Positions 1 to 64,000 of a DNA stretch of 64,000 bases are shown here, one piece after another. How positions within the stretch are numbered: the first letter of the stretch is position 1; each line of letters opens with the position of its first letter. Location: NCBI RefSeq assembly GCF_036208045.1, contig NZ_CP121472.1, positions 2,057,531 through 2,121,530 on the forward strand. The letters are read 5' to 3'. Origin of the DNA: Thiorhodovibrio winogradskyi. Its GTDB lineage: Bacteria; Pseudomonadota; Gammaproteobacteria; Chromatiales; Chromatiaceae. Position numbers and translations under genes: made by a program. The notes below the pieces were generated by a model that was not told where the DNA came from, did no database searches, and saw only the letters and a program-made list of their open reading frames with translations.

Positions 1-2
1 TT

Positions 3-3000
3 TACTCTCCGGCAAAGTACGGCTACATCAAGGAGTTGGTCGGCAAGGAGGCGCTGGCGGCGGCCAACGGATGGGTGCAGGCGACCAGCACCACGGCCAT
101 TTTGGCCGGCATTTTTCTGTTCTCCATTTTGTTCGAGGCGCGCCTGGCCGGGCAGTCCTTCGCCAGTCCTGGCGAGGCGATGTATTTGATCGCGCCGCTC
201 GGCTGGGGGCTGGTGGCCTGCGCGCTCTTTGAGGTGTTCATGGCCTATCGCCTGCCGCGCACCACGGCGGGCAATAGCATCCGCTTTCGCTGGGGTGCCT
301 ATTTGAGCGCGCGCTATTTACGCGATAACCTGAAGGCGGCCTGGGACAATCAGGTGATCTGGCTGTCCATCGTTGGCTTGGCGGTGTTCTGGTCCATCTC
401 CCAGGTGGTGCTGGCGGTCTTTCCGGCCTTTGCCAAGGAGACGCTTGGCGAGACCAACACCGTGGTCATCCAGGGGCTGCTGGCCTGTTCCGGGATTGGC
501 ATTATTCTCGGTTCCTACCTGGCCGGGCGGGTGTCGCGGCATCATATCGAGGTCGCGCTCATTCCGATTGGCGCCATCGGCATCGCGCTAGCCCTCTTTG
601 TGCTACCAGGGCTGGAGTCCGCGTGGGCGCATGGGCTGAATTTCATTGCCCTGGGATTTCTCGGCGGACTGTTTTTGGTGCCGCTCAATGCGCTCATTCA
701 GTTCAATGCCGGGGAGCAGGCGCTGGGGCGGGTGCTGGCGGCGAACAATTTCATCCAGAACCTGCTGATGCTCAGCTTCTTGGGTCTCACCGTGGCGGCG
801 GCCTATCTGCAGCTTGGCAGCCTGGTGTTGTTGTTTGCCCTGGCCGTGGTGGCGACCCTGGGCGCGCTCTACACCATTTATCAATTGCCGCAGTCGCTGG
901 TGCGCTTCGTGATCGCGCGCCTGATGCGGACCCGCTACCGGCTCAATGTCATCGGCCTGTCCAAGCTGCCGGCCCAGGGCGGCGTGCTGTTGCTGGGCAA
1001 CCATGTGAGCTGGATTGACTGGGCCATGGTGCAGATGGCCAGCCCGCGCCCGGTGCACTTCGTGATGGAGCGCAATCTTTACGAGCGCTGGTATCTGCGC
1101 CGCTTTCTGGACTTTTTCGGCGTGGTGCCCATTTCGCGCGGGGCCAGCCGCCAAGCCATCGCGGCAGTGACCGAGTTGCTGGACGCGGGCGAGGTGGTCT
1201 GTCTCTTTCCCGAGGGGACGCTCAGCAAGAACGGTCAGCTCAATGAGTTCAAGCGCGGCTTCGAGCGCGCCGCCGGAGCCGCGCGCCAGGGAGTGATTCT
1301 GCCCTTCTATCAGCGCGGTCTCTGGGGCAGTCGCTTTTCCTATGCCAGCACCAAGCTTAAAACCGACCGCCGCGCGGGCCGCGTGCGCGAGATCATCGTT
1401 GCCTTTGGTCAGCCCTTGGCGTTGACCGCCACCGCCGAGCAGGTCAAGCAGGCAGTGTTTGAATTGTCGGTTACCTCCTGGCGCAGCTATGTCGAGACCC
1501 TTGAGCCGGTGCCCTTGGCCTGGCTGCGCGCCGCCAAGCGTGAGCCGGGGACGACGGCGGTGATCGAATCCACCAACGCGCGCCTGTCCAACCGGCGCTT
1601 GATCACGGCGGTGCTCTTGTTCGCGGCGCGCATCAAGCGTCTGGGCGGGGCGCCGGCGATCGGCATTCTGCTGCCGGCGAGCAGTGCCGGGGCCATTGCC
1701 AATCTCGCCGGTTTGCTGGCTGGCAGGACTGTGGTCAATCTCAACTACACCGCCAGCGCCGAGGCCCTGCGCGCCGGGGTTGAGCAGGCCGGGCTCAGTG
1801 ATGTGATCACCGCCGAGCGTTTTCTGCGCAAGCTTGAACAGCGCGGCATCGACCCGCGCGCGGCGCTGCCGGATGTGCGTTTCCATGCCATGGAGGACAT
1901 GCGCGCCAGTATCGGCAAGCTCTCTGCGCTCAACGCCCTGCTGCTCGCCAGTCTGCTGCCGGCGCGCGCCTTGCTGGCATTGTTCGGGCGGGCGACCACG
2001 CCGGATCAGACCGCCGCGATTTTGTTCTCAAGCGGCAGTGAGGGCCGCCCAAAAGGGGTGGAGCTGACCCATCGCAACATTCGCGCGAACGCGCGCCAGA
2101 TCGCCGATGTGCTCAATACCGAGCGCAGCGACATTGTGCTCTCGAATCTGCCGCTCTTTCATGCCTTTGGGCTGACCGCGACCACCTTCATGCCGTTGCT
2201 TGAGGGGGTGCCCATGGTGTGCCATCCTGACCCGACCGACGCCGTTGGCAGTGCCAAGGCCATCGCTCGCTATCGGGCCACTGTGTTGTGCAGTACCTCG
2301 ACCTTTCTGCGGCTGCATACCCGCAACAAGCGCATTCATCCGCTGATGTTGCAGTCGCTGCGGGTGGTGGTCGCCGGGGCCGAGCGCCTGAGTCCAGATG
2401 TGCGCGATGCCTTCGAGCTGAAGTTTCATAAAACCCTCTATGAGGGCTACGGCGCCACCGAGACCACGCCCGTGGCCAGCGTGAATGTGCCGGATTCACT
2501 CGATACCCTGAGCTGGAAGGTCCAGACCGGCTCGCGTCCCGGCAGCGTGGGCCTGCCACTGCCCGGGACCAGCTTCCGGGTCGTCGACCCCGAGACACTC
2601 GCGCCCCTGGCGCCGGGCGAGGACGGCTTGATTCTAATTGGCGGCGTACAGGTGATGAAGGGCTATCTGGGCGATCCGGACAGGACCGCCGCTGCCGTGG
2701 TGGAGCTGGATGGATTGCGCTGGTATAAGACCGGCGACAAGGGCCATCTGGATGCCGATGGCTTTTTGACCATTGTTGATCGCTATTCGCGCTTCGCGAA
2801 ACTGGGCGGGGAGATGATCAGCCTGAGCGCGGTGGAGGATCAGGTGCGCCGGGCGCTTGGGCGGGCCGAGCTGGAAGCGGTGGCGGTGAATTTGCCGGAT
2901 GAGCGCAAGGGTGAGCGCATCGTCCTCTTGGTGGCCGATGAGCTAGAGACCGATGCGCTGCGCAAGACGCTGATGGGTGCCGGCATGAATCCGCTGGCCA

Positions 3001-3131
3001 TCCCGTCCGATATCCTGCGGGTCGCGGCCATCCCCAAGCTGGGCAGCGGCAAGACTGACTTTGGCGCCGCGCGGCAACTCGCGCTTCAGTTCTCCGTCGA
3101 TGAGAGTCTGAATCCTCGAATCGTGAATTAG
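3..3131 (+). CDS. aas: MFS / PlsC acyltransferase / acyl-ACP synthetase fusion (5' end outside window)
   Basis: The reading frame is open from base 3, so the true start lies upstream of the window. Three modules follow in order. The first is the end of an MFS transporter of the lysophospholipid-transporter (LplT) type, with about eight hydrophobic helices to roughly base 900. The second is a PlsC-type 1-acylglycerol-phosphate acyltransferase with the HX4D motif NHVSWID near 999-1019 and the FPEGTLS motif near 1208-1230. The third is an AMP-forming synthetase domain with the phosphate loop SSGSEGRPKG near 2028-2058 and a YGATETTP motif near 2446. In E. coli these activities are split between LplT and Aas, which re-acylate lysophospholipids at the inner membrane. 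The fusion would couple lysophospholipid flipping to re-acylation. The role is from family knowledge; the domain order is read directly. Confidence 0.93.
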   Translation, partial: YSPAKYGYIKELVGKEALAAANGWVQATSTTAILAGIFLFSILFEARLAGQSFASPGEAMYLIAPLGWGLVACALFEVFMAYRLPRTTAGNSIRFRWGAYLSARYLRDNLKAAWDNQVIWLSIVGLAVFWSISQVVLAVFPAFAKETLGETNTVVIQGLLACSGIGIILGSYLAGRVSRHHIEVALIPIGAIGIALALFVLPGLESAWAHGLNFIALGFLGGLFLVPLNALIQFNAGEQALGRVLAANNFIQNLLMLSFLGLTVAAAYLQLGSLVLLFALAVVATLGALYTIYQLPQSLVRFVIARLMRTRYRLNVIGLSKLPAQGGVLLLGNHVSWIDWAMVQMASPRPVHFVMERNLYERWYLRRFLDFFGVVPISRGASRQAIAAVTELLDAGEVVCLFPEGTLSKNGQLNEFKRGFERAAGAARQGVILPFYQRGLWGSRFSYASTKLKTDRRAGRVREIIVAFGQPLALTATAEQVKQAVFELSVTSWRSYVETLEPVPLAWLRAAKREPGTTAVIESTNARLSNRRLITAVLLFAARIKRLGGAPAIGILLPASSAGAIANLAGLLAGRTVVNLNYTASAEALRAGVEQAGLSDVITAERFLRKLEQRGIDPRAALPDVRFHAMEDMRASIGKLSALNALLLASLLPARALLALFGRATTPDQTAAILFSSGSEGRPKGVELTHRNIRANARQIADVLNTERSDIVLSNLPLFHAFGLTATTFMPLLEGVPMVCHPDPTDAVGSAKAIARYRATVLCSTSTFLRLHTRNKRIHPLMLQSLRVVVAGAERLSPDVRDAFELKFHKTLYEGYGATETTPVASVNVPDSLDTLSWKVQTGSRPGSVGLPLPGTSFRVVDPETLAPLAPGEDGLILIGGVQVMKGYLGDPDRTAAAVVELDGLRWYKTGDKGHLDADGFLTIVDRYSRFAKLGGEMISLSAVEDQVRRALGRAELEAVAVNLPDERKGERIVLLVADELETDALRKTLMGAGMNPLAIPSDILRVAAIPKLGSGKTDFGAARQLALQFSVDESLNPRIVN

Positions 3132-3138
3132 AGAGGGG

Positions 3139-3191
3139 CCCTGCGTTGAATGACAGCTTGGTGTTATTCAAGCCTGTTCTTCAACGCAGGG
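3139..3191. terminator. Long hairpin between convergent genes
   Basis: A perfect 12-base inverted repeat (CCCTGCGTTGAA at 3139-3150 and its complement at 3180-3191) encloses a 29-base loop. The loop holds a smaller stem (CTTG...CAAG). It starts eight bases after the stop of the acyltransferase fusion gene and ends 40 bases before the stop of the opposite-strand gene, as expected of a bidirectional terminator. No T-run follows on either strand, so terminator function is inferred from position and symmetry. Confidence 0.5.
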
Positions 3192-3231
3192 ATACCTTAC
3201 ACTAACCTTAAGATTTCCAGTAAGCCTGAGA

Positions 3232-3606
3232 TCAGTTACCCTGTATCAGATCCGTGGAGTCTTTGAGCACAGCCTCGGTGGCGGCGTCTTTCGCCATCTT
3301 ATCCGCGACGATTTTGGCCTTCATCATCTCGGCGGCATCCGCATTGACAGCTTCCGACATCCGGTCAGCCGCTTCGGCCTCGACCGAAGTGGCAAGGCCC
3401 GCATCCTTGGCGGCATTGACATCGGCGGTGGCATCGGTCACAGCGTCTGCGACGCCCTGAGTAACCGCAGCGGCGGTGTCAACCTCTTCAGCTACTTGTT
3501 TGGCTGCTTTCGCCGCCATGTCGGCAGAGGTTTCTGCAAACAGAGCACCGGAGAATGCCAGTGCGAGTCCTGCGGTAGCAGTCATCAGAATTTGCTTATT
3601 ATCCAT
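3232..3606 (-). CDS. Small alanine-rich exported protein, unknown function
   Basis: This encodes 124 residues. Residues 1-24 form a clear Sec signal peptide: charged start, hydrophobic core, and a GALFAET cleavage context. The mature part is about 100 residues, very rich in Ala, Asp, Glu and Lys with a regular small-residue pattern, and is predicted to be helical or coiled. It has no Cys and no recognisable domain. An AAGGTG ribosome-binding site lies just upstream of the ATG. It resembles small periplasmic or envelope helical proteins, but I do not recognise the family. It is monocistronic between a hairpin and a TIR-domain gene. Confidence 0.72.
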   Translation of the reverse strand: MDNKQILMTATAGLALAFSGALFAETSADMAAKAAKQVAEEVDTAAAVTQGVADAVTDATADVNAAKDAGLATSVEAEAADRMSEAVNADAAEMMKAKIVADKMAKDAATEAVLKDSTDLIQGN

Positions 3607-3697
3607 TTTTGATACACCTTCAGATTAGGGACGCTTGTGCGTCGTGAGAAAAAAGACGCTCGCGCGTCCAGAAGAGTTCTGTATTGTCGCGATCTTG

Positions 3698-4387
3698 TCA
3701 CCTGTCTTGCCGCTGAGTTGGTTCGACACTTGGACGAGCATTCTGCCCGGTTTCTTGTTGAACGTCCTGCCCAGCATTGGGTGATTTTGCAGGTGAAGGC
3801 GCTTCTTTCCTGCGTGTCCGCAGCGCCTCTCTCAGACTGAAATAGCCGTCGTCGAATGACAGCCGGAAGTCCGCTGCCTTGATCCCCTGAAGCGGTTCAG
3901 GGGGGGCCGCGTCATCGAGCAACACCGGAAAAATCCGTTTATTCTTCTTGATTGACTTGGCGATGGCCGGATTTGTCCAGCTTGCCCCGACGCTCTGATG
4001 AGACACCACGAAAATGATGTCGCTGCTGCTGTCGAATAGCTCCTTGAGCTTGTCATCGGTGTTGTCGCCAACCTGAACTTCCTTTTTGTCCCATAGGATT
4101 CTAAAGGGGGCCATTTTCAACGCGTCATAGAGTTTAGAAACGAAACCCGCATCCTGCGCATCATAGAGGATAAAAATCTTGCGGATGTCGTTATTTCGCA
4201 GTGTCGCGAGACTCAGCCCGAAGATCATCATCACGGCCAAACCGGCCAGCGCATAAAGCACAAGCTCAAAGGCGCTCGCATAGTCGACCCCGCCAAGAAA
4301 GACCAGCGCCAGGTAGAGCACCAACATCAAACCCAAAATGACGGCACCAAACTCCGTCACAATGGGCCGCTCTTGCTTATTCATCAT
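3698..4387 (-). CDS. Two-helix membrane protein with TIR-like domain
   Basis: This is about 229 residues from the ATG pair at 4387/4384; a TTG four codons upstream is less likely. Residues 10-65 contain two transmembrane helices. They are followed by a TIR-like domain (about 68-170) with the start KIFILYDAQDAGF, a loop with WDKKEVQVGD, the strand DIIFVVSHQS and the closing strand IFPVLLDDA. The tail of about 50 residues is polar and Gln/Pro-rich. In bacterial NADase TIRs a Glu normally follows the conserved Trp by four residues. Here the segment reads SWTNPA, with Ala at that place, so enzymatic activity is doubtful. TIR proteins often serve in phage defence or signalling. No partner gene of a known system is adjacent, although the neighbourhood is rich in defence remnants. 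Confidence 0.7.
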   Translation of the reverse strand: MMNKQERPIVTEFGAVILGLMLVLYLALVFLGGVDYASAFELVLYALAGLAVMMIFGLSLATLRNNDIRKIFILYDAQDAGFVSKLYDALKMAPFRILWDKKEVQVGDNTDDKLKELFDSSSDIIFVVSHQSVGASWTNPAIAKSIKKNKRIFPVLLDDAAPPEPLQGIKAADFRLSFDDGYFSLREALRTRRKEAPSPAKSPNAGQDVQQETGQNARPSVEPTQRQDR

Positions 4388-4483
4388 GATCCGCCACCCC
4401 AAGCCACAAGGACTCCAGAATCCTGATCATGAGGAAGTCTATCCACATCAAGCCCACCGAACCAAGATAGTAAAATGATGCAA

Positions 4484-4548
4484 CTTCTTGCCTGTTGGGG
4501 CGGTTTCGGTCGGGATCTGTCGAGGCTGAAGCCGCCCCTTGCAAGAAG
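4484..4548 (-). terminator. Two-part hairpin in gene-free stretch 4388-4721
   Basis: CTTCTTGC (4484-4491) pairs with GCAAGAAG (4541-4548), and inside this GGGGCGG (4497-4503) pairs with CCGCCCC (4532-4538). The element lies 174 bases downstream of the last gene of the VWA/ATPase operon on the same strand, upstream of the TIR gene. It may end the operon transcript or be another structured element. Nothing else was recognised in 4388-4721; the open frame there has no coding character. Confidence 0.35.
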
Positions 4549-4721
4549 ACCCAAAAGATTGTGAGTTAGCCTAAACAGCATAACTAGAATGCGGGGCTCC
4601 GGGGCAGAAACTCTGGCGGATGGATGGACAAGGGTGGCTTTGATCGTATATGGGGCCAAGGCAACCTCACACTTCGCAACCGGAGGGTTGAGGTTGCCCA
4701 GATTATGATCAAGGCCGTTCA

Positions 4722-6047
4722 TTAGGGTTTTGACAGCCTGGCTGATGATGGTGAGCGAATCCGCGCGCTGTCAGGGCGCAGGAACAGGGTGGTGCCGAGG
4801 GTTTTCAGTCCCCTGGCTTGGTGATAAGCGCTTTCGTTAATGAAAATCCACAGTAATCTGCTGCGGCGATCACGCGGCGGTTTTGGTGTAGGGGCATATC
4901 CATCGGTAAAAATGATCGCACCGTCGTAACCTGGATGACTATCAAGGTAGTCGATCACGGCCTGAAAATCGGTTCCGCCACGACCGCGAATGGCAAAGGT
5001 GCGCCGTGCGTGCTTGAGCGTCAGTGCCGGCCCCTGAACTTGGGTGTCAAACGCGATGGCGTCGACGCGCTCGATCCCGTAGTGAAAAAAGCGATTGATC
5101 AGCGAAAATCCGCGCGCAATGTCCTCATCGCTCATGGAGCCGCTGACATCGACGGCGACCAGCAGGCGGGTGCGAAAATCGTAGCGGCTGCCCTGATAGA
5201 GAAAGCCATAGCGACGGCTGGGCTTCATTCGCGTGAGTCGGCGTTTTGTGGATAGCACCGAGAGCCGAAATTGGCGCAGAACGGCACGGTAGTCGAGCTT
5301 CGGCTGGCGGTTGGCGATCACCCGCTGGCGAATGGCGCCGGGTAGGTTGCCCCAGGATTGTCGCAGTTCGGCATCGGCGACATGCTCGTCGATGCGCTCG
5401 CTCATCAACTCGTCCTCGCCCCAGGGACGGGTGTTTTCCTCGCCGATGCATGGGGACCGGCCATAGTCGGTCAGGCTTGGCGGCACGCGGTCGGCGATAG
5501 GTGCCGGCGCATCGGCGTCAGCGCCGGCGGCCTTACCCGGCTGGCCGCCTGGCTGTGGTTGGCCGCCGGACTCCGATGGCGGGTCCGCTAGCCGGTCGGA
5601 TAGCGGGTCTGATGGCGAATCAGGCGCCGACGCGCCCCATGCGGGCAGGGCCTGTTCGAGTAGGCGCGCATGGTAAAACTCATGAAACTGCTGGTCGTAA
5701 TCATGATGACCAAAGGTCGTGAAGGCGCTTGGCAGTGGCAGCGGCAGGTGCAGATGCTCGTGCAGGGCGAGATTGCTGGCCTGGTAGCTGATGTGCGGCG
5801 GATGCTGACGGCGTCTGTAGGGATGCTTGAGTAGAATGCGCACCGCCTCCAGGCGCATCACGGCGTCGAGCTGGCTCGCGTCCAGGCCGTCGATGAAGGC
5901 TGGGTTGTAGCCGATGCGACCTTCGCCGACGCGGATGGTAGCGATGGGTTCAATCAGCATACGGTGATCGCTGAACACCGCGAACAGCAGCGGCTCGGTG
6001 ATGAACCAGCGCTCCAGCACCTGGCCCATGCGTGCGCGGGGGTCCAT
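4722..6047 (-). CDS. VWA-like metallopeptidase-type protein (DUF2201 family)
   Basis: This encodes 441 residues. The N-terminal 130 residues resemble the putative metallopeptidase/DUF2201 region. It has an RLEAVRILLKHP segment where related proteins carry a more peptidase-like helix, and no HExxH is visible. A Pro/Gly/Asp-rich linker spans about residues 140-195. The C-terminal third is a von Willebrand A fold with an intact metal-dependent adhesion motif (DVSGS near residue 297) and a later GGTDF and FTDGY. The start is six bases after the MoxR-type ATPase gene, so the two are co-expressed. MoxR/VWA pairs (for example RavA-ViaA) typically act as ATPase plus substrate adaptor in complex maturation or stress responses. 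The substrate is unknown. Confidence 0.82.
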   Translation of the reverse strand: MDPRARMGQVLERWFITEPLLFAVFSDHRMLIEPIATIRVGEGRIGYNPAFIDGLDASQLDAVMRLEAVRILLKHPYRRRQHPPHISYQASNLALHEHLHLPLPLPSAFTTFGHHDYDQQFHEFYHARLLEQALPAWGASAPDSPSDPLSDRLADPPSESGGQPQPGGQPGKAAGADADAPAPIADRVPPSLTDYGRSPCIGEENTRPWGEDELMSERIDEHVADAELRQSWGNLPGAIRQRVIANRQPKLDYRAVLRQFRLSVLSTKRRLTRMKPSRRYGFLYQGSRYDFRTRLLVAVDVSGSMSDEDIARGFSLINRFFHYGIERVDAIAFDTQVQGPALTLKHARRTFAIRGRGGTDFQAVIDYLDSHPGYDGAIIFTDGYAPTPKPPRDRRSRLLWIFINESAYHQARGLKTLGTTLFLRPDSARIRSPSSARLSKP

Positions 6048-6053
6048 GTCGTC

Positions 6054-7139
6054 CTAGCCCTTGATGCCGGCGATGTAGTCGGTGAGCAGCCCGAGCAGCT
6101 CCACCGAACCGGAGCACAGGGCCATGGCACGATCATAATTGGGGTTTTCGAGCAGGGAGGCAAAATGCGCGATGGCCTCGTTGCGTTTCAATCGCTTCAG
6201 GCGCTTGAGGTAATTGAGCAGATTGGTGCGCAAGGTTTCGGCATTCGCGACCGGCTGCGCGAGACCGTGCAAATACAGCAGGATGCGCTCGTTGAGCTGG
6301 ATGGTCTCGTGCAGACTGAGGTCTTTGATCCGTTCCTGATGCTCGCGCCAGTGTAACAGCAGTTGCTCCGGTCCAAGCTGGCCGCTGGCGGCCAGGCGCT
6401 GCTGCAAGGCGATTGCCGAGGTGGAGCCAACGATGCCGGCGATGGCTTTCACATGCAGTGGTTCCAGCCGCGGCAGGGGGGCGATGAAGGCGGCGACCTT
6501 GGCCCAGGCGCGTCGATCCGGGGTCTTCGTCAGATCCGCCTGGAACTCGCCGCTGTCGCCCTCGGCGCGGGCGCCGTCGAGTTGGTAGGGCTCGGCCTGG
6601 ATAAAATCAATCACCCGCTGATCGAGCTGGTTCTCTGTCGCCCACAGCAGCCAATCGTCAACCGTGGGCGCGAATTCATACAGATTAAAACGCGACAGCA
6701 GTGCCGGGTCCAAGTCGGTGAGCTGGTATTCCTCGCCGTGATTGATTGCCGCCACCACCCGGCTGCCAGGCGGGAGGCTTTTGCCGGCCAGGCGACGATT
6801 GAGCGCCAAATCGTAGACGGCTTGCAGAATCTCCGGGCGGGCACGGTTCAGCTCGTCGAGAAACAGCACCATGGGCTCCTGCCCGGCGGGCCACCAATAG
6901 GGTGGCAGAAAGACCGAGTGGCCGGTCGCTTCGTCCTTGTGCATCAGCCCGATCAGATCGCCGGGATCGCTCATCTGCCCGAGAAAGAAAGCTTCCACCG
7001 GCAATCCCATGCGGGTGTAGATGGCGCGCACGATCTCGGATTTGCCAATACCATGGCGTCCAACCAGCATCAGGTTCTGGTCGGATGGCGTGAGATGGAG
7101 GATATCAGTCAGTTCGCGTGCGTCAACGCGGATGGCCAT
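6054..7139 (-). CDS. MoxR-type AAA+ ATPase
   Basis: This encodes 361 residues. The AAA+ core is complete: Walker A GRHGIGKSE near residues 27-35, Walker B FLDELNRA near 91, and a sensor segment VVAAIN followed by LLSRFNLYEF. This is the layout of the MoxR/AAA_5 class. The C-terminal 150 residues are helical and unassigned. It lies between an unknown 251-aa gene (70 bases upstream) and the VWA gene (six bases downstream). It probably powers remodelling of a protein bound by the VWA partner; no adjacent gene reveals the client. Confidence 0.88.
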   Translation of the reverse strand: MAIRVDARELTDILHLTPSDQNLMLVGRHGIGKSEIVRAIYTRMGLPVEAFFLGQMSDPGDLIGLMHKDEATGHSVFLPPYWWPAGQEPMVLFLDELNRARPEILQAVYDLALNRRLAGKSLPPGSRVVAAINHGEEYQLTDLDPALLSRFNLYEFAPTVDDWLLWATENQLDQRVIDFIQAEPYQLDGARAEGDSGEFQADLTKTPDRRAWAKVAAFIAPLPRLEPLHVKAIAGIVGSTSAIALQQRLAASGQLGPEQLLLHWREHQERIKDLSLHETIQLNERILLYLHGLAQPVANAETLRTNLLNYLKRLKRLKRNEAIAHFASLLENPNYDRAMALCSGSVELLGLLTDYIAGIKG

Positions 7140-7209
7140 GAGTTGTTTGAATACCTTCGCTTGCGTGTGTGTTGTGAATGCCCTTTCCTAGCGCGGGTAG
7201 CCTGTCGGG

Positions 7210-7965
7210 CTAAGCGGCGGCGCCAGGGTCTGGTGACTCGGGCAGAATCCAGGGGGCGGAATACCGCGCCTGAGCGGTTTTCACCCGAATTTTCCGTTCG
7301 TGCAGGGCGCGCAGATTCAGCACCATCTCGCGTATCTGCGGCAGCGTGTTCTCAAATTCGGAAAAAGGAACCGAAATGGTCACCTGCAAATGATCGCTGA
7401 GTCGAATCGAGATTTTTATCAAGCGAGCCGTGTTTTCAACAAAAAAGGCAAACTGCTCCTGGTTGGCCAGTTCACGCAACTGCCCGATGATGGCCTGGCG
7501 TTGCAGGTTGCGCACTTTCTCGCGCTTGTGGGCGTTGAATTTTTGTTCCTCGATAAACTGGTGCAGCTCGTGCACTAACGCGACCAGTGCACCGGGCTCG
7601 GCGAAATAGCGACAGTCGCTCAGGCGATCATAGGGATAACGCCAGCGCTGACCGATTTCGCGTGGGGCGATGGCGACATGGCGCTGGGAACCGATCCAAT
7701 AGAGATAAAAACCGATTCCCGTGTCATAGTCCCGCTCCTTGTTGAGGCGGACGTCGCCGACCACCAGTGCCGTGTCAGGGAAAGAATCCTGATTGGGTTT
7801 TCGACCGGCAAAGTCGTGAGCCATTGTGACCGCGACTGGCAGCCCCGCCAGTAGCGGGCGGACGCTGTGTTCAAGCCAGGCGCTCGGGTCGGTTTCCTCG
7901 ACCGCCCAAGCGGGAACCTTCTGCGTATGGCTCAAGGCGATTTTGCGATGACGGGCGATGGACAT
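7210..7965 (-). CDS. Unknown protein, first gene of the MoxR/VWA operon
   Basis: This encodes 251 residues with no signal peptide or membrane helix. The first part (residues 40-130) is rich in aromatic residues and charges (GIGFYLYWIG, RWRYPYDRL). The middle (130-180) is a helical, Lys/Gln-rich stretch around EEQKFNAHKREKVRNLQRQA, likely a coiled coil, and a beta-like segment follows. I recognise no domain. Being the promoter-proximal gene of an ATPase/VWA operon suggests it is a substrate, adaptor or third component. The start ATG at 7965 is the only reasonable one. Confidence 0.75.
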   Translation of the reverse strand: MSIARHRKIALSHTQKVPAWAVEETDPSAWLEHSVRPLLAGLPVAVTMAHDFAGRKPNQDSFPDTALVVGDVRLNKERDYDTGIGFYLYWIGSQRHVAIAPREIGQRWRYPYDRLSDCRYFAEPGALVALVHELHQFIEEQKFNAHKREKVRNLQRQAIIGQLRELANQEQFAFFVENTARLIKISIRLSDHLQVTISVPFSEFENTLPQIREMVLNLRALHERKIRVKTAQARYSAPWILPESPDPGAAA

Positions 7966-8088
7966 GGAAAAGCCAGATGAGGTGAGGAGGGGTGCGTGTG
8001 CCGACAGTCTCTGCGCATGATCATAATCAACTCGCGGCGGCTTGTAACCAGGTAGCGGCGATTCTGGAGCGGTTTCTAGCGTCTAACG

Positions 8089-8598
8089 CTATCCGCTTTC
8101 CACGAATCGAATCGCTTCCACGGTCAATCCATAGAGCCGATAGGCAAGCTGGTTCATTTGGAATCGAAGCAGACACGCATTCCGGGCACGAGTTGAGCTA
8201 CGGAAAGCTTAGGGATTTCCTGTTTGTCGATATTTTGGTGGAGACCGAATCGATACCATTGGTCATCGTCAAATTTTCCGCTTTCCCGAGATCGTAAAGC
8301 GGCTTCATGCCGGTCCCACCGCCGGAACCCGCCCCTTTCACCGCAAATTCTGGAATCAGGGTGTAACCACTCCCTTTTTCTCCTTCCCCGCTTGCGCAAT
8401 AGCCCCAGGTTTGCTTGAAAAACAGATCGATAAAGGTGCTACCCGCCGCCGTTTCTTGCTGCCAGTCCTTGTCGGCCCAGTTGTTTAGTCGGTCGAGGAG
8501 TGCAGGGCGGCGTCGGACTGTTGGAAGGCGGGAAAATCCTGTGCCCACAGGGAGCGGAGATACGCGGTGCTGAACAGCGGCTGGTGGCTTTCATGCAT
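8089..8598 (-). pseudogene. Remnant of Eco57I-type restriction-modification protein
   Basis: Pieces of one protein lie in order but in shifting frames. From the ATG at 8598 comes a start of the type MHESHQPLFSTAYL, which runs into a stop. A frame shift then gives LLDRLNNWADKDWQQE, TFIDLFFKQTWGY and FAVKGAGSGGGTG. Another shift gives DDQWYRFGLHQNIDKQEI and LVPGMRVCFDS. A last shift gives NQLAYRLYGLTVEAIRFVES before a stop at 8089. These match the N-terminus, the target-recognition segment and the C-terminus of Eco57I-like single-chain type II enzymes. Those are normally about 900-1100 residues, so most of the catalytic core, including the methyltransferase motif NPPY, has been deleted. Family recognition is from memory of conserved phrases. 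Confidence 0.72.
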
Positions 8599-8708
8599 TG
8601 TTCAATGTCCTTTTGTCTTGCCTAAGGCCACTGGACGCTGGAGCGTCAGAACGCGCTAGCAGGCTGGAGTCAGAGAGCGAGGTAACAGTGCGGCCGGCTG
8701 TTTGGCGA

Positions 8709-9328
8709 TCATCCGCCGCCATGCTGCGCCCGTTGTTGGCGGCCCTTGTCGGTAAGGCGGTACTTCTGCAGGCGGCTGTTGGGTTTGTCGGGGATTGTCA
8801 TTTCGATCAGGCTATCGAGCAAGGCGGGTTTGGGGTAGCGCTCGAAGAAAGATTTGCGGTCCGTGAGACTAAGCGCGGCTTGCAGGGCGTCGCGGCGAAT
8901 TTCGCTCCGGATGGCCGCCAGCAGGGCGTTGGGGGCTGACTTGGGGGCTGATTTGGGGGCTGATTTGGGGGCTGATTTGGGGGCTGATTTGGGGGCTGAT
9001 TTGGGGGGGGTGGATGCGGTGAGAACCTCCAGGATCATCCGCAAAGCTGACGAAGGGGCCGGTGTCGCTCTGACGGGTGCTTTCGGCGATCGCCTGGTAA
9101 TACTCTTCCTGGTGCTCGAAAATTAGACTTTTCCCCGGAATGTCCGCGAACAGCGGGTTCCAATGGGTCAGGATCAGGTTCTGCCACAGTCGTCCCATGC
9201 CTGCGGCCATTCTCATCGGCGAAAGGGTGAATAAACTCGAATTCGTCATGAAAAATCGAGCTGGCGATGAGTGGATGCGCCTCGGTGGCGCGCAACCACG
9301 CGAACAAATCAAAAGCCCCCTGATATTT
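8709..9328 (-). pseudogene. Fic-domain protein, frameshifted and lacking its N-terminus
   Basis: The frame opens after a stop at 9329-9331 with KYQGAFDLFAWL and reaches the Fic core HPFADENGR near 9220. That core carries the catalytic His and the Glu/Asn/Gly/Arg positions of AMP-transferring Fic enzymes. An insertion of about four bases then moves the frame to MGRLWQNLILTHWNPLF. A small deletion near 9045 moves it again to RMILEVLTAS, a repeat-coded linker, and a C-terminal winged-helix-like end (SRLQKYRLTDKGR) stopping at 8709. The N-terminal inhibitory and recognition region expected in Fic proteins of this type is absent. Two frame shifts and the missing start make it non-functional as written. 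Confidence 0.78.
8931..9002. repeat. 12-bp tandem repeat, six copies, in Fic remnant
   Basis: The unit GGGGGCTGATTT (one copy with a C for T) is repeated six times without gaps and runs into an eight-G tract at 9003-9010. On the coding (minus) strand it encodes repeated Lys-Ser-Ala-Pro between the Fic domain and the winged-helix end. Copy number changes keep the frame; changes in the G tract would not. Confidence 0.95.
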
Positions 9329-9628
9329 TTATGACTCCCAAGCGACGCAGCATCATAGCGGCGCGTCGCCGAACTCGATATGCAGGGTCGCTATGCAGGG
9401 ACTTCCCGCCGCGGATCCTTGCCCCCGGACCGGTGAGCTTGCGGTACAGCTGCTCTTAGGCGGCGCGCCGGCTGCTGTAGTGGCTCCAAGCACTTGGCTC
9501 CGGGCATCAATCGCCTTGATCGCTGGGGATTGGCGATGTCCTGTTTCTCGCTCTCGCTCACTCCGAACCCTGGATAAGAATGATAGGGATGCTGCTCCTG
9601 GAAGTGCTAGAAGGTATATTCTCCGCAG
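9329..9628. other. Gene-free stretch, no recognisable feature
   Basis: About 300 bases lie between the Fic remnant and the AT-rich gene. No frame shows coding character, and no repeat or strong hairpin was seen. It may be the decayed, unrecognisable 5' part of the Fic gene. Confidence 0.5.
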
Positions 9629-10360
9629 TCAGGCGGAAAAATGGGTATCATTCTCCTTCTTGGGTTTCTTGTCGCCCAGTTTCTTAGCCTGTTTTAACTT
9701 TTTCTCATTCTCTCTTAACCTTGCTTGCAACCATAGCCTTAGCTTTTCGACAAGCGATGGTTTAATAAAGTGCCTGGTGTAAGTCGCGATGTCTGAATCA
9801 GGAGCGACTTGCAACAAGGCATCGTAATACCGTTTGGCGAAGTCTTTTTCGCCAATCATGCTGAAATAGACGCACATGACGCCAGTGAACCCGGCGAATT
9901 CAGTAACATGAAATTCATCTCGCTTGGGATAGAGTAATTTCAAATCATATTTTTCTTCGAATATTTCAGGGATCTTTTCAGGTTGATTTGCTTTCAGACA
10001 CATTTGGGCATAGTTAATTTTCGCAAATATATAATCAGGATTTTCCTGGTAATTTTCAATAACCAAATCGCGGCTGATTGCTTTGTTACCAAGCATGCCA
10101 TGAGCCGCGATCAAATGGTTGGAGATGAGCGGAATTTTTGGGTATCTTTTCTTTAAAGTCGTCAACCTGTCAATTGCTTGCACAGGGTCGGACTGAATAA
10201 GCGGGAAAATGTCTTCTATTTGATCGCGAAGCTGACGAGGGATGTTTTTATCGACTGTCGGCTCGTAGTTGATGCGATACTCGAAAAATGAATCTGGACC
10301 TTTACCTATAACCGTTGACAACACTTGGTTTTGTCTTTTGTTCGGTGATTGTTTCGTCAT
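9629..10360 (-). CDS. TPR-like helical protein, AT-rich orphan
   Basis: This encodes 243 residues from the ATG at 10360; a TTG start at 10408 is possible. From about residue 60 to 200 the sequence has paired amphipathic helices of the TPR type (DPVQAIDRLTTLKKRYP, NPDYIFAKINYAQMCLKANQ, KDFAKRYYDALLQVAPDSD). The C-terminus is a Lys-rich tail. There is no signal peptide. Base composition is visibly more AT-rich than any neighbour and the codon use differs (many AAA, ATT, TTT), which points to recent acquisition. It sits among defence-system remnants. The function is unknown, and TPR folds usually mediate protein-protein contacts. Confidence 0.72.
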   Translation of the reverse strand: MTKQSPNKRQNQVLSTVIGKGPDSFFEYRINYEPTVDKNIPRQLRDQIEDIFPLIQSDPVQAIDRLTTLKKRYPKIPLISNHLIAAHGMLGNKAISRDLVIENYQENPDYIFAKINYAQMCLKANQPEKIPEIFEEKYDLKLLYPKRDEFHVTEFAGFTGVMCVYFSMIGEKDFAKRYYDALLQVAPDSDIATYTRHFIKPSLVEKLRLWLQARLRENEKKLKQAKKLGDKKPKKENDTHFSA

Positions 10361-10543
10361 GCTTGCCCGCGTGTTATTGAAAAGCTTCGAAAACGACCAT
10401 TGTACCAACCATTCATTGATGATGGTAAGTCACGCTTGATCCGAGACAATTGCGCGGTCAGTCCTGCCTCCAGGGCAGGGTCTGTCGATGCGGAGGGATA
10501 TGTCAGACAGGTGGCCTCGCGCTAGTGTTTTTGATGTTGCCCG

Positions 10544-12436
10544 CTAATGCACCGCGTCACCGAGCATTTGCAGCAAGGCATCTAGCACGCCGACCAGGCT
10601 TTCGCCCGCCACCAGCCCGGCGGCGGCGACAATCAGGAAGCGGCGGTGCCAGTTCGGCGCCAAGGCGCGGGCGAGCAGACCAAGCAGGGCGCCCAAACAC
10701 AGCGCCAGGCTGATTGAGGCCGGGATCACGAAGGCAAAGCCGAGCGCTGGTGCGCTCGGCACCCAATGGCGGTGCTTCTTCGGGACCAAAGCTTCGGCCA
10801 CGGCTAGCGCTACCCCTGCCAGGGCGGCGACAGCCATGGCCGGCACGGTTCCCTTGGGTAAACTGCCGAGTCCAGCCGCCAGTACCTCCGCCACCGCTTT
10901 CCACGTCGCCACGGCGGGCGCCGGCCATTCGGGTGTGAGCAGCATGGCCTGGGGATCGGGGATCAAGATCAGATAGGCCGCACTCCCGGCCAGCGCGCCG
11001 GAAAGAATGCCGAAGACCTGCGCGATAGTCTGCAGCCGCGCTCGCGCACCGACCAGCATGCCGGTTTTAAGATCATGCAGCAGGTCGGAACATTGCCCGG
11101 CCGCGCCGCCGGTGGCATTGGCCGCCATCAGATTAACCGTGGTATTGGCCGGCGCAAGCGCGCCGAAGCTGAGCTGGGTGATCTTGCCGAGCGCGCCGAT
11201 GGGCGGAATGCCGGTCTCGCCCGACACCCGTGCCGCGACAATGGCGAGGACAAAGGTAAGTAACACCGCGAACAGGCCGAGGCCAATCGGAATCGCGAAG
11301 ATGGCATGTTGCGCCCAGGTCGAGATCATCAGCGCGATCGCCAGTCCGCCCCAGAACCAGCTCCAGGGGATATGCAAACGGGCCTCGTCGGTGCCGGTCA
11401 TGGACTCGCCACTGAGCTCGGCTTTGCCCCCGGCTTCGGCGTCAGCCCTGACCAAGGTGCCGCGCCGGCTCGCCATCCAGCGCCGCGCCAGACGCAACAG
11501 TGAAAAGCCGACGGACGTCAGGGACGCGACCAACATCAAGGTCACGCCCGGCCACAACAGCCAGTCGACTAGCGCATTGAACCAGGACGCCCCAGGATCG
11601 GCCGGACCCGGCGGAATCCAACCATTGGCCAGGGCCCAGGGACCAAGCCAGCCCCAGGCCAGCAACGCGCCGGCAAACATCGAAACCCCTACCCGCGCGC
11701 CGACAATGGCGCCGAAGCCGATCATCATCAGTGAGGGCTCCAGCACGAAGCCCAGGTTGCGCGGACTAAGCTGACTCACACCCTGCGCCGCCAACCCCCA
11801 GGTCGCCGCCAGATCGACACCCCAGGATTTCGACAAGGGCACCAGCGCCGGCAATCGCTGCCAGAAAGCATCGACGGCCTTGACCAAACCGGCCATCAAC
11901 CCCGCGCCGAGCAGCCAGGCGATGCGGGCCATGGCCTCGCGCCCGCGGCCATGGATCTCGCGCAGCGTCTCGGCCGCCGCCACCCCGTTGGGAAAGGGCA
12001 GTTGCTCCTCGATCAACATCTGCCGGCGCAATCCGATGGCCAAGACAATGCCGGTGAAGCTGACGGTGAAGACCCACACAGCCAGCACCGGAAAGGCCAG
12101 CTCACGCCCGGTTAGCAGCGTCAATGCCGGTATCGGCGCCACCAGCCCGGCGGAGATGATGGACGCGGCCGAGGAGGCCGTGGTCTGGTTGATGTTGTTC
12201 TCGAGCATGCCCCAGGGCCGTGCCAGTCCCAGACGATGCAGCCCCGTCCAGAAGCCATGGCTCAAGAGCGCCGCGGCAATGGACATATTGAATGACCAGC
12301 CGATCTTCAGCCCACTGTAGACATTGCAGGGCGCGAGCAAAGCGCCAAGCACAAAACCGGTCAGCACAGCGCGAATTGTCAGTTGTGGTGGCGAGATCAC
12401 ACGCAAAACCCAGCCGAACTTGGCAGATTGGCCCAC
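10544..12436 (-). CDS. OPT-family oligopeptide/metal-chelate transporter
   Basis: This encodes 630 residues with about 14-16 hydrophobic helices. It has typical OPT features: an N-terminal TIRAVLTGFVLGALLAPCNVY segment, the NINQTTASSAASIISAG motif near residue 85, and ANTTVNLMAANATGGAAGQ. OPT/YSL carriers are proton-coupled importers of small peptides or metal complexes at the inner membrane. The assigned start is a GTG at 12436, only a few bases from the edge of a group II intron reverse-transcriptase remnant. The native start or promoter may therefore have been altered by that insertion. The core helices look complete. Confidence 0.9.
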   Translation of the reverse strand: MGQSAKFGWVLRVISPPQLTIRAVLTGFVLGALLAPCNVYSGLKIGWSFNMSIAAALLSHGFWTGLHRLGLARPWGMLENNINQTTASSAASIISAGLVAPIPALTLLTGRELAFPVLAVWVFTVSFTGIVLAIGLRRQMLIEEQLPFPNGVAAAETLREIHGRGREAMARIAWLLGAGLMAGLVKAVDAFWQRLPALVPLSKSWGVDLAATWGLAAQGVSQLSPRNLGFVLEPSLMMIGFGAIVGARVGVSMFAGALLAWGWLGPWALANGWIPPGPADPGASWFNALVDWLLWPGVTLMLVASLTSVGFSLLRLARRWMASRRGTLVRADAEAGGKAELSGESMTGTDEARLHIPWSWFWGGLAIALMISTWAQHAIFAIPIGLGLFAVLLTFVLAIVAARVSGETGIPPIGALGKITQLSFGALAPANTTVNLMAANATGGAAGQCSDLLHDLKTGMLVGARARLQTIAQVFGILSGALAGSAAYLILIPDPQAMLLTPEWPAPAVATWKAVAEVLAAGLGSLPKGTVPAMAVAALAGVALAVAEALVPKKHRHWVPSAPALGFAFVIPASISLALCLGALLGLLARALAPNWHRRFLIVAAAGLVAGESLVGVLDALLQMLGDAVH

Positions 12437-12447
12437 TCGATCACTAG

Positions 12448-12849
12448 GCGCGCATTGTTCGTTATGCGGATAATTTTGTCGTGGTCTGCAAGCAGTGCGT
12501 GGAATAACTGCTGAAGGTCGTCTGCCACGTCATGGATCGACTGGGTTTTACGCTCAACGAGACGCCAATTGAGATAAAGGCCCATGTGGTGGATGTCAAG
12601 GAATCGGGCTTCATTTTTCTGGGCTTCACGCCTCAGATGAGCCGAGGCAACAAGACCGGCAAATAATACCCCAATGTGCGCCTGTCGGACAAAGCCGTGG
12701 GTAAAATCATGGAAAAAGTGACGGACTTAACACGAAGGGAACTGACCTGCACTCCGCTCGGCGATGTGGTGGGGAGGGTCGAGCGCAGCCTGCGTGGCTG
12801 GGCGGGTTACTTCCATTTCCGTAACTCCAGTCTGGCGATGAGTAAGGTT
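12448..12849 (+). pseudogene. Group II intron reverse transcriptase/maturase remnant
   Basis: In one forward frame, interrupted by two stop codons, I read ARIVRYADNFVVVCK (the YADD box, here YADN), MDRLGFTLNETPIE, SGFIFLGFTPQMSRG, DKAVGKIMEKV and RVERSLRGWAGYFHFRNSS. These are the finger/palm end and the maturase X domain of bacterial group II intron proteins. The 5' two thirds and the C-terminal HNH/DNA-binding part are absent. The remnant begins about 12 bases from the OPT gene start and ends at a sharp junction with an Uma2 fragment. It is inactive: truncated, with two stops and a changed catalytic motif. Confidence 0.8.
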
Positions 12850-12855
12850 AGTTCG

Positions 12856-12942
12856 ATGGAAGCGCTGAAACCCCACGCAATCGACGATCTGCTGTTGAGT
12901 CCGGAAGAGCGGGTGGTTCTGATCAAAGGCGAATCCCCCTGA
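12856..12942 (+). pseudogene. Truncated Uma2 N-terminus, partial duplicate of 13928 gene
   Basis: The first 28 codons (MEALKPHAIDDLLLSPEERV onward) are nearly the same as the start of the Uma2 gene at 13928, and the similarity begins exactly at the ATG. The frame stops after 28 residues. It is in frame with the preceding maturase remnant, so a short hybrid frame exists. The catalytic PD-(D/E)xK region is missing, so this is a broken copy. Confidence 0.8.
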
Positions 12943-13193
12943 CAACGACCGAATCGTTGCGATCAATTGCTGAACAAATCACTGCTGGATCTGATCGCGA
13001 GAGTCATGGACTAACCCACCGCGCTCGGGATTCGGGCGCGCCGTGCGCAGCATTAAAACTAACCGGCCATTGGTGACAAGGGTCCGTGGTCGCGACTCCG
13101 TTTCGCTTGATCCGGCTGACCTGTCTGCTTGATTCATCCTGACCGAAGGTCTAAGGTGCCGCTTCCGTCGCTGGACAAAGAGAGGATCATAAG

Positions 13194-13757
13194 ATGACCA
13201 ACCTTGCCCCCCGATTGCGCCTGAGCGTCGCTGACTACCTCGCCGCCGAGGATGGCGCGGATGTGCGTCACGAGTACATCGACGGTGAGCTCTATGCCAT
13301 GACCGGCGCCAGCGACCGGCACGGACTCATCGTCGGCAATCTGTATGCCTTTCTTCGCCCGCGATTGCGCGGCACTGGCTGCCAGTTGTTCGCCAACGAC
13401 ATGAAGGTCAGGCTTGCGATCGCCGGTCAGGACATCTTTTATTATCCCGACCTGTTGCTCGGCTGTGATCCCCACGACCGAGAGACCTACTACCGCCGCC
13501 ATCCTTGCCTGTTGGTCGAGGTGCTGTCGGACTCCACCGCCCGACTCGATCGGCGGGAGAAGTTTCTGGCTTACCAGACCATCGCGAGCTTGCAAGCCTA
13601 TGTGCTGATTGAACAGCATCTGCGCGCGGTGGAGATCTACCGGCGCTACCGCGATTGGGCGATGGAGCACATCACCGAGGGCAGCCTGCGTCTGGACTGT
13701 CTGGATGTGGAGGTGTCATTGGATACCCTGTACGAGGATGTGCCACTGCCGATCTGA
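13194..13757 (+). CDS. Uma2-family (DUF820) nuclease-fold protein
   Basis: This encodes 187 residues. It has the Uma2/DUF820 pattern: an N-terminal LSVADYLAAE, RHEYIDGELYAM, a NDMKVRL strand, the first catalytic Asp in YYPDLLLGCD, and LLVEVLSDST with the Glu, then EKFLAYQ. This is a PD-(D/E)xK-type fold and the acidic residues are present. Such genes occur in many copies in cyanobacteria and some phototrophic proteobacteria, often near mobile elements, and their biological role is unproven. A GAGAGGA ribosome-binding site precedes the ATG. It lies just downstream of a broken Uma2 copy and upstream of another Uma2 gene. Confidence 0.88.
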   Translation: MTNLAPRLRLSVADYLAAEDGADVRHEYIDGELYAMTGASDRHGLIVGNLYAFLRPRLRGTGCQLFANDMKVRLAIAGQDIFYYPDLLLGCDPHDRETYYRRHPCLLVEVLSDSTARLDRREKFLAYQTIASLQAYVLIEQHLRAVEIYRRYRDWAMEHITEGSLRLDCLDVEVSLDTLYEDVPLPI

Positions 13758-13927
13758 CCACGTACTTGGCGAAACCGAGGCATCAGGAAAGGCTTGTTGC
13801 TCGGATCAGTTCAGGAAAGTCACGCTTATTGAACGGCATCATTCAATCGCGCAAGTGAGTCGCCGGCGAGTCGTGCGCGGATATGGTCTCGACAGCCGGC
13901 GTCTCGACTCATTGCCGGAGGCGTTCC

Positions 13928-14503
13928 ATGGAAGCACTGAAACTCCACACTGTCGACGATCTGCTGTTAAGTCCGGAAGAGAGGGTGGAACTCATCGGTG
14001 GCGACCTCGTGCGCCGACCGATGGCGCGCTTTGCCCACGGCGTCGCGCAGGGCAACCTGCGCGGCGAGCTCTATCCTTTCGGTGGCCGCGATCGATCTGG
14101 CGGTGGCTGGTGGTTCGCCACCGAGGTCAGCGTCGCCTACGAAGTCCAGGAGTGCCCCTCGCACGATCTCGCCGGCTGGCGTCGCGAGCGGCTGCCCAAG
14201 CCACCCAATGGCGTCATCGATCTGCCGCCGGACTGGGTTTGCGAGATCGTCTCTCCCGGACATGAGAAGAAGGACACCATTCTGCTACCGCTGTTGCTGA
14301 AGCGGCATCGCGTGCCCGATTACTGGCTGATCTGGCCCGAGGAGCGGCGGTTGATCGCCTATCGCCTGATCGATGGCGACTGGCGCGAGATCGCCAGGCT
14401 CGACGGCAGCGGCCGCGCCCGCATCCCGCCCTTCGAGGCCATCGAACTGGAGCTGGATGCCGTGCTTGGCGGCGTTAACCTAACCGACGCTAGCCACGGC
14501 TGA
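13928..14503 (+). CDS. Uma2-family (DUF820) nuclease-fold protein, second type
   Basis: This encodes 191 residues from the ATG at 13928, which is preceded by GGAGG at a good distance; an upstream GTG at 13883 is less likely. The pattern is that of the DLAGWRRERLP subfamily: VDDLLLSPEERVELIGG, then HDLAGWRRERLP, PPDWVCEIVSP with the Glu, and VPDYWLIWPEE. It differs enough from the 187-aa gene just upstream to be a separate lineage rather than a tandem duplicate. Its first codons are duplicated at 12856. Function unknown; likely a nuclease-fold accessory gene. Confidence 0.87.
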   Translation: MEALKLHTVDDLLLSPEERVELIGGDLVRRPMARFAHGVAQGNLRGELYPFGGRDRSGGGWWFATEVSVAYEVQECPSHDLAGWRRERLPKPPNGVIDLPPDWVCEIVSPGHEKKDTILLPLLLKRHRVPDYWLIWPEERRLIAYRLIDGDWREIARLDGSGRARIPPFEAIELELDAVLGGVNLTDASHG

Positions 14504-14736
14504 AGCACAGAAAGAGGCCTTTCGCGATGCCTTGGCCGGTTCTGTTGCCACCATATCCGATATTGCGCGTCTTGAGTAGGATTTGTCGGGTATCAAAGTC
14601 GAACAGAAAATCATGCGCTGGGAGCTCGGCTTTTTGCTGGGCCGGTATGGTCGCATTATTGATCAAGGCATTTGCATCATTGAAGAAACCTGGTGGCCAT
14701 CCAGGTCTAACCGCGGCCAGAACCACCTCACAATGA
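14496..14736 (+). pseudogene. DUF1640-like (CCDC90-type) coiled-coil remnant
   Basis: The forward frame gives EAQKEAFRDALAGSVATISD and IARLE, an in-frame TAG, then IKVEQKIMRWELGFLL. After one base shift the end is AGMVALLIKAFASL. An amphipathic helix followed by a single C-terminal membrane helix is the hallmark of DUF1640 proteins. The 5' part is missing and there is both a stop and a frame shift. Its 3' end overlaps the last codons of uvrA on the other strand. Confidence 0.55.
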
Positions 14737-17700
14737 GGCGGTACAACGGGAGTCGCGTAAGTGAGTCGCCGTGTGGCCGCTCCCTGTCGCGGCGAGCGAA
14801 TCGGGCGTCCCCGCCACCACCAGCTCCCCGCCCGCATCGCCGCCTTCCGGCCCCAGATCGATCACCCAATCCGCCGCGGCGATCAGGTCCAGATCATGCT
14901 CGATCACCAGCATCGAGTGGCCAACGCTGACCAGTCTTCTGAGCACGGCGATCAGGCGTTCGACATCGGCCATGTGCAGACCGACCGTGGGCTCGTCGAG
15001 CAGGTAGAGGGTTGGGCGGATGGCGGTGCCTTCGAGGCTGGTGCGGGCCTTGCCGAGTTCGCTGACCAGTTTGATGCGCTGGGCTTCGCCGCCGGAGAGG
15101 GTCGGGCTGGGTTGGCCGAGGCTGAGATAACCGAGGCCGATGGCTTGCAGCAGTTCGAGCGGTTGTTTGATGGCGGGGTGGGCGTGGAAGACCTCAACGG
15201 CTTGATCGACCGGCATGGTGAGCACCTCGCCGATGCGGTGGCCGAGGTAGCGGATGGCGTTGGTCTCGGGATTGAAGCGGCTGCCGCGGCAGACTTCGCA
15301 CAGATGCGTCACATCGGGCAGGAAGCTCATTTCCAGGCGTTGGAAGCCCTGGCCTTCGCAAGCCTCGCAGCGTCCGCCTTTGGTGTTGAAGGAAAAGCGG
15401 CCGGGGCCCCAGCCGAGCATGCGGGCCTCGGGCGTGGACGCGAAGAGTTTGCGGATGCTGTCCCAAAAGCCGACGTAGGTCGCCGGGCAGGAGCGGGGGG
15501 TTTTGCCGATGGGGGTTTGGTCGACTTCCAGCACCCGGGCGAGCGCTTGCCAGCCGCCGAGGGAGCGGCAGCCGATGACTTGGGCGCGGCGCTGGCGCTT
15601 GTCTGGATGGCTATTTGGGCGACCATTTGGGCCGATGGCGCCGAGCAGGTTGCGCAGCGAGGCGCCGATGACATCCCGCACCAGAGTGGATTTGCCGGAG
15701 CCGGAGACGCCGGTGACGCACACCAGGCGGGCGAGGGGGATGGCGAGATCCAGGTGTTTCAGGTTGTTCAGGCTGGCGCCCTGGATGTGCAACTGCTGTT
15801 GTGGATCGGGCGCATCGGGCGCATCGGGCGCAGCGGACGCGGCGGTTGCCAACTCGACGCGGGCACGCGCCAGATAGCGCCCGGTGATGGAGTCGGGATT
15901 GTTTATCAACTCGGCGGCGGTTCCGCGCGCGACCAGGCGTCCGCCCTGGACGCCAGCACCAGGCCCCAGGTCGATAATTTCCTCGGCGCGGTGCATGAAC
16001 TCCTGATCGTGCTCGACCACCAGCACCGAGTTGCCGCGATCACGCAGATCCTCCAGCGTGGTCAGCAGGCGTTGGTTGTCGCGGGCGTGCAGGCCGATGC
16101 TGGGCTCGTCGAGGATGTAACAGACGCCGCGCAGGTTGGAGCCGAGCTGGGCGGCGAGGCGGATGCGCTGCGCCTCGCCGCCAGAGAGGGTCGGCGCGGC
16201 GCGGTCGAGCGTTAGATAGCCGAGCCCGACTTGGTCGAGAAAGCCGAGCCGCCCGCGCACCTCGGCGAGCAGGTCGCTGGCGATGGCGGCTTCGCGGTCG
16301 TTCAATGCCAGGCTGCTGAGAAAGGCGCTGGCCTGGGTGACAGTCAGTGCCGAAAGCTCACCAATGGACTGGTCGCGAAAGCGTACCGCGAGCGCCTCGG
16401 GGTTCAGCCGTTGGCCGTGGCAGCTCGGGCAGGTCTGAACGGCGCTGTTGGTCTCTTGCCACTGGCGTTCCTCGCCGGTCTGCTCGGCATCGAAACCGCT
16501 CAGTTGCACCCCGGTACCGAAGCAGTTCGGGCACCAGCCGTGGCGCGAGTTGTAGGAGAACAGGCGGGGGTCGGGTTCGGCGAAACCGCGTCCGCAGCCG
16601 GGGCAGGTGCGTTGGGTGGAGAAGGTGCGCGCGGCGCTGTAGGGCGCATCGACCGGGCGCACCCGCACCAGGCCATCGCCCGCGTGCAGCGCGGTTTCGA
16701 GCAGCGCGCGGGCCGGGGCGGGCGCGTCGGGGTCGAGCCGGAGGGTGCCGAGCGGCAGGTCGATGGAATGCTCGCGGTAGCGGTCGAGCGCTGGCCAGGT
16801 GGCGGTCGGCAGCGCTTCGCCGTCGACGATGAGATGGTCATGGCCCTGTTTCGCCGCCCATTCGGCGAGGTCTTTGTAAATCCCCTTGCGCGCGATCACC
16901 TTGGGTGCGAGTAACTCGATGTGTTGACCACCAAAGTGCTCGACCAGTTGCGCCAGAATGGCCTCCAGGCTCTGGGGCGCGACCGGCACTTGGCAGTCCG
17001 GGCAATGGGGGATGCCGAGCTTGACGAAGAGCAGGCGCAGATAATGATGGATCTCGGTCAGGGTGCCGAGGGTGCTCTTGCGCCCGCCGCGACTGGTGCG
17101 CTGTTCGATGGCCACGGTCGGCGGGATGCCGAAGATGGCATCGACCTCGGCCTTGGCCGCTGGCTGAACGAATTGGCGCGCGTAGGCATTGAGCGATTCC
17201 AGATAGCGGCGCTGGCCCTCGGCGAAGAGGACATCGAAGGCCAGGGTACTCTTGCCGCTGCCGGACACACCAGTGATGACGACGAAGCGCCCGCGCTCGA
17301 TGTCCAGCGACAGGTCTTTCAGATTGTGCTCGCGCGCATGGCGAATGCCGATATGGTTTCCCGCGGGCCCGGCTGTGCCGCCATAGCCGATCAGCGGGGC
17401 TTCGGCGACTCTGTCGAGCGCGGTGGCGAGGGCGGCGCTGGCGTCGGCATCCTCGCGCAGCGCGCGCCCGGTGTGGCTGTTCGGGTGGCGTGCCAGAGTG
17501 TCAGGCGTCCCGCTGGCGACCAGCTCGCCGCCCTGGTCGCCGCCCTCGGGGCCTAAGTCGATGATCCAGTCCGCCGCGCGCATCAGGTCGAGATTGTGCT
17601 CGATGATGATCAGCGAATGACCGGCGTCGAGCAGCCGCTGGAAGGCGCCGAGCAGGGTGGCGATGTCGTCGGCATGCAGGCCGGTGGTGGGCTCGTCGAG

Positions 17701-20394
17701 CAGAAACAACAGGCCGCCGGGTGTTGCCAGCGCGCCTTTGCGCCGCCGCCCGGCCTTGTTCAGATGGGCGGCGAGATGGCCGGCGAGCTTGAGACGCTGC
17801 GCCTCGCCGCCGGAGAGGGTCGGCACTGGTTGGCCGAGGCGGACATAGTCCAGGCCGACCTCGCGCAGCGGTTGCAGGGCGCGAACCATGTCCCGATCCG
17901 TGCCGAAGGCGGCGAGCGCCTCGGCGACGGTGAGATTTAGCACCTCGGCGATGTTGGCGCCGGGCAGCGGGCTGTCTTCGGGCAGGCGGATGGCGAGCAC
18001 CTCGGGGCGGTAGCGCTGGCCGTCGCAGTCCGGGCAGCGCAGATAGACATCGGAGAGAAACTGCATCTCCACCTGCTCGAAGCCGGAGCCGCCGCAGCCG
18101 GGGCAGCGCCCGGAACCGGAGTTGAAGCTGAAATGCCCGGCCTTGAAGCCCTGCTCGCGCGCGCTAAGCGTGGCCGCGAACAATTTGCGCAGCGGGTCGA
18201 GCGCGCCGACATAGCTCGCGGGATTGGAGCGCGCGCTGCGCCCGATGGGGGCTTGGTCGATCAGGATGACATCCTCGATCAGCTCGGCGCCCTCGATACG
18301 GTCACACGCGCCGGGCTCGCCCTCGGCATGACCCTTGAGCCGACTCAGGCCCAGGTAGAGGACCTGATGAATCAGGGTGGATTTGCCGGAGCCGGACACG
18401 CCGGTGACCACTACCAGGCGGCGCAGGGGGAAGGCGATATCGAGGGACTGGAGGTTGTGCTGGCTGGCGCCGATCACACGCAACTGTGGCTCTTCGGGCT
18501 GCGGCGGGGCGGCCGGACGGGGCTTGGCTGGCGCGGCTAAAGCCGCTCCCACCCGACGGCGACCGCTGAGATAGGCGCCGGTGAGGGAATCAGGGTGGTC
18601 GCGCAGTGCCGCCGGCGGGCCGTTGAACAGCAAGTGACCGCCGCGCTCGCCGGGGCCGGGGCCGAGATCCAGAACGCGATCCGCCGCGCGGATGAGTTGC
18701 GGATCATGCTCGACCACCACCAGGCTGTTGCCCTGATCGCGCAGCCGCTGGAGGATGCCGAGAATGCGGTCGAGATCGCGCGGGTGCAGGCCGATGCTGG
18801 GCTCATCAAGCACAAAGAGCGTATTGACCAGCGAGGTGCCGAGCGCCGTGGTCAAATTAATGCGCTGCACCTCACCACCCGAGAGGGTGCGCGACTGGCG
18901 ATCCAGGCTCAGATAGCTCAGGCCCACGGTGCGCAGATAATTCAGCCGATTGCGGATGTTATCGAGCAGCAGCCGCAGCGCCTGATCCATGCTGCCGGGG
19001 AGTTCCAGGCCGTCAAAAAAAGCCGCCAGCCGGTCCAGCGGCAGCGTCATCAAATCGTGCAGATTCAGCCCCGGCAGTCCCAGCCAGGCCATCTCCGGCA
19101 TAGTGACACGCCCATGGCGAAAGCGCGTCCGCCGATCCAGCGCCAGGTCGGCCAGCTCATGACCGCCGATGCGCCAATCCAAGGCCTCGTCGATCAGTCG
19201 CGCGCCCTGGCAGTCTGGGCAGGGTTCGTAGCTGCGATAGCGCGACAGCAGCACCCGCACATGCATTTTGTAGGCGCGGCCTTCCAGCCAGTCGAAAAAG
19301 CGCGTCAGACCATACCAAACACCCGAGTCCCAATCGCCCTCGCCCTCGATCACCCAACGGCGATCCGCATCGGTCAAGGCCGACCAGGGGATGTCGGTCG
19401 GGATGCCCTGGCGATGGGCGGCGCCGATCAGGTCTTCTTGCACCTCGGCATAGCTATCGGACTGGATTGGCTTGACCGCGCCTTCCAGCAGGGATTTGCT
19501 CTGATCCGGAATCACCAGATCCCAGTCGATGCCAATCACCCGACCAAAGCCGCGACAGCGCGGGCAGGCGCCCGCCGGGGAGTTGAAGGAAAACAGCCCC
19601 GGTCGCGGCTCCTGATAGCGGATGTCGCAGTCCGGGCAGTGGCGCGCGGCGGAGAAGGACCAGGGCGCGAGCGCCGCGCGTTCGGCATCGAGCGGATAGA
19701 CACGGATCTGGCCGTGGCCCTGATCCAGTGCCGCCTCGATGGCCTCCAGCGCGCGCTCGCGATTGTCGTCAGTCAGGCGCAGTCGATCCTGAATGACCTC
19801 AAGTATGGTGTCTGACTCGCTCAAGATGCGCGCATAGCCCTGCTGGGCCAACAGCTCTTTCACCTGGCTGATGGTGAGGCTCTCGGGCACGGCGACGGCA
19901 AAGCAGATCAGCGCGCGCGGTGGATCATCGCCCGTCAGCCGAGCACTGCGTCGGCGCAGTTCGGCCCAGATGCTCGCCGGGGTGTCCAGGTGCACCTCAT
20001 GCCCACAGCCATGGCAGAATAGCCGCGCCGCGCGCGCGAATAGGAGCTTTAAGTGATCATTCAGCTCCGTCATGGTGCCGACGGTGGAGCGCGAGCTGCG
20101 CACCGGGTTGGTCTGATCGATGGCGATGGCCGGCGGAATCCCCTCGATGCGATCCGCCACCGGGCGGTCCATGCGGTCGAGAAACTGCCGCGCATAGGGC
20201 GAGAAGGTCTCGACATAGCGGCGCTGGCCCTCGGCGTAGAGGGTATCGAAGGCCAGTGAGGATTTGCCGCAGCCGGACACGCCGGTGACCAGGATCAGCT
20301 CACCGAGCGGCAGGTCGAGATCGAGATTTTTGAGGTTATGTTGGCGCAGGCCGCGCAGCAGGATGTGGTTGGCTTTGGGAGGTTCGGGGATCAA
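14728..20394 (-). CDS. uvrA: Double-length UvrA (tandem excinuclease ABC subunit A)
   Basis: This encodes 1888 residues, twice the usual 940. Two complete UvrA units are joined head to tail. Four Walker A loops are visible (GVSGCGKSS near residue 40, GVSGSGKST near 664, 1042 and 1564), with matching LSGGE signatures, and several CxxC zinc-finger pairs such as CPGCGGSGF and CEACEGQGF. UvrA recognises bulky DNA damage as a dimer and hands it to UvrB. Here a single chain could form the four-site unit. The start must be the TTG at 20394, because an in-frame TGA lies five codons upstream. The last residues (SRCTASL) run over a pseudogene remnant, so the natural end may be altered. PlsY lies 54 bases upstream on the same strand. 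Confidence 0.92.
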
Positions 20395-20448
20395 GGGGGG
20401 GCTTATTCAGTTTCGCGCGGATCCGCTCGGACCAGCTCGATTTCTTTA

Positions 20449-21084
20449 TCAGGCGGAGTCGGCCGGGCCTGAGTCAGCGCCGATGCTGCCCTCGGTTCCC
20501 TCAATCAGCTTGCGGATATTGCTGCGATGGCGCCAGAACAGCAGACCGGTGATGACCAGCTGCATGCCAATCAACTCAGGCTCCGGACGGAAGAACCAGA
20601 CAATGACGGGCGCCAGCGCCATGGAAATGAGTGCCGAGAGCGAGGAAATCTTCAGCCCCTTGGCAACGAACAGCCAGATGGCCGCCACGCACAGGCCGAC
20701 GGGCCAGTAGAGACCAAACTGCACGCCCAGGGCCGTTGCCACCCCTTTGCCACCGCGAAAGCCGAAGAAGACCGGGTACAGATGTCCGAGAAAGGCCGCC
20801 AGACCCACGGCGGCCAGGGTTTCGTAACCCGCGCCGAGCAGATGCGCGGCCAGCATCGGCAGCAGGCCTTTGAGGCTGTCGCCGAGCAGGGTGATGGCCG
20901 CGGCGCGCTTGCCCTGCTTACCGCCAATGCGCAGCACATTGGTGGCGCCCGGATTGCCGGAGCCCTGGGTGCGGGGGTCTGGCAGGCCCATAAGTCGGCA
21001 CACAATGATGGCGCTTGAAACCGAGCCAAGCAGATAGGCCAACAGGACAAGCGCGGCGGGAAGAATGAGGGCTAGGATGTTCAT
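20449..21084 (-). CDS. plsY: Glycerol-3-phosphate acyltransferase PlsY
   Basis: This encodes 211 residues from ATG 21084; a start nine bases upstream is also possible. It is polytopic with the three PlsY motifs: LLGSVSSAII, GSGNPGATNVLR, and GHLYPVFFGFRGGKGVAT. PlsY transfers the acyl group of acyl-phosphate to glycerol-3-phosphate in the first step of phospholipid synthesis at the inner membrane. It is divergent from folB. No PlsX gene is nearby. Confidence 0.93.
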   Translation of the reverse strand: MNILALILPAALVLLAYLLGSVSSAIIVCRLMGLPDPRTQGSGNPGATNVLRIGGKQGKRAAAITLLGDSLKGLLPMLAAHLLGAGYETLAAVGLAAFLGHLYPVFFGFRGGKGVATALGVQFGLYWPVGLCVAAIWLFVAKGLKISSLSALISMALAPVIVWFFRPEPELIGMQLVITGLLFWRHRSNIRKLIEGTEGSIGADSGPADSA

Positions 21085-21230
21085 GGCCGCCATTTGACGG
21101 CTTGGGCGCCTTGGGGTCAAGTGTCCGCGTGCGACGGCGGTGGCTCGGGCGCCGATTGGGGCTGGTCATGACGGGGGCGATGTCCTATCCTCGTTCCAGC
21201 GATGACCCGAGGGTATGCACACAAAGGCAC

Positions 21231-21590
21231 ATGGATACTGTTTTTTTAACCGGACTGCGCATCGAGACCACCATTGGCATCTACGAGTGGGAAAAGGCCA
21301 TCCGTCAGCCGGTGATTTTGGATATTGAAATGGCCGCCGACCTTGCCGCCGCCGCGGCGAGTGATCGCATTGAGCACGCCCTCAACTATAAGGCCGTGGC
21401 CAAGCGGCTCAAGGAGTTCGTGGGCGAGGCTCGCTTCGAGTTGGTCGAAACCCTGGCCGAGGCCTGCGCGAGCCTGATCCGGGTGGAGTTTGGCGTGCCT
21501 TGGGTGCGCCTGCGCCTGAACAAAATCGGCGCGGTGACCGATGCCGAGGGAGTTGGCGTGATCATCGAGCGGGGCCAGAGGCCAGGGTAA
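21231..21590 (+). CDS. folB: Dihydroneopterin aldolase FolB
   Basis: This encodes 119 residues from ATG 21231. It has the family pattern: an N-terminal MDTVFLTGLRIETTIGIYEWE with the conserved Tyr/Glu, LNYKAVAKRL with the catalytic-region Tyr, and the terminal VGVIIER. It cleaves dihydroneopterin to hydroxymethyl-dihydropterin in folate synthesis. folK follows after three bases and catalyses the next step, so the two are an operon. The divergent promoter region with plsY is about 145 bases. Confidence 0.93.
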   Translation: MDTVFLTGLRIETTIGIYEWEKAIRQPVILDIEMAADLAAAAASDRIEHALNYKAVAKRLKEFVGEARFELVETLAEACASLIRVEFGVPWVRLRLNKIGAVTDAEGVGVIIERGQRPG

Positions 21591-21593
21591 GGC

Positions 21594-22103
21594 ATGCGTT
21601 GTTGGATTGGTGTTGGCAGCAATTTGCGTCGCGAAGCCTCGATCCGTGATGGGCTGCGCGACCTGCATCAGCGCTTTGGCGATCTGCTGGTCTCGCCGGT
21701 GTTTGAAACCCAGGCAGTTGGCACCGAGGGACCGCCCTTTCTCAATCTGGTGGTCGGGATTGAGACACGGCTGGGCCTGACCGCCATCAATGCGCTTCTT
21801 TGCGCCATTGAGGATGCCCATGGCCGGGTGCGCGGCCAAGACAAATTCGCTCCGCGCACGCTCGATCTGGACTTGCTCACCTATGGTCAGCTGACGGGTG
21901 TCATTGAGGGTTACCAGGTGCCGCGCCCGGAGATTCTTGACTATGCTTTCGTGCTTGCGCCTCTGGCCGCGGTGGCACCGGAGGAAGGGCATCCTGAACT
22001 CGGTTTGAGCTACGCGGACTTGTGGCGGAATTTCGATCTTGGCGCGCGCGGCCAGTCGCCGCCCCGAGAGGTGGCGCTCGAGCTTGATTTCGCCGCCGTG
22101 TAG
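21594..22103 (+). CDS. folK: HPPK pyrophosphokinase FolK
   Basis: This encodes 169 residues. The conserved features are the start WIGVGSNL, the loop VSPVFETQAVG, PFLNLVV, and RTLDLDLLTYG with the metal-binding Asp pair. It pyrophosphorylates 6-hydroxymethyl-dihydropterin, directly after FolB in the folate pathway. It is translated with folB (three-base gap) and convergent with rsgA. Confidence 0.94.
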   Translation: MRCWIGVGSNLRREASIRDGLRDLHQRFGDLLVSPVFETQAVGTEGPPFLNLVVGIETRLGLTAINALLCAIEDAHGRVRGQDKFAPRTLDLDLLTYGQLTGVIEGYQVPRPEILDYAFVLAPLAAVAPEEGHPELGLSYADLWRNFDLGARGQSPPREVALELDFAAV

Positions 22104-22145
22104 ATCCCTGCGCGGACTATTTTCGCCCCGCGCCCTCAGGCGGCT

Positions 22146-23174
22146 TCATGACGGGTGGCGCTCAGGTGCGGCGCTCCGATCCTCGCGCTTGAGCAGGCGG
22201 TGAAAAACCGCCAGTCGTTCGGGCGCGATCTGCCCGCCATCGACCGCCGCGCGAATGGCGCAGTCCGGTTCGACTTCATGGCGACAGTTCGCGAACCGAC
22301 ACTGACCAAGATGCGGGCGGAATTCGCGAAATCCCAACTCAAGCTCGCCCGTGCTGAGTGTTGGCAGGCGGAAGCTGCGTACGCCTGGGGAGTCGATCAG
22401 ATGTCCACCATCAGGCAGCCGATAGCAATTCGCCGCCGAGGTGGTATGCCGCCCGAGTCCGGTTGCGCGCGACAACTGGCCAATCTGCACCTCCTGATCG
22501 GGCAGCATGGCTTGGGTGATGGAGGATTTGCCGACGCCAGATTGACCCACTAGTACGCTGATCTCATCGCGCAGATGTTCGCTCAGAGCGTCCAGTCCCT
22601 CCCGGTCGCGTGCGCTCAGGGTTAACAGCGGATAGCCAATATGCCGGTAGAGGGCGAGTTTCCCGATCACCGCCGCCTCGGTTGCCGTGCCGAGCAGGTC
22701 CGACTTATTACACAAGAGCAAAGCATGAACGCCGATGTGTTCAGCCGCGACTAGATATTGATCGATCAAATCCCCGCTTGGCAGCGGTTCGGGTGCGCAA
22801 ACAACCACGAGTTGGGTGAGATTTGCCGCCAAGGGCCTGCCGCGCCCGGTCGCATCTGGTCGGCTCAGCAGCGACTGGCGTGGCTCAATGGCGGTGACGA
22901 CCCCTGTTCCCTCGCCAGTCGAGCGCCAGATGACACGGTCGCCGCAGACTGGATCGCCGATGTGCTGGCGGCTCACGCAGTGTATGACTTGTCCAGTGTC
23001 GCGCTCAACCGCCAGGTTGGCGCCATGACGCACCACGACCAGCCCGGTCAGGGTGGTGGCGTCTCCTGCACAGGCGATTTGCTCCTCGGCGCGGATGTCG
23101 TGCTTTTGGCGGCGCCGTTCCTGAATCGCCCGAACGCGCTTGAGTTGCTGCTCCGACAGCCGTCGCCGTGGCAT
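22146..23174 (-). CDS. rsgA: Ribosome small-subunit-dependent GTPase RsgA
   Basis: This encodes 342 residues. It has an OB-fold N-terminus, then a circularly permuted GTPase: NKSD (G4) comes before VGQSGVGKSS (G1) and DSPGVR (G3). A C-terminal zinc knuckle follows (CRFANCRHEVEPDC). RsgA acts late in 30S subunit maturation. It follows the cytochrome c gene by 18 bases and lies close to orn, as in other gammaproteobacteria. Confidence 0.95.
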   Translation of the reverse strand: MPRRRLSEQQLKRVRAIQERRRQKHDIRAEEQIACAGDATTLTGLVVVRHGANLAVERDTGQVIHCVSRQHIGDPVCGDRVIWRSTGEGTGVVTAIEPRQSLLSRPDATGRGRPLAANLTQLVVVCAPEPLPSGDLIDQYLVAAEHIGVHALLLCNKSDLLGTATEAAVIGKLALYRHIGYPLLTLSARDREGLDALSEHLRDEISVLVGQSGVGKSSITQAMLPDQEVQIGQLSRATGLGRHTTSAANCYRLPDGGHLIDSPGVRSFRLPTLSTGELELGFREFRPHLGQCRFANCRHEVEPDCAIRAAVDGGQIAPERLAVFHRLLKREDRSAAPERHPS

Positions 23175-23192
23175 CTCGACTGGCCGATGCGA

Positions 23193-23636
23193 TCAGGGCT
23201 TGAAGTGGTAATATCGCGTATTGAGAAGATCGGTCACGGCCATGACTTGCTCATCGAACCATTGCAGTTCAAGCGAGGTTTCACAGCGCCGCACCTGGGC
23301 CTCAAGCCCGCTCAAGGATGCAACGCGTCTGTCGTCACGGGTATAGACCTCGCTGCCGTGGCAGTTGGTGCAATTGGATTCAAACAGCGTTCCCGCCTCC
23401 GCCATGTCGGTGGCGGCTTCGGTTTCAGGCTCCGCGGCTGCATCCGACGCGGCCCAAGCCGCGAGCGGCAGCAGCAGGGCAGCCGCCAGCAGACTTTTGG
23501 TCGGCAGACTGTTGGCCAGAAGACTGTTGGCCAGAAGACTCTTGGCTGGAAGACTCCTGGCTGGAAGGCTCTTGGCTGGAAGATTGGTGTTCGGAACTTG
23601 AAGTGACTTGGACGAGCGATTTGCGACTTGGGTCAT
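23193..23636 (-). CDS. Monohaem cytochrome c with repeat-expanded signal sequence
   Basis: This encodes 147 residues. A well-placed AGGAGA supports the ATG at 23636. Residues 15-50 are a tandem peptide repeat (units like [10 protein letters not shown]) that leads into the hydrophobic signal core [16 protein letters not shown]. The mature domain of about 80 residues has one haem site, CTNCH, and an arrangement like small class I cytochromes, but no clear distal Met motif. It would be exported and haem-loaded in the periplasm. The N-terminal extension of about 48 residues before cleavage is unusual and comes from a 15-bp DNA repeat. It lies upstream of rsgA and divergent from orn. Confidence 0.8.
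23491..23595. repeat. 15-bp tandem repeat, about seven units, in cytochrome c signal region
   Basis: Units of the type AGACTCTTGGCTGGA follow each other from 23491 to 23595; the two at 23506-23535 are exact copies and the rest differ at a few bases. The period keeps the frame of the cytochrome c gene and lengthens its signal sequence. Confidence 0.92.
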
Positions 23637-23675
23637 TCTGCATTCTCCTGTGGTTCAATAGGAAGCTGACATACT

Positions 23676-24224
23676 ATGGCGGCCAGCGAAGATAACCTGA
23701 TCTGGATGGATCTGGAAATGACCGGGCTCGATCCCTTCACTGATCGCATCCTGGAGATGGCGGTGATTATCACCGACAGTCAGCTCAAGGTGGTGGCCGA
23801 GGGGCCCTGTATTGCCATCCGCCAGTCAGAAGAAGTGCTCGCGGCCATGGATGACTGGAATCGCGAGCATCATGGCGAGTCCGGCCTGATTGAGCGGGTG
23901 CGCTTTAGCGATTCCGACGAAGCCGAGGCCGAGCAGCAAATGTTGCGCTTTTTGCAGCTGTACTGCCAGGCCGGGAAATCGCCCTTGTGTGGCAACAGTA
24001 TTTGCCAGGATCGCCGGTTTCTCGCCCGCTTCATGCCGCGGCTCGAGGCTTTTTTTCATTATCGCAATCTGGATGTCAGTACCTTGAAGATTTTGGCCCA
24101 GCGCTGGGCCCCGGCGGTGGTGGACGGCTTCAAGAAGGAGAACCGCCACGAAGCCTTGGCCGACATCCGCGAGTCCATTACCGAACTCAAGCACTATAGG
24201 TCCGAATTTTTGCGGGTTGATTAA
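23676..24224 (+). CDS. orn: Oligoribonuclease Orn
   Basis: This encodes 182 residues. It has the DEDDh exonuclease motifs: [11 protein letters not shown] (Exo I), [11 protein letters not shown] (Exo II) and [12 protein letters not shown] (Exo III, with the His). It degrades two-residue RNA and pGpG to mononucleotides. It is divergent from the cytochrome c/rsgA pair with 39 bases between. Confidence 0.96.
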
Positions 24225-24231
24225 GCTGACC

Positions 24232-24286
24232 GGGCCAATTTCGGGCCAGTTTCGGGCCGGTTTCGGGCCAATTTCGGGCCAGGTTC
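24232..24286. repeat. 11-bp tandem repeat, five copies, after orn
   Basis: Five consecutive 11-base units of the form GGGCCAATTTC (with small changes at bases 6-8) start seven bases after the orn stop. The period is not a multiple of three and the repeat is outside genes. Confidence 0.92.
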
Positions 24287-24423
24287 GGGAGCGGTGACCT
24301 AGCTGGAAGAGTCGCCCTCGCCCCTGGGGTCGCGCGGAGTTGACCTGGAGGATCAAACTCCCTTAAAAGGCAACTCAGCAACCAAGCAATTGTCCTGTCA
24401 GGCCACCACGGAGATTCGCCATC

Positions 24424-27400
24424 ATGTTGACAACCGCCGGACTCCGCCAGTGGGCGCCAGTCGCTTGGTTGCCGTTTATTTCGCGATCCCTGATCATCCT
24501 AGCCCTGCTGATCTTGTCTTTAGTTGGCCTGTCCGGATCCCTCTCGGCGGCGGCCAGCAATGGTACCAAAGAGGTCTGGCCACCAAGCACCGAGGCGCTC
24601 GCGTTCCTCCCGGCGTCCTATCTCGAGGAGGCTGAACAACAGCGCACACGCCTGCAACCCAGCCCGGCGGCCGCCAACAGCCCTCCGCCGCTGGCCCTGC
24701 TGCAACAGGCCGAGACCGAGCGCCAGAACAAGAATCCCCAAGCGGCCATCAAGCTCTATACGCAAGCCTTGCAACAGGGCGGAGCCGAGCGCCATGCCGC
24801 CTGGTTTGGCCTGTCGCGCGCGGCCCTGGCCTATCGTCCCAACGGCTGGAAGGAACGCCGGAACATGCAGCAGGAGGCCAGCGCCGCGGCCATAAATGCC
24901 TACCTGAGCGCGAACACCAAAACCGGTGCCGCGCATGCCCTGGCCTCCCTCGGGCAGGCGTTGGAACTGAGGTCGGACTGGCGCGGTGCCATCCGTGCCT
25001 GGCGCGCCTCCCTGGCGGTGGCGGACAACCCAAATTATCGCGAGCATCTCGACAAGCTCATCGCCAAGCACGGCTTTCGCATTACCGGCCATGAGGTGTC
25101 ATCGGATGCGAGCGACCCGCGCATTTGCGTGCAATTCTCCGATGTGCTAGCCCTGGATGGAAGCCAATCTGGCGCCGGATCCGAGCAAGCCGCGCCTCTG
25201 TCGGACTATGTCACCCTTGAGCAGGCGGATCTCGCCATCGAGCCCGAGGAACGCGCCATCTGCATCGACGGCGTGCGTCACGGCGAGCGTTATCGCATTG
25301 GCCTGCGCGCCGGTCTGCCCGCGCACGATGGCGAGACGCTGCCCAAGACAGTTGAGCTGGAGGTCTATGTGCGCGACCGTCGGCCCTCGGTGCATTTTCC
25401 CGGTCGCGCCTATGTGCTGCCCAGTGGCGGCGGGGCCAGTCTGCCCATTGTCTCGGTCAACACCGATGTGATCCAGGGCCAGCTCTATCGCATTGGGGAT
25501 CGCGCCCTCGGCGGCTTGGCGGCGCAAGAGAATCTGTTCGAGACCCTGAATGAAGACAGTGCCAATGAACTGGCCGAGCGCTCCGGCGAAGCGCTCTGGA
25601 AAGGCGAGTTCGAGGTGCGCAATGTGCTCAATAAAGACATTACCTCCAGCCTCCCGCTGGCCGAATTGATTGGTGGTCGCCCTGTTGATCGCGGCCTGGC
25701 ACCTGGTATCTATGTGCTGACCGCGCGCTCGCGCGAGCGCCTGGATCAGGACTACAGCCTCGCCACCCAATGGTTCTTAATCTCCGATCTGGGCCTCACG
25801 GCGCTTTCCGGCGACGATGGCCTGCATGCGCTGGTGCGTTCCCTTGCCAGCGCCGAGCCACTGGCCGATGTGCGCCTGCGCCTGCTGGCGGTCAACCAAC
25901 AGGTGCTGGGGGAGGCGCGCACCGATGCCAGTGGCCATGCGCGTTTCGATCCCGGCCTGCTGCGCGGTACTGGCGGCAATCGCGCCGCGCTGCTCACGGC
26001 TGAAAGCCCAAGTGGCGACTATGGTTTTCTGGATCTCAACGCCAGCCCCTTTGATCTAACAGATCGTGGCGTGGCAGGCCGTCCGGCACCCGATCCAGTG
26101 GATGTCTTTCTAACGACTGAACGCGGTGTCTATCGCCCTGGCGAGCGGGTCGCGCTCACGGCACTGGCGCGCGATCCTTTGGCAGGCGCCATTCCCGATT
26201 TGCCGCTGACCTTTATTATCAAGCGCCCGGATGGTGTTGAATTCTTGCGGCAGCCAGCCCCCGACCTGGGACTGGGCGCCCATGGGCTTGATCTTGGCTT
26301 GTTGCCGGATGCCATGCGCGGTGCCTGGCAGGCAGCGGTGCATCTCGACCCCGAAGAGCCAGCGCTCGCGCGCGTGACTTTTCTGGTCGAGGATTTCGAG
26401 CCCGAACGCCTGGCGTTCGGGCTCGACACCCAGGCCAAGGAAATCGACCCAAGCAATCCGCCCCTGTTGCAGCTGGACGCGCGCTATCTCTACGGTGCCC
26501 CGGCGGCCAGTCTGCGTGTCGAGGGCCAGGCGCGGGTGGTCGCGAGCGGCGCTCTGGCGGCCTTTCCCGGCTATCGCTTTGGGTTGGCGGATGAGGAGTT
26601 CACGCCTGAACTTGAACTCTTCGATGGCACCGAGACCGACACCGAGGGCCGCGCCGAGTTGCCGGTCGAGCTGCCCGACGGGGTCTCGGCAAGCCAGCTG
26701 CTGCGCGCCGACATCAGCGTGCGGGTGATCGAGGCCAGTGGCCGGCCGGTCGAGCGCGAGCTGCAACTGCCGCTGGTCGACAAGCGCGCGCGGCTGGGCC
26801 TCAAGCCGCTGTTCGATGGCGCGCTGCCGGAAGGCGACAAGGCGGAATTTGAACTCATTGCCCTGGATGCCGACGGCCAGCCCATGGCGGCAACCGATCT
26901 GGCCTGGACCCTGTCGCGGGTTAGCACCTCCTTTCAGTGGTATCAGCGCGACGGCAACTGGCGCTTCGAGCCCATCAAGCAGCGCCGCCGGGTCGCCAGC
27001 GGTCAGCTGGAGTTGACCGCCTCGGCACCGGCCAAATTGGAAATGCCCGTCGATTGGGGCGCCTATGAGCTGGAGGTGCGGGCCGGGGAGGGCGCGGGTG
27101 CCCTGGTGCCGGTCAGCCTGGCGTTCGATGCCGGTTGGTATGTCTCGCCCAAGGCCTACGACACTCCGGATGCCGTCAAACTGGTGCTGGACAAAGCCCA
27201 ATACCGTCTCGGCGAGACCGCGCGCGTGCATCTTCAACCGCGCTTTCCAGGGCTGGCGCTGGTCATGGTGATCAATCAGGGCATTGTCAGTATGCACCCG
27301 GTGCGGGTCACGGAGCAGGGCGGGGAGATTGAACTCCCAGTCACCGCCGATTGGGGCAGTGGTGCGTACATTACCGCCGCGCTCTATCGCCCGCTGGATG

Positions 27401-29913
27401 TCGCGGCCAAACGCATGCCCAAGCGCGCGCTCGGGCTGCAATGGGCGGGGGTCGATCCGGGCCCGAGGCGACTCGACCTGGTCCTGGAGGCCCCGGAACA
27501 GGTCGAGCCACGCGGTCCACTGCCAATCGGGCTGCGGATTACCAACCTGCCCGCCGGAGAGCCGGCCTATTTGACCCTGTCCGCCGTCGACGAGGGTATT
27601 CTCAACCTGACTGATTTCAAAACCCCGGCGCCGGATGACTGGTACTTCGGCCAGCGCCGCCTGGGATTCGAGATTCGCGATCTCTATGGTCGGCTGATCG
27701 ACCCCATGCAGGGCGAGCCCGGCCGCCTGCGCACCGGTGGCGATGCCGCGGCCCTGATGCGCGTGGATGGCCCGCCGCCCAGCGAGGCCCTGCTGGCCTT
27801 CCACTCCGGCGTGCTAGCGGCCGATGCCGAGGGCCGCGCCCAGGTCCGCTTTGAATTACCTGATTTCAACGGTCGGGCACGCATCATGGCCATGGCCTGG
27901 AGCGCCGATGGCGTCGGTCATGCCGCGAGCGACACTCTGATTCGCGATCCCATCGTGCTCACCGCTTCGCTACCGCGTTTTCTCGCGCCAGGTGACAGCT
28001 CGCGGCTCCTGGTCGATTTGGCCCATGTCGAGGGGCCAACAGGGCGCGTGCGCCTGGAGCTTGCTAGCGACGGGGTGGCACTTGCGCTCGACGGGCCCGC
28101 TGCGGCCGAGTTTGAAATCGCATCTGAAGGCCGCGTGCGTGCAGAGTTCCCCCTTAAGGCGTTGGCCTCCGGCAAGGGCCAGCTCGATCTGGCACTCACC
28201 ACGCCCGATGGCAAGCAGCTCACCAAGAGCCTGCGGCTGCAGGTGCGGGATCTGACTCCACCGGTGCAAATGCGCGAGCAGCGCGAGATTGCCCCGCGTG
28301 GCCCCGGTCTTGAACTCGGCACCGGCCTGCTGGACGTGCGGCTGGGCGAGGCCGCTCGCCAGGCCCTGGTGACGGGGACCGAGTCCTGGCAGGTCTCGAT
28401 CACGGGCGCCGGCGGGCTTGATGTGGTCGGTTTGCTGCAGGCGCTTGATCGCTATCCTTACGGCTGTTCCGAACAACTCACCAGTCGCGCCTTGCCTCTG
28501 CTCTATGTCGACAGCCTGGCGCTGGGCATTCAACAGACGGCGCCGGGGCAGGGCGGCGATGGGGCGCTTGATGTCGAACCCGATGGAGACCTCAGGCAAC
28601 GGATCGCTGGGACCATCCGCGAGCTGATTGGCAAGCAGGCAAGCGACGGTGGTTTCGGCCTCTGGTCGCCCCATGATGGCGGCGACCAGGAGCAGGAGCT
28701 CTGGCTGGATGCCTATGTGACCGACTTCCTCACACGCGCGGCCGAGCAGGGTTATGACACGCCCGAGACCGCCTTCAAGCTGGCACTCGATAATCTGAAA
28801 AACCGCCTCGCCTACAGCTCGGACTTCGACCACGGCGGCCAGGGCATCGCCTATGCGCTTAATGTGCTGGCGCGCAATGGGCGCATCTCCCTGGGCGATA
28901 TTCGTTATTATTTCGAAACCAAGTTGAATGCATTCGCCACGCCCATGGCGCGTGCCCAGCTCGGCGCGGCGCTGGCGCTGCAGGGTGCGCAACCGCGCGC
29001 TCGGCAGGCCTTTGCATCCGCCTACCAGCTGTGGCAAGCGCGCGACGCCAGTCTGGAGGATGCCGGTTGGCGACCGGACTTCGGCTCCCATCTGCGCGAT
29101 GGCGCGGCTCTGCTCGCGCTCGCCGCCGAGCATCTACCCGACGCCCTGCCGCTGGCTGAGCTGGCGCGGGAGGTGAATGCGCGAGCCACGACCAAAACCG
29201 ACAGCTCCGGCTTGAGTCAAAGCCTGAGCACGCAGGAACAAGCCTGGCTGGTTCTCGCTGCCCAAGCCCAGATGACGGGCGCCACCACCCCGGAGCTCGA
29301 GATCGACGGTCAGCCCCACAAAGGTCCGTGGAACAGGCGTTTTGACGCCGTCGATCTGGCAACCGAGCCGCTGGTGATCCGCAATCTCGGCGCGCAAGCG
29401 CAAACCGCCATCGTCACCCTGACCGGTCAGCCGCGCACCCCGCCGACCGCTGGCGGCCAGGGTTATCGTATCAGTCGCCAGTTCCATGATTTGTCCGGCA
29501 ACCTGGTGGACGCAGGCGAGATCACCCAAGGCATGCGCCTGATCGCGGTGCTCGACATCACCGCCGACCGGCGCGCCGCCGCGCGCCTGATGGTCGAGGA
29601 TCCGCTGCCAGCCGGATTTGAAATCGACAATCCGCATCTGCTCGCCGCTGGCGATCTCAGCGGACTGCCCGGCTTGCAACAAGGGCCCGAGCCGCTGGCG
29701 CGGCCCGACTATCAAGCCTTCCTGGCTGATCGCATGCTGGCCGCCGTGAACCGCGATGCCAGCGATCCCGAGCATTTTCGCCTGGCCTACGCGGTGCGCG
29801 CGGTCTCGCCCGGGCGCTTCGCTCATCCACAGGCTCGGGTGGAGGACATGTACCGCCCGCAAGAGCGCGCCTGGACGGATGCCGGGGAGGTTAAGATCAG
29901 TGCGACACAATAA
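24424..29913 (+). CDS. Bacterial alpha-2-macroglobulin with thioester motif
   Basis: This encodes 1829 residues. An N-terminal export signal (hydrophobic 20-42, cleavage near LSAAAS) lacks a lipobox Cys, unlike E. coli YfhM. Residues 75-215 look TPR-like and are followed by MG-type beta domains and the RGVYRPGERV segment near 565. The thioester site is intact: YPYGCSEQ with Cys at residue 1348 and Gln at 1351. It is followed by the helical thioester domain and a C-terminal receptor-like domain. Such proteins trap foreign proteases in the periplasm. The usual partner gene pbpC is not adjacent. It lies alone between orn and asd. Confidence 0.9.
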   Translation: MLTTAGLRQWAPVAWLPFISRSLIILALLILSLVGLSGSLSAAASNGTKEVWPPSTEALAFLPASYLEEAEQQRTRLQPSPAAANSPPPLALLQQAETERQNKNPQAAIKLYTQALQQGGAERHAAWFGLSRAALAYRPNGWKERRNMQQEASAAAINAYLSANTKTGAAHALASLGQALELRSDWRGAIRAWRASLAVADNPNYREHLDKLIAKHGFRITGHEVSSDASDPRICVQFSDVLALDGSQSGAGSEQAAPLSDYVTLEQADLAIEPEERAICIDGVRHGERYRIGLRAGLPAHDGETLPKTVELEVYVRDRRPSVHFPGRAYVLPSGGGASLPIVSVNTDVIQGQLYRIGDRALGGLAAQENLFETLNEDSANELAERSGEALWKGEFEVRNVLNKDITSSLPLAELIGGRPVDRGLAPGIYVLTARSRERLDQDYSLATQWFLISDLGLTALSGDDGLHALVRSLASAEPLADVRLRLLAVNQQVLGEARTDASGHARFDPGLLRGTGGNRAALLTAESPSGDYGFLDLNASPFDLTDRGVAGRPAPDPVDVFLTTERGVYRPGERVALTALARDPLAGAIPDLPLTFIIKRPDGVEFLRQPAPDLGLGAHGLDLGLLPDAMRGAWQAAVHLDPEEPALARVTFLVEDFEPERLAFGLDTQAKEIDPSNPPLLQLDARYLYGAPAASLRVEGQARVVASGALAAFPGYRFGLADEEFTPELELFDGTETDTEGRAELPVELPDGVSASQLLRADISVRVIEASGRPVERELQLPLVDKRARLGLKPLFDGALPEGDKAEFELIALDADGQPMAATDLAWTLSRVSTSFQWYQRDGNWRFEPIKQRRRVASGQLELTASAPAKLEMPVDWGAYELEVRAGEGAGALVPVSLAFDAGWYVSPKAYDTPDAVKLVLDKAQYRLGETARVHLQPRFPGLALVMVINQGIVSMHPVRVTEQGGEIELPVTADWGSGAYITAALYRPLDVAAKRMPKRALGLQWAGVDPGPRRLDLVLEAPEQVEPRGPLPIGLRITNLPAGEPAYLTLSAVDEGILNLTDFKTPAPDDWYFGQRRLGFEIRDLYGRLIDPMQGEPGRLRTGGDAAALMRVDGPPPSEALLAFHSGVLAADAEGRAQVRFELPDFNGRARIMAMAWSADGVGHAASDTLIRDPIVLTASLPRFLAPGDSSRLLVDLAHVEGPTGRVRLELASDGVALALDGPAAAEFEIASEGRVRAEFPLKALASGKGQLDLALTTPDGKQLTKSLRLQVRDLTPPVQMREQREIAPRGPGLELGTGLLDVRLGEAARQALVTGTESWQVSITGAGGLDVVGLLQALDRYPYGCSEQLTSRALPLLYVDSLALGIQQTAPGQGGDGALDVEPDGDLRQRIAGTIRELIGKQASDGGFGLWSPHDGGDQEQELWLDAYVTDFLTRAAEQGYDTPETAFKLALDNLKNRLAYSSDFDHGGQGIAYALNVLARNGRISLGDIRYYFETKLNAFATPMARAQLGAALALQGAQPRARQAFASAYQLWQARDASLEDAGWRPDFGSHLRDGAALLALAAEHLPDALPLAELAREVNARATTKTDSSGLSQSLSTQEQAWLVLAAQAQMTGATTPELEIDGQPHKGPWNRRFDAVDLATEPLVIRNLGAQAQTAIVTLTGQPRTPPTAGGQGYRISRQFHDLSGNLVDAGEITQGMRLIAVLDITADRRAAARLMVEDPLPAGFEIDNPHLLAAGDLSGLPGLQQGPEPLARPDYQAFLADRMLAAVNRDASDPEHFRLAYAVRAVSPGRFAHPQARVEDMYRPQERAWTDAGEVKISATQ

Positions 29914-30137
29914 GGCGTCCCTTGGATTGTCCGGCTCGTCTCAATGGGAAAAATGGCCGGAAGCCCAGTTCGTGACAGGCAAGAATCCATCGGATAGACT
30001 CACTCGCATCGTTTCTCCGCTGACAAAAGCCAAAAAAATATCCAGGTCTCGACAGAGCATCGGATGAACCAGTCAAATGGGCGGGTCCGCGACTCTTCCA
30101 TCGTCAGCAGCACAAGAATCATTTTTCAGGGGTACGG

Positions 30138-31262
30138 ATGGTGAAGATCAAGCGAGTGGGTTTTGTCGGCTGGCGTGGCATGGTTGGCTCGGTGCTGATG
30201 GAACGCATGCGCGCGGAGGATGATTTCGCGCAAATCGCCGAGCCGGTGTTTTTCTCCACCTCCCAGCAGGGAGAGCCCGGCCCGGATGTTGGCAGGGGGC
30301 CCCAGCCGCTGGGTGACGCCAATGACCTCGACGCCCTCGCGGCCATGGATGCCATCCTCACATGCCAAGGTGGCGACTACACTGGCGCGGTCTTCGACCC
30401 GCTGCGCCAGCGCGGCTGGAAGGGATTCTGGATCGATGCCGCCTCCAGCCTGCGCATGGCGCCCGAAAGCACCATTGTGCTTGATCCGGTCAATCGCGCG
30501 CTGATCGAGGATGCCCTGCACGCCGGACGGCGCGATTTCATCGGCGGCAATTGCACCGTCAGCCTCATGCTCATGGCCATCGGCGAGTTGCTGCGCCGCG
30601 ATTTGGTCGACTGGGTCAGCGCCATGACCTACCAGGCCGCCTCTGGCGCCGGCGCGCGCAACATGCGTGAGTTGCTCAGTCAAATGGGTGCCCTGCACGC
30701 GGCCGTGGCCAGCCAGTTAAGTGATCCCGGCACTGCCATTCTTGACATCGACCGCGCCGTGAGTGACTGCTTGCGCGCGGAGTCCTTCCCCGATGAACTC
30801 TTCACCATGCCCTTGGCGGGTAGTCTCATCCCCTGGATCGACAAAGCCATGCCCGGCGGGCAGAGTCGCGAGGAATGGAAGGGCGGGGTGGAAACCAATA
30901 AAATCCTCGGGCGGTCCGACCGGCCTATACCTGTCGATGGTCTGTGCGTGCGCATTGGCGCCATGCGTTGCCATAGTCAGGGTTTGACCATTAAGCTAAG
31001 GCAAGCCATCCCCGAGAATGAAGTGGCGGATATCATCGCCAGTGCCAACCCCTGGGTGCGACTGATTCCCAATGAACGCGAAGCGAGCATCCTTGGCTTG
31101 TCGCCCGCCATGGTCAGCGGCACTTTGGATATTCCCATCGGGCGTCTGCATCCGCTAGCCATGGGGCCTGACTACTTTGGTGCCTTCACTGTTGGCGATC
31201 AGCTTCTGTGGGGTGCGGCCGAACCGCTGCGGCGCATGTTGAGGCTGTTGCTTGAACAATAA
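30138..31262 (+). CDS. asd: Aspartate-semialdehyde dehydrogenase
   Basis: This encodes 374 residues of the E. coli (gammaproteobacterial) class. It has an N-terminal nucleotide loop [11 protein letters not shown], the active-site Cys in [23 protein letters not shown] and the substrate Arg/His segment. It reduces aspartyl phosphate to aspartate semialdehyde for Lys, Thr, Met and diaminopimelate. It is the first gene of a long conserved block. A ribosome-binding site AGGGG precedes the ATG. Confidence 0.95.
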
Positions 31263-31562
31263 TCTTTGGAGTTTCGCGCTTTGGCGTCACACAAATGCCG
31301 ATAATCTGTTACTTTATAGAGAAATAAATTGAGGTTCTCCCGTGCTTTCCGTTATCTTGTTAAAGGCGATCAGCTTTAAGACGGTGAGCGCAAGGGGATT
31401 CTGCTCAGATCGTGGCTTTTTACTGGGGTTCTGAATGCCGGTTCTGAATGCCATAGGTGCTGACGCCACGCTCCCGTCGGCGGGGATTTTCAGATGCCCT
31501 TAACAAGATTTGCATCATTGTCGCAACATCGATTGTCGCAAAATATTCGGCTAGGAGAGATG
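31263..31562 (+). promoter_or_regulatory. asd-fimV intergenic region with short direct repeats
   Basis: Three hundred bases without a gene. Visible elements are a 13-base sequence GGTTCTGAATGCC repeated in tandem at 31427-31452, and a nine-base TTGTCGCAA at 31518-31526 and 31533-31541 (15-base period). The second repeat lies just before the fimV ribosome-binding site AGGAGA (31553-31558). The spacing would allow regulator binding near the fimV promoter. This is inference. Confidence 0.35.
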
Positions 31563-34500
31563 ATGTCTCGCTTCGCATCGGTCTTACTTGCTCTGTCTCT
31601 GGCGTTCGCTTCCGCGACATCCTGGGCGCTTGGCCTGGGTTCCCTGGTATCAAGATCCGCGCTGAATCAACCCTTCGAGGGGGAAATTCAACTCTACGAT
31701 GCAAGGGCGGATGAGCTTGACGGTATCCAGGCAAAATTGGCCAGCCCCGAAGAGTTTAAAAAGGCCTCGGTGCCGCGCCCCTTCTTTCTGACAGAACTCA
31801 CCTTCGAGCCTGGGCTCAATGCCGCTGGTGATCCTGTCATTCTGGTTTCCAGCCGGAACCCGGTCCGAGAGCCATTCATGGATTTTCTGGTTGAAGTGGT
31901 CTGGGCACAGGGACGGATCGTCAAGGAATACACCATTCTGCTGGATCCACCCCGGGCTGGCATTGAACCGCCGGAAGTGGTCGTCAAAGGCCAGCTGATC
32001 AGTTCAGATGTTTTTTCCCCGGAGCCGGTCTTGAGCGAGGCTCAAGATGTCGCTTCTGAATCGCCAGCTCCCACAGCCCCAGCTGATGTGGCCGAGGCGG
32101 ACGCAGGTTCTCTAAATACCAGCGATGCCGAGACTGTTTCCAGAGCCGATTCCGCAGACGTTGTCGCGAAGCCTCAGGATGCGGAGGGCTCAGCGTTGGA
32201 GCAGCCGCTTATTGCAGGGGAACCACCGGATCGGGTGCCGGCGACCTACGCCGATGATGCCGACGCGGGTGAGTTCCCGATCCACTATGGCCCGGTCGCT
32301 GCTGGTGTCGGACTCTGGCGCGTTGCTAATTCGATCGCTCCAGAAGGGGCGACCGTGCAGCAGACGGCCATGGCTCTTTATCGTAGCAATCCCAAAGCCT
32401 TCGGCAACGGCAGTGTGAATCGGTTGATTACTGGCTCCAAGCTCGTCATCCCCTCCGCTGCCGAACTTTTTGCCCTGGCTCCGGCCGAGGCCACTCGCCA
32501 GTACAAGGCGGCGCTTGCCGGAGAGCCCGTTGCAAATCAGCCGCTCGCCGATCCGGCCAAAGAGCGGCTTGCTAGCGCTGAGCCAGTCGAGCTAGCAGTT
32601 GATGAGGTAAAAAAAAAACCTGAATCTGCCGATCTAGCCGCAGCGGAGGCAAGTCAGTCAGGCGATCAGGAAGTTGGGGAGGAAGCTGGGCAGGAAAGAG
32701 ATCAAGCGTCCGAGGCTAGTGCGCAAGGCGAAGGGGAGATCGCCTCCGCGGATTCTTCAAGCCCTGGGGATTCTTCAGATAAGCTAACAGCCGAGGCTTT
32801 GGATCAAGCCGAGGAGCTGGAAGTCCTCGCGGATGCATCGGATGCCGAGGCAGGGCAGGCCAATGAAGACGCTGAAGATACAGCGAGCGCTGATTCTGAT
32901 ACCCAAACTCCCGTGACGACCGATATTGGCCAATCCGCGGCGAACGCCGAGTCTGAGGGGCAGGATGCCATTTTGGATAGCGAGGCATCCGCTGAAATGC
33001 CCGCGGCGCTCTCCCAGGAAGTCACCGCCCAAGCAGGCGCGGGCCAAGATCCTGCTCTCGCCGATGCAGCGTCCGAGCAGGCGCGGTCCTCGTTGGCTGA
33101 GTCAGATACCTCGGAGGCTGCTTCCGTTGACACTTCGGATGCTGACGGGGCCGAAGCAGAGGCAGCTGAATCTGAAAGCGCCGCGCCAACCACCTCCGCT
33201 GACACTGCCGCGGTTGCTGATAGCGCGCCAGAGCAGCTTGAGAGCGAAGATGCGACTGCAACCGAAGCGGCTGCTGAAAGCGCGCCTGCGAATCCAGAAG
33301 ATGCAGCCATGCAGCAGCGCATTCGCGAGCTTGAGGCTCAACTCAGCAAGCTCGGATCCTTGCTTGAAGAACAAGCTGCCGAGACACCACCCGATCCCGA
33401 AGCATCCTCTTCGGGCCTGAATCCTGTACTCCTTTGGTCGCTGGTCGGAGCGGGCGGGGCACTGTTTTTGGCCTTGTTTGCTCTTATCAGTGTGAAATTG
33501 GTTTCAGAGCGTGGAAAAACTAAGGCAGATTCACATGAGCATGCGGATGCGAATGTTAAGCCGCAAGCAGTCGAAGGCCATGAGCTGGAGGAAATACGGA
33601 GTTCAGAACCGGTAACAGTCCAGGAAGCTCCCGGGTTAGCGCTAGAACCAGAGCCTCAGCCAAAATCCGAGCCAAAATCCGAGCCAAAATCCGAGCCGGT
33701 ACCTGAGCCAGTACCTGAGCCAAAATCCGAGCCAATCCCGGCCTCGGTCTCGGAAACACCTCCACTAGCACCAGCCCCCGAAGCTCCATTGCGGACGGCA
33801 GAACCACCGCCAGCTGAGCCACCAGCTCCGGCTGGCCTTCGCACCGAAACGGCCACACCCCTGCCAATTGTTGCTCTTTCTGCGAAGTCAGACGAACTGC
33901 TCGCGATCGAGCAAAAAGCACTGGAAAAGGCGAACAACGACATCTCCTCCGGCCGCCACCACGATGCGCAGGGAACGCTGATGACGGCGCTTGCAAAGCT
34001 ACCTGCATCCGATGCTCTCCAACTCAAGCTTGCCGAGGCTTATGCTGGCAGCGGTGATATGGAAAACTTCGCCAAGTTGCAGCAACGCATGGCCGCTCGC
34101 GGACTTCCCGAGCGCTATCCCCAAGTTTGGAATGGCATCTTGGCACTGGTCGGTTCTGCTGGGGCTGTCGCCGCGGCAGAGGTCGCTTCCTCCACTCTTG
34201 GGGCACCGGAACCGAACGTCGCGTCGCGGCGCATGTCGACGCCCGATGCTGAGGATTCTGATGGGCCATCGGAACTCGAGTCGTTCAGGCTCAATTTTAA
34301 CGACCTGAACGAAGACGACTTGGCGATAGCCTTTCCCGAGGCTGTTGGTGACGACAAGACCCCACCGGCCGCGACGCAACCGCCGGAGCGCCAGGCGCGC
34401 CTGGATCAGGTCGAGATTGCTCCTGGCGAGCCGGACCTTGATGTCTCGCTGCCGCTGCAGGATCTTGATCAACAACTCGGCGGCGATGAGCTGGGCGACA

Positions 34501-35594
34501 GTCTCTTCGCCGATCTGGACGCGGTCGACCAGAATGAAGAGTTCGATCTTCCCGAGGAGCCCTTCGCGCCCAAAGGGGACGCGGCTGAGAAGCATGATCT
34601 GTCGTCGCTGGATCTGCCAGAATTCTCTGCTGAGGCGAATGCGCCAGAGCCTCAGCCGCGAACGCCGCTTGAACGTGCAACAGATGCGGCTAAATCCAAC
34701 CGTGGTGTCGATCCCTTCGAGGAACTGGTGGCAAATGAACTCGGTGGTGAACTGCCCGAGCAGTCGTTTGGTTCGACAGCCGACATTGGCAACGCCCCAG
34801 ATAGTCTGCCTGACCTGGATCTATCGTCAGTCGAAGACCCGCTGGGTGATTCCGTCGATGCACCGACCAATGCAGCTGCACAGGAGTCAACTCCGATCGA
34901 TGACAGTGATCTGCAGATACTCGATCTGCCGGAGGAACCGCCCGCACGCGCGCCCGAGGCGACCCCGGACAATGATGTGATTGCCGACATCGAGAAGTTT
35001 TTATATGGCGGAAATGAGAAAACTCCGGAGCCGATCACAAAGCCCGAGGCTGAAAACCACGATGAGCTCGACCTAGATATGTCATCCGAGGCAGGTTTCC
35101 ATACACAAATGGTACCTTCCTCGGCGGCACCTGGCCAGACACCATCCTCGGATCTTCCGGATCTCGATTTTGGGCTGGAAGACCTCGAGTCGCTGGGCGC
35201 ATCGCTGACTGACAAAGAGGCGCCAAAATCGTCGGATCCCCAAGCAAGGGATGATCATTTGTCGGAGGATGCGACTGCCACCGCCAATCGATCAGCCGGG
35301 TCGCCCGCATTCAATGAGCCGGGGGCGCGCGACTCCTCTGGTGATGAGTCGCCCATGTTTGGCGATGAGTCCCTAATGGCACCAGACAGCGGTGCCAGTG
35401 ACGTTCTCTCCTCGCAGTGGCGCATGGATTCAGCCATGTGGGACGAGGTTGCCACCAAGATGGATCTGGCCTTCGCCTATGTGGAAATGGAAGACACCGA
35501 GGCCGCGCGCGCTATCCTCGAAGAGGTGATTCGCGAGGGCAACGACGAGCAGCGCGCCGAGGCGCAGGGGTTGCTTAAGAAGCTTGATGGCTGA
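31563..35594 (+). CDS. fimV: FimV/HubP polar hub protein
   Basis: This encodes 1343 residues from ATG 31563, which has AGGAGA at a suitable distance. Features in order are a signal peptide (ending SWALGLG), the conserved FimV N-terminal domain (residues 20-140, LNQPFEGEIQL), a LysM-like domain near 240-300, and a long acidic Ala/Glu/Ser-rich linker. One membrane helix follows near residue 645 (LLWSLVGAGGALFLALF). After this come a Pro/Lys/Glu repeat region, a helical segment and the conserved C-terminal FimV motif (MDLAFAYVEMEDTEAAR). FimV anchors polar proteins and supports type IV pilus function. The position between asd and truA is the classical one. Confidence 0.93.
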   Translation: MSRFASVLLALSLAFASATSWALGLGSLVSRSALNQPFEGEIQLYDARADELDGIQAKLASPEEFKKASVPRPFFLTELTFEPGLNAAGDPVILVSSRNPVREPFMDFLVEVVWAQGRIVKEYTILLDPPRAGIEPPEVVVKGQLISSDVFSPEPVLSEAQDVASESPAPTAPADVAEADAGSLNTSDAETVSRADSADVVAKPQDAEGSALEQPLIAGEPPDRVPATYADDADAGEFPIHYGPVAAGVGLWRVANSIAPEGATVQQTAMALYRSNPKAFGNGSVNRLITGSKLVIPSAAELFALAPAEATRQYKAALAGEPVANQPLADPAKERLASAEPVELAVDEVKKKPESADLAAAEASQSGDQEVGEEAGQERDQASEASAQGEGEIASADSSSPGDSSDKLTAEALDQAEELEVLADASDAEAGQANEDAEDTASADSDTQTPVTTDIGQSAANAESEGQDAILDSEASAEMPAALSQEVTAQAGAGQDPALADAASEQARSSLAESDTSEAASVDTSDADGAEAEAAESESAAPTTSADTAAVADSAPEQLESEDATATEAAAESAPANPEDAAMQQRIRELEAQLSKLGSLLEEQAAETPPDPEASSSGLNPVLLWSLVGAGGALFLALFALISVKLVSERGKTKADSHEHADANVKPQAVEGHELEEIRSSEPVTVQEAPGLALEPEPQPKSEPKSEPKSEPVPEPVPEPKSEPIPASVSETPPLAPAPEAPLRTAEPPPAEPPAPAGLRTETATPLPIVALSAKSDELLAIEQKALEKANNDISSGRHHDAQGTLMTALAKLPASDALQLKLAEAYAGSGDMENFAKLQQRMAARGLPERYPQVWNGILALVGSAGAVAAAEVASSTLGAPEPNVASRRMSTPDAEDSDGPSELESFRLNFNDLNEDDLAIAFPEAVGDDKTPPAATQPPERQARLDQVEIAPGEPDLDVSLPLQDLDQQLGGDELGDSLFADLDAVDQNEEFDLPEEPFAPKGDAAEKHDLSSLDLPEFSAEANAPEPQPRTPLERATDAAKSNRGVDPFEELVANELGGELPEQSFGSTADIGNAPDSLPDLDLSSVEDPLGDSVDAPTNAAAQESTPIDDSDLQILDLPEEPPARAPEATPDNDVIADIEKFLYGGNEKTPEPITKPEAENHDELDLDMSSEAGFHTQMVPSSAAPGQTPSSDLPDLDFGLEDLESLGASLTDKEAPKSSDPQARDDHLSEDATATANRSAGSPAFNEPGARDSSGDESPMFGDESLMAPDSGASDVLSSQWRMDSAMWDEVATKMDLAFAYVEMEDTEAARAILEEVIREGNDEQRAEAQGLLKKLDG
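33660..33731. repeat. 12-bp tandem repeat in fimV
   Basis: Six consecutive 12-base units, four of the form CCAAAATCCGAG and two variants CC(A/G)GTACCTGAG. They encode PKSE/PVPE repeats in the cytoplasmic linker after the membrane helix. The copy number can change without frame loss. Confidence 0.9.
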
Positions 35595-36521
35595 ATGGAC
35601 GACAGCGAGGTCCAATCTCACCGCATCGCGCTTGGTATTGAATACGATGGCAGCCGCTTCAGCGGTTGGCAAATGCAGCATCACGCACCCACGGTGCAGC
35701 AGGAGGTGCAGGCTGCCGCCAGCCGGGTGGCCGATCACCCGGTGGTGCTGCACTGTGCCGGGCGCACGGATGCCGGCGTGCATGCCCTTGCGCAGGTGGC
35801 TCATTTCGACACCCCGGCCGTGCGCACCGAGCGCTCTTGGGTACTTGGCATCAACGCTCAATTGCCACCCGAGATCGCCATCCGCTGGGCACGCGCCATG
35901 TCGGCGGACTTTCACGCCCGCTTCAGCGCCCGCGCGCGCCATTACCGCTATTTGATTCTCAATAGTCCAACGCGCTCGGCTTTGCTTGCGCGACGGGCGG
36001 TGTGGACGCACCGGCCGTTGGCGCTTGAACCCATGCGCGAGGCGGGCAGGGCGCTGGTGGGTACCCGGGATTTCTCGAGCTTTCGCGCCCAGGGTTGTCA
36101 GGCCAAAAGCCCAGTGCGCACCCTGCATTACCTGGACCTCAGCCGTCAGGGAGATTTGATTGAACTGGCCGTGGGTGCCGACGGCTTTCTGCACCACATG
36201 GTGCGCAACATCGCTGGGGTGCTCATGGCCATCGGCCGCGGGGATGCGCCCATTGGCTGGACAGAGCAACTGCTTGCCCAGCGTGACCGCACCCGCGGCG
36301 GCGTCACGGCACCACCGCAGGGGCTTTACTTGAGCGCGGTCGATTATCCGGAGCATTTCGCGGTGCCAAGCCCGAATGCCGCATCACTAACGGCGAGTTC
36401 TTGGCCGCGCTTCTCTGGTGCGCCTGCCTTTGATTACAATAGCCCCTTTGGCCGTTCGGACCCTCTCGGGGTATCAGATGATCACCCGGCACCCATGGAA
36501 CCCGGACCAGCCGGGGCTTAG
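35595..36521 (+). CDS. truA: tRNA pseudouridine(38-40) synthase TruA
   Basis: This encodes 308 residues and starts on the base after the fimV stop. The catalytic Asp is in CAGRTDAGVHA (residue 59), and the RNA-binding pattern YDGSRFSGWQ is at the N-terminus. TruA modifies positions 38-40 of the tRNA anticodon arm. The usual length is about 265-275, and here the C-terminal 40 residues after YLSAVDYPE are a low-complexity extension that reaches to the trpF start. Confidence 0.94.
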   Translation: MDDSEVQSHRIALGIEYDGSRFSGWQMQHHAPTVQQEVQAAASRVADHPVVLHCAGRTDAGVHALAQVAHFDTPAVRTERSWVLGINAQLPPEIAIRWARAMSADFHARFSARARHYRYLILNSPTRSALLARRAVWTHRPLALEPMREAGRALVGTRDFSSFRAQGCQAKSPVRTLHYLDLSRQGDLIELAVGADGFLHHMVRNIAGVLMAIGRGDAPIGWTEQLLAQRDRTRGGVTAPPQGLYLSAVDYPEHFAVPSPNAASLTASSWPRFSGAPAFDYNSPFGRSDPLGVSDDHPAPMEPGPAGA

Positions 36522-36528
36522 AACACCG

Positions 36529-37170
36529 ATGATGCGAACAAGGGTCAAGCTATGCGGGCTCAGGCACCCGCGCGACATCGAGGCGGCTGTGACCCATGGC
36601 GCCGATGCCATCGGCCTGGTGTTTTTCGACAAGAGCCCACGCGCGGTTGCTGTCGAGCAGGCCCGCGCGCTCGCCGCCGCGGTGCCGGCTTTCGTGACCC
36701 TGGTCGGGCTCTTCGTCAATGCCGAGCCGACCCTGGTGCGCGCGGTGCTTGCGCGGGTGCCGCTCGGCGCGCTGCAGTTTCATGGAACAGAGCCGCCTGA
36801 TTATTGCCAGGCGTTCGAGCGCCCCTGGATCAAGGCCATCGCGGTGCGCGAGGGGACTGACCTTTCGCGGGCCGCGAAAGACTACCAGGGCGCCGCCTCG
36901 CTGCTGCTTGACACCTATGATCCAAACAAGGCCGGGGGCACCGGGCGCTGCTTCGATTGGGAATTGGTGCCAGAATGGCTGGCGCGCCGCAGCATACTGG
37001 CCGGCGGCCTGTCCCCTGAGAATGTCGCGCTCGCCATTGCCCGAGTGCGGCCCCATGCGGTCGATGTGAGCGGCGGCATTGAGCGCGACAAGGGCCTTAA
37101 AGACAGTGAAAAAATTTCCGCATTCATGCAAGAGGTAGCGAATGGCGATCAGTTCCGCCGAGGCCAATAG
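36529..37170 (+). CDS. trpF: Phosphoribosylanthranilate isomerase
   Basis: This encodes 213 residues from the ATG at 36529; the longer open frame upstream lies within truA. It is a single TIM barrel with VKLCGL at the start (catalytic Cys), VGLFVN, LQFHG, LLLDTYD (catalytic Asp) and AGGLSPENV. It performs the third dedicated step of tryptophan synthesis. It starts eight bases after truA and overlaps trpB by 29 bases. Confidence 0.94.
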
Positions 37171-38455
37171 TCCCACCGGCAGCCCCACCGGTAGCCACAC
37201 CGGCAGCCACACCGGTAGCCACACCGGTAGCCACACCGGCGCCCCCCAAATGCCCCCAGGTGCCTATACGCTGCCGGATGCGCAAGGGCATTTCGGCATC
37301 TATGGCGGCATCTATGTGCCTGAAACCCTGATGCATCCGCTCGAGGAGCTGCACGCCGCCTATGAGCGTTATCTGCGCGACCCGGACTTTCTGGCCGAGC
37401 TTGATGCCGACCTGCGCGACTATGTCGGGCGGCCCTCGGCGCTCTATCTGGCCGAGCGCTGGTCGGCCAAGCTCGGCGGCGCACGGATTTATCTCAAGCG
37501 CGAGGATCTCAACCACACAGGCGCGCACAAGGTGAACAACACTGTCGGCCAGGCACTGCTGGCGCGGCGCATGGGCAAGACCCGCATTATTGCCGAGACC
37601 GGCGCTGGTCAGCATGGCGTGGCCACGGCAACAGTGGCGGCACGCATGGGGCTCGAGTGCATCGTCTACATGGGGGAAGTCGATGTCGCCCGTCAGGAGG
37701 CGAACGTCTATCGCATGCGCCTGCTTGGCGCCGAGGTGGTGGCGGTCAAATCCGGCTCGCGCACGTTAAAGGATGCGCTGAACGAGGCCATGCGCGATTG
37801 GGTGACCAATATCGACGACACCTTCTATATCATCGGCACGGTCGCCGGCCCGCACCCCTATCCGGCCATGGTGCGCGACTTCCAAGCGGTGATCGGTCGT
37901 GAAACACGCGCGCAGATGCTCGAGCGCACCGGTCGCCTGCCGGACGCGCTGGTGGCCTGTGTCGGTGGCGGCTCCAACGCCATGGGGCTCTTTTATCCCT
38001 TCATCGAGGACGCCGAGGTCGATCTGCACGGCGTCGAGGCCGGCGGCGATGGCCTGAGTACTGGCCGCCATGCCGCGCCCTTGTGTGCCGGGCGGCCAGG
38101 CGTGCTGCACGGCAACCGCACTTACCTGATGGAGGACGATAATGGCCAGATTCGCGAGACCCATTCCATCTCGGCCGGGCTCGACTACCCGGGCGTCGGT
38201 CCAGAGCATGCCTGGCTGAAGGACAGCGGTCGCGCCCACTACGCTTCGGTGACCGACGCGCAGGCGCTGGCGGCCTTCCATGATCTCACCCGCACCGAGG
38301 GCATTATCCCGGCGCTCGAGACCAGCCATGCCCTGGCCTATGCCGCTGAACTCGCCCCGCGCATGCGCTCGGATCAGACCATTGTGATTAATCTGTCCGG
38401 CCGTGGAGACAAGGACATGCACACAGTCGCTCAGCTCGACGGGATTTCGCTATGA
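37142..38455 (+). CDS. trpB: Tryptophan synthase beta chain
   Basis: This encodes 437 residues. The PLP Lys lies in [11 protein letters not shown], the loop [11 protein letters not shown] is present, and the phosphate-binding [10 protein letters not shown] is intact. It condenses indole and serine to tryptophan in the TrpAB complex. The first 35 residues are an additional repeat-coded tail ([12 protein letters not shown] type), which most TrpB proteins lack. It could instead be untranslated if a later start is used, but no ATG or GTG with a good ribosome site is evident before the conserved part. It overlaps trpF by 29 bases and trpA by four. Confidence 0.95.
37172..37243. repeat. 12-bp tandem repeat at trpB 5' end
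   Basis: Six units of the form CACACCGGTAGC (the first two with CCC for CAC) are in frame with trpB and encode Ser/Pro/His-Thr-Gly repeats. The repeat begins directly after the trpF stop. Confidence 0.94.
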
Positions 38456-39258
38456 GTCGCATTGCCGCACGTTTTGCCGCCTGCCGCGAACAGGGCCGCA
38501 CGGCGCTCATCCCCTTCATCACCGCCGGCGATCCGACAGCCGAAATCACAGTGCTCTTGATGCACCGCTTGGTATCCAGCGGTGCGGACCTGATCGAACT
38601 GGGCGTGCCTTTTTCCGATCCCATCGCCGATGGGCCAGTCATCCAGCGTGCCACCGAGCGCGCTCTGGCCCGGGGGATGAGTCTGCGCGGGCTTCTGGAA
38701 CTGGTGCGCGCTTTTCGCGCCCAAGACCCCGATACCCCCGTGGTGCTCATGGGCTATTTGAACCCCATCGAGGTGCTGGGCTATGCCGAATTTGCCGCCC
38801 AGGCGGCCGATGCCGGGGTTGACGGCGTGCTCATTGTCGACGTGCCGCCGGAAGAAGGCCATGATCTTGTCGAGGCGCTGAAATCCCAGGGGCTGGATCT
38901 GGTCTATCTGCTCGCACCCACCTCGGATGCCGGGCGGATTGAGCGAATTGGCGCCATCGCCTCGGGATTCGTCTACTATGTCTCGGTCAAGGGGGTGACG
39001 GGTGCCGGAAATCTCGACCTGGACGCGGTGACGGAGAAGCTGAGCCTGATTCGCTCGCGCATCGATTTGCCACTGGGCGTCGGCTTCGGGATCAAGGATG
39101 CCGAGACGGCCGCGAAAGTCGCCGGCATTGCCGATGCCGTGATCGTCGGCAGCGCCATCGTTGGCCGTATCGAGGCCTTGGTTGAACGCCCGGCCGAGAT
39201 CCCTGACGCTGTGGGTGAATTCGTTGCCAGCTTGCGCCAGGCCATCGACAAGGTCTAA
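38452..39258 (+). CDS. trpA: Tryptophan synthase alpha chain
   Basis: This encodes 268 residues. It is a TIM barrel with the catalytic Glu in [10 protein letters not shown], the catalytic Asp region in [10 protein letters not shown], and the phosphate loop [10 protein letters not shown]. It cleaves indole-glycerol phosphate and channels indole to TrpB. The ATGA overlap with trpB indicates coupled translation. Confidence 0.96.
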
Positions 39259-39316
39259 GGCTGGTGTGGAGTGCGGCAGATCGGGTGGTATTTGACATGA
39301 GCAACAGGATACAAGC

Positions 39317-40177
39317 GTGAGCTGGTTTGAAAAGCTGGTCCCCAGCCGGATAAAGATCGAGGCGAGCAACAAGCGTACAGTGCCCGAGGGGCTCTGGGCC
39401 AAGTGCCCGGGCTGCAGCGCGGTGCTCTATCGCGCCGAGCTGGAGCGCAATCTCGAAGTCTGCCCCAAGTGCGGGCACCACAACCGCATCAGCGCGCGGC
39501 GGCGGCTTGATGTCTTTCTTGACTCGGATGCGCGCGAGGAAATCGGCCAGGATCTTGAATCCACCGATCCGCTTAAGTTCAAGGACTTGAAAAAATACCG
39601 CGACCGGCTGTCGCAGGCGCAAAAACAAACCAACGAGAAAGAAGCCCTGGTGGTGATGCGCGGACGGCTCAAGCGAATGGCCTGCGTGGCCGCGGCCTTC
39701 GAGTTTCGCTTCATGGGTGGCTCAATGGGCTCGGTGGTTGGAGAGCGCTTTGTGCGTGGGGTCGAGGCCGCGATTGAAGACAACGCCGCCCTGGTGTGCT
39801 TTTCCGCCAGCGGTGGGGCGCGCATGCAGGAGTCGCTGTTTTCCCTGTTTCAGATGGCCAAGACCAGTGCCGCGCTCGGACGTCTGCGCGAGCGCAAACT
39901 GCCCTTCGTCTCGGTGATGACCGACCCTACCATGGGCGGCGTCTCGGCCAGCCTGGCCATGCTCGGCGATATCAATCTGGCCGAGCCGCGGGCTCTGATT
40001 GGCTTCGCCGGGCCGCGTGTGATTGAACAAACCGTGCGAGAGACCTTGCCCGAGGGCTTTCAGCAGAGCGAATTCCTGCTCGAACATGGCGCGCTTGATG
40101 CCATCATCGACCGTCGCGAGCATCGGGATCGCATCGGCGGCATGATCGCCATGCTGATGCGTCGTCCGCGTCCCTGA
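39317..40177 (+). CDS. accD: Acetyl-CoA carboxylase carboxyltransferase subunit beta
   Basis: This encodes 286 residues from a GTG start. It has an N-terminal zinc ribbon ([11 protein letters not shown] and [10 protein letters not shown]) and a crotonase-type fold with [11 protein letters not shown] and [15 protein letters not shown]. It transfers CO2 from carboxybiotin to acetyl-CoA as an AccA partner. The trp-accD-folC order is typical for gammaproteobacteria such as Pseudomonas. Confidence 0.96.
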
Positions 40178-40218
40178 GCGCGGCGTCCAAGTACAAGAGT
40201 CCGAGCCCGCCGCTGCCC

Positions 40219-41553
40219 ATGCGTTGGAACACCCTGGACGAATGGCTCGCCTGGCAGGAAGGACTGCATCCCCAGCGGATCGATCTGCGCCTGGAACGCT
40301 TGCAAGCCGTATGGCAAGCACTGGGTCCACCGCCATTGCATGGGCCGGTGATGACCGTCGGCGGCACCAACGGTAAGGGCTCCACTGTCACTTACCTTGA
40401 TGCCTGCTGCCGTGCCGCCGGGCTGAAAACCGGCGTCTATACCTCGCCTCATCTGCTGCGCTACAACGAGCGGGTGCGCATTGATGGGCAAGAAGCATCC
40501 GACCAGGCACTGTGCCAAGCCTTCGCGCGCATCGACCTGGCGCGAGGGGAGATTTCGCTCACTTATTTCGAGTTTGGCACCTTGGCTGCCCTGGAGTTAT
40601 TCAGCCGTGCCCGGGTTGAGCTCATTCTGCTCGAGGTCGGACTGGGTGGACGACTCGACGCGGTCAATTTGCTTGATGCCGACATTGCCCTGGTCACCAG
40701 CATTGGGCGTGACCACATGGCCTGGCTGGGCGAGGATCCGAACCAGATCGCCTTCGAGAAAGCGGGTATTTTCCGCTCGGGGCGACCAGCCATCATCGGC
40801 AGCCGCGAACCACCGCCACGCCTGCGTGGCCAGGCCGAGGCGGTGAATGCGCGGGTGTATCAACTGGGGCGGGAGTTTGACTGGCAACTGGCGGATAGTG
40901 GTAAGAGCGATCCGCCAACATGGCACTGGCGACATGCCGATGGAACGGAATTTTTGCATCTGCCGCTGCCGGCACTGACCGGGCGGGTGCAGCTGGATAA
41001 CGCGTCCGCCGCGCTTTGCGCGCTGCATCTGCTTGCGCGTGAGCAGCAAACAGCCTGGAAGATGCAGGATGCGCACCTGCGTAGCGGGCTAAATGCGGCC
41101 AGATTGCCGGGACGTTTTCAGCGCATCCCGGGGGCACCATCATGGATTCTTGACGTTGCCCATAATCAGGATGCTGCCCGTGTGCTGGCAGACAATCTTC
41201 GCGAGTTGGAGGTGGCCGGGCAGGTTCATCTGGTGTTTGGAGTTGTTGAAGATAAAGAGGCCGAGACCATCGCGGCGCTTCTGGCGCCCGTGGTGGATTT
41301 CTGGTATCTGGCCGAGCCGCCGGGAAAACGCGCCATGCCGTTAGAGACGCTGGCGGCGAAGGTGGTCGCGGCAACTGGGTCCGATCCCATGCTGTGCGAT
41401 GATTTGATGAACGCCTTGCAGCAGGCAATGGCTTGTGCCTCTGGGCTTGATCTGATCGTGGTCACGGGCTCTTTCATGACGGTGGAGGCCGCCCTGCGCT
41501 ATCGCGCGCCCGCGGCCGCTTCTGCCGCTATCGCAAGCAAGGCTTCTGTATAA
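40219..41553 (+). CDS. folC: Dihydrofolate/folylpolyglutamate synthase
   Basis: This encodes 444 residues. It has the Mur-ligase-like ATP loop GGTNGKGSTV, EVGLGGRLDAVN, SIGRDHMAWLG and the C-terminal domain with LDVAHNQDAA. It adds glutamate to dihydropteroate and folates. It lies 41 bases after accD, as in other gammaproteobacteria. Confidence 0.95.
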   Translation: MRWNTLDEWLAWQEGLHPQRIDLRLERLQAVWQALGPPPLHGPVMTVGGTNGKGSTVTYLDACCRAAGLKTGVYTSPHLLRYNERVRIDGQEASDQALCQAFARIDLARGEISLTYFEFGTLAALELFSRARVELILLEVGLGGRLDAVNLLDADIALVTSIGRDHMAWLGEDPNQIAFEKAGIFRSGRPAIIGSREPPPRLRGQAEAVNARVYQLGREFDWQLADSGKSDPPTWHWRHADGTEFLHLPLPALTGRVQLDNASAALCALHLLAREQQTAWKMQDAHLRSGLNAARLPGRFQRIPGAPSWILDVAHNQDAARVLADNLRELEVAGQVHLVFGVVEDKEAETIAALLAPVVDFWYLAEPPGKRAMPLETLAAKVVAATGSDPMLCDDLMNALQQAMACASGLDLIVVTGSFMTVEAALRYRAPAAASAAIASKASV

Positions 41554-41598
41554 TGGGCGGCATGAATCAGCAAAGCACACAGGAGGCAAAGTCACGCG

Positions 41599-42324
41599 AT
41601 GGATGAAAACGCCAAACGCCGGCTGGTCGGTGCCGCGGTGCTGGTCGCCCTGATGGTTATTTTCGTTCCCATGTTGGTCGATGACAAAGACAATGACCAG
41701 CTTGGCGAGCCAATTGTGATCCCAACTCCACCCTCGTTCGATTCGCGCTTCGACGCCTCGGTCGAGCCTTCCGCGGATGAATTCAATCGCCCGGTGCCCC
41801 AGCCGCAAACGCAGGTTCAAAGGCAACCCCAAGTGGAAAGCCCGCCACAAACCCATGCTGATGCGCGCGATCTGCGTCCTGGTGCTGTCCGACCGGCACC
41901 GATTGAGGTCGAACGCCTGCCCATCAAACCGGTTGCTCCGGCGCCAGCTCGACCGACACCAGCGTTAGCACCGGTGCAGGCACCGACGTCCGAGAAACCC
42001 CCATCACAGGTCTCGAGCGGGGTATCATCCTCGCGCCCTGAAACGGCGGCCAAACCGGCCGGGCCGCCACCGCCAGTTCCCGCGGGGGCGCCATCCTGGG
42101 TGGTGCAGGTGGCTAGCTTGAGCGTGGAGGATGCGGCCACACGCCTGCGCAACGAGCTGCGTGGCAAGGGCTATCCCGCTTTCATCGAGCAAGCCAAGAT
42201 CAACGACGCCACTTTTTATCGGGTGCGGGTAGGGCCGGAAGCGGACCGCGCCCGTGCCGATAAGATGGCAACCGCCATTGGCGCGGAAACGGGTAGCGCG
42301 CCTTTGGTTCAGCAATACCGCTGA
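41599..42324 (+). CDS. dedD: SPOR-domain cell division protein DedD
   Basis: This encodes 241 residues. It has a short cytoplasmic start, one membrane helix (LVGAAVLVALMVIFVPMLV, near 11-29), a long Pro/Ala-rich linker and a C-terminal SPOR domain (SWVVQVASLS to the end). SPOR domains bind denuded septal peptidoglycan. AGGAGG is well placed before the ATG. The position between folC and cvpA matches E. coli dedD. Confidence 0.9.
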   Translation: MDENAKRRLVGAAVLVALMVIFVPMLVDDKDNDQLGEPIVIPTPPSFDSRFDASVEPSADEFNRPVPQPQTQVQRQPQVESPPQTHADARDLRPGAVRPAPIEVERLPIKPVAPAPARPTPALAPVQAPTSEKPPSQVSSGVSSSRPETAAKPAGPPPPVPAGAPSWVVQVASLSVEDAATRLRNELRGKGYPAFIEQAKINDATFYRVRVGPEADRARADKMATAIGAETGSAPLVQQYR

Positions 42325-42369
42325 ATCATCTCATTCTGATGCAAAGGCCACGGGCAGGGGTAAGCGCAA

Positions 42370-42861
42370 ATGATCTGGGTCGACTACGCCATTATCGGTG
42401 TCATTGTGCTTTCGGCCATTATCGGCTTGGTACGCGGATTGATCAAAGAGGTTGTCTCCCTGGCAATCTGGGGCGTGGCCATCTTCGTGGCCTGGACCTT
42501 CTATCAGCCGGTCTCGGAGATGCTCACGCCTTGGGTGTCCACCCCATCGCTGCGTCTGGGGCTCGCGGTTTTGCTGCTGGTGCTAGGGGTGCTATTTCTT
42601 GGGGCAATTTTCGCCTACATCCTCACCTTGTTGGTCGAGAAAACCGGTCTGTCCGGTACTGATCGATTGCTGGGGTTGGTGTTCGGTGCCGCGCGCGGCG
42701 CCGTGATCGTGGCGCTCGCGGTTTTTCTCGCGGCGCTGACGCCGCTGACCGCCGACCCCTGGTGGCAGCAATCTCAGTTGCTGGTGCATTTCCAGCACCT
42801 GGCCGATCAGCTGCTGGCACTGGTGCCGCCTGAATTGACGGCGCGGGTCAAGTCGATCTAA
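42370..42861 (+). CDS. cvpA: CvpA family membrane protein
   Basis: This encodes 163 residues with four membrane helices. The family start WVDYAIIGVIVLSAIIGLVRG and the GTDRLLGLVFGAARG motif are present. CvpA is linked to colicin V export and envelope stability, and its exact role is unsettled. It precedes purF by 27 bases, the conserved pair. Confidence 0.93.
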   Translation: MIWVDYAIIGVIVLSAIIGLVRGLIKEVVSLAIWGVAIFVAWTFYQPVSEMLTPWVSTPSLRLGLAVLLLVLGVLFLGAIFAYILTLLVEKTGLSGTDRLLGLVFGAARGAVIVALAVFLAALTPLTADPWWQQSQLLVHFQHLADQLLALVPPELTARVKSI

Positions 42862-42888
42862 CCAGACTAGGGACTGACCGGGGGCATT

Positions 42889-44418
42889 ATGTGCGGCATT
42901 GTCGGTGTTGTCGGTAAGCACGCTGTTAACCAACTGCTCTATGATGCACTGCTGGTGCTGCAGCACCGCGGCCAGGATGCCGCAGGGATCGTGACTAGCG
43001 ACCAGGAAAAACTCCACATGCGCAAGGACAATGGCCTGGCGCGCGATGTTTTTCGCACCCGCCACATGTTGCGACTGCGCGGCAACATGGGCATTGGCCA
43101 TGTGCGTTATCCTACCGCCGGCGCGGCCAGCTCGGCCGAGGCACAACCGTTTTACGTTAACTCTCCCTATGGCATCGTGCTCGCGCACAACGGCAATTTG
43201 ACCAATGCCGAGGAGCTAAAGCGTGACGTTTTCGTCGATGACCTGCGCCACATCAATACCAACTCGGATTCTGAAATCCTGCTGAATGTCTTTGCCCATG
43301 AGTTGCAGGTGCAGAACAAGCTGCGCATTGACGAGCAGGATATTTTCAATGCCATTGAGGGCGTGCACCGCCGCTGCCGTGGTGGCTATGCCGTGGTGGC
43401 CATGATTCCTGGATTCGGGATTGTGGGTTTTCGCGATCCGCACGGTGTTCGGCCCGTGGTTTATGGTCAGCGCGAGTCCACCGGCGGCACCGAGTATATG
43501 ATCGCCTCCGAGAGCGTCGCGCTCGACACCGTTGGCTTCAAGCTCATTTCCGATATCGCGCCGGGAGAGGCTGTCTTTATCAGCGCCAATGGGGAGATCC
43601 ACACCCGGCAGTGCGCGCCCCAGCCGGTGCTCTCGCCCTGCATCTTTGAGTTTGTCTACTTCGCGCGGCCAGATTCGGTCATCGACAATATCTCGGTGCA
43701 CAAGGCCCGCTCGCGCATGGGCAAAAAGCTGGCGGCCAAAATCAAACGCATCTGGCCAGGGCACGATATCGACGTGGTCATTCCGGTGCCGGATACCAGT
43801 CGCACCGCCGCGTTGCAGCTCGCCAATCATCTGGGCGTGCCCTATGCCGAGGGTTTTATCAAAAATCGCTATATCGGGCGGACTTTCATCATGCCGGGGC
43901 AGACGGTGCGCAAAAAGTCCGTTCGTCAGAAGCTCAACGCCATTCATTTCGAGTTTCGCAAAAAAAACGTTCTGCTGGTGGACGATTCCATTGTGCGCGG
44001 CACCACATCCAGGCAGATCATTGAAATGGCGCGCGAGGCCGGAGCAAAAAAAGTGTATCTCGCCTCGGCCGCGCCGCCGGTGCGCTTCCCCAATGTTTAT
44101 GGCATTGACATGCCGGCCGCGAGCGAGCTGGTCGCCCATGGTCGTAGCGAATGGGATATCGAACGCTTGCTCGGCTGTGACCGTCTGATCTTTCAGGATC
44201 TTCAGGATCTGATTGAAGCCGTGCAGAAAAAGAACAAAAGCCTGGTCGACCGCTTCGATACCTCGGTGTTTGATGGGGTCTATATCACCGGCGATGTCAC
44301 CGAAGACTATCTGACCAATCTGGAGCGCGTTCGCGGCGAGTCTGCTCGCACACAAAGAACCCTTGATGATGGCGGCGAGAACGAAGCCGACATGATCGGC
44401 CTCTACAACGCCGCCTAA
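42889..44418 (+). CDS. purF: Amidophosphoribosyltransferase PurF
   Basis: This encodes 509 residues. The nucleophile Cys2 is in place (MCGIVGVVG), with [10 protein letters not shown] and the PRPP-binding motif [13 protein letters not shown]. It makes phosphoribosylamine, the committed step of purine synthesis. There is no visible PurR box in the short upstream gap. It ends within a hairpin (44414-44450). Confidence 0.96.
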
Positions 44419-44450
44419 GGCGCGCGGGCCATTACCACATGCGCCCTAGG
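44414..44450 (+). terminator. Hairpin at purF stop / metZ leader
   Basis: CCTAAGGCGC (44414-44423) pairs with GCGCCCTAGG (44441-44450) with one mismatch, over a 17-base loop, and covers the purF stop codon. A pyrimidine-rich stretch follows. It may be a weak terminator or processing signal before metZ. Confidence 0.35.
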
Positions 44451-44478
44451 CTTTCCTTCCGTCAGCCATCCGCAACGA

Positions 44479-45675
44479 ATGGCCACCGCCATGGATGATG
44501 GCATCGAACGCCTGCCAGGCTTCAATACTCTCGCGCTTCGCAGCGGACACCATCGCACGCAAGAGGGCGAGCACAGCGAACCCATCTTTGCGACATCCAG
44601 TTTCGTCTTCGCCTCCGCCGCCGAAGCCGCCGCCCGCTTCAGCGGGGACGCCCCAGGCAATGTTTATGCCCGCTTTACCAATCCCACGGTGCAGGCTTTC
44701 GAGCAGCGGCTAAATGCCCTCGAGGGCGGTGCCGGCTGTGTCGCCACCGCCTCCGGCATGGCGGCCATCCTGACCATGGTGCTCGGGCTATTGAAGAGCG
44801 GGGACCATATCCTCGCCTCGCGCAGCCTGTTCGGCAGTACCCGCATGCTGTTTGACAAATACCTGGCGCGCTTCGGGATCCAAACCCGGTATGTCCCCCT
44901 TGATGACCTTGACGCTTGGCGGGCAGCGATGGAGCCACGGACCCGGCTGCTGTTTCTCGAGACCCCCTCTAATCCACTGGCCGAAATGACTGCCATCGCG
45001 CCCCTGGCCGAACTGGCGCACCAACGGGACTGTCTGCTCGCGGTCGACAACTGCTTCGCCACCCCTGCCTTGCAGCGCCCGCTGGAGTGGGGCGCTGACT
45101 TGGTCATTCACTCCGCCACCAAATATCTGGACGGGCAGGGCCGCTGCCTGGGTGGCGCCGTCATCGCCCGCGATCCAGCCGTGATTGCCGACGTGTTCGG
45201 CGTGGTGCGTACCGCCGGTCCTTCCATGAGTCCCTTCAATGCTTGGGTCTTCCTCAAGGGTCTGGAAACGCTGAGTCTGCGCATGCGCGCCCACTCAGCA
45301 GGCGCGCAACAGCTCGCGGAATGGCTGATCGCGCATCCGACCGTTACCGGCGTGCACTACCCCGGCTTGGACCAACATCCCCAACATCAACTCATCGGCC
45401 ATCAGATGCTGCATGCCGGGGGGATTCTGTCGTTCGAGGTTGCTGGTGGCCGCGATGCCGCTTGGCGCGTCATCGATCACACCCAGATGCTCTCCATCAC
45501 CGCCAACCTCGGCGACACCAAAACCACAATCACCCATCCCGCTACCACGACCCACGCCCGTCTGACACCCGAAGAGCGCTTCGCCGCCGGCATCACCGAT
45601 GGCCTAATACGGCTCGCCGTGGGACTTGAGGATATTGCCGATATACAGGTCGATCTGGCGCGCGGACTCGATTGA
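44479..45675 (+). CDS. metZ: O-succinylhomoserine sulfhydrylase MetZ
   Basis: This encodes 398 residues of the Cys/Met-metabolism PLP class. The PLP Lys is in SATKYLDGQGR, and the loops TASGMAAI and ETPSNPL are present. MetZ makes homocysteine directly from O-succinylhomoserine and sulfide. The location after purF is the known marker for MetZ over MetB/MetC paralogues. ATG 44491 is a second possible start. The 3' end overlaps an opposite-strand remnant. Confidence 0.93.
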   Translation: MATAMDDGIERLPGFNTLALRSGHHRTQEGEHSEPIFATSSFVFASAAEAAARFSGDAPGNVYARFTNPTVQAFEQRLNALEGGAGCVATASGMAAILTMVLGLLKSGDHILASRSLFGSTRMLFDKYLARFGIQTRYVPLDDLDAWRAAMEPRTRLLFLETPSNPLAEMTAIAPLAELAHQRDCLLAVDNCFATPALQRPLEWGADLVIHSATKYLDGQGRCLGGAVIARDPAVIADVFGVVRTAGPSMSPFNAWVFLKGLETLSLRMRAHSAGAQQLAEWLIAHPTVTGVHYPGLDQHPQHQLIGHQMLHAGGILSFEVAGGRDAAWRVIDHTQMLSITANLGDTKTTITHPATTTHARLTPEERFAAGITDGLIRLAVGLEDIADIQVDLARGLD

Positions 45676-45858
45676 TTCGCCGTGCGATAGCAGAGTGTAG
45701 AGTGTGCCCAACGCCAGCGCGAAGAAATGGCTGCTAGCGATTAGTGCGCAAGGTCCGGCAATGGTCTGCGGTACCCCTACCCAGCGGTTGAACAGATAGC
45801 CGACGGCAAAGACCATCAGCACTTGGAGCGCTCGGACAGGCTGGGAGTCACGCCGTAT
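45604..45858 (-). pseudogene. Probable ACR3-type arsenite exporter fragment
   Basis: About 85 codons are open after a stop at 45859-45861. The segment LQVLMVFAVGYLFNRWVG, then IAGPCALIASSHFF, aligns by eye with the late helices of ACR3/ArsB carriers (which have a GASNFFELA motif at this place). The N-terminal 250 residues and the real C-terminus are absent, and the end runs antisense into metZ. It looks like a remnant. It could instead be a small two-helix protein of unknown type. Confidence 0.42.
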
Positions 45859-46244
45859 TCAGCTCGTCATGACAGTGCGTTCTCATTGAGAAGTCGCTCG
45901 CAGAGTTGTCGGGCATTTTCTTAGTCGAATCGGTCGATAGCTTGTGCTATTGCCTCAAGGTCCATTGACCGCGGCTGGCCGGCCGAGCCGCTGCGCGTTT
46001 TAGTGTCTCCTTGAGCCTGCTGTTTGCTGTTGGGCCTCCAGTTGGATCTTCAGCATACTAAAAGTGACAAGAGCGCTCAGGCTGTTGGCCTTGATCTGTG
46101 CATGCAGGGTTGAGAGCAGGTTCCACCAGATGGCTGGTGATTGACACCTCTTGAGGGGTCGGCAATCCGGCGACGCCCATGCTGATCTCGCGGAAATCGG
46201 TGACTTACTGATCAGGTTCTCTGACCTGGGGCTTGATAATGGTT
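45859..46244. other. Gene-free stretch with no clear feature
   Basis: About 390 bases separate the ACR3-like remnant from the threonylcarbamoyladenylate synthase gene. Short frames are broken by stops (one begins MDLEAIAQAIDRFD and meets a stop) and show no family pattern. No repeat or tRNA was seen. Decayed accessory DNA is likely. Confidence 0.4.
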
Positions 46245-47234
46245 TCAGTGCTGACCAGTCCTGCTTTTCGTTTCGGCCCGCTCCAAACGGTTGTTGATGG
46301 CATCCCACTCGGGCGATTTTGGGGGTTGCTCGACCAGAATTCGATCCAGTTTCAATTGGTCGAGTCTGCGCAAGTGCGCATACAGACCAGATGCATAGGA
46401 GTTTGGATCCCGCGGCATGATCACCCAGTGATGAGAGCCGATATCTGCAATTGACGTTTGCAAAGCGAGTACGGCCACTCTTGGCCTTGCTTGTGCCAGC
46501 ATCGCGGCAATCTCACTACAAGACATCACCGTCAAGGGTGTGGTCGGTGCGTAGTGCGAGGGCAAGCGACCCGAGGCACGGGGGCCAGCGCCGATGGCCG
46601 GTATGGCAACATTTTCACCCAGCAACTGCTCGATGTCGGTCAGGCCAATCATGCCCGGGCGCAGCAACCGGGGCTGGTCATCGCTGAAGTCGATGATTGT
46701 GGACTCCAAGCCGAGGCGACAGGCGCCGCCGTCGAGCACGGCGGCGACCTTTTCCCCGTGCGAAAACTCCTCCAGCACGTGCACGGCGGTGGTGGAGCTG
46801 ATGCGGCCAAAGCGATTGGCCGAGGGCGCCGCTAGCGCGGCGCCAAAGGCATGCAGCAGTTGCCGGGCGACCGGGTGCTCGGGTACGCGTAAGCCGACAG
46901 TCGCCTGCCCGCCTGTGATGCGGTTTGAAACACCAGTGGTTTTATTCAAGATGAGCGTCAGCGGCCCGGGCCAATAGAACTCGGCCAATCGCCAGGCCGC
47001 ATCCGGAATCGCGCGCGCCCAGGCCGTCATGGCCTGGGCATCGGGTAAGTGCACGATCAGCGGATGCTCGGTGGGCCGCCCCTTGGCGGTGAAAATCCGG
47101 CCAATGGCTTGATCATTCTGGGCATCGCCACCGAGGCCGTAGACGGTTTCGGTCGGAAAGGCGACCAAGTCACCCTGTTGCAACAGGGTGACTGCGCGCT
47201 GGATGCCGACTGGGTCAGGTCGCAGCAGTTCCAT
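46245..47234 (-). CDS. tsaC: L-threonylcarbamoyladenylate synthase (two-domain Sua5 type)
   Basis: This encodes 329 residues. The YrdC domain has PTETVYGLGGDA, KGRPTEHPLIVHL and APSANRFGRISST. A C-terminal SUA5 domain follows (residues 210-320). The enzyme makes the carbamoyl-adenylate used for t6A at tRNA position 37. The two-domain form differs from the single-domain E. coli TsaC. It starts 15 bases after pyrC, so both are probably on one transcript. Confidence 0.92.
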   Translation of the reverse strand: MELLRPDPVGIQRAVTLLQQGDLVAFPTETVYGLGGDAQNDQAIGRIFTAKGRPTEHPLIVHLPDAQAMTAWARAIPDAAWRLAEFYWPGPLTLILNKTTGVSNRITGGQATVGLRVPEHPVARQLLHAFGAALAAPSANRFGRISSTTAVHVLEEFSHGEKVAAVLDGGACRLGLESTIIDFSDDQPRLLRPGMIGLTDIEQLLGENVAIPAIGAGPRASGRLPSHYAPTTPLTVMSCSEIAAMLAQARPRVAVLALQTSIADIGSHHWVIMPRDPNSYASGLYAHLRRLDQLKLDRILVEQPPKSPEWDAINNRLERAETKSRTGQH

Positions 47235-47249
47235 GGCTGGCGCGAAGGT

Positions 47250-48287
47250 TCAAACCAGCCGCCAGGCGACGTCGGTTCCGGCGCGCAGTGGCAGGATCTC
47301 GTCCGACCCGGCACTGATCAGCTCGGGCACCGACCAGGCTTGGGCTGCGAGGGTGATGCTGTCCGCATTCCGGGGCAAGCCGTAAAAATCCGCGCCATGG
47401 CAACTGGCAAAGCCTTCCAGTCGATCCAAGGCCCCGGCAGTGGCGAAGATCTCCGTATAGAGTTCAATAGCGACCGGCGCACTGTAGATACCGGCGCAGC
47501 CGCAACCCGACTCCTTGGCGTGTTTTGGATGCGGCGCCGAATCCGTGCCGAGGAAAAACTTCGGGCTGCCGCTGGTGGCGGCGGCCAGCAACGCCTGGCG
47601 ATGGCTTTCGCGCTTGAGCAGCGGCAGGCAGTAATGATGCGGTCGCAACCCGCCATCGAAAAGCGCGTTGCGATTGAGTAACAAGTGATGCACGGTGATG
47701 GTCGCCGCGACCCGTTCGGAGGCCGCCAGCACATAGTCAACGGCGTCCTTGGTGGTGACGTGCTCCAGCACGGTGCGCAGGGCCGGAAAGCGGGCATTGA
47801 TCTGCTGCAGATGCCGCTCGATAAACACGGCTTCCCGGTCGAAGACATCGATTTCCGGGTCCGTGACTTCACCGTGCAACAGCAGCGGCAGATCGACCTC
47901 CTGCATGGCCGCGAACACCGCGTCAACCTTGCTCGGATCGCGAACGCCCGTGTCGGAATTGGTGGTCGCGCCGGCCGGATAATACTTAACCGCATGGACC
48001 GAATCCGCGGCCTTGGCCCGCCGGATTTCATCGGGCGAGGTGTTTTCGGTCAAGTAGAGGGTCATCAGCGGGTCGAAGCGCATGCCCTCGGGGACCGCCG
48101 CCAGAATGCGTTCACAATAGGCCACGGCCTGCGCCACGGTGGTCACCGGCGGCTTGAGGTTCGGCATCACCATGGCGCGCGCGAAGCAGCGTGCTGTCGC
48201 TGGGATCACCGACTTCAGCAGTTCACCATCGCGCAGATGGAGATGCCAATCGTCGGGTTTGGTGATGCGAATGTGTTGGTTTGACAT
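47250..48287 (-). CDS. pyrC: Dihydroorotase PyrC (type II)
   Basis: This encodes 345 residues. The zinc-binding HxH is in DDWHLHLRDG, the carbamylated Lys in VKYYPAGATTNS, and later His and Asp ligands in LLLHGEVTD, LEHVTT and GTDSAPH. It closes carbamoyl-aspartate to dihydroorotate in pyrimidine synthesis. The upstream SulP gene is 37 bases away on the same strand. Confidence 0.95.
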   Translation of the reverse strand: MSNQHIRITKPDDWHLHLRDGELLKSVIPATARCFARAMVMPNLKPPVTTVAQAVAYCERILAAVPEGMRFDPLMTLYLTENTSPDEIRRAKAADSVHAVKYYPAGATTNSDTGVRDPSKVDAVFAAMQEVDLPLLLHGEVTDPEIDVFDREAVFIERHLQQINARFPALRTVLEHVTTKDAVDYVLAASERVAATITVHHLLLNRNALFDGGLRPHHYCLPLLKRESHRQALLAAATSGSPKFFLGTDSAPHPKHAKESGCGCAGIYSAPVAIELYTEIFATAGALDRLEGFASCHGADFYGLPRNADSITLAAQAWSVPELISAGSDEILPLRAGTDVAWRLV

Positions 48288-48324
48288 GTCAAACTGGAGT
48301 ATCTGGTGATTGTTGCGAAGACCG

Positions 48325-50001
48325 TCATGCCGCGAGCATTTTCCGATCTGACGCGCTGTTTCTCACGCGTTTTCGTAAAACATCCATGGCGGCTTGAACG
48401 GCCGTGTGACGATCCGGGTAATCCAATACCTCTTCGCGATCGAACACCTTCAAGTTCCGCAGGCGCTTCTTGGCCGGTTCGCCGGCGCCCGCGACCATCA
48501 CCTGCCCCCCCGCCGCGATGACATCATAGGCCATAGTCTCAATGACCAGCGAGACCGAGGTGCCCATGAGCGGTACATCCGTCATGTCGAGAATCAGCAC
48601 CTTGGCGTTGGCGATGGCGGCGTGTTCGCGGGAGATGGCCTTGGCAACCCCAAAAATCATCGGGCCACTGAGTTGGAACAGCAGGATTTGGCCGTCCGCG
48701 GTCTCCAGCAAGACGCGGTCTTCGTCGCTGATCTCGATGCCGTCATCCAGGATGGAGATGGCTTTGACCTTGTGCGCCGGCAGTTCCGACAGCTTCTGGA
48801 TGGTGAGGAGGTTGGCTAGGAAGACACCGAAGCCGACGGCGACGATCAGGTCGAAGAAGACCGTCAGCAGCATGACGCTGTACATGAGGATGGTACTGGT
48901 TCTTGAAACCCGGTGCACCCGCTTCAGGAAGCTCCAGTCGAGGATGTCGATGCCCACCTTCATGGCAATGGCCGACAGGATTGCCATGGGCACATCCGCG
49001 AGCAGCGGCGCCGCCCACAGGACGACGACAAGCAGCAGCAGGGCGCGGATCACACCGGCCAGGATGGTCTTGGCGCCGGTCTGGATATTCGCCACGGTCC
49101 CCATGGTGGCACCGGCGCCGGGTAATCCGCCGAGCAGACCGGACAGGATGTTGCCGAGGCCCTGGCCAACCAGCTCGCGGTTGCTGTCGTGCTGTTCCCG
49201 GGTCAGGCTGTCCGCGATCATGGCGGTCAGCAGGGTATCGATGGCGCCCAGGGTGCCGAGGACGATGCCGTCAAGGAGAATCCGGGTGACTTCCTCAGGG
49301 GTGAAAGACGGCAGCATGAGACTGGGCAGCCCCATGGGAATCTCGCCAATGGTGCGCAGGCTGCCCGGCATTGTGAAGAAGATGACAACGGCGGTGCCGA
49401 TCAGCAGGACCAGGAGTTGCGGCGGGCAGAAGCGACGCCACCGAACCGGGAACAGCAGCAGGAAGCAAAAGGCCAGCCCGCCGAGCAGGAGTTCCGTCGC
49501 GTCAAGCTCCTGGATCAGCCCGGGAAGGGCATCAAGCGTAGCCAGTGCGCCGCCGGGAGGCGCCGCCTGTCCCAGCATGGGCGGGAGTTGCATCAGGATC
49601 AGGATGATGCCAATGCCGGACATGAAACCGGAGATGACCGCGTAGGGCATCAGGGTGATGAAACGCCCCAGTTTCATGAACCCGATCAGCATCTGGAACG
49701 CCCCAGCCACCATGACTACCGTGAAGGCCATGGCCATACCGTGCTCGGGATGGCGGGCCATCAGGCTGGTGATGACCGCGGTCATGACTACGGTCATGGG
49801 ACCGGTCGGCTCGGAAATCAGGCGGGTGGAGCCTCCGAACAGCGCCGCGAACAACCCGACGCAGACGGCGCCGTACAGGCCTGCCTGTGGACCGGCCCCG
49901 GAAGCCACGCCGAACGCAAGCGCCAGTGGCAGCGACAGGATGGAGGTGGTCACCCCGCCGGCAAGATCCGATCCAAAATGTTTGACTGTCAAGCGCTGCA
50001 T
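48325..50001 (-). CDS. SulP-family anion transporter with STAS domain
   Basis: This encodes 558 residues from ATG 50001; a longer frame upstream lacks a good start. It has 10-12 membrane helices with the SulP motifs LPLALAFGVASGAGPQAGLYG and GGSTRLISEPTGPM, then a C-terminal STAS domain (about 430-530, LILDMTDVPLMGTS). SulP carriers move sulfate or bicarbonate. The BicA-like length and its position next to a LysR gene and a CO2-fixing-type enzyme operon would fit bicarbonate uptake, but the substrate cannot be read from the sequence. Confidence 0.9.
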   Translation of the reverse strand: MQRLTVKHFGSDLAGGVTTSILSLPLALAFGVASGAGPQAGLYGAVCVGLFAALFGGSTRLISEPTGPMTVVMTAVITSLMARHPEHGMAMAFTVVMVAGAFQMLIGFMKLGRFITLMPYAVISGFMSGIGIILILMQLPPMLGQAAPPGGALATLDALPGLIQELDATELLLGGLAFCFLLLFPVRWRRFCPPQLLVLLIGTAVVIFFTMPGSLRTIGEIPMGLPSLMLPSFTPEEVTRILLDGIVLGTLGAIDTLLTAMIADSLTREQHDSNRELVGQGLGNILSGLLGGLPGAGATMGTVANIQTGAKTILAGVIRALLLLVVVLWAAPLLADVPMAILSAIAMKVGIDILDWSFLKRVHRVSRTSTILMYSVMLLTVFFDLIVAVGFGVFLANLLTIQKLSELPAHKVKAISILDDGIEISDEDRVLLETADGQILLFQLSGPMIFGVAKAISREHAAIANAKVLILDMTDVPLMGTSVSLVIETMAYDVIAAGGQVMVAGAGEPAKKRLRNLKVFDREEVLDYPDRHTAVQAAMDVLRKRVRNSASDRKMLAA

Positions 50002-50076
50002 GGATGCGTCATACCGCGAAAACAACCCAGCTGCGACCGTGCCGACCCGCGCCAAAATGCGCAAAATGCGATGGCA

Positions 50077-50979
50077 TCAGTCGCACTTCGCCGGCGCAAA
50101 GGTGTTGGGGGCTTTGTGATTTACAGCGACCACCGCCGGGTGCTTGGGCTCGCGTTCGCGCGCGATGGCGAAGTATTTGACCGTCGCGTCGTTCGCGCAT
50201 CCAAGGCTCCGCACGGCAAAGGCGTTCATCACCTCCTCGGCAATGACCGTCGGCACCGGGAACACGCCAAGGCCAGCCTGTCCGAAGGCCTTCATCAGTA
50301 CGGTGTCGTCGAACTCGCCAACAATGCGCGGATGGATACCCGCTTTTGCTAGCCAGTTGGTGACGGCCCCTCTGAGTGTGGCGCCTTTGCGTGGCAACAG
50401 CAAATGGGCTCCGTCAAGCGACTCCGGAAATCCTGACGCGTACTGGCGCGCGAGCGATTCGCACGCGCAAAAGGTCACGCTGCTCGTTCCCAATTCGTGG
50501 TTGAAGCCGCGAATGCCAAGTTCGCGTGGAAGAGGACGGTCGGCGATCAGGAGGTCGAGCCTGCGGATGGCCAGCTCCGCGAACAGGTTGTCTGGTTTGT
50601 CTTCGTGGCAGATCAGGCGCATGGGCCGGTCGATCTCAAAAGCCGGTTGCAACAGCCGGTAGGCCATGGATTTGGGAACGGCGTCCATCACGCCCACTTC
50701 AAACAACAACTCGTTTTCGATGGGGAAGTTGCGCAGACTCATCTCTAGCTCTTCACCCAACTGGAAGATCTTTTCCGCCTGGGCCAAGGTCAATTGACCG
50801 GCCTGGGTGAGTTCCAGCTTGCGGCCGACGCGGCGGAAGAGGTCGACTTCCAGGCTCTTTTGCAGCTCGCTGATCTGGCCGCTGATGGTCTGTGGTGTGA
50901 GATTCAGTCTTTCGGCTGCCCGATACACGCCCCCCAGGGTCGCCACATTCCAAAAGTAAAACAACTGCTTGTAGTTCAA
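50077..50979 (-). CDS. LysR-type regulator, NhaR-like
   Basis: This encodes 300 residues. The N-terminal winged helix-turn-helix reads YKQLFYFWNVATLGGVYRAA and AERLNLTPQTISGQISELQ, the NhaR-type signature. The effector domain occupies residues 95-295. It lies 75 bases upstream of the SulP gene on the same strand and divergent from the pyruvate:ferredoxin oxidoreductase operon. It may control either: NhaR relatives respond to sodium, and LysR proteins often act on a divergent operon. Confidence 0.9.
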   Translation of the reverse strand: MNYKQLFYFWNVATLGGVYRAAERLNLTPQTISGQISELQKSLEVDLFRRVGRKLELTQAGQLTLAQAEKIFQLGEELEMSLRNFPIENELLFEVGVMDAVPKSMAYRLLQPAFEIDRPMRLICHEDKPDNLFAELAIRRLDLLIADRPLPRELGIRGFNHELGTSSVTFCACESLARQYASGFPESLDGAHLLLPRKGATLRGAVTNWLAKAGIHPRIVGEFDDTVLMKAFGQAGLGVFPVPTVIAEEVMNAFAVRSLGCANDATVKYFAIAREREPKHPAVVAVNHKAPNTFAPAKCD

Positions 50980-50996
50980 AGCCCGGCGCTCTCGCG

Positions 50997-51019
50997 ATTG
51001 TCAGTTTCCCCCGAACAAT
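50997..51019. promoter_or_regulatory. Candidate LysR operator between lysR and porE
   Basis: An ATTGT-N13-ACAAT inverted repeat lies 18 bases upstream of the LysR start in the divergent promoter region (50980-51146). LysR sites are usually an interrupted dyad around T-N11-A. The match is weak and unproven. Confidence 0.3.
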
Positions 51020-51146
51020 TCAGCAGAAGAATACGAATATACTTTACTTTCCGCAAGGTTTATTTCTAGCCCTTCCTCGTCTGGCCGCGTTCTGGCGCGC
51101 CTTAAGCGAATCAAGACACATGAAGACAATCGAATCGGAGGTTGAC

Positions 51147-51725
51147 ATGTTTCCACGGCAATACAAAGTGGTTCCGGGACCAGAAGGATTTCTGCCACCG
51201 GCCGCCGCCTTGATGGGCGTCGAACTGCCGGAGCTGGGTGAAGGTCTCGTCGAAGGTGCGCGGGTTCCGACCGCACGCGCGTTGGAAGAGGCCGCGATGC
51301 GACTAATACGCGCCAAAAAACCGACCTTCTTCCCCGGTCCGCTCATTCTCTGGAACTGGAAGGATGGGATCGCGGAATAGGCGCGGGCGCTAAAAGATTT
51401 GGCCGACACCCTGGGTGTGAAAATCATCCCGATGCCGGATGATCGGCCCAGGTACCCGATGATCAACCCGGAGATCGAGGTCAACCCTAACCATCCGAAC
51501 CTGACCATCTGGCATAACAAGATCGATGTCTGCGTGTTCATCGGCGTGCATTGCCACTATGCCGATGTCGCCTTGAAGATCATTCGCGGCGGCACCGATT
51601 GCGCCACCATTGCCCTGTGCGCGGAAGCCGGCCACGAGGATGCCATGATCTCCCTGCGGGGTTTCAACTTGGCCGATTTGCAGGCGCTGACGGCGGCGGT
51701 CAAGCGGTTAAAGGCGGAGGACTGA
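51147..51725 (+). pseudogene. porE: PorE-like (CO dehydrogenase beta-subunit-like) subunit with internal amber codon
   Basis: GGAGG is placed five bases before the ATG at 51147. The frame gives MFPRQYKVVPGPEGF, ALEEAAMRLIRAKKPTFF and GPLILWNWK, meets TAG at 51378-51380, and continues in the same frame with ARALKDLADTLGVK to a TGA at 51723. The 191-codon whole matches the fifth subunit of five-part pyruvate or oxoacid:ferredoxin oxidoreductases (known from Hydrogenobacter as PorE). One base change (CAG, AAG or GAG to TAG) explains the stop. The second half is in good shape (TIWHNKIDVCVFIGVHCHYA), so the mutation is either recent or a sequencing error. Confidence 0.75.
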
Positions 51726-51726
51726 G

Positions 51727-52296
51727 ATGCGGCAGCAGCAAGTAAGAAGCCCCGAGTACCCGTTTTTCGAGGCGGAAAAGAAAAAGCACTTCCTGAGCGG
51801 CAGTGAAGCTATCCGCGAGACGATCAGGAAGGCAAATGTGGATATGGCCATCTCTTATCCCATCACGCCGCAGTCAGAGAGCATGCACCTGGTCGGCGAC
51901 CTCTTTGCCGAAGGCTATGTGAAAGAGTATTTCCGCGGCGAAAACGAGTTCGCGGTCATGTCCTCGGTGGCCGGCGTGCGCGTCTTCACCGCCACCGGCG
52001 GCCCCGGCACTATGCGGGCGTTCGAGATGTTCCCGGTGTGGGCCGGCTCGCGACTGCCCATTGTCTGTGCCTTCTTGACCCGCGGCATCAACAGTCCGCT
52101 GACGATCCAGCCGGATACCATGCTGGAAAACGCGCCGTTATCGTGCCCGAGTTCAACCGGGCGGGCTGGCTGGCCAAGGAGATCAAGGCCGTGGTGGACG
52201 CCCCCCCGGCAGGTGGTTGGCGCTCCCCGGGTCTATGGCGGCATGACCATGCCAGCCCATCTCATCGTCGATGAAATCAGGAGGGTGCTCCAGTGA
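51727..52296 (+). pseudogene. porA: Pyruvate:ferredoxin oxidoreductase alpha subunit with large internal deletion
   Basis: The N-terminal 130 residues are normal for PorA: AISYPITPQSE, ATGGPGTMRAFEMFPVWAG and RGINSPLTIQPDTM. There the frame breaks. In the next frame comes AVIVPEFNRAGWLAKEIK, the far C-terminal region, and after a seven-C tract (52202-52208) the frame returns to VVGAPRVYGGMTMP and the end. About 190-200 codons between the two are deleted, and one extra C restores the original frame. The product as written lacks most of domains II and III. It overlaps porB by four bases. Confidence 0.85.
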
Positions 52297-53156
52297 GTAC
52301 GCGCATCGTCAGCATCTCGCCCGCGTTCGAGGACGTGATGCCCCAGGAATACAAGGAACTGGTGGAGAACGGCCCGTACGGGAAAGACTACAAGGTCACT
52401 GATCTGGGCAAGTACAAGGAACTGATCGAGGAGCATCCGCTGTGCGCCGGCTGCGGGCTGGCGCTGTCGCTGCGGCTGGTGCTCGGCTCGCTGCCGAGCC
52501 CCGAGGATACGGTGATCGTTGGCTCCACCGGCTGCAGCGCCCTGGTGTTTCCGCAGGTCGGCCTGCACAACGTCCACTTGCTGTTCGGCAACCAGAACGC
52601 CGTGGCGAGCGGCATCAAGCGCGCGCTGAGCCTGCGTTTTCCGGACCAGGTGAAGGATGTGGTCGTGGTTGCCGGCGACGGCGCCACTGCCGACATCGGC
52701 CTGGACATGGTCATGCAGTCCTGGTTCCGGCGCGAGAAGATCGCGACCATCATGCTCGACAACGAGGCCTACGCCAACACCGGCGGTCAGGAGAGCGGCA
52801 TGAGCATGGAAGGGACTGTGATGAACATGGTGCCCAAGGGCAAGGTGTTCCCCAAAGCCGATCTGCCCCGGGTGGCCGAAGCCTCCGGCTGCGCCTATGT
52901 GGCCGCGACCTCCCCGTCGCGCCCGGGCAAGCTGGGCAAGATGGTGCGACGCGCCATCCTGATCGCCCGCGAGGTCGGATCCACCTATGTGCAGCTGCTC
53001 AGTCCCTGTCCCACCAACTTCAAGACCAAGCCCTCGGACACCTTGGTGTCGATCAAGACCCGGGAAAAGGAGAAGCACTTCAAGCAGTCCGAATACATCT
53101 CCGACGACGCCCGGAGTTACTTGAGCGCGCTCGAGGAGGCAAGCAGACATGGCTGA
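52293..53156 (+). CDS. porB: Pyruvate/2-oxoacid:ferredoxin oxidoreductase beta subunit
   Basis: This encodes 287 residues from a GTG with AGGAGG upstream. The TPP-binding segment is intact: AGDGATADIG followed by NEAYANTGGQ, as is the Cys-containing HPLCAGCGLAL (Cys-x-x-Cys for an iron-sulfur cluster). It is the catalytic partner of PorA for pyruvate or another 2-oxoacid. It is the only fully intact gene of its operon. Confidence 0.93.
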   Translation: MSTRIVSISPAFEDVMPQEYKELVENGPYGKDYKVTDLGKYKELIEEHPLCAGCGLALSLRLVLGSLPSPEDTVIVGSTGCSALVFPQVGLHNVHLLFGNQNAVASGIKRALSLRFPDQVKDVVVVAGDGATADIGLDMVMQSWFRREKIATIMLDNEAYANTGGQESGMSMEGTVMNMVPKGKVFPKADLPRVAEASGCAYVAATSPSRPGKLGKMVRRAILIAREVGSTYVQLLSPCPTNFKTKPSDTLVSIKTREKEKHFKQSEYISDDARSYLSALEEASRHG

Positions 53157-53379
53157 GAAAATTTCCATTCGCATGTCCGGCCTGGGCGGTCAGGGTGTCG
53201 TCACCGCGGCGCATATCCTGGGCATGGCCGCCTACAAGGATGATCTGCAGGTTACCACCTATTGCGAGGACAGAGACAAGGTAACCGTGGACCAGAAGCG
53301 TTGCAAGGGATGCGGCATCTGCATCACCCTGTGCACCAAGGATGCGATGAGCGTGAAACAAGTCAGCCTGAACGGCTAA
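53149..53379 (+). pseudogene. porG: Shortened PorG/PorD fusion (gamma start joined to ferredoxin end)
   Basis: Seventy-six residues. The start KISIRMSGLGGQGVVTAAHI is the N-terminus of the gamma subunit, normally about 190 residues. After KDD it jumps to QVTTYCEDRDK and a ferredoxin motif CKGCGICITLCTKDAM (CxxCxxCxxxC), which belongs to the delta subunit. The stretch between them is missing. The join is in frame, so a small hybrid protein could still be made. I regard it as a deletion remnant. It overlaps porB by eight bases. Confidence 0.7.
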
Positions 53380-53384
53380 CCGTC

Positions 53385-54314
53385 ATGTCTGGAACCGGAG
53401 GACGCGGGGACATTGGGTTGGAGCCGTTCGGTTTCCTGCCGCATCGGCACCAGCCGCGCTCCTTCGACGACGCACCCGCGCGCCTGAGGCGGCGCGTCCT
53501 CGGGGTTGACTACCTGCACCTGCGCGGCAAAGGCTCGGGCGATCTCTATGTCACCCGCCACGGATGGCCGGTGCTGGAGTCGATCCTCCCGTCGCAGTGG
53601 TTCGTCGGCGACCGTCTGAGCAAGATCGGGCGCCAGCTCGCCGGGGCGACCGGCGCCGTCTACCGGATGCCAGTCCCCCATCGGACGCGACCCGGGTTTG
53701 CGCTGGTGGTGAAGTTCAGCCGCTTCGCCCAGGATGCCCTGGTTTCGATCGACCCGAACGAGCCGCTGGGTTGGGCCGAGCGTGATCGGATCGCGGCGAG
53801 TGAGTTTTTGTCCCCTTTCCAGGAATTTGGCAACCTGGAGCGGTTGCGCGCGCGCGCCGGCGTGCGGATTCCGACCAAGGCGCCGCTGGCGATCTACTCG
53901 CCGGCAACCCGCTACCTCGGCTGGCAACTCGGGCGCATTGATCACCGCCGCTGGTGGTATGATCGCGTGCTCGCCGAGGATCAGGCCGAGCAGCCCGAGG
54001 ATGCCCGAGTGGTTTATTTCTGGGAGCGGATCTACGTCCTGATCTATCGCTGGATCGACGGGGTCGACGCCGAGACGGCCTGTCAGCAGGCGTATCTCAC
54101 CATCAGCGAGCTGCGCGCGCTCTACCAGAAGGCACGGCAAGAGCTGCGGGGTTTCGGCTGGGACGTGATCGATCACAAGGCGCGCCATGTCATCGTCCGC
54201 CCGGCTGTGGAGCCGGGCCGGCTGGTCCGTTGCCACGGCCGGACGCTCTGGGCGCTGGTCGATTACGAATTGCTGGTGCCTCATCCCGCGCCCGACTCGT
54301 CGCGCCCGGTATAG
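53385..54314 (+). CDS. Unknown soluble protein downstream of por operon
   Basis: This encodes 309 residues with ATG at 53385, five bases after the PorG/PorD remnant. It is soluble and rich in Arg, Trp and Tyr. Recurrent motifs are LGVDYLHLRGKGSGDLYVTR near residue 35, the strand-like VYRMPVPHRTRPGFALVVKFSR near 95, and DARVVYFWERIYVLIYRWIDG near 210. The second part is somewhat reminiscent of a kinase-like fold, but no catalytic motif is visible. I do not recognise the family. It could be a regulator or an assembly factor for the operon. Confidence 0.75.
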   Translation: MSGTGGRGDIGLEPFGFLPHRHQPRSFDDAPARLRRRVLGVDYLHLRGKGSGDLYVTRHGWPVLESILPSQWFVGDRLSKIGRQLAGATGAVYRMPVPHRTRPGFALVVKFSRFAQDALVSIDPNEPLGWAERDRIAASEFLSPFQEFGNLERLRARAGVRIPTKAPLAIYSPATRYLGWQLGRIDHRRWWYDRVLAEDQAEQPEDARVVYFWERIYVLIYRWIDGVDAETACQQAYLTISELRALYQKARQELRGFGWDVIDHKARHVIVRPAVEPGRLVRCHGRTLWALVDYELLVPHPAPDSSRPV

Positions 54315-54411
54315 CGGCAGAGGGACCTGTTCACGCAGCCACCAGTCTCCTTGATGAGAGCGTTGAGAATCGATATTTGGCGATCATAGCTTAAACGAGG
54401 GAGATATTCTG

Positions 54412-55002
54412 ATGTCCGCGGAGACCCACGACCCGTCGGTGAACGGCCGACCCTATGCCCTGATCCAGCGCCTGCTGCATTGGCTGATCGCTCTCTTCGT
54501 GATCCTGTTGCTGATGGCCGGTTTGGTGATTGGGACGCTCGGCTATGAGGGGCTGGTCGAGCGTTTCGGCAATGATGTGACCAATTTGATGTACAAAACC
54601 CATAAGACCTTTGGTGTGCTGGTTCTGGGGTTGATGATCGCGCGACTGGGGCTGCGTGTCGCGCTGGGCGCGCCAGATTACGCCCGCGCATTGCCGGGCT
54701 GGCAGCGCATCGCAAGCCGCGTCAGTCATTGGGCGTTCTATGGGTTGTTGATCGCCATGCCGGTTGTTGGCTGGCTCGCGACCGCGGCCGGTGGGTATCC
54801 GGTCGAGTTCTTCAATTGGACATTGCCCGGCTTGATCGACAGGAACCCGGAACTCAGCAAGGCCTTGTTCGAGCTCCACGCGCTGATCGGCTTCGTGCTG
54901 ATCGCTTTGATCCTGGTTCACGCCGGCGCCGCGCTGCTGCATTGGCTCCTCTGGCGCGACGGGGTGATGCACCGCATGGCGTTGTTCGCCAAGCGCGACT
55001 GA
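54412..55002 (+). CDS. Cytochrome b561-family membrane protein
   Basis: This encodes 196 residues with four membrane helices and the paired His of the di-haem b561 type: LIQRLLHWLIALF near residue 23, the HKTFG His near 64, VSHWAFYGLLI, and HALIGFVLIALILVHAGAALLHW. It probably carries electrons to or from the quinone pool. A GAGGGAG ribosome-binding site precedes the ATG. A membrane protein gene follows after seven bases. Confidence 0.88.
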   Translation: MSAETHDPSVNGRPYALIQRLLHWLIALFVILLLMAGLVIGTLGYEGLVERFGNDVTNLMYKTHKTFGVLVLGLMIARLGLRVALGAPDYARALPGWQRIASRVSHWAFYGLLIAMPVVGWLATAAGGYPVEFFNWTLPGLIDRNPELSKALFELHALIGFVLIALILVHAGAALLHWLLWRDGVMHRMALFAKRD

Positions 55003-55009
55003 ATCGCCG

Positions 55010-56425
55010 ATGGACTTAAGGTTCCGGCCTTCAGCCATGGATGCGGCCGGGCTGGCGCCGCGCGCGATCGACGGCCTGCTGGCGCTGGTCGCGGCGGCCT
55101 ATCTGATCGCCGCCTGGGTCGGCTTGCCCTTGTATGCCGACGGCGGTCATTATCTGTTCCGCATCATCGTCGATGGCCTGCCCTATGTCTCGGACGGACG
55201 TCTGGCCGCCGTCATCCCGCAACTGCCGGCTTGGCTGCTGCTGCGATTCGGCGCCAGCCTCGATGCCCTGAGGCTGGCGTTCTCGCTCGGCTATCTGCTG
55301 CTTCCGGTGCTGTCGCTGCTGGCCTGCTGGTTGATCGTCCGCTCCCGCGCTCCCGGGTTGATGGTGCTCCCGGCAAGCGGCGCGCTGCTCAATCAGATCA
55401 ATGCCTCTGCGGTCTCGGAACTGCTCGCCATCCTCTATCTGATCTGGCCGCTGGTCCTCGCGCTCAGCCTGTACGGAGAAAAACGCGCCGTCAGGTGGCT
55501 CCCGTGGCTGGCCCCGCCCCTGATCCTGACCCTGCATCCGGTCGCGCTGCTGGCCTGTCTGATGCTGGCCGTCGTCGTCGAGCTGACCATTCGGGATCGA
55601 TGGCTGTCCGCCTGGCTCGCCGCCTGCGCCTTGCCGCGGCTGCTGTGGAGCCTGCGCGGGCTGAGCGGCTATGAACAATCCCACCTCGCCGGGGACGGCG
55701 CGCTCTGGTATCTGCTGACGCAGACGCCCGGGCAGCATCTGATGCTGTTTGGCGTCGTCGTGGTCGGCCTGGGCATCGCGCTTGCCTGGCTGAAAGGCCC
55801 GCTGCCTGTGTTCAGTTTCGCGCCAACGGCTGTTGCCGGTGTGCTGATCGTCGCCGCCATCCTCCTCGGCCACGAGTTGATCTGGGGACAGGGCTGGCGG
55901 CTGAAGTCCGGCATTACCTTCCCCGCGCAACTGCTGCTGATGTTGATCGCCGCGCTGCACAGCCCGGCCCGAGCGCGACGCCCCGCATCACATCCGCAAG
56001 CGCTCCTGTCCCACTGGACGCCGGTGTTGCGGATCGCCTTGATGGCCATCGCCGCGCTGATGCTGGTCAAGAGCGCGGCCTGGTGGACCGCGACCCGCGG
56101 GCTGCAGAATGTCGTCAGTGAACCTGGCGCGCCTTGTATTCAGCACGGTCGTCAGTCACCCTTTGCGCTGCAATGGCCATGGATGGCGATGATCGACGAG
56201 TGGAATGCACCCATGAATGCCTTGCTCTTCCGCCCCGATTTCAGACAGCGCGGAAGCGATACCCTCGCCCCGATCGCGATCCTGCTGCCACGCGATGGTT
56301 GCGAGCGGGTTGCGTCTACCGGGATGGCTTACATGACCCCATGGTTGCCGGTCTCCTGGCGCATCCTCGATGAGCGCTTTGGCCCCTTGCGGCCATTGTC
56401 CAGCGCACAGCCGGCGACGCCTTGA
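55010..56425 (+). CDS. Polytopic membrane protein of unknown function
   Basis: This encodes 471 residues with 10-11 hydrophobic segments between residues 20 and 355, and a C-terminal soluble end with one Cys pair region (residues 375-470). There are periplasm-exposed Asp/Gly motifs near residue 40 (YADGGHYLF). The layout (many helices, then a soluble tail) recalls family C glycosyltransferases, but no catalytic motif is obvious. It lies between cytochrome b561 and the RibD-type gene and overlaps the start region of the latter. Confidence 0.8.
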   Translation: MDLRFRPSAMDAAGLAPRAIDGLLALVAAAYLIAAWVGLPLYADGGHYLFRIIVDGLPYVSDGRLAAVIPQLPAWLLLRFGASLDALRLAFSLGYLLLPVLSLLACWLIVRSRAPGLMVLPASGALLNQINASAVSELLAILYLIWPLVLALSLYGEKRAVRWLPWLAPPLILTLHPVALLACLMLAVVVELTIRDRWLSAWLAACALPRLLWSLRGLSGYEQSHLAGDGALWYLLTQTPGQHLMLFGVVVVGLGIALAWLKGPLPVFSFAPTAVAGVLIVAAILLGHELIWGQGWRLKSGITFPAQLLLMLIAALHSPARARRPASHPQALLSHWTPVLRIALMAIAALMLVKSAAWWTATRGLQNVVSEPGAPCIQHGRQSPFALQWPWMAMIDEWNAPMNALLFRPDFRQRGSDTLAPIAILLPRDGCERVASTGMAYMTPWLPVSWRILDERFGPLRPLSSAQPATP

Positions 56426-56427
56426 GC

Positions 56428-57399
56428 ATGGACGCGAGCACTGACACCGAGTCGGCGCGGAGGCTGTGGGCGCTGATTCTCGGCGCCTCGCGGTTGGTTC
56501 GCTCGGGCGCGCTCGATCCCGGGATCCAGGGCCGTTTCGCACTGCGCGATGGACCCGCGCCCGCACTCGAGCGGGTGTCGGCGGGGCCAGAGGAGGCCGC
56601 CATCGAATGGTCACCGCGCGACGGCTGGCGACTGACGTCAGCGCCGCCCGCGGATCCGGCACGCTCCCTGGCTGAACTCTATCTACCACTGTGCCAACCC
56701 ATGACCAAGGGTCGCCTGGTCTTCGCCCACCTCGGGCAAAGCATCGACAGCTGCGTCGCCACCGCCTGCGGGGACTCCTGTTATGTCACCGGGGATGAGA
56801 ACCTGCGCCACCTGCACCGCATGCGCGCGCTCTCCGACGCCGTGCTGGTGGGCACCGAGACCGCCGCCTGCGATGACCCCCAACTCACCACACGGATGGT
56901 GAAGGGTGACAATGCCGTTCGCATCATTCTTGACCGCCGCCGTCGGCTGCGCGCGGATCTGCGCGTCTTCACCGACGATGCCGCGGACACCTGGCTGATC
57001 TGTGACCACAGCCGGCTTGCGGCGCCCGGCCCGGTCCCCAAGCGAGGGCGGCTGCTCGGCGTCCCGACCCGCGATGGTCGGCTGGATCTGAGCGTCCTGG
57101 TCAACACAGTCGCCGAGCTTGGCCTGCGCCGCCTGTTCATCGAGGGCGGCGGCGCCACCGTGTCGGCCTTTGTCGCCGCCGGTCTGGTCGATCGCTTGCA
57201 GGTCGCCATCGCGCCACTTTTGATTGGCGGCGGGCGCGCCGGCCTGTCGCCACCGACCAGCGACCTGCTGCGCAACGCCATCTGCCCGCCGTGTCGCCTC
57301 TATCGCATGGGGCGCGACATCCTCTACGACCTGGACATGCGCCATCCGCGCGAGGGTCGCGCCGATCAACCGCCGAGCGGTCTGGAGCGGATTGCCTGA
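56428..57399 (+). CDS. RibD C-terminal-domain reductase (deaminase domain absent)
   Basis: This encodes 323 residues from the ATG at 56428. The C-terminal 230 residues form a RibD_C/DHFR-like fold: RLVFAHLGQSIDSCVA, VLVGTETAACDDPQLTTR, LFIEGGGATVSAFVAAGLVD and the NADPH-binding GGGRAGL. The N-terminal 85 residues lack the deaminase zinc motif of RibD, so it is a stand-alone reductase. It reduces a ribosylamino-pyrimidine in riboflavin synthesis or a related pteridine-like substrate here. It converges with the seven-gene operon that includes a PTPS-like gene, and only 49 bases separate the stop codons. Confidence 0.84.
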   Translation: MDASTDTESARRLWALILGASRLVRSGALDPGIQGRFALRDGPAPALERVSAGPEEAAIEWSPRDGWRLTSAPPADPARSLAELYLPLCQPMTKGRLVFAHLGQSIDSCVATACGDSCYVTGDENLRHLHRMRALSDAVLVGTETAACDDPQLTTRMVKGDNAVRIILDRRRRLRADLRVFTDDAADTWLICDHSRLAAPGPVPKRGRLLGVPTRDGRLDLSVLVNTVAELGLRRLFIEGGGATVSAFVAAGLVDRLQVAIAPLLIGGGRAGLSPPTSDLLRNAICPPCRLYRMGRDILYDLDMRHPREGRADQPPSGLERIA

Positions 57400-57448
57400 G
57401 CGCTGTCATCCGCGGACCCAGGTCACCCGGAGAGCCAGGTCAGGCAGT

Positions 57449-59074
57449 TCAGCCGTTCGCATTCCGCCCCAGCCCGCGAATGCCGCGCGGCAGCGCGGCG
57501 TGCTCGGCGCGCTCGAACAGCCATTGCACCAGCACCGCGAGCGCCGCGGCCGGCAGCGCGCCTTCGAGAATCAACCCCAGGTCGTCGAGGCGGATGCCGG
57601 CCAGAATGGGTTGGCCATAGCCGCCGGCGCCGATCAGGGCGCCGAGGGTGGCGGCGCCAACATTGATGACCGCGGCGGTCTTGATGCCGGCGAGGATGGT
57701 TGGCAGCGCCAGCGGGATCTCGACCAAGCGTAGGCGCGCGCTCGGCGGCAGCCCGAGTGCGTCGGCGGACTCGATCATGGCGGTGGGAATGCCGTTGATC
57801 CCGGCGTGGGTGTTGCGCACGATCGGCAACAGGCTATAGAGGAACAAGGCCACCAGAGCCGGGCCGGCGCCGATGCCGAAGAAGGGGATCATCAACACCA
57901 GCAAGGCCAGCGCCGGAATGGTCTGCGCGATACCGACAGTGGCCAGCAGCAGCTGACCGAGGCGCGGTCGGTGCGCGGCGGCGAGGCCCAGCGGGATGGC
58001 AACCAGCACGGCCGCGAACAGGGACACCCCGACCAGGGTGACATGCTCAAGTGTGCGTTGCGCGAGGCGGCTGGCGAGACTCCGGGTATGGGTCTGCGTC
58101 TCGACCCCCAAGCGCTTGCGCAACAGCTCGCCGGCCACCTGCTGCTCGGAGCGGCCCTCAAGTTGAACGGCGGCATTCATCGCCGTCATGCGCGCGGCGT
58201 CGATCAGCCCCAGGGCTCGTTGAAGCGCGACCACGGCATCCGGCGAGCGCCGCGCCAGGTCGGCGCGATAAAGCAAGACCGCGTCGTACTGGGTGAACCA
58301 GTCGCGATCATCACGCAGCGGACGCAGCTGGTAATGGGCAATCTCGGCGTCGGTGGTGTAAAGATCGGTCAGGTCCGCCTCGCCGCTTGCGAGCGCGCGG
58401 TAGGCCAGCTCATGCTCCAGCCCCCGGACATCGGTCTGCGGCAGTCCGTAGAAGGATCTTAGCCCCGCCCAACCATCGGCACGGTCCATGAACTCGTTGC
58501 CAAAGCGAAACCGCAGCTCGGGGTGATCCAACAGATCCGAAATGCGCGCGATGCCAAGCGATGCCGCCCGCGCTTCCGGCATGCCAAGGGCATAGTTGTT
58601 CTGATATCCGAGCGAGCCGGCCAGGCGGATGCCCCGGGCGGCCAGCCGCGCCTCCAGGCTTTGGCTCGGGCTTTGGCTCGGGCTTTGTCCCAGATTGGCG
58701 CCCTCCTCCGGCAGTATCTCGTGCAGCAGCGTCCCGGTGTAGTCGACATAGGCATCAATCTCACCATTGACGAGCGCATTGAAGACAATGCGGGTGCCGC
58801 CGAGCGCCCGCCGGTGCCGCACCGGCAGACCGGCCTCGGCGACCAGCCCCTGCAGCACCTCGCCAAGAATGATCCCCTCGGTGAACTTCTTGCTGCCGAT
58901 TAGGATCTCGTCATCCGGGCGGCTGCATGCGCCGAGCAAACCGAGCACCAGAACGACCAAGACCAGCCGCCAGCCGAGCCGCGCGCAGCGCCCGGTCACG
59001 CCGCTTGGCCGGGCTGCTGGTGCAACTCGTCGCGCGCGGCCCGGCATGGGAGAAATCCGTGCTCGGACCTTCAT
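57449..59074 (-). CDS. ABC transporter binding-protein/permease fusion (osmoprotectant type)
   Basis: This encodes 541 residues. A lipoprotein-like signal (LGLLGAC, Cys near 51) is followed by an OpuAC-type binding domain (residues 55-320, GSKKFTEGIILGEVLQGL). The permease domain follows (about 335-520) with the EAA-like motif ALGLPPSARLRLVEIPLALP. Fused binding/permease chains occur in quaternary-amine (YehZ/OpuC-like) systems. The substrate may be different here because of the pterin-like neighbours. It overlaps the ATPase gene by four bases and is the last gene of the operon. A 12-bp repeat (58657-58688) adds SPSQ units to the binding domain. Confidence 0.88.
   Translation of the reverse strand: MKVRARISPMPGRARRVAPAARPSGVTGRCARLGWRLVLVVLVLGLLGACSRPDDEILIGSKKFTEGIILGEVLQGLVAEAGLPVRHRRALGGTRIVFNALVNGEIDAYVDYTGTLLHEILPEEGANLGQSPSQSPSQSLEARLAARGIRLAGSLGYQNNYALGMPEARAASLGIARISDLLDHPELRFRFGNEFMDRADGWAGLRSFYGLPQTDVRGLEHELAYRALASGEADLTDLYTTDAEIAHYQLRPLRDDRDWFTQYDAVLLYRADLARRSPDAVVALQRALGLIDAARMTAMNAAVQLEGRSEQQVAGELLRKRLGVETQTHTRSLASRLAQRTLEHVTLVGVSLFAAVLVAIPLGLAAAHRPRLGQLLLATVGIAQTIPALALLVLMIPFFGIGAGPALVALFLYSLLPIVRNTHAGINGIPTAMIESADALGLPPSARLRLVEIPLALPTILAGIKTAAVINVGAATLGALIGAGGYGQPILAGIRLDDLGLILEGALPAAALAVLVQWLFERAEHAALPRGIRGLGRNANG
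58657..58688. repeat. 12-bp tandem repeat in ABC binding-protein domain
   Basis: The unit GGCTTTGGCTCG occurs twice, followed by a partial third copy. It is in frame with the fusion gene and encodes SQSP units in a surface loop. Confidence 0.85.
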
Positions 59075-59802
59075 GCGAGATGACTGCGCTGCGCGCGCAC
59101 GAAACGTTCGACGAAGGGCTCGGCGGGCTGGTTCAGCATATCGGCCAGGGTTCCGCTCTGCACGATGCGGCCAGCGCGCATCAGCACGATGCTGTCGGCT
59201 AGGAAGGCCGCCTCGGGCAGGTCGTGGGTCACCAGAACGACTGTCTTGCCCAGGGTCGCGAAGATCTCTTTGAGTTCCTCCTGCAGGTCGAAGCGGATCA
59301 TGGGATCCAGGGCGCCGAGCGGCTCGTCGAGCAACAAAACCTCCGGGTCCAGCATCAAGGCGCGCATCAGTCCCAGGCGCTGATTCTGGCCGCCGGACAG
59401 CTCACCGGGATAGCGTGCCAAGGCCACGCGCGGGAAATGCGTCAGCTCCAGCAGCTCGGTCAGCCGGGTGTCGATCCGCGCCGGGGGCCAATTCAAGTAG
59501 CGGGCCATGAGCGCGACGTTCTCTTGTGCCGTCAGATGCGGAAACAGGCCGCCCTGCTGAATCACATAGCCCATGCGCTGGCGCTGGGAACGCATCGTCT
59601 TGCGCTCAAGGCCTTGGCCATCGAAGCGCACCTGTCCCGCATCGGGCTCGATCAAGCCAATCAGGGTGCGTAACAGCGTGGATTTGCCACAGCCAGATGG
59701 CCCGATCAGCGCCGTGGTCCGCCCGCGCGCAAGCCGCAGACTGACGGCGTCCAGGGCCAGGGTTGCACCATAGTGCTTGGTGACTTGATCGAGCTCGAAC
59801 AT
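59071..59802 (-). CDS. ABC transporter ATP-binding subunit
   Basis: This encodes 243 residues from ATG 59802; an upstream start in the 3' end of the methyltransferase gene is less likely. It has Walker A GPSGCGKST (residue 34), signature LSGGQNQR, Walker B LLLDEPLGALD and switch His in VTHD. It powers the binding-protein/permease fusion downstream, with which it overlaps by four bases. Class: quaternary-amine/osmoprotectant-type importer ATPase. Confidence 0.93.
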   Translation of the reverse strand: MFELDQVTKHYGATLALDAVSLRLARGRTTALIGPSGCGKSTLLRTLIGLIEPDAGQVRFDGQGLERKTMRSQRQRMGYVIQQGGLFPHLTAQENVALMARYLNWPPARIDTRLTELLELTHFPRVALARYPGELSGGQNQRLGLMRALMLDPEVLLLDEPLGALDPMIRFDLQEELKEIFATLGKTVVLVTHDLPEAAFLADSIVLMRAGRIVQSGTLADMLNQPAEPFVERFVRAQRSHLA

Positions 59803-59810
59803 GCGCGACT

Positions 59811-60629
59811 CTACTGCGGCTGAAGAAACAGATCCTGGTGGCCGACGCGGATCAGCAACTCGCCGGCGGCGAGAGCGGCCTGACGCCGACCATGCCATGC
59901 CTGGATGCGCGCGCTCTCGCTCGGCCGTCGTCGCTCGACCGCCTCCGCCCAGCCCGCGATCAGATGCGCGGCGAGAGCGCGGTCAGTGCGGTCCAATCGC
60001 CAATCCGACCGGCCCTGATGCAGGCGGAACCCCTGTGCTTCGCCGAACTGCCGGAGTGTGCGTGCCGCATCCGGCCCGAGCGCCGGCCCCAGGCCCTTGT
60101 CTCGGCGCTGATCGGTGTTGAATTCCGTCATCATCCAGTCGTCATCGGGGTGCTTGGGATGCAGGTCGACGTGTCCGTCATAGGTGGTCGCGACCAAGAG
60201 CGCGGCGCCTTTGCGCCGACACAAGGCCACCAGGTCTGCTAGCCAGGCCGCGGATACCAGATCCAGTAGCGCGCTGGCGCTCACCAGGGTCGAGGCTTCG
60301 ATGTCGGCAAGCGCGTCTAAAGCCCGCAGCGAGCCCAAGCGGGTGCTCAGTCCCGCGAGCCGTGACGAATCGGGTGCCGTGGCGACCAGCCGCTCGAGCA
60401 GCTCCGCATCCTGATCGATACAAACCCAGTGCTGGAGACCCGGCAGCCGCGGAAGAAGATAGCGCAGATTGGAGCCAGACCCACAACCGAGATCGACCAC
60501 CGGCAGCTGATCGCGGCCGGCGGCCCAGCGAGTGACCGCCGCCAGGACGGGCGCCGATCGCGAGCGATGGTCGACCGGCTCGCGCAGGCTCAGCCAATCC
60601 GTCGCGAAGCGCTCGGTCTCCTCAGGCAT
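59811..60629 (-). CDS. SAM-dependent methyltransferase
   Basis: This encodes 272 residues. The start ATG at 60629 overlaps the glycosyltransferase by eight bases. SAM motif I is VVDLGCGSGSNLRYLL near 45, then CIDQDAELLERL and a later motif LVSASALLDLVS. The C-terminal part has DDWMMTEFNTDQRRDKGLG. The class is small-molecule methyltransferase; the substrate is probably the product of this operon. Confidence 0.86.
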   Translation of the reverse strand: MPEETERFATDWLSLREPVDHRSRSAPVLAAVTRWAAGRDQLPVVDLGCGSGSNLRYLLPRLPGLQHWVCIDQDAELLERLVATAPDSSRLAGLSTRLGSLRALDALADIEASTLVSASALLDLVSAAWLADLVALCRRKGAALLVATTYDGHVDLHPKHPDDDWMMTEFNTDQRRDKGLGPALGPDAARTLRQFGEAQGFRLHQGRSDWRLDRTDRALAAHLIAGWAEAVERRRPSESARIQAWHGRRQAALAAGELLIRVGHQDLFLQPQ

Positions 60630-61749
60630 GGGCGGGTTCCACCGGCGCCGTCGGCGCGTCAAGCGGCGCCGGATGCTGCCCGAAATGCTCCAGCGCCTGG
60701 GCAAAGGCGAGCGCTGACTGGCGCCAATTTGGCAGGCCGAGCGCGGCACGCCGGGCGCCCTCGGCAAGACGGGCGCGCAGGCTGGAGTCGAGGATCAGGG
60801 TCCGCAACGCGTCGCGCAAGGCGGCGACATCCTCGACCGGCACCTTCAAGCCCGCCGTGTCGGGGAGGGTTTCGGCGGCGGCGCCCCCGCGCGTCACGAC
60901 CATCGGCAAGCCATGCGCCAGTGCTTCGGCAATCACCATGCCATAGCCTTCAAAGCGGGTCGCCAGCACCGCGACATTGGCCTGTCGGTAATATTGTTCG
61001 ACTTCCGCTGCAGGCAAGGTGCCGGTCAAGTGCACCCGCTCGCCGAGGCCCAAGTCCTCGCGCAGCGCGAGGATGCGCGCCGTCCAGGTCGGATCGCGCG
61101 TCACATCACCGATGCAGGTCAACTGCCAGCGCAGGTGGCGAAGCTCGGACAGGGCTTGCAGCAGCAGGTCATGACCTTTGCGCTCGATGAGGCTCGCGAC
61201 GCAGAGCAGGGAGACCGGGGCCTTGCCAACATGATCGGTCGGATCGGTTCGGGCGCCAAGGCGTTGGAAGCCTTGGTCGACGCCGGGCTCGACCACCCGC
61301 AGCCGCTCCCGTGGCACCTGATAGCGGACTAGGCGTTGCGCCGTGAATTCACTGGTCAGGATGATGCCGCGCACCCAGGCCAGCGCGCGCGCCTCGCTGT
61401 GCCGCAGTTCGGCCTGGCGTGCCGGGTCGAGCCCGGTTTCATCCGCGAGCGGGTGATGCACCAGGGCGACCAAGCGCAGGCGCTGGCCATGCTCTCGCGC
61501 CGGCTCCGGCATCGCGCCCAAAGCCAAGCCGTCGATCAGCACCATGGCTTGTTCGGGGATCGCCGCCAAGGTCCGCCGGGCATGCTCCAGGGCGCAATCC
61601 GAGGGGTTGGGAAAGCTGTCGTCGAGACGGCGGACTTCCAGCTTCCAGCCGAGCTCGGCAAGACCGGACGCGATGCGCCGGTCATAGGCATAGCCGCCGC
61701 TTGCTGTGTTCAAGTCGCCGGGAATCAGAAACCACAGCGTCCGTGTCAC
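60622..61749 (-). CDS. Family 4 glycosyltransferase
   Basis: This encodes 375 residues from GTG 61749, which overlaps the PTPS-like gene by four bases (GTGA). It is a GT-B fold: [18 protein letters not shown] at the N-terminus and VEPGVDQGF, then [18 protein letters not shown] with the E-x7-E nucleotide-sugar motif. It likely uses a UDP- or GDP-sugar to glycosylate the operon's product in the cytoplasm. Confidence 0.9.
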
Positions 61750-62156
61750 GTCGCGTGAGGCAATGCCGCCTCGAAAAAGCCCCAGGCGCGATGGGATTCG
61801 GCCAGCTCGACCCGGAGGCTGGTCAGGCCCGCCGCGGCCGCGCCAAGCTCGCCGTCGGCGATGCGCCGCGCCATGGCATCGAAAATGGAGCGGGCCAGGA
61901 ATTCCGTGGTCGTGTTCTGACCGGCGAACCGAGGCACTTCGTCCAGATTGCGGTAGTCGAGCTCGTCCAGCACCGCGCGCAAGGCCGCGCTGGCGAGGCC
62001 GATGTCGACCACCAGGTTGGATTCGTCCAACGCCTCGCGGCGAAAATCCAAGTCCACGACATAGGTGGCGCCATGCAGCCGTTGCGCGGGGCCGAACACC
62101 TCCCCCTCGAAGCTATGAGCGATCATCATCTGATCACGAACGCGAATCCCGTACAT
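61746..62156 (-). CDS. Divergent 6-pyruvoyl-tetrahydropterin synthase/QueD-like protein
   Basis: This encodes 136 residues from the ATG at 62156, supported by GGGGGA upstream. The T-fold is recognisable: a first His in MIAHSFEG, then [27 protein letters not shown], and [13 protein letters not shown]. In QueD/PTPS the second segment reads C-x3-HGH: here the Cys place is Ala and the last His is Ala, so one zinc ligand and the catalytic Cys are missing. It may have a changed reaction or bind rather than convert a pterin. It lies inside the operon with a dehydrogenase, a glycosyltransferase and a methyltransferase. Confidence 0.85.
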
Positions 62157-62215
62157 CGTCGTCCCCCGATTGAGTTTCACCTGCCCGCTTGAGATTTAAG
62201 ATTATCACCGATGCA

Positions 62216-63217
62216 TCAGCGCGCCGTCTGCGCGAGCGGATAGCGGATGCGATGCATCAGCGCGCCTTGCGGATCCTGGGCGAGCCGCGCCTGCACCTCG
62301 GGCAGCTCGGCGAACGGGCTCTCGGCGCTGATCAGGCAATCCAGCACCGGGTCTTTGAGCAGTGCCAGGGCGAGCGCCATGCGGCGGCGGTGATCCCAGC
62401 GCGCCCGCTGGGCGTCCGCGACGCTCCCGACTTGGGAGGAGATCAAGCGCAAGCGACGCTGATGAAAGCCCTGGCCAAGCGCAAGCGGCACAGTGCGGGT
62501 GCCAAACCAGCTGAGTTCGATCACCCGCGCCTCGAAGCCGGCCAGTTCCAGCGCGCGCGCCAAACCCGCGGGCGAACCGCTCGCATGAATGACCAGATCG
62601 GCCTCCGCGCTGGCTTGGTCCGGATGGCGATAGGCAACACCGAGCGCGACGGCAATGGCGGCACGCCGCGGATCGAGATCGATCAACTCGACCTCGGCGC
62701 CCGGGATCTGTCCCGCCAACCAAGCACAGAGACTGCCAAGAACGCCGCCGCCAACCACCGCGATGCGGTCACCAACCCGGGCGGCCGCGTCCCAGAGTGC
62801 GTTGATCGCGGTTTCCGTGTTCGCCGCCAGCACGGCGCGCTCGGGCGCCAGACCAGCAGGCAGGGGATGCACCCAGTCGAGGGGCACCTGAAACACCGTT
62901 TGATGGGGAAAGAGACAGAAGACCGGGGAGCCGATCAAGTCGTCCGGTCCCGCCTCGACGCGCCCGACATTGCAGTAGCCATATTTGACCGGCGCCGGAA
63001 AACGCCCGGCTTGGAAGGGCGCGCGCATGCGCTCGAATTCGCTCTCCGGAATCTCGCCGCGAAACACCAAGCCCTCGGTCCCACGGCTAATGCCGCTGAA
63101 CAGGGTGCGTATTCGCACAGCGCCCGCGGCCAGCGGCGGCAGACGTTCCTCGCGCAGCTCTCCGCGACCCGGCGCGTTCACCCAGAAGGCCGTGGCGATA
63201 GGATTCTCCAGCGCCAC
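62216..63217 (-). CDS. Zn-dehydrogenase-like (MDR) protein
   Basis: This encodes 333 residues from a GTG at 63217. Medium-chain dehydrogenase fold with the NAD loop VVGGGVLGSLC near 155. The place of the catalytic Cys reads FSGISRGTE (Ser instead of Cys), as in a BchC-like branch of the family, followed by RMRAPFQAGRFP and VKYGYCNVGRVE. It probably oxidises or reduces a carbonyl of the operon's metabolite. It starts five bases after the glucosyltransferase gene. Confidence 0.85.
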   Translation of the reverse strand: MALENPIATAFWVNAPGRGELREERLPPLAAGAVRIRTLFSGISRGTEGLVFRGEIPESEFERMRAPFQAGRFPAPVKYGYCNVGRVEAGPDDLIGSPVFCLFPHQTVFQVPLDWVHPLPAGLAPERAVLAANTETAINALWDAAARVGDRIAVVGGGVLGSLCAWLAGQIPGAEVELIDLDPRRAAIAVALGVAYRHPDQASAEADLVIHASGSPAGLARALELAGFEARVIELSWFGTRTVPLALGQGFHQRRLRLISSQVGSVADAQRARWDHRRRMALALALLKDPVLDCLISAESPFAELPEVQARLAQDPQGALMHRIRYPLAQTAR

Positions 63218-63222
63218 CTGTG

Positions 63223-64000
63223 CTAAGACCTCCCCGCCGCGCCCGCCATCCGCGCCCGATCGCTCTCCAGCGCCTCGAGATGCAGAGAGGCCAGGAAGGG
63301 ACTTGGCATCAATTCCTCGGGAATCGTCCACAAACCCCGTCGCGTCACCCAGCGCCCGAGGCGCGGATCGGCGCTCAGCACCGCGATCGGCACGGCCAGC
63401 AGGGCGCCGATGAAAAAGGGCGACAAGAGCGCCACCGTCAGGCCGCCGTGGGTGATCAGGGCCAGGGTCGCCGCCAATCCGAGCAGGCTTTGCGGCCAGA
63501 GTCGTCGCCAGGCCAAGGCCACCGGCACCCGATGCGTCGCCCGCCGCTGCGGCTCCCACACCAGCTTCTTACCCGCCAGCAAGCCGCCGATGAAGACCGT
63601 GTGAGCAATGGCCAACACGGGTGCCAGCAAGGTGCTGAAAACCGCCTCGCCAAGGGCGCCGCCGATCACCCGAGAGGCGCCGCCAAAAGCGCGCCTTCTG
63701 TGCGCATCGACCAGCACGTCGATCACCGAGGCGAGCTTGGGCGCGAACACCATGGTCAGGATGATGAACAACAGCGGCATGCCGTAGCCGGGATCGAACA
63801 GGGCGGATCCGGAGGCGAAAAAGGCCCGGGACGCCGCGATCACCATCAGCAGCACCCAGAATGGCGAGCCGACGAACATCAGGATGGCCAAGACCAACTG
63901 CACCCGGCTGATGACATGAAGACCGGGCATCCAGAGCAGCCTCAGATACTGGAGATTCCCCTGGCACCAGCGCAGATCGCGGCGGATATACTCCAACAGG
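63223..64000 (-). CDS. OpgH/MdoH-like glucan glucosyltransferase, C-terminal part (continues beyond window)
   Basis: The frame is open at the window end, so only the last 258 codons are seen. They begin with the EYIRRDLRWCQGNLQYL motif (the QxxRW-like signature of OpgH-type family 2 transferases) and continue with several membrane helices. OpgH makes periplasmic glucans in other proteobacteria. Here it opens an operon with the PTPS-like, GT4 and dehydrogenase genes, so the product may differ from plain osmoregulated glucan. Confidence 0.88.
   Translation of the reverse strand, partial: LLEYIRRDLRWCQGNLQYLRLLWMPGLHVISRVQLVLAILMFVGSPFWVLLMVIAASRAFFASGSALFDPGYGMPLLFIILTMVFAPKLASVIDVLVDAHRRRAFGGASRVIGGALGEAVFSTLLAPVLAIAHTVFIGGLLAGKKLVWEPQRRATHRVPVALAWRRLWPQSLLGLAATLALITHGGLTVALLSPFFIGALLAVPIAVLSADPRLGRWVTRRGLWTIPEELMPSPFLASLHLEALESDRARMAGAAGRS

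Follow-up and report, generated by a model that had tools for sequence, protein, structure and literature searches.

What enzyme did a row of five por-type gene families in the purple sulfur bacterium Thiorhodovibrio winogradskyi once encode, how was it lost, and what do its neighbours suggest about the direction in which it worked? The row lies on the plus strand at 51147-53379 of a 64,000-nucleotide stretch of DNA, the whole of which is referred to here as the window. Its Pfam order runs from PF02552, present in two halves, through POR_N (PF01855) and a TPP-binding beta chain to a short gamma/ferredoxin-like fusion ORF. All five families thus stand in a single row and in the order expected for a pseudogene remnant of a five-subunit-type pyruvate:ferredoxin oxidoreductase (POR); PF01558 was found by Pfam in the operon of an intact relative. 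As the order is the same at 36 other loci, within the limits of their contigs, the arrangement is not due to chance. Delta, alpha and beta were present in all 36; the contig end of L027 truncates delta, and L050 has it split between two frames. Gamma was seen in 35 and epsilon in 34, the exceptions being contigs that stop short of the gene (L046 for gamma, L042 and L046 for epsilon). When 15 alpha chains, first and second copies together, were aligned, the best PDB sequence match was POR alpha 9bt4_B (E 9.2e-49), and homology together with the pyc neighbours described below points to pyruvate as the probable substrate. We also observed a second, more distant porA-porB pair beside delta, gamma and epsilon in 18 of the 36 loci (L028, L029, L030-L036, L039, L041, L045, L047, L049, L054, L056, L057 and L061), as if two catalytic pairs made use of one set of small subunits.

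A first-pass annotation had called this a five-subunit-type por row, and the PF02552, PF01855 and TPP domains in the window agree with that, given that the delta of five-subunit POR and OGOR enzymes is described as PF02552-like in the relevant passages of PMC2607301 and PMC10052474. Its porE and porD labels, however, were interchanged: in the nomenclature of PMC2607301, the PF02552-type subunit, here the first gene, is delta (porD) and the ferredoxin-like one is epsilon (porE). The operon is very probably the pseudogene remains of an Aquificaceae-type five-subunit POR with the order delta-alpha-beta-gamma-epsilon, in a Chromatiaceae-like genome.

Lesions were read by alignment against three close operons, those of a Thiohalocapsa MAG (L026), Halochromatium roseum (L051) and H. 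glycolicum (L027, whose contig begins inside delta), to which the por row is 84-92% identical in DNA depending on the segment. The delta pseudogene (51120..51725, plus strand; PF02552, CODH/ACS-epsilon-like) carries a TAG at 51378-51380, where both relatives covering the site, L026 and L051, have a lysine codon. The amber codon splits the gene into ORFs at 51120-51380 and 51399-51725, both of which match PF02552, so that no intact delta is left. The porA remnant (alpha, PF01855; 51727..52296, plus strand) retains 189 of about 380 amino acids and has suffered three changes. Near 51968, 15 bp are missing in frame, and copies of a 9-bp direct repeat, perfect in L051, bracket the loss. At 52121|52122 a further 559 bp have been deleted, the same number whether L026, L051 or L027 serves as reference. 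The third change is a one-base difference in the length of a C-run near 52200, beyond which the C-terminus is again in frame. The codon loss amounts to 186+5, and the POR_N match spans only profile positions 4-108 of 231 in a gene that encodes 380 amino acids in L026, L027 and L051.

By comparison, porB (beta; 52293..53156, plus strand) is open over 287 amino acids and 93% identical to that of L026. It matches PF02775, and its ORF contains both the TPP motif GDGx4I and the CX2C motif that PMC10052474, in the part concerned, gives for beta. At 53149..53379 on the same strand, a deletion of 656-657 bp has fused the start of porG (gamma) in frame with the last part of the ferredoxin-like epsilon gene, giving a 76-aa ORF. 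About the first 36 of 221 gamma residues are left, and of the two epsilon cluster motifs the first was deleted and the second is kept in the fusion. By reading, microhomology was absent at the 559-bp junction and reached at most about 2 bp at the porG/ferredoxin junction. These lesions are the ones that the first-pass annotation had listed: an amber codon in the first gene, about 190 codons lost from porA with a frame shift, porG fused to the ferredoxin gene with a deletion, and porB as the sole whole gene. The comparison with relatives that it had proposed was run as well, and yielded close intact operons in Thiohalocapsa and Halochromatium (porB 93%). Alpha and beta together form the TPP active site of this family, and for this reason the remaining genes are not expected to form an enzyme.

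Could the operon be intact in the cell and its deletions be artefacts of assembly or consensus calling? One lesion, the homopolymer length change, is a typical sequencing error and would fit such an explanation. However, the window genome is a single contig of 5,478,625 bases (its two genus mates have 5,417,120 and 5,466,623 bases), and PMC10609205, in its genome statistics, gives 5.48 Mb at 1589x PacBio coverage for T. winogradskyi, 5.42 Mb for T. frisius and 5.47 Mb for T. litoralis, with coverage of the three ranging from 528x to 1589x. A substitution stop, a direct-repeat deletion and two large clean deletions at separate sites would demand more than one type of error, and otherwise invariant residues are altered in delta, porA and porB. 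The published coverage, the different kinds of lesion and the altered invariant positions make an assembly error very unlikely indeed, and we treat the decay as real.

Next, we investigated the age of the damage. Ratios of dN/dS were calculated from changes unique to one sequence, and the neutral fraction of the window branch was estimated with a bootstrap 95% interval. Codon counts excluded window 52122-52205 (out of frame), gapped codons, stop codons and, for delta, L027 (contig-end cut); as an exception, the count behind the lineage-specific dN/dS of porB given below scored the amber of delta as one nonsynonymous change. Over the same columns, dN/dS of porA plus porB was 0.118 in the window and 0.132 in L026, and the neutral fraction of the window branch was -0.02 (95% interval -0.20 to 0.12). 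For delta, dN/dS was 0.18 in the window and 0.05 in L026, with a neutral fraction of 0.14 (0.001 to 0.28), an interval that barely excludes zero, and the nonsynonymous:synonymous ratio did not differ significantly between the two (Fisher p=0.12). Among otherwise invariant columns, the window is altered in 3/70 for delta, 1/56 for porA, 1/99 for porB and 0/14 for porG. None is altered in the seven comparison sequences except in the delta of L033 (1/71) and of L027 (2/34), the latter taken as a contig-edge artefact. Since changes in porA and porB still look selected, we date the decay as recent compared with the separation from the relatives. The earlier claim that the damage is recent thus stands for porA and porB and is less supported for delta, which may have been relaxed before the other genes.

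Simple decay does not account for the synonymous excess of delta (51150-51750) on the window branch (35:13, against 30:64 for porA/porB; p=6e-6). As a separate observation, the first 150 bases of delta show 77% identity to L026, compared with 93% between L026 and L051 over this stretch. Recombination within the operon was considered as a source of this uneven divergence and rejected, as quartet site patterns on both sides of the 559-bp deletion favour the same split (12 vs 5 on one side, 24 vs 3 on the other).

The survival of porB alone raises the possibility that PorB has been kept for a reason, being still made and working by itself or with another alpha. No other gene of the row is whole, and the lineage-specific dN/dS of porB (0.18, compared with 0.16 in an intact relative) would also fit retained function. 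Yet the porA fragments show equally low dN/dS, so that the low value in porB fits recent loss; an alpha chain is required for the TPP site, no other intact alpha of its type was found in the genome, and one otherwise invariant PorB residue is altered. Retention of PorB for a function is accordingly highly improbable.

Loss of the operon need not mean loss of the reaction. Besides the window, the genome search listed a NifJ-size frame of 1240 amino acids, a fused chain of 578 amino acids and two more distant proteins. In all three genus genomes the strongest POR_N match falls in a stop-free frame of 1216-1240 amino acids, whose length and sequence lead us to take it for NifJ; each also encodes a second alpha-type chain, 576-601 amino acids long. 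As the NifJ-size frame is intact, the pyruvate:ferredoxin reaction may persist. The first-pass description of the locus as the loss of a CO2-related carbon enzyme is hence right for the multi-subunit operon, which is broken, and need not extend to the reaction itself. This bears on the reductive TCA cycle enzymes listed in PMC10609205, where the pertinent passage counts 'por/nifJ' among those present in all three Thiorhodovibrio species: with the multi-subunit por of T. winogradskyi dead, that assignment rests on the NifJ-type enzyme.

How the operon came to T. winogradskyi is a question of origin only. It could be ancestral to the genus and have been lost whole in the two sister species, and other Chromatiaceae do carry related operons, close ones in L026, L027 and L051 and one at 52% in G019. 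Against this, searches of the two genus mates gave no porB hit at E 1e-20 and none to PF02552, and the only operon DNA match in them is one of 38 bases in G002, lying some 3 kb inside the NifJ region. The window between about 46.2 and 55.0 kb has no colinear counterpart in either, as judged by DNA searches and by tblastn with the stretches beside the flanking blocks. In addition, PF02552 exceeded the cut-off in only 2 of the 142 genomes searched (the window genome and G019; 5 at E 0.001), a set outside which the Halochromatium and Thiohalocapsa genomes were reached via named contigs. An ancestral operon is therefore the less probable of the two histories, the other being gain by the window lineage followed by decay. 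Each of the three genus genomes has different genes past the conserved block that ends at window position 45675 (also L114 and L115), and this region is likely a rearrangement hotspot.

We then turned to the genes beside the operon. Divergent from it, on the minus strand at 50077..50979, lies a LysR regulator that we call NhaR-like because its NF008284 score of 216.9 bits is below the curated cut-off of 219; it is 55% identical to one near the operon in Desulfobotulus (L030). No NhaR gene stands beside the operon in Halochromatium or Thiohalocapsa, and relatives elsewhere in those genomes are only 40-43% identical, so that this position is common only to the window and Desulfobotulus. Beyond the regulator, a full-length SulP transporter (48325..50064, minus strand) matches NF050096 over nearly its whole length with 755.7 bits, below the curated cut-off of 880, and is named BicA-like for that reason. 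It is followed on the minus strand by an amidohydrolase (47250..48287; dihydroorotase-like, PF01979; a putative pyrC) and by a Sua5 threonylcarbamoyl-AMP synthase (46245..47234), a relative of which lies just upstream of delta in a Desulfuromonadales locus (L028). On the other side of the operon, we observed an orphan open frame of 309 amino acids (53385-54314, plus strand) with coding-like base composition; searches of Pfam, NCBIfam and PHROG gave no match for it, and none of the 91 other genomes searched contains a relative.

The intact relatives place these genes in context. For the Halochromatium neighbours, the longer stretches L128 and L129 replaced L051 and L027. In both, the operon runs into a biotin carboxylase gene, then a PYC_OADA/biotinyl carboxylase gene and then a BicA-like transporter; in H. 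glycolicum a dihydroorotase-like gene comes next after bicA, and in L026 bicA is cut by the contig end. We read the two carboxylase genes as putative pyruvate carboxylase genes, pycA-pycB, while their domains might also fit an oxaloacetate decarboxylase-type role. The BicA-like protein of the window is 87% identical to the Halochromatium one encoded after pycB, against 53% to the other copy in its own genome, and the amidohydrolase is likewise 87% identical to that after bicA in H. glycolicum. The dN/dS of bicA was 0.19-0.21 against the two Halochromatium sequences and 0.22 between those two. Neither PycA nor PycB was found in window 40001-60000, and over the whole window genome the closest PycB match reaches only 53%. 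As bicA and the amidohydrolase are kept and the locus no longer has pyc genes, the por region appears as one part of a larger rearranged module. The first-pass annotation had overlooked the neighbouring bicA, and the pycA-pycB of intact relatives, as belonging to the same neighbourhood.

Is this association peculiar to Chromatiaceae? A bicarbonate transporter was found within about 5 kb of the operon in 12 of 37 loci (the 36 and the window): 8 have SbtA and 4 have BicA, which in one case is truncated by a contig end. None was seen in the other 25, some of which are on short contigs. Other neighbours over the same loci were MpsC (8), PurK (6), PurE (5), PycA (4), Sua5 (2) and NhaR (2). The commonest neighbour family was DUF6671, found at 10 loci (L033, L041, L044, L047, L049, L050, L053, L054, L056 and L058; PF20376, checked on L050). 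An Sbt_1 gene was present in 13 of 18 genomes, a proportion that is no unbiased rate as the 18 were picked from the 36 loci to include loci with SbtA nearby; 12 of the 13 have a single copy, one of these being a contig-end fragment. The chance of Sbt_1 adjacency is about 0.5% per genome, from which arithmetic gives about 0.2 expected loci compared with 8/36 observed, and a binomial value can serve only as a guide because the choice of genomes favoured SbtA loci and the lineages are not independent. Among the papers listed in literature searches, none pointed to a link of five-subunit POR operons to bicarbonate transporters; PMC7325909, on Hakubella-like Actinobacteria, names both SbtA and por in the passages at hand and leaves them unlinked there.

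The decay itself is ordinary in kind, and the five-subunit-type operon is already a known kind of system; the bicarbonate link is a better lead than the pseudogene operon. From the shared neighbourhood we infer that operon and neighbours make up a bicarbonate-fed carboxylation module. Because the Halochromatium operon runs into pycA-pycB-bicA, the ancestral module most likely combined bicarbonate uptake with both carboxylations. Bicarbonate would enter through BicA, POR would make pyruvate from acetyl-CoA, CO2 and reduced ferredoxin, and pyruvate carboxylase would make oxaloacetate from pyruvate and bicarbonate. Such a route could serve as a replenishing path for a phototroph growing on acetate; acetate and pyruvate are used by all three Thiorhodovibrio according to the physiological part of PMC10609205. 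In the window lineage, the locus no longer has the pyc genes, bicA is found beyond the other end of the operon and in the reverse orientation, and POR has decayed, a loss plausibly tolerated if the NifJ-type enzyme performs the same reaction. The bicA and NhaR-like genes are still open frames.

Extended to the other loci, these observations lead us to a tentative proposal, which we consider plausible though somewhat short of probable. The five-subunit POR operon may be the catalytic core of a mobile, bicarbonate-fed reductive carboxylation module spread over several phyla and paired with each lineage's own inorganic-carbon transporter, BicA for Chromatiaceae and SbtA for Bacillota and others. 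Further enzymes that use bicarbonate (PurK, pyruvate carboxylase, Sua5) would often accompany it. The window would then show the module losing the enzyme and keeping the transporter and regulator, and delta could be a re-acquired third TPP-enzyme domain or a nucleotide-binding subunit that favours carboxylation. The transporters beside the operon suggest the working direction of the enzyme and its limiting substrate, and provide a genomic handle on delta. Moreover, a half-lost module with close intact relatives offers a natural test of which parts are still useful after the enzyme is gone.

The role of the delta subunit is described as 'intriguing' in the relevant passage of PMC10052474. A delta profile searched against PDB sequences gave no match at E 0.01. 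The predicted fold of a relative's delta (pLDDT 71) matched CODH epsilon 9c0s_C with Z 11.2 and an rmsd of 3.1 over 129 residues; formylmethanofuran dehydrogenase B came first at Z 14, Sir2 reached Z 10-12 and CODH epsilon/TPP enzymes Z 10-11. The fold thus fits PF02552 and indicates no specific function, since the similarity to formylmethanofuran dehydrogenase B, Sir2 and TPP enzymes is equal or greater. We also considered delta as a stray CODH/ACS gene and rejected this, because it leads the operon in 36/36 loci and the literature places it in the enzyme. The CODH/ACS epsilon subunit (CdhB) shares PF02552, but delta of the window type sits in an oxidoreductase operon and not with CODH.

The closest known systems are the five-subunit POR/OGOR enzymes of Hydrogenobacter thermophilus and Aquifex aeolicus, which, in the account of subunits in PMC10052474, have the same alpha, beta and gamma, a two-cluster ferredoxin-like epsilon and a CODH/ACS-epsilon-like delta. 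Compared with these, the Halochromatium operons add pyc genes and bicA, and the operon in the window has four of its five genes broken. The passages of PMC10052474 that treat its distribution limit such a delta to Aquificaceae, whereas here delta leads the operon in many other lineages. Leptospirillum and Nitrospina have the same kind of enzyme (PMC2607301, PMC3578206, in the sections concerned), PF02552 being the delta of the Leptospirillum OGOR. Both are named among aerobic or micro-aerophilic autotrophs with the reductive TCA cycle in that part of PMC10052474, whereas Thiorhodovibrio has the Calvin cycle, as noted in PMC10609205. The NifJ-type single-chain PFOR, finally, is expected to carry out the same reaction as the lost operon, but is one chain of about 1,200 amino acids without a delta subunit.
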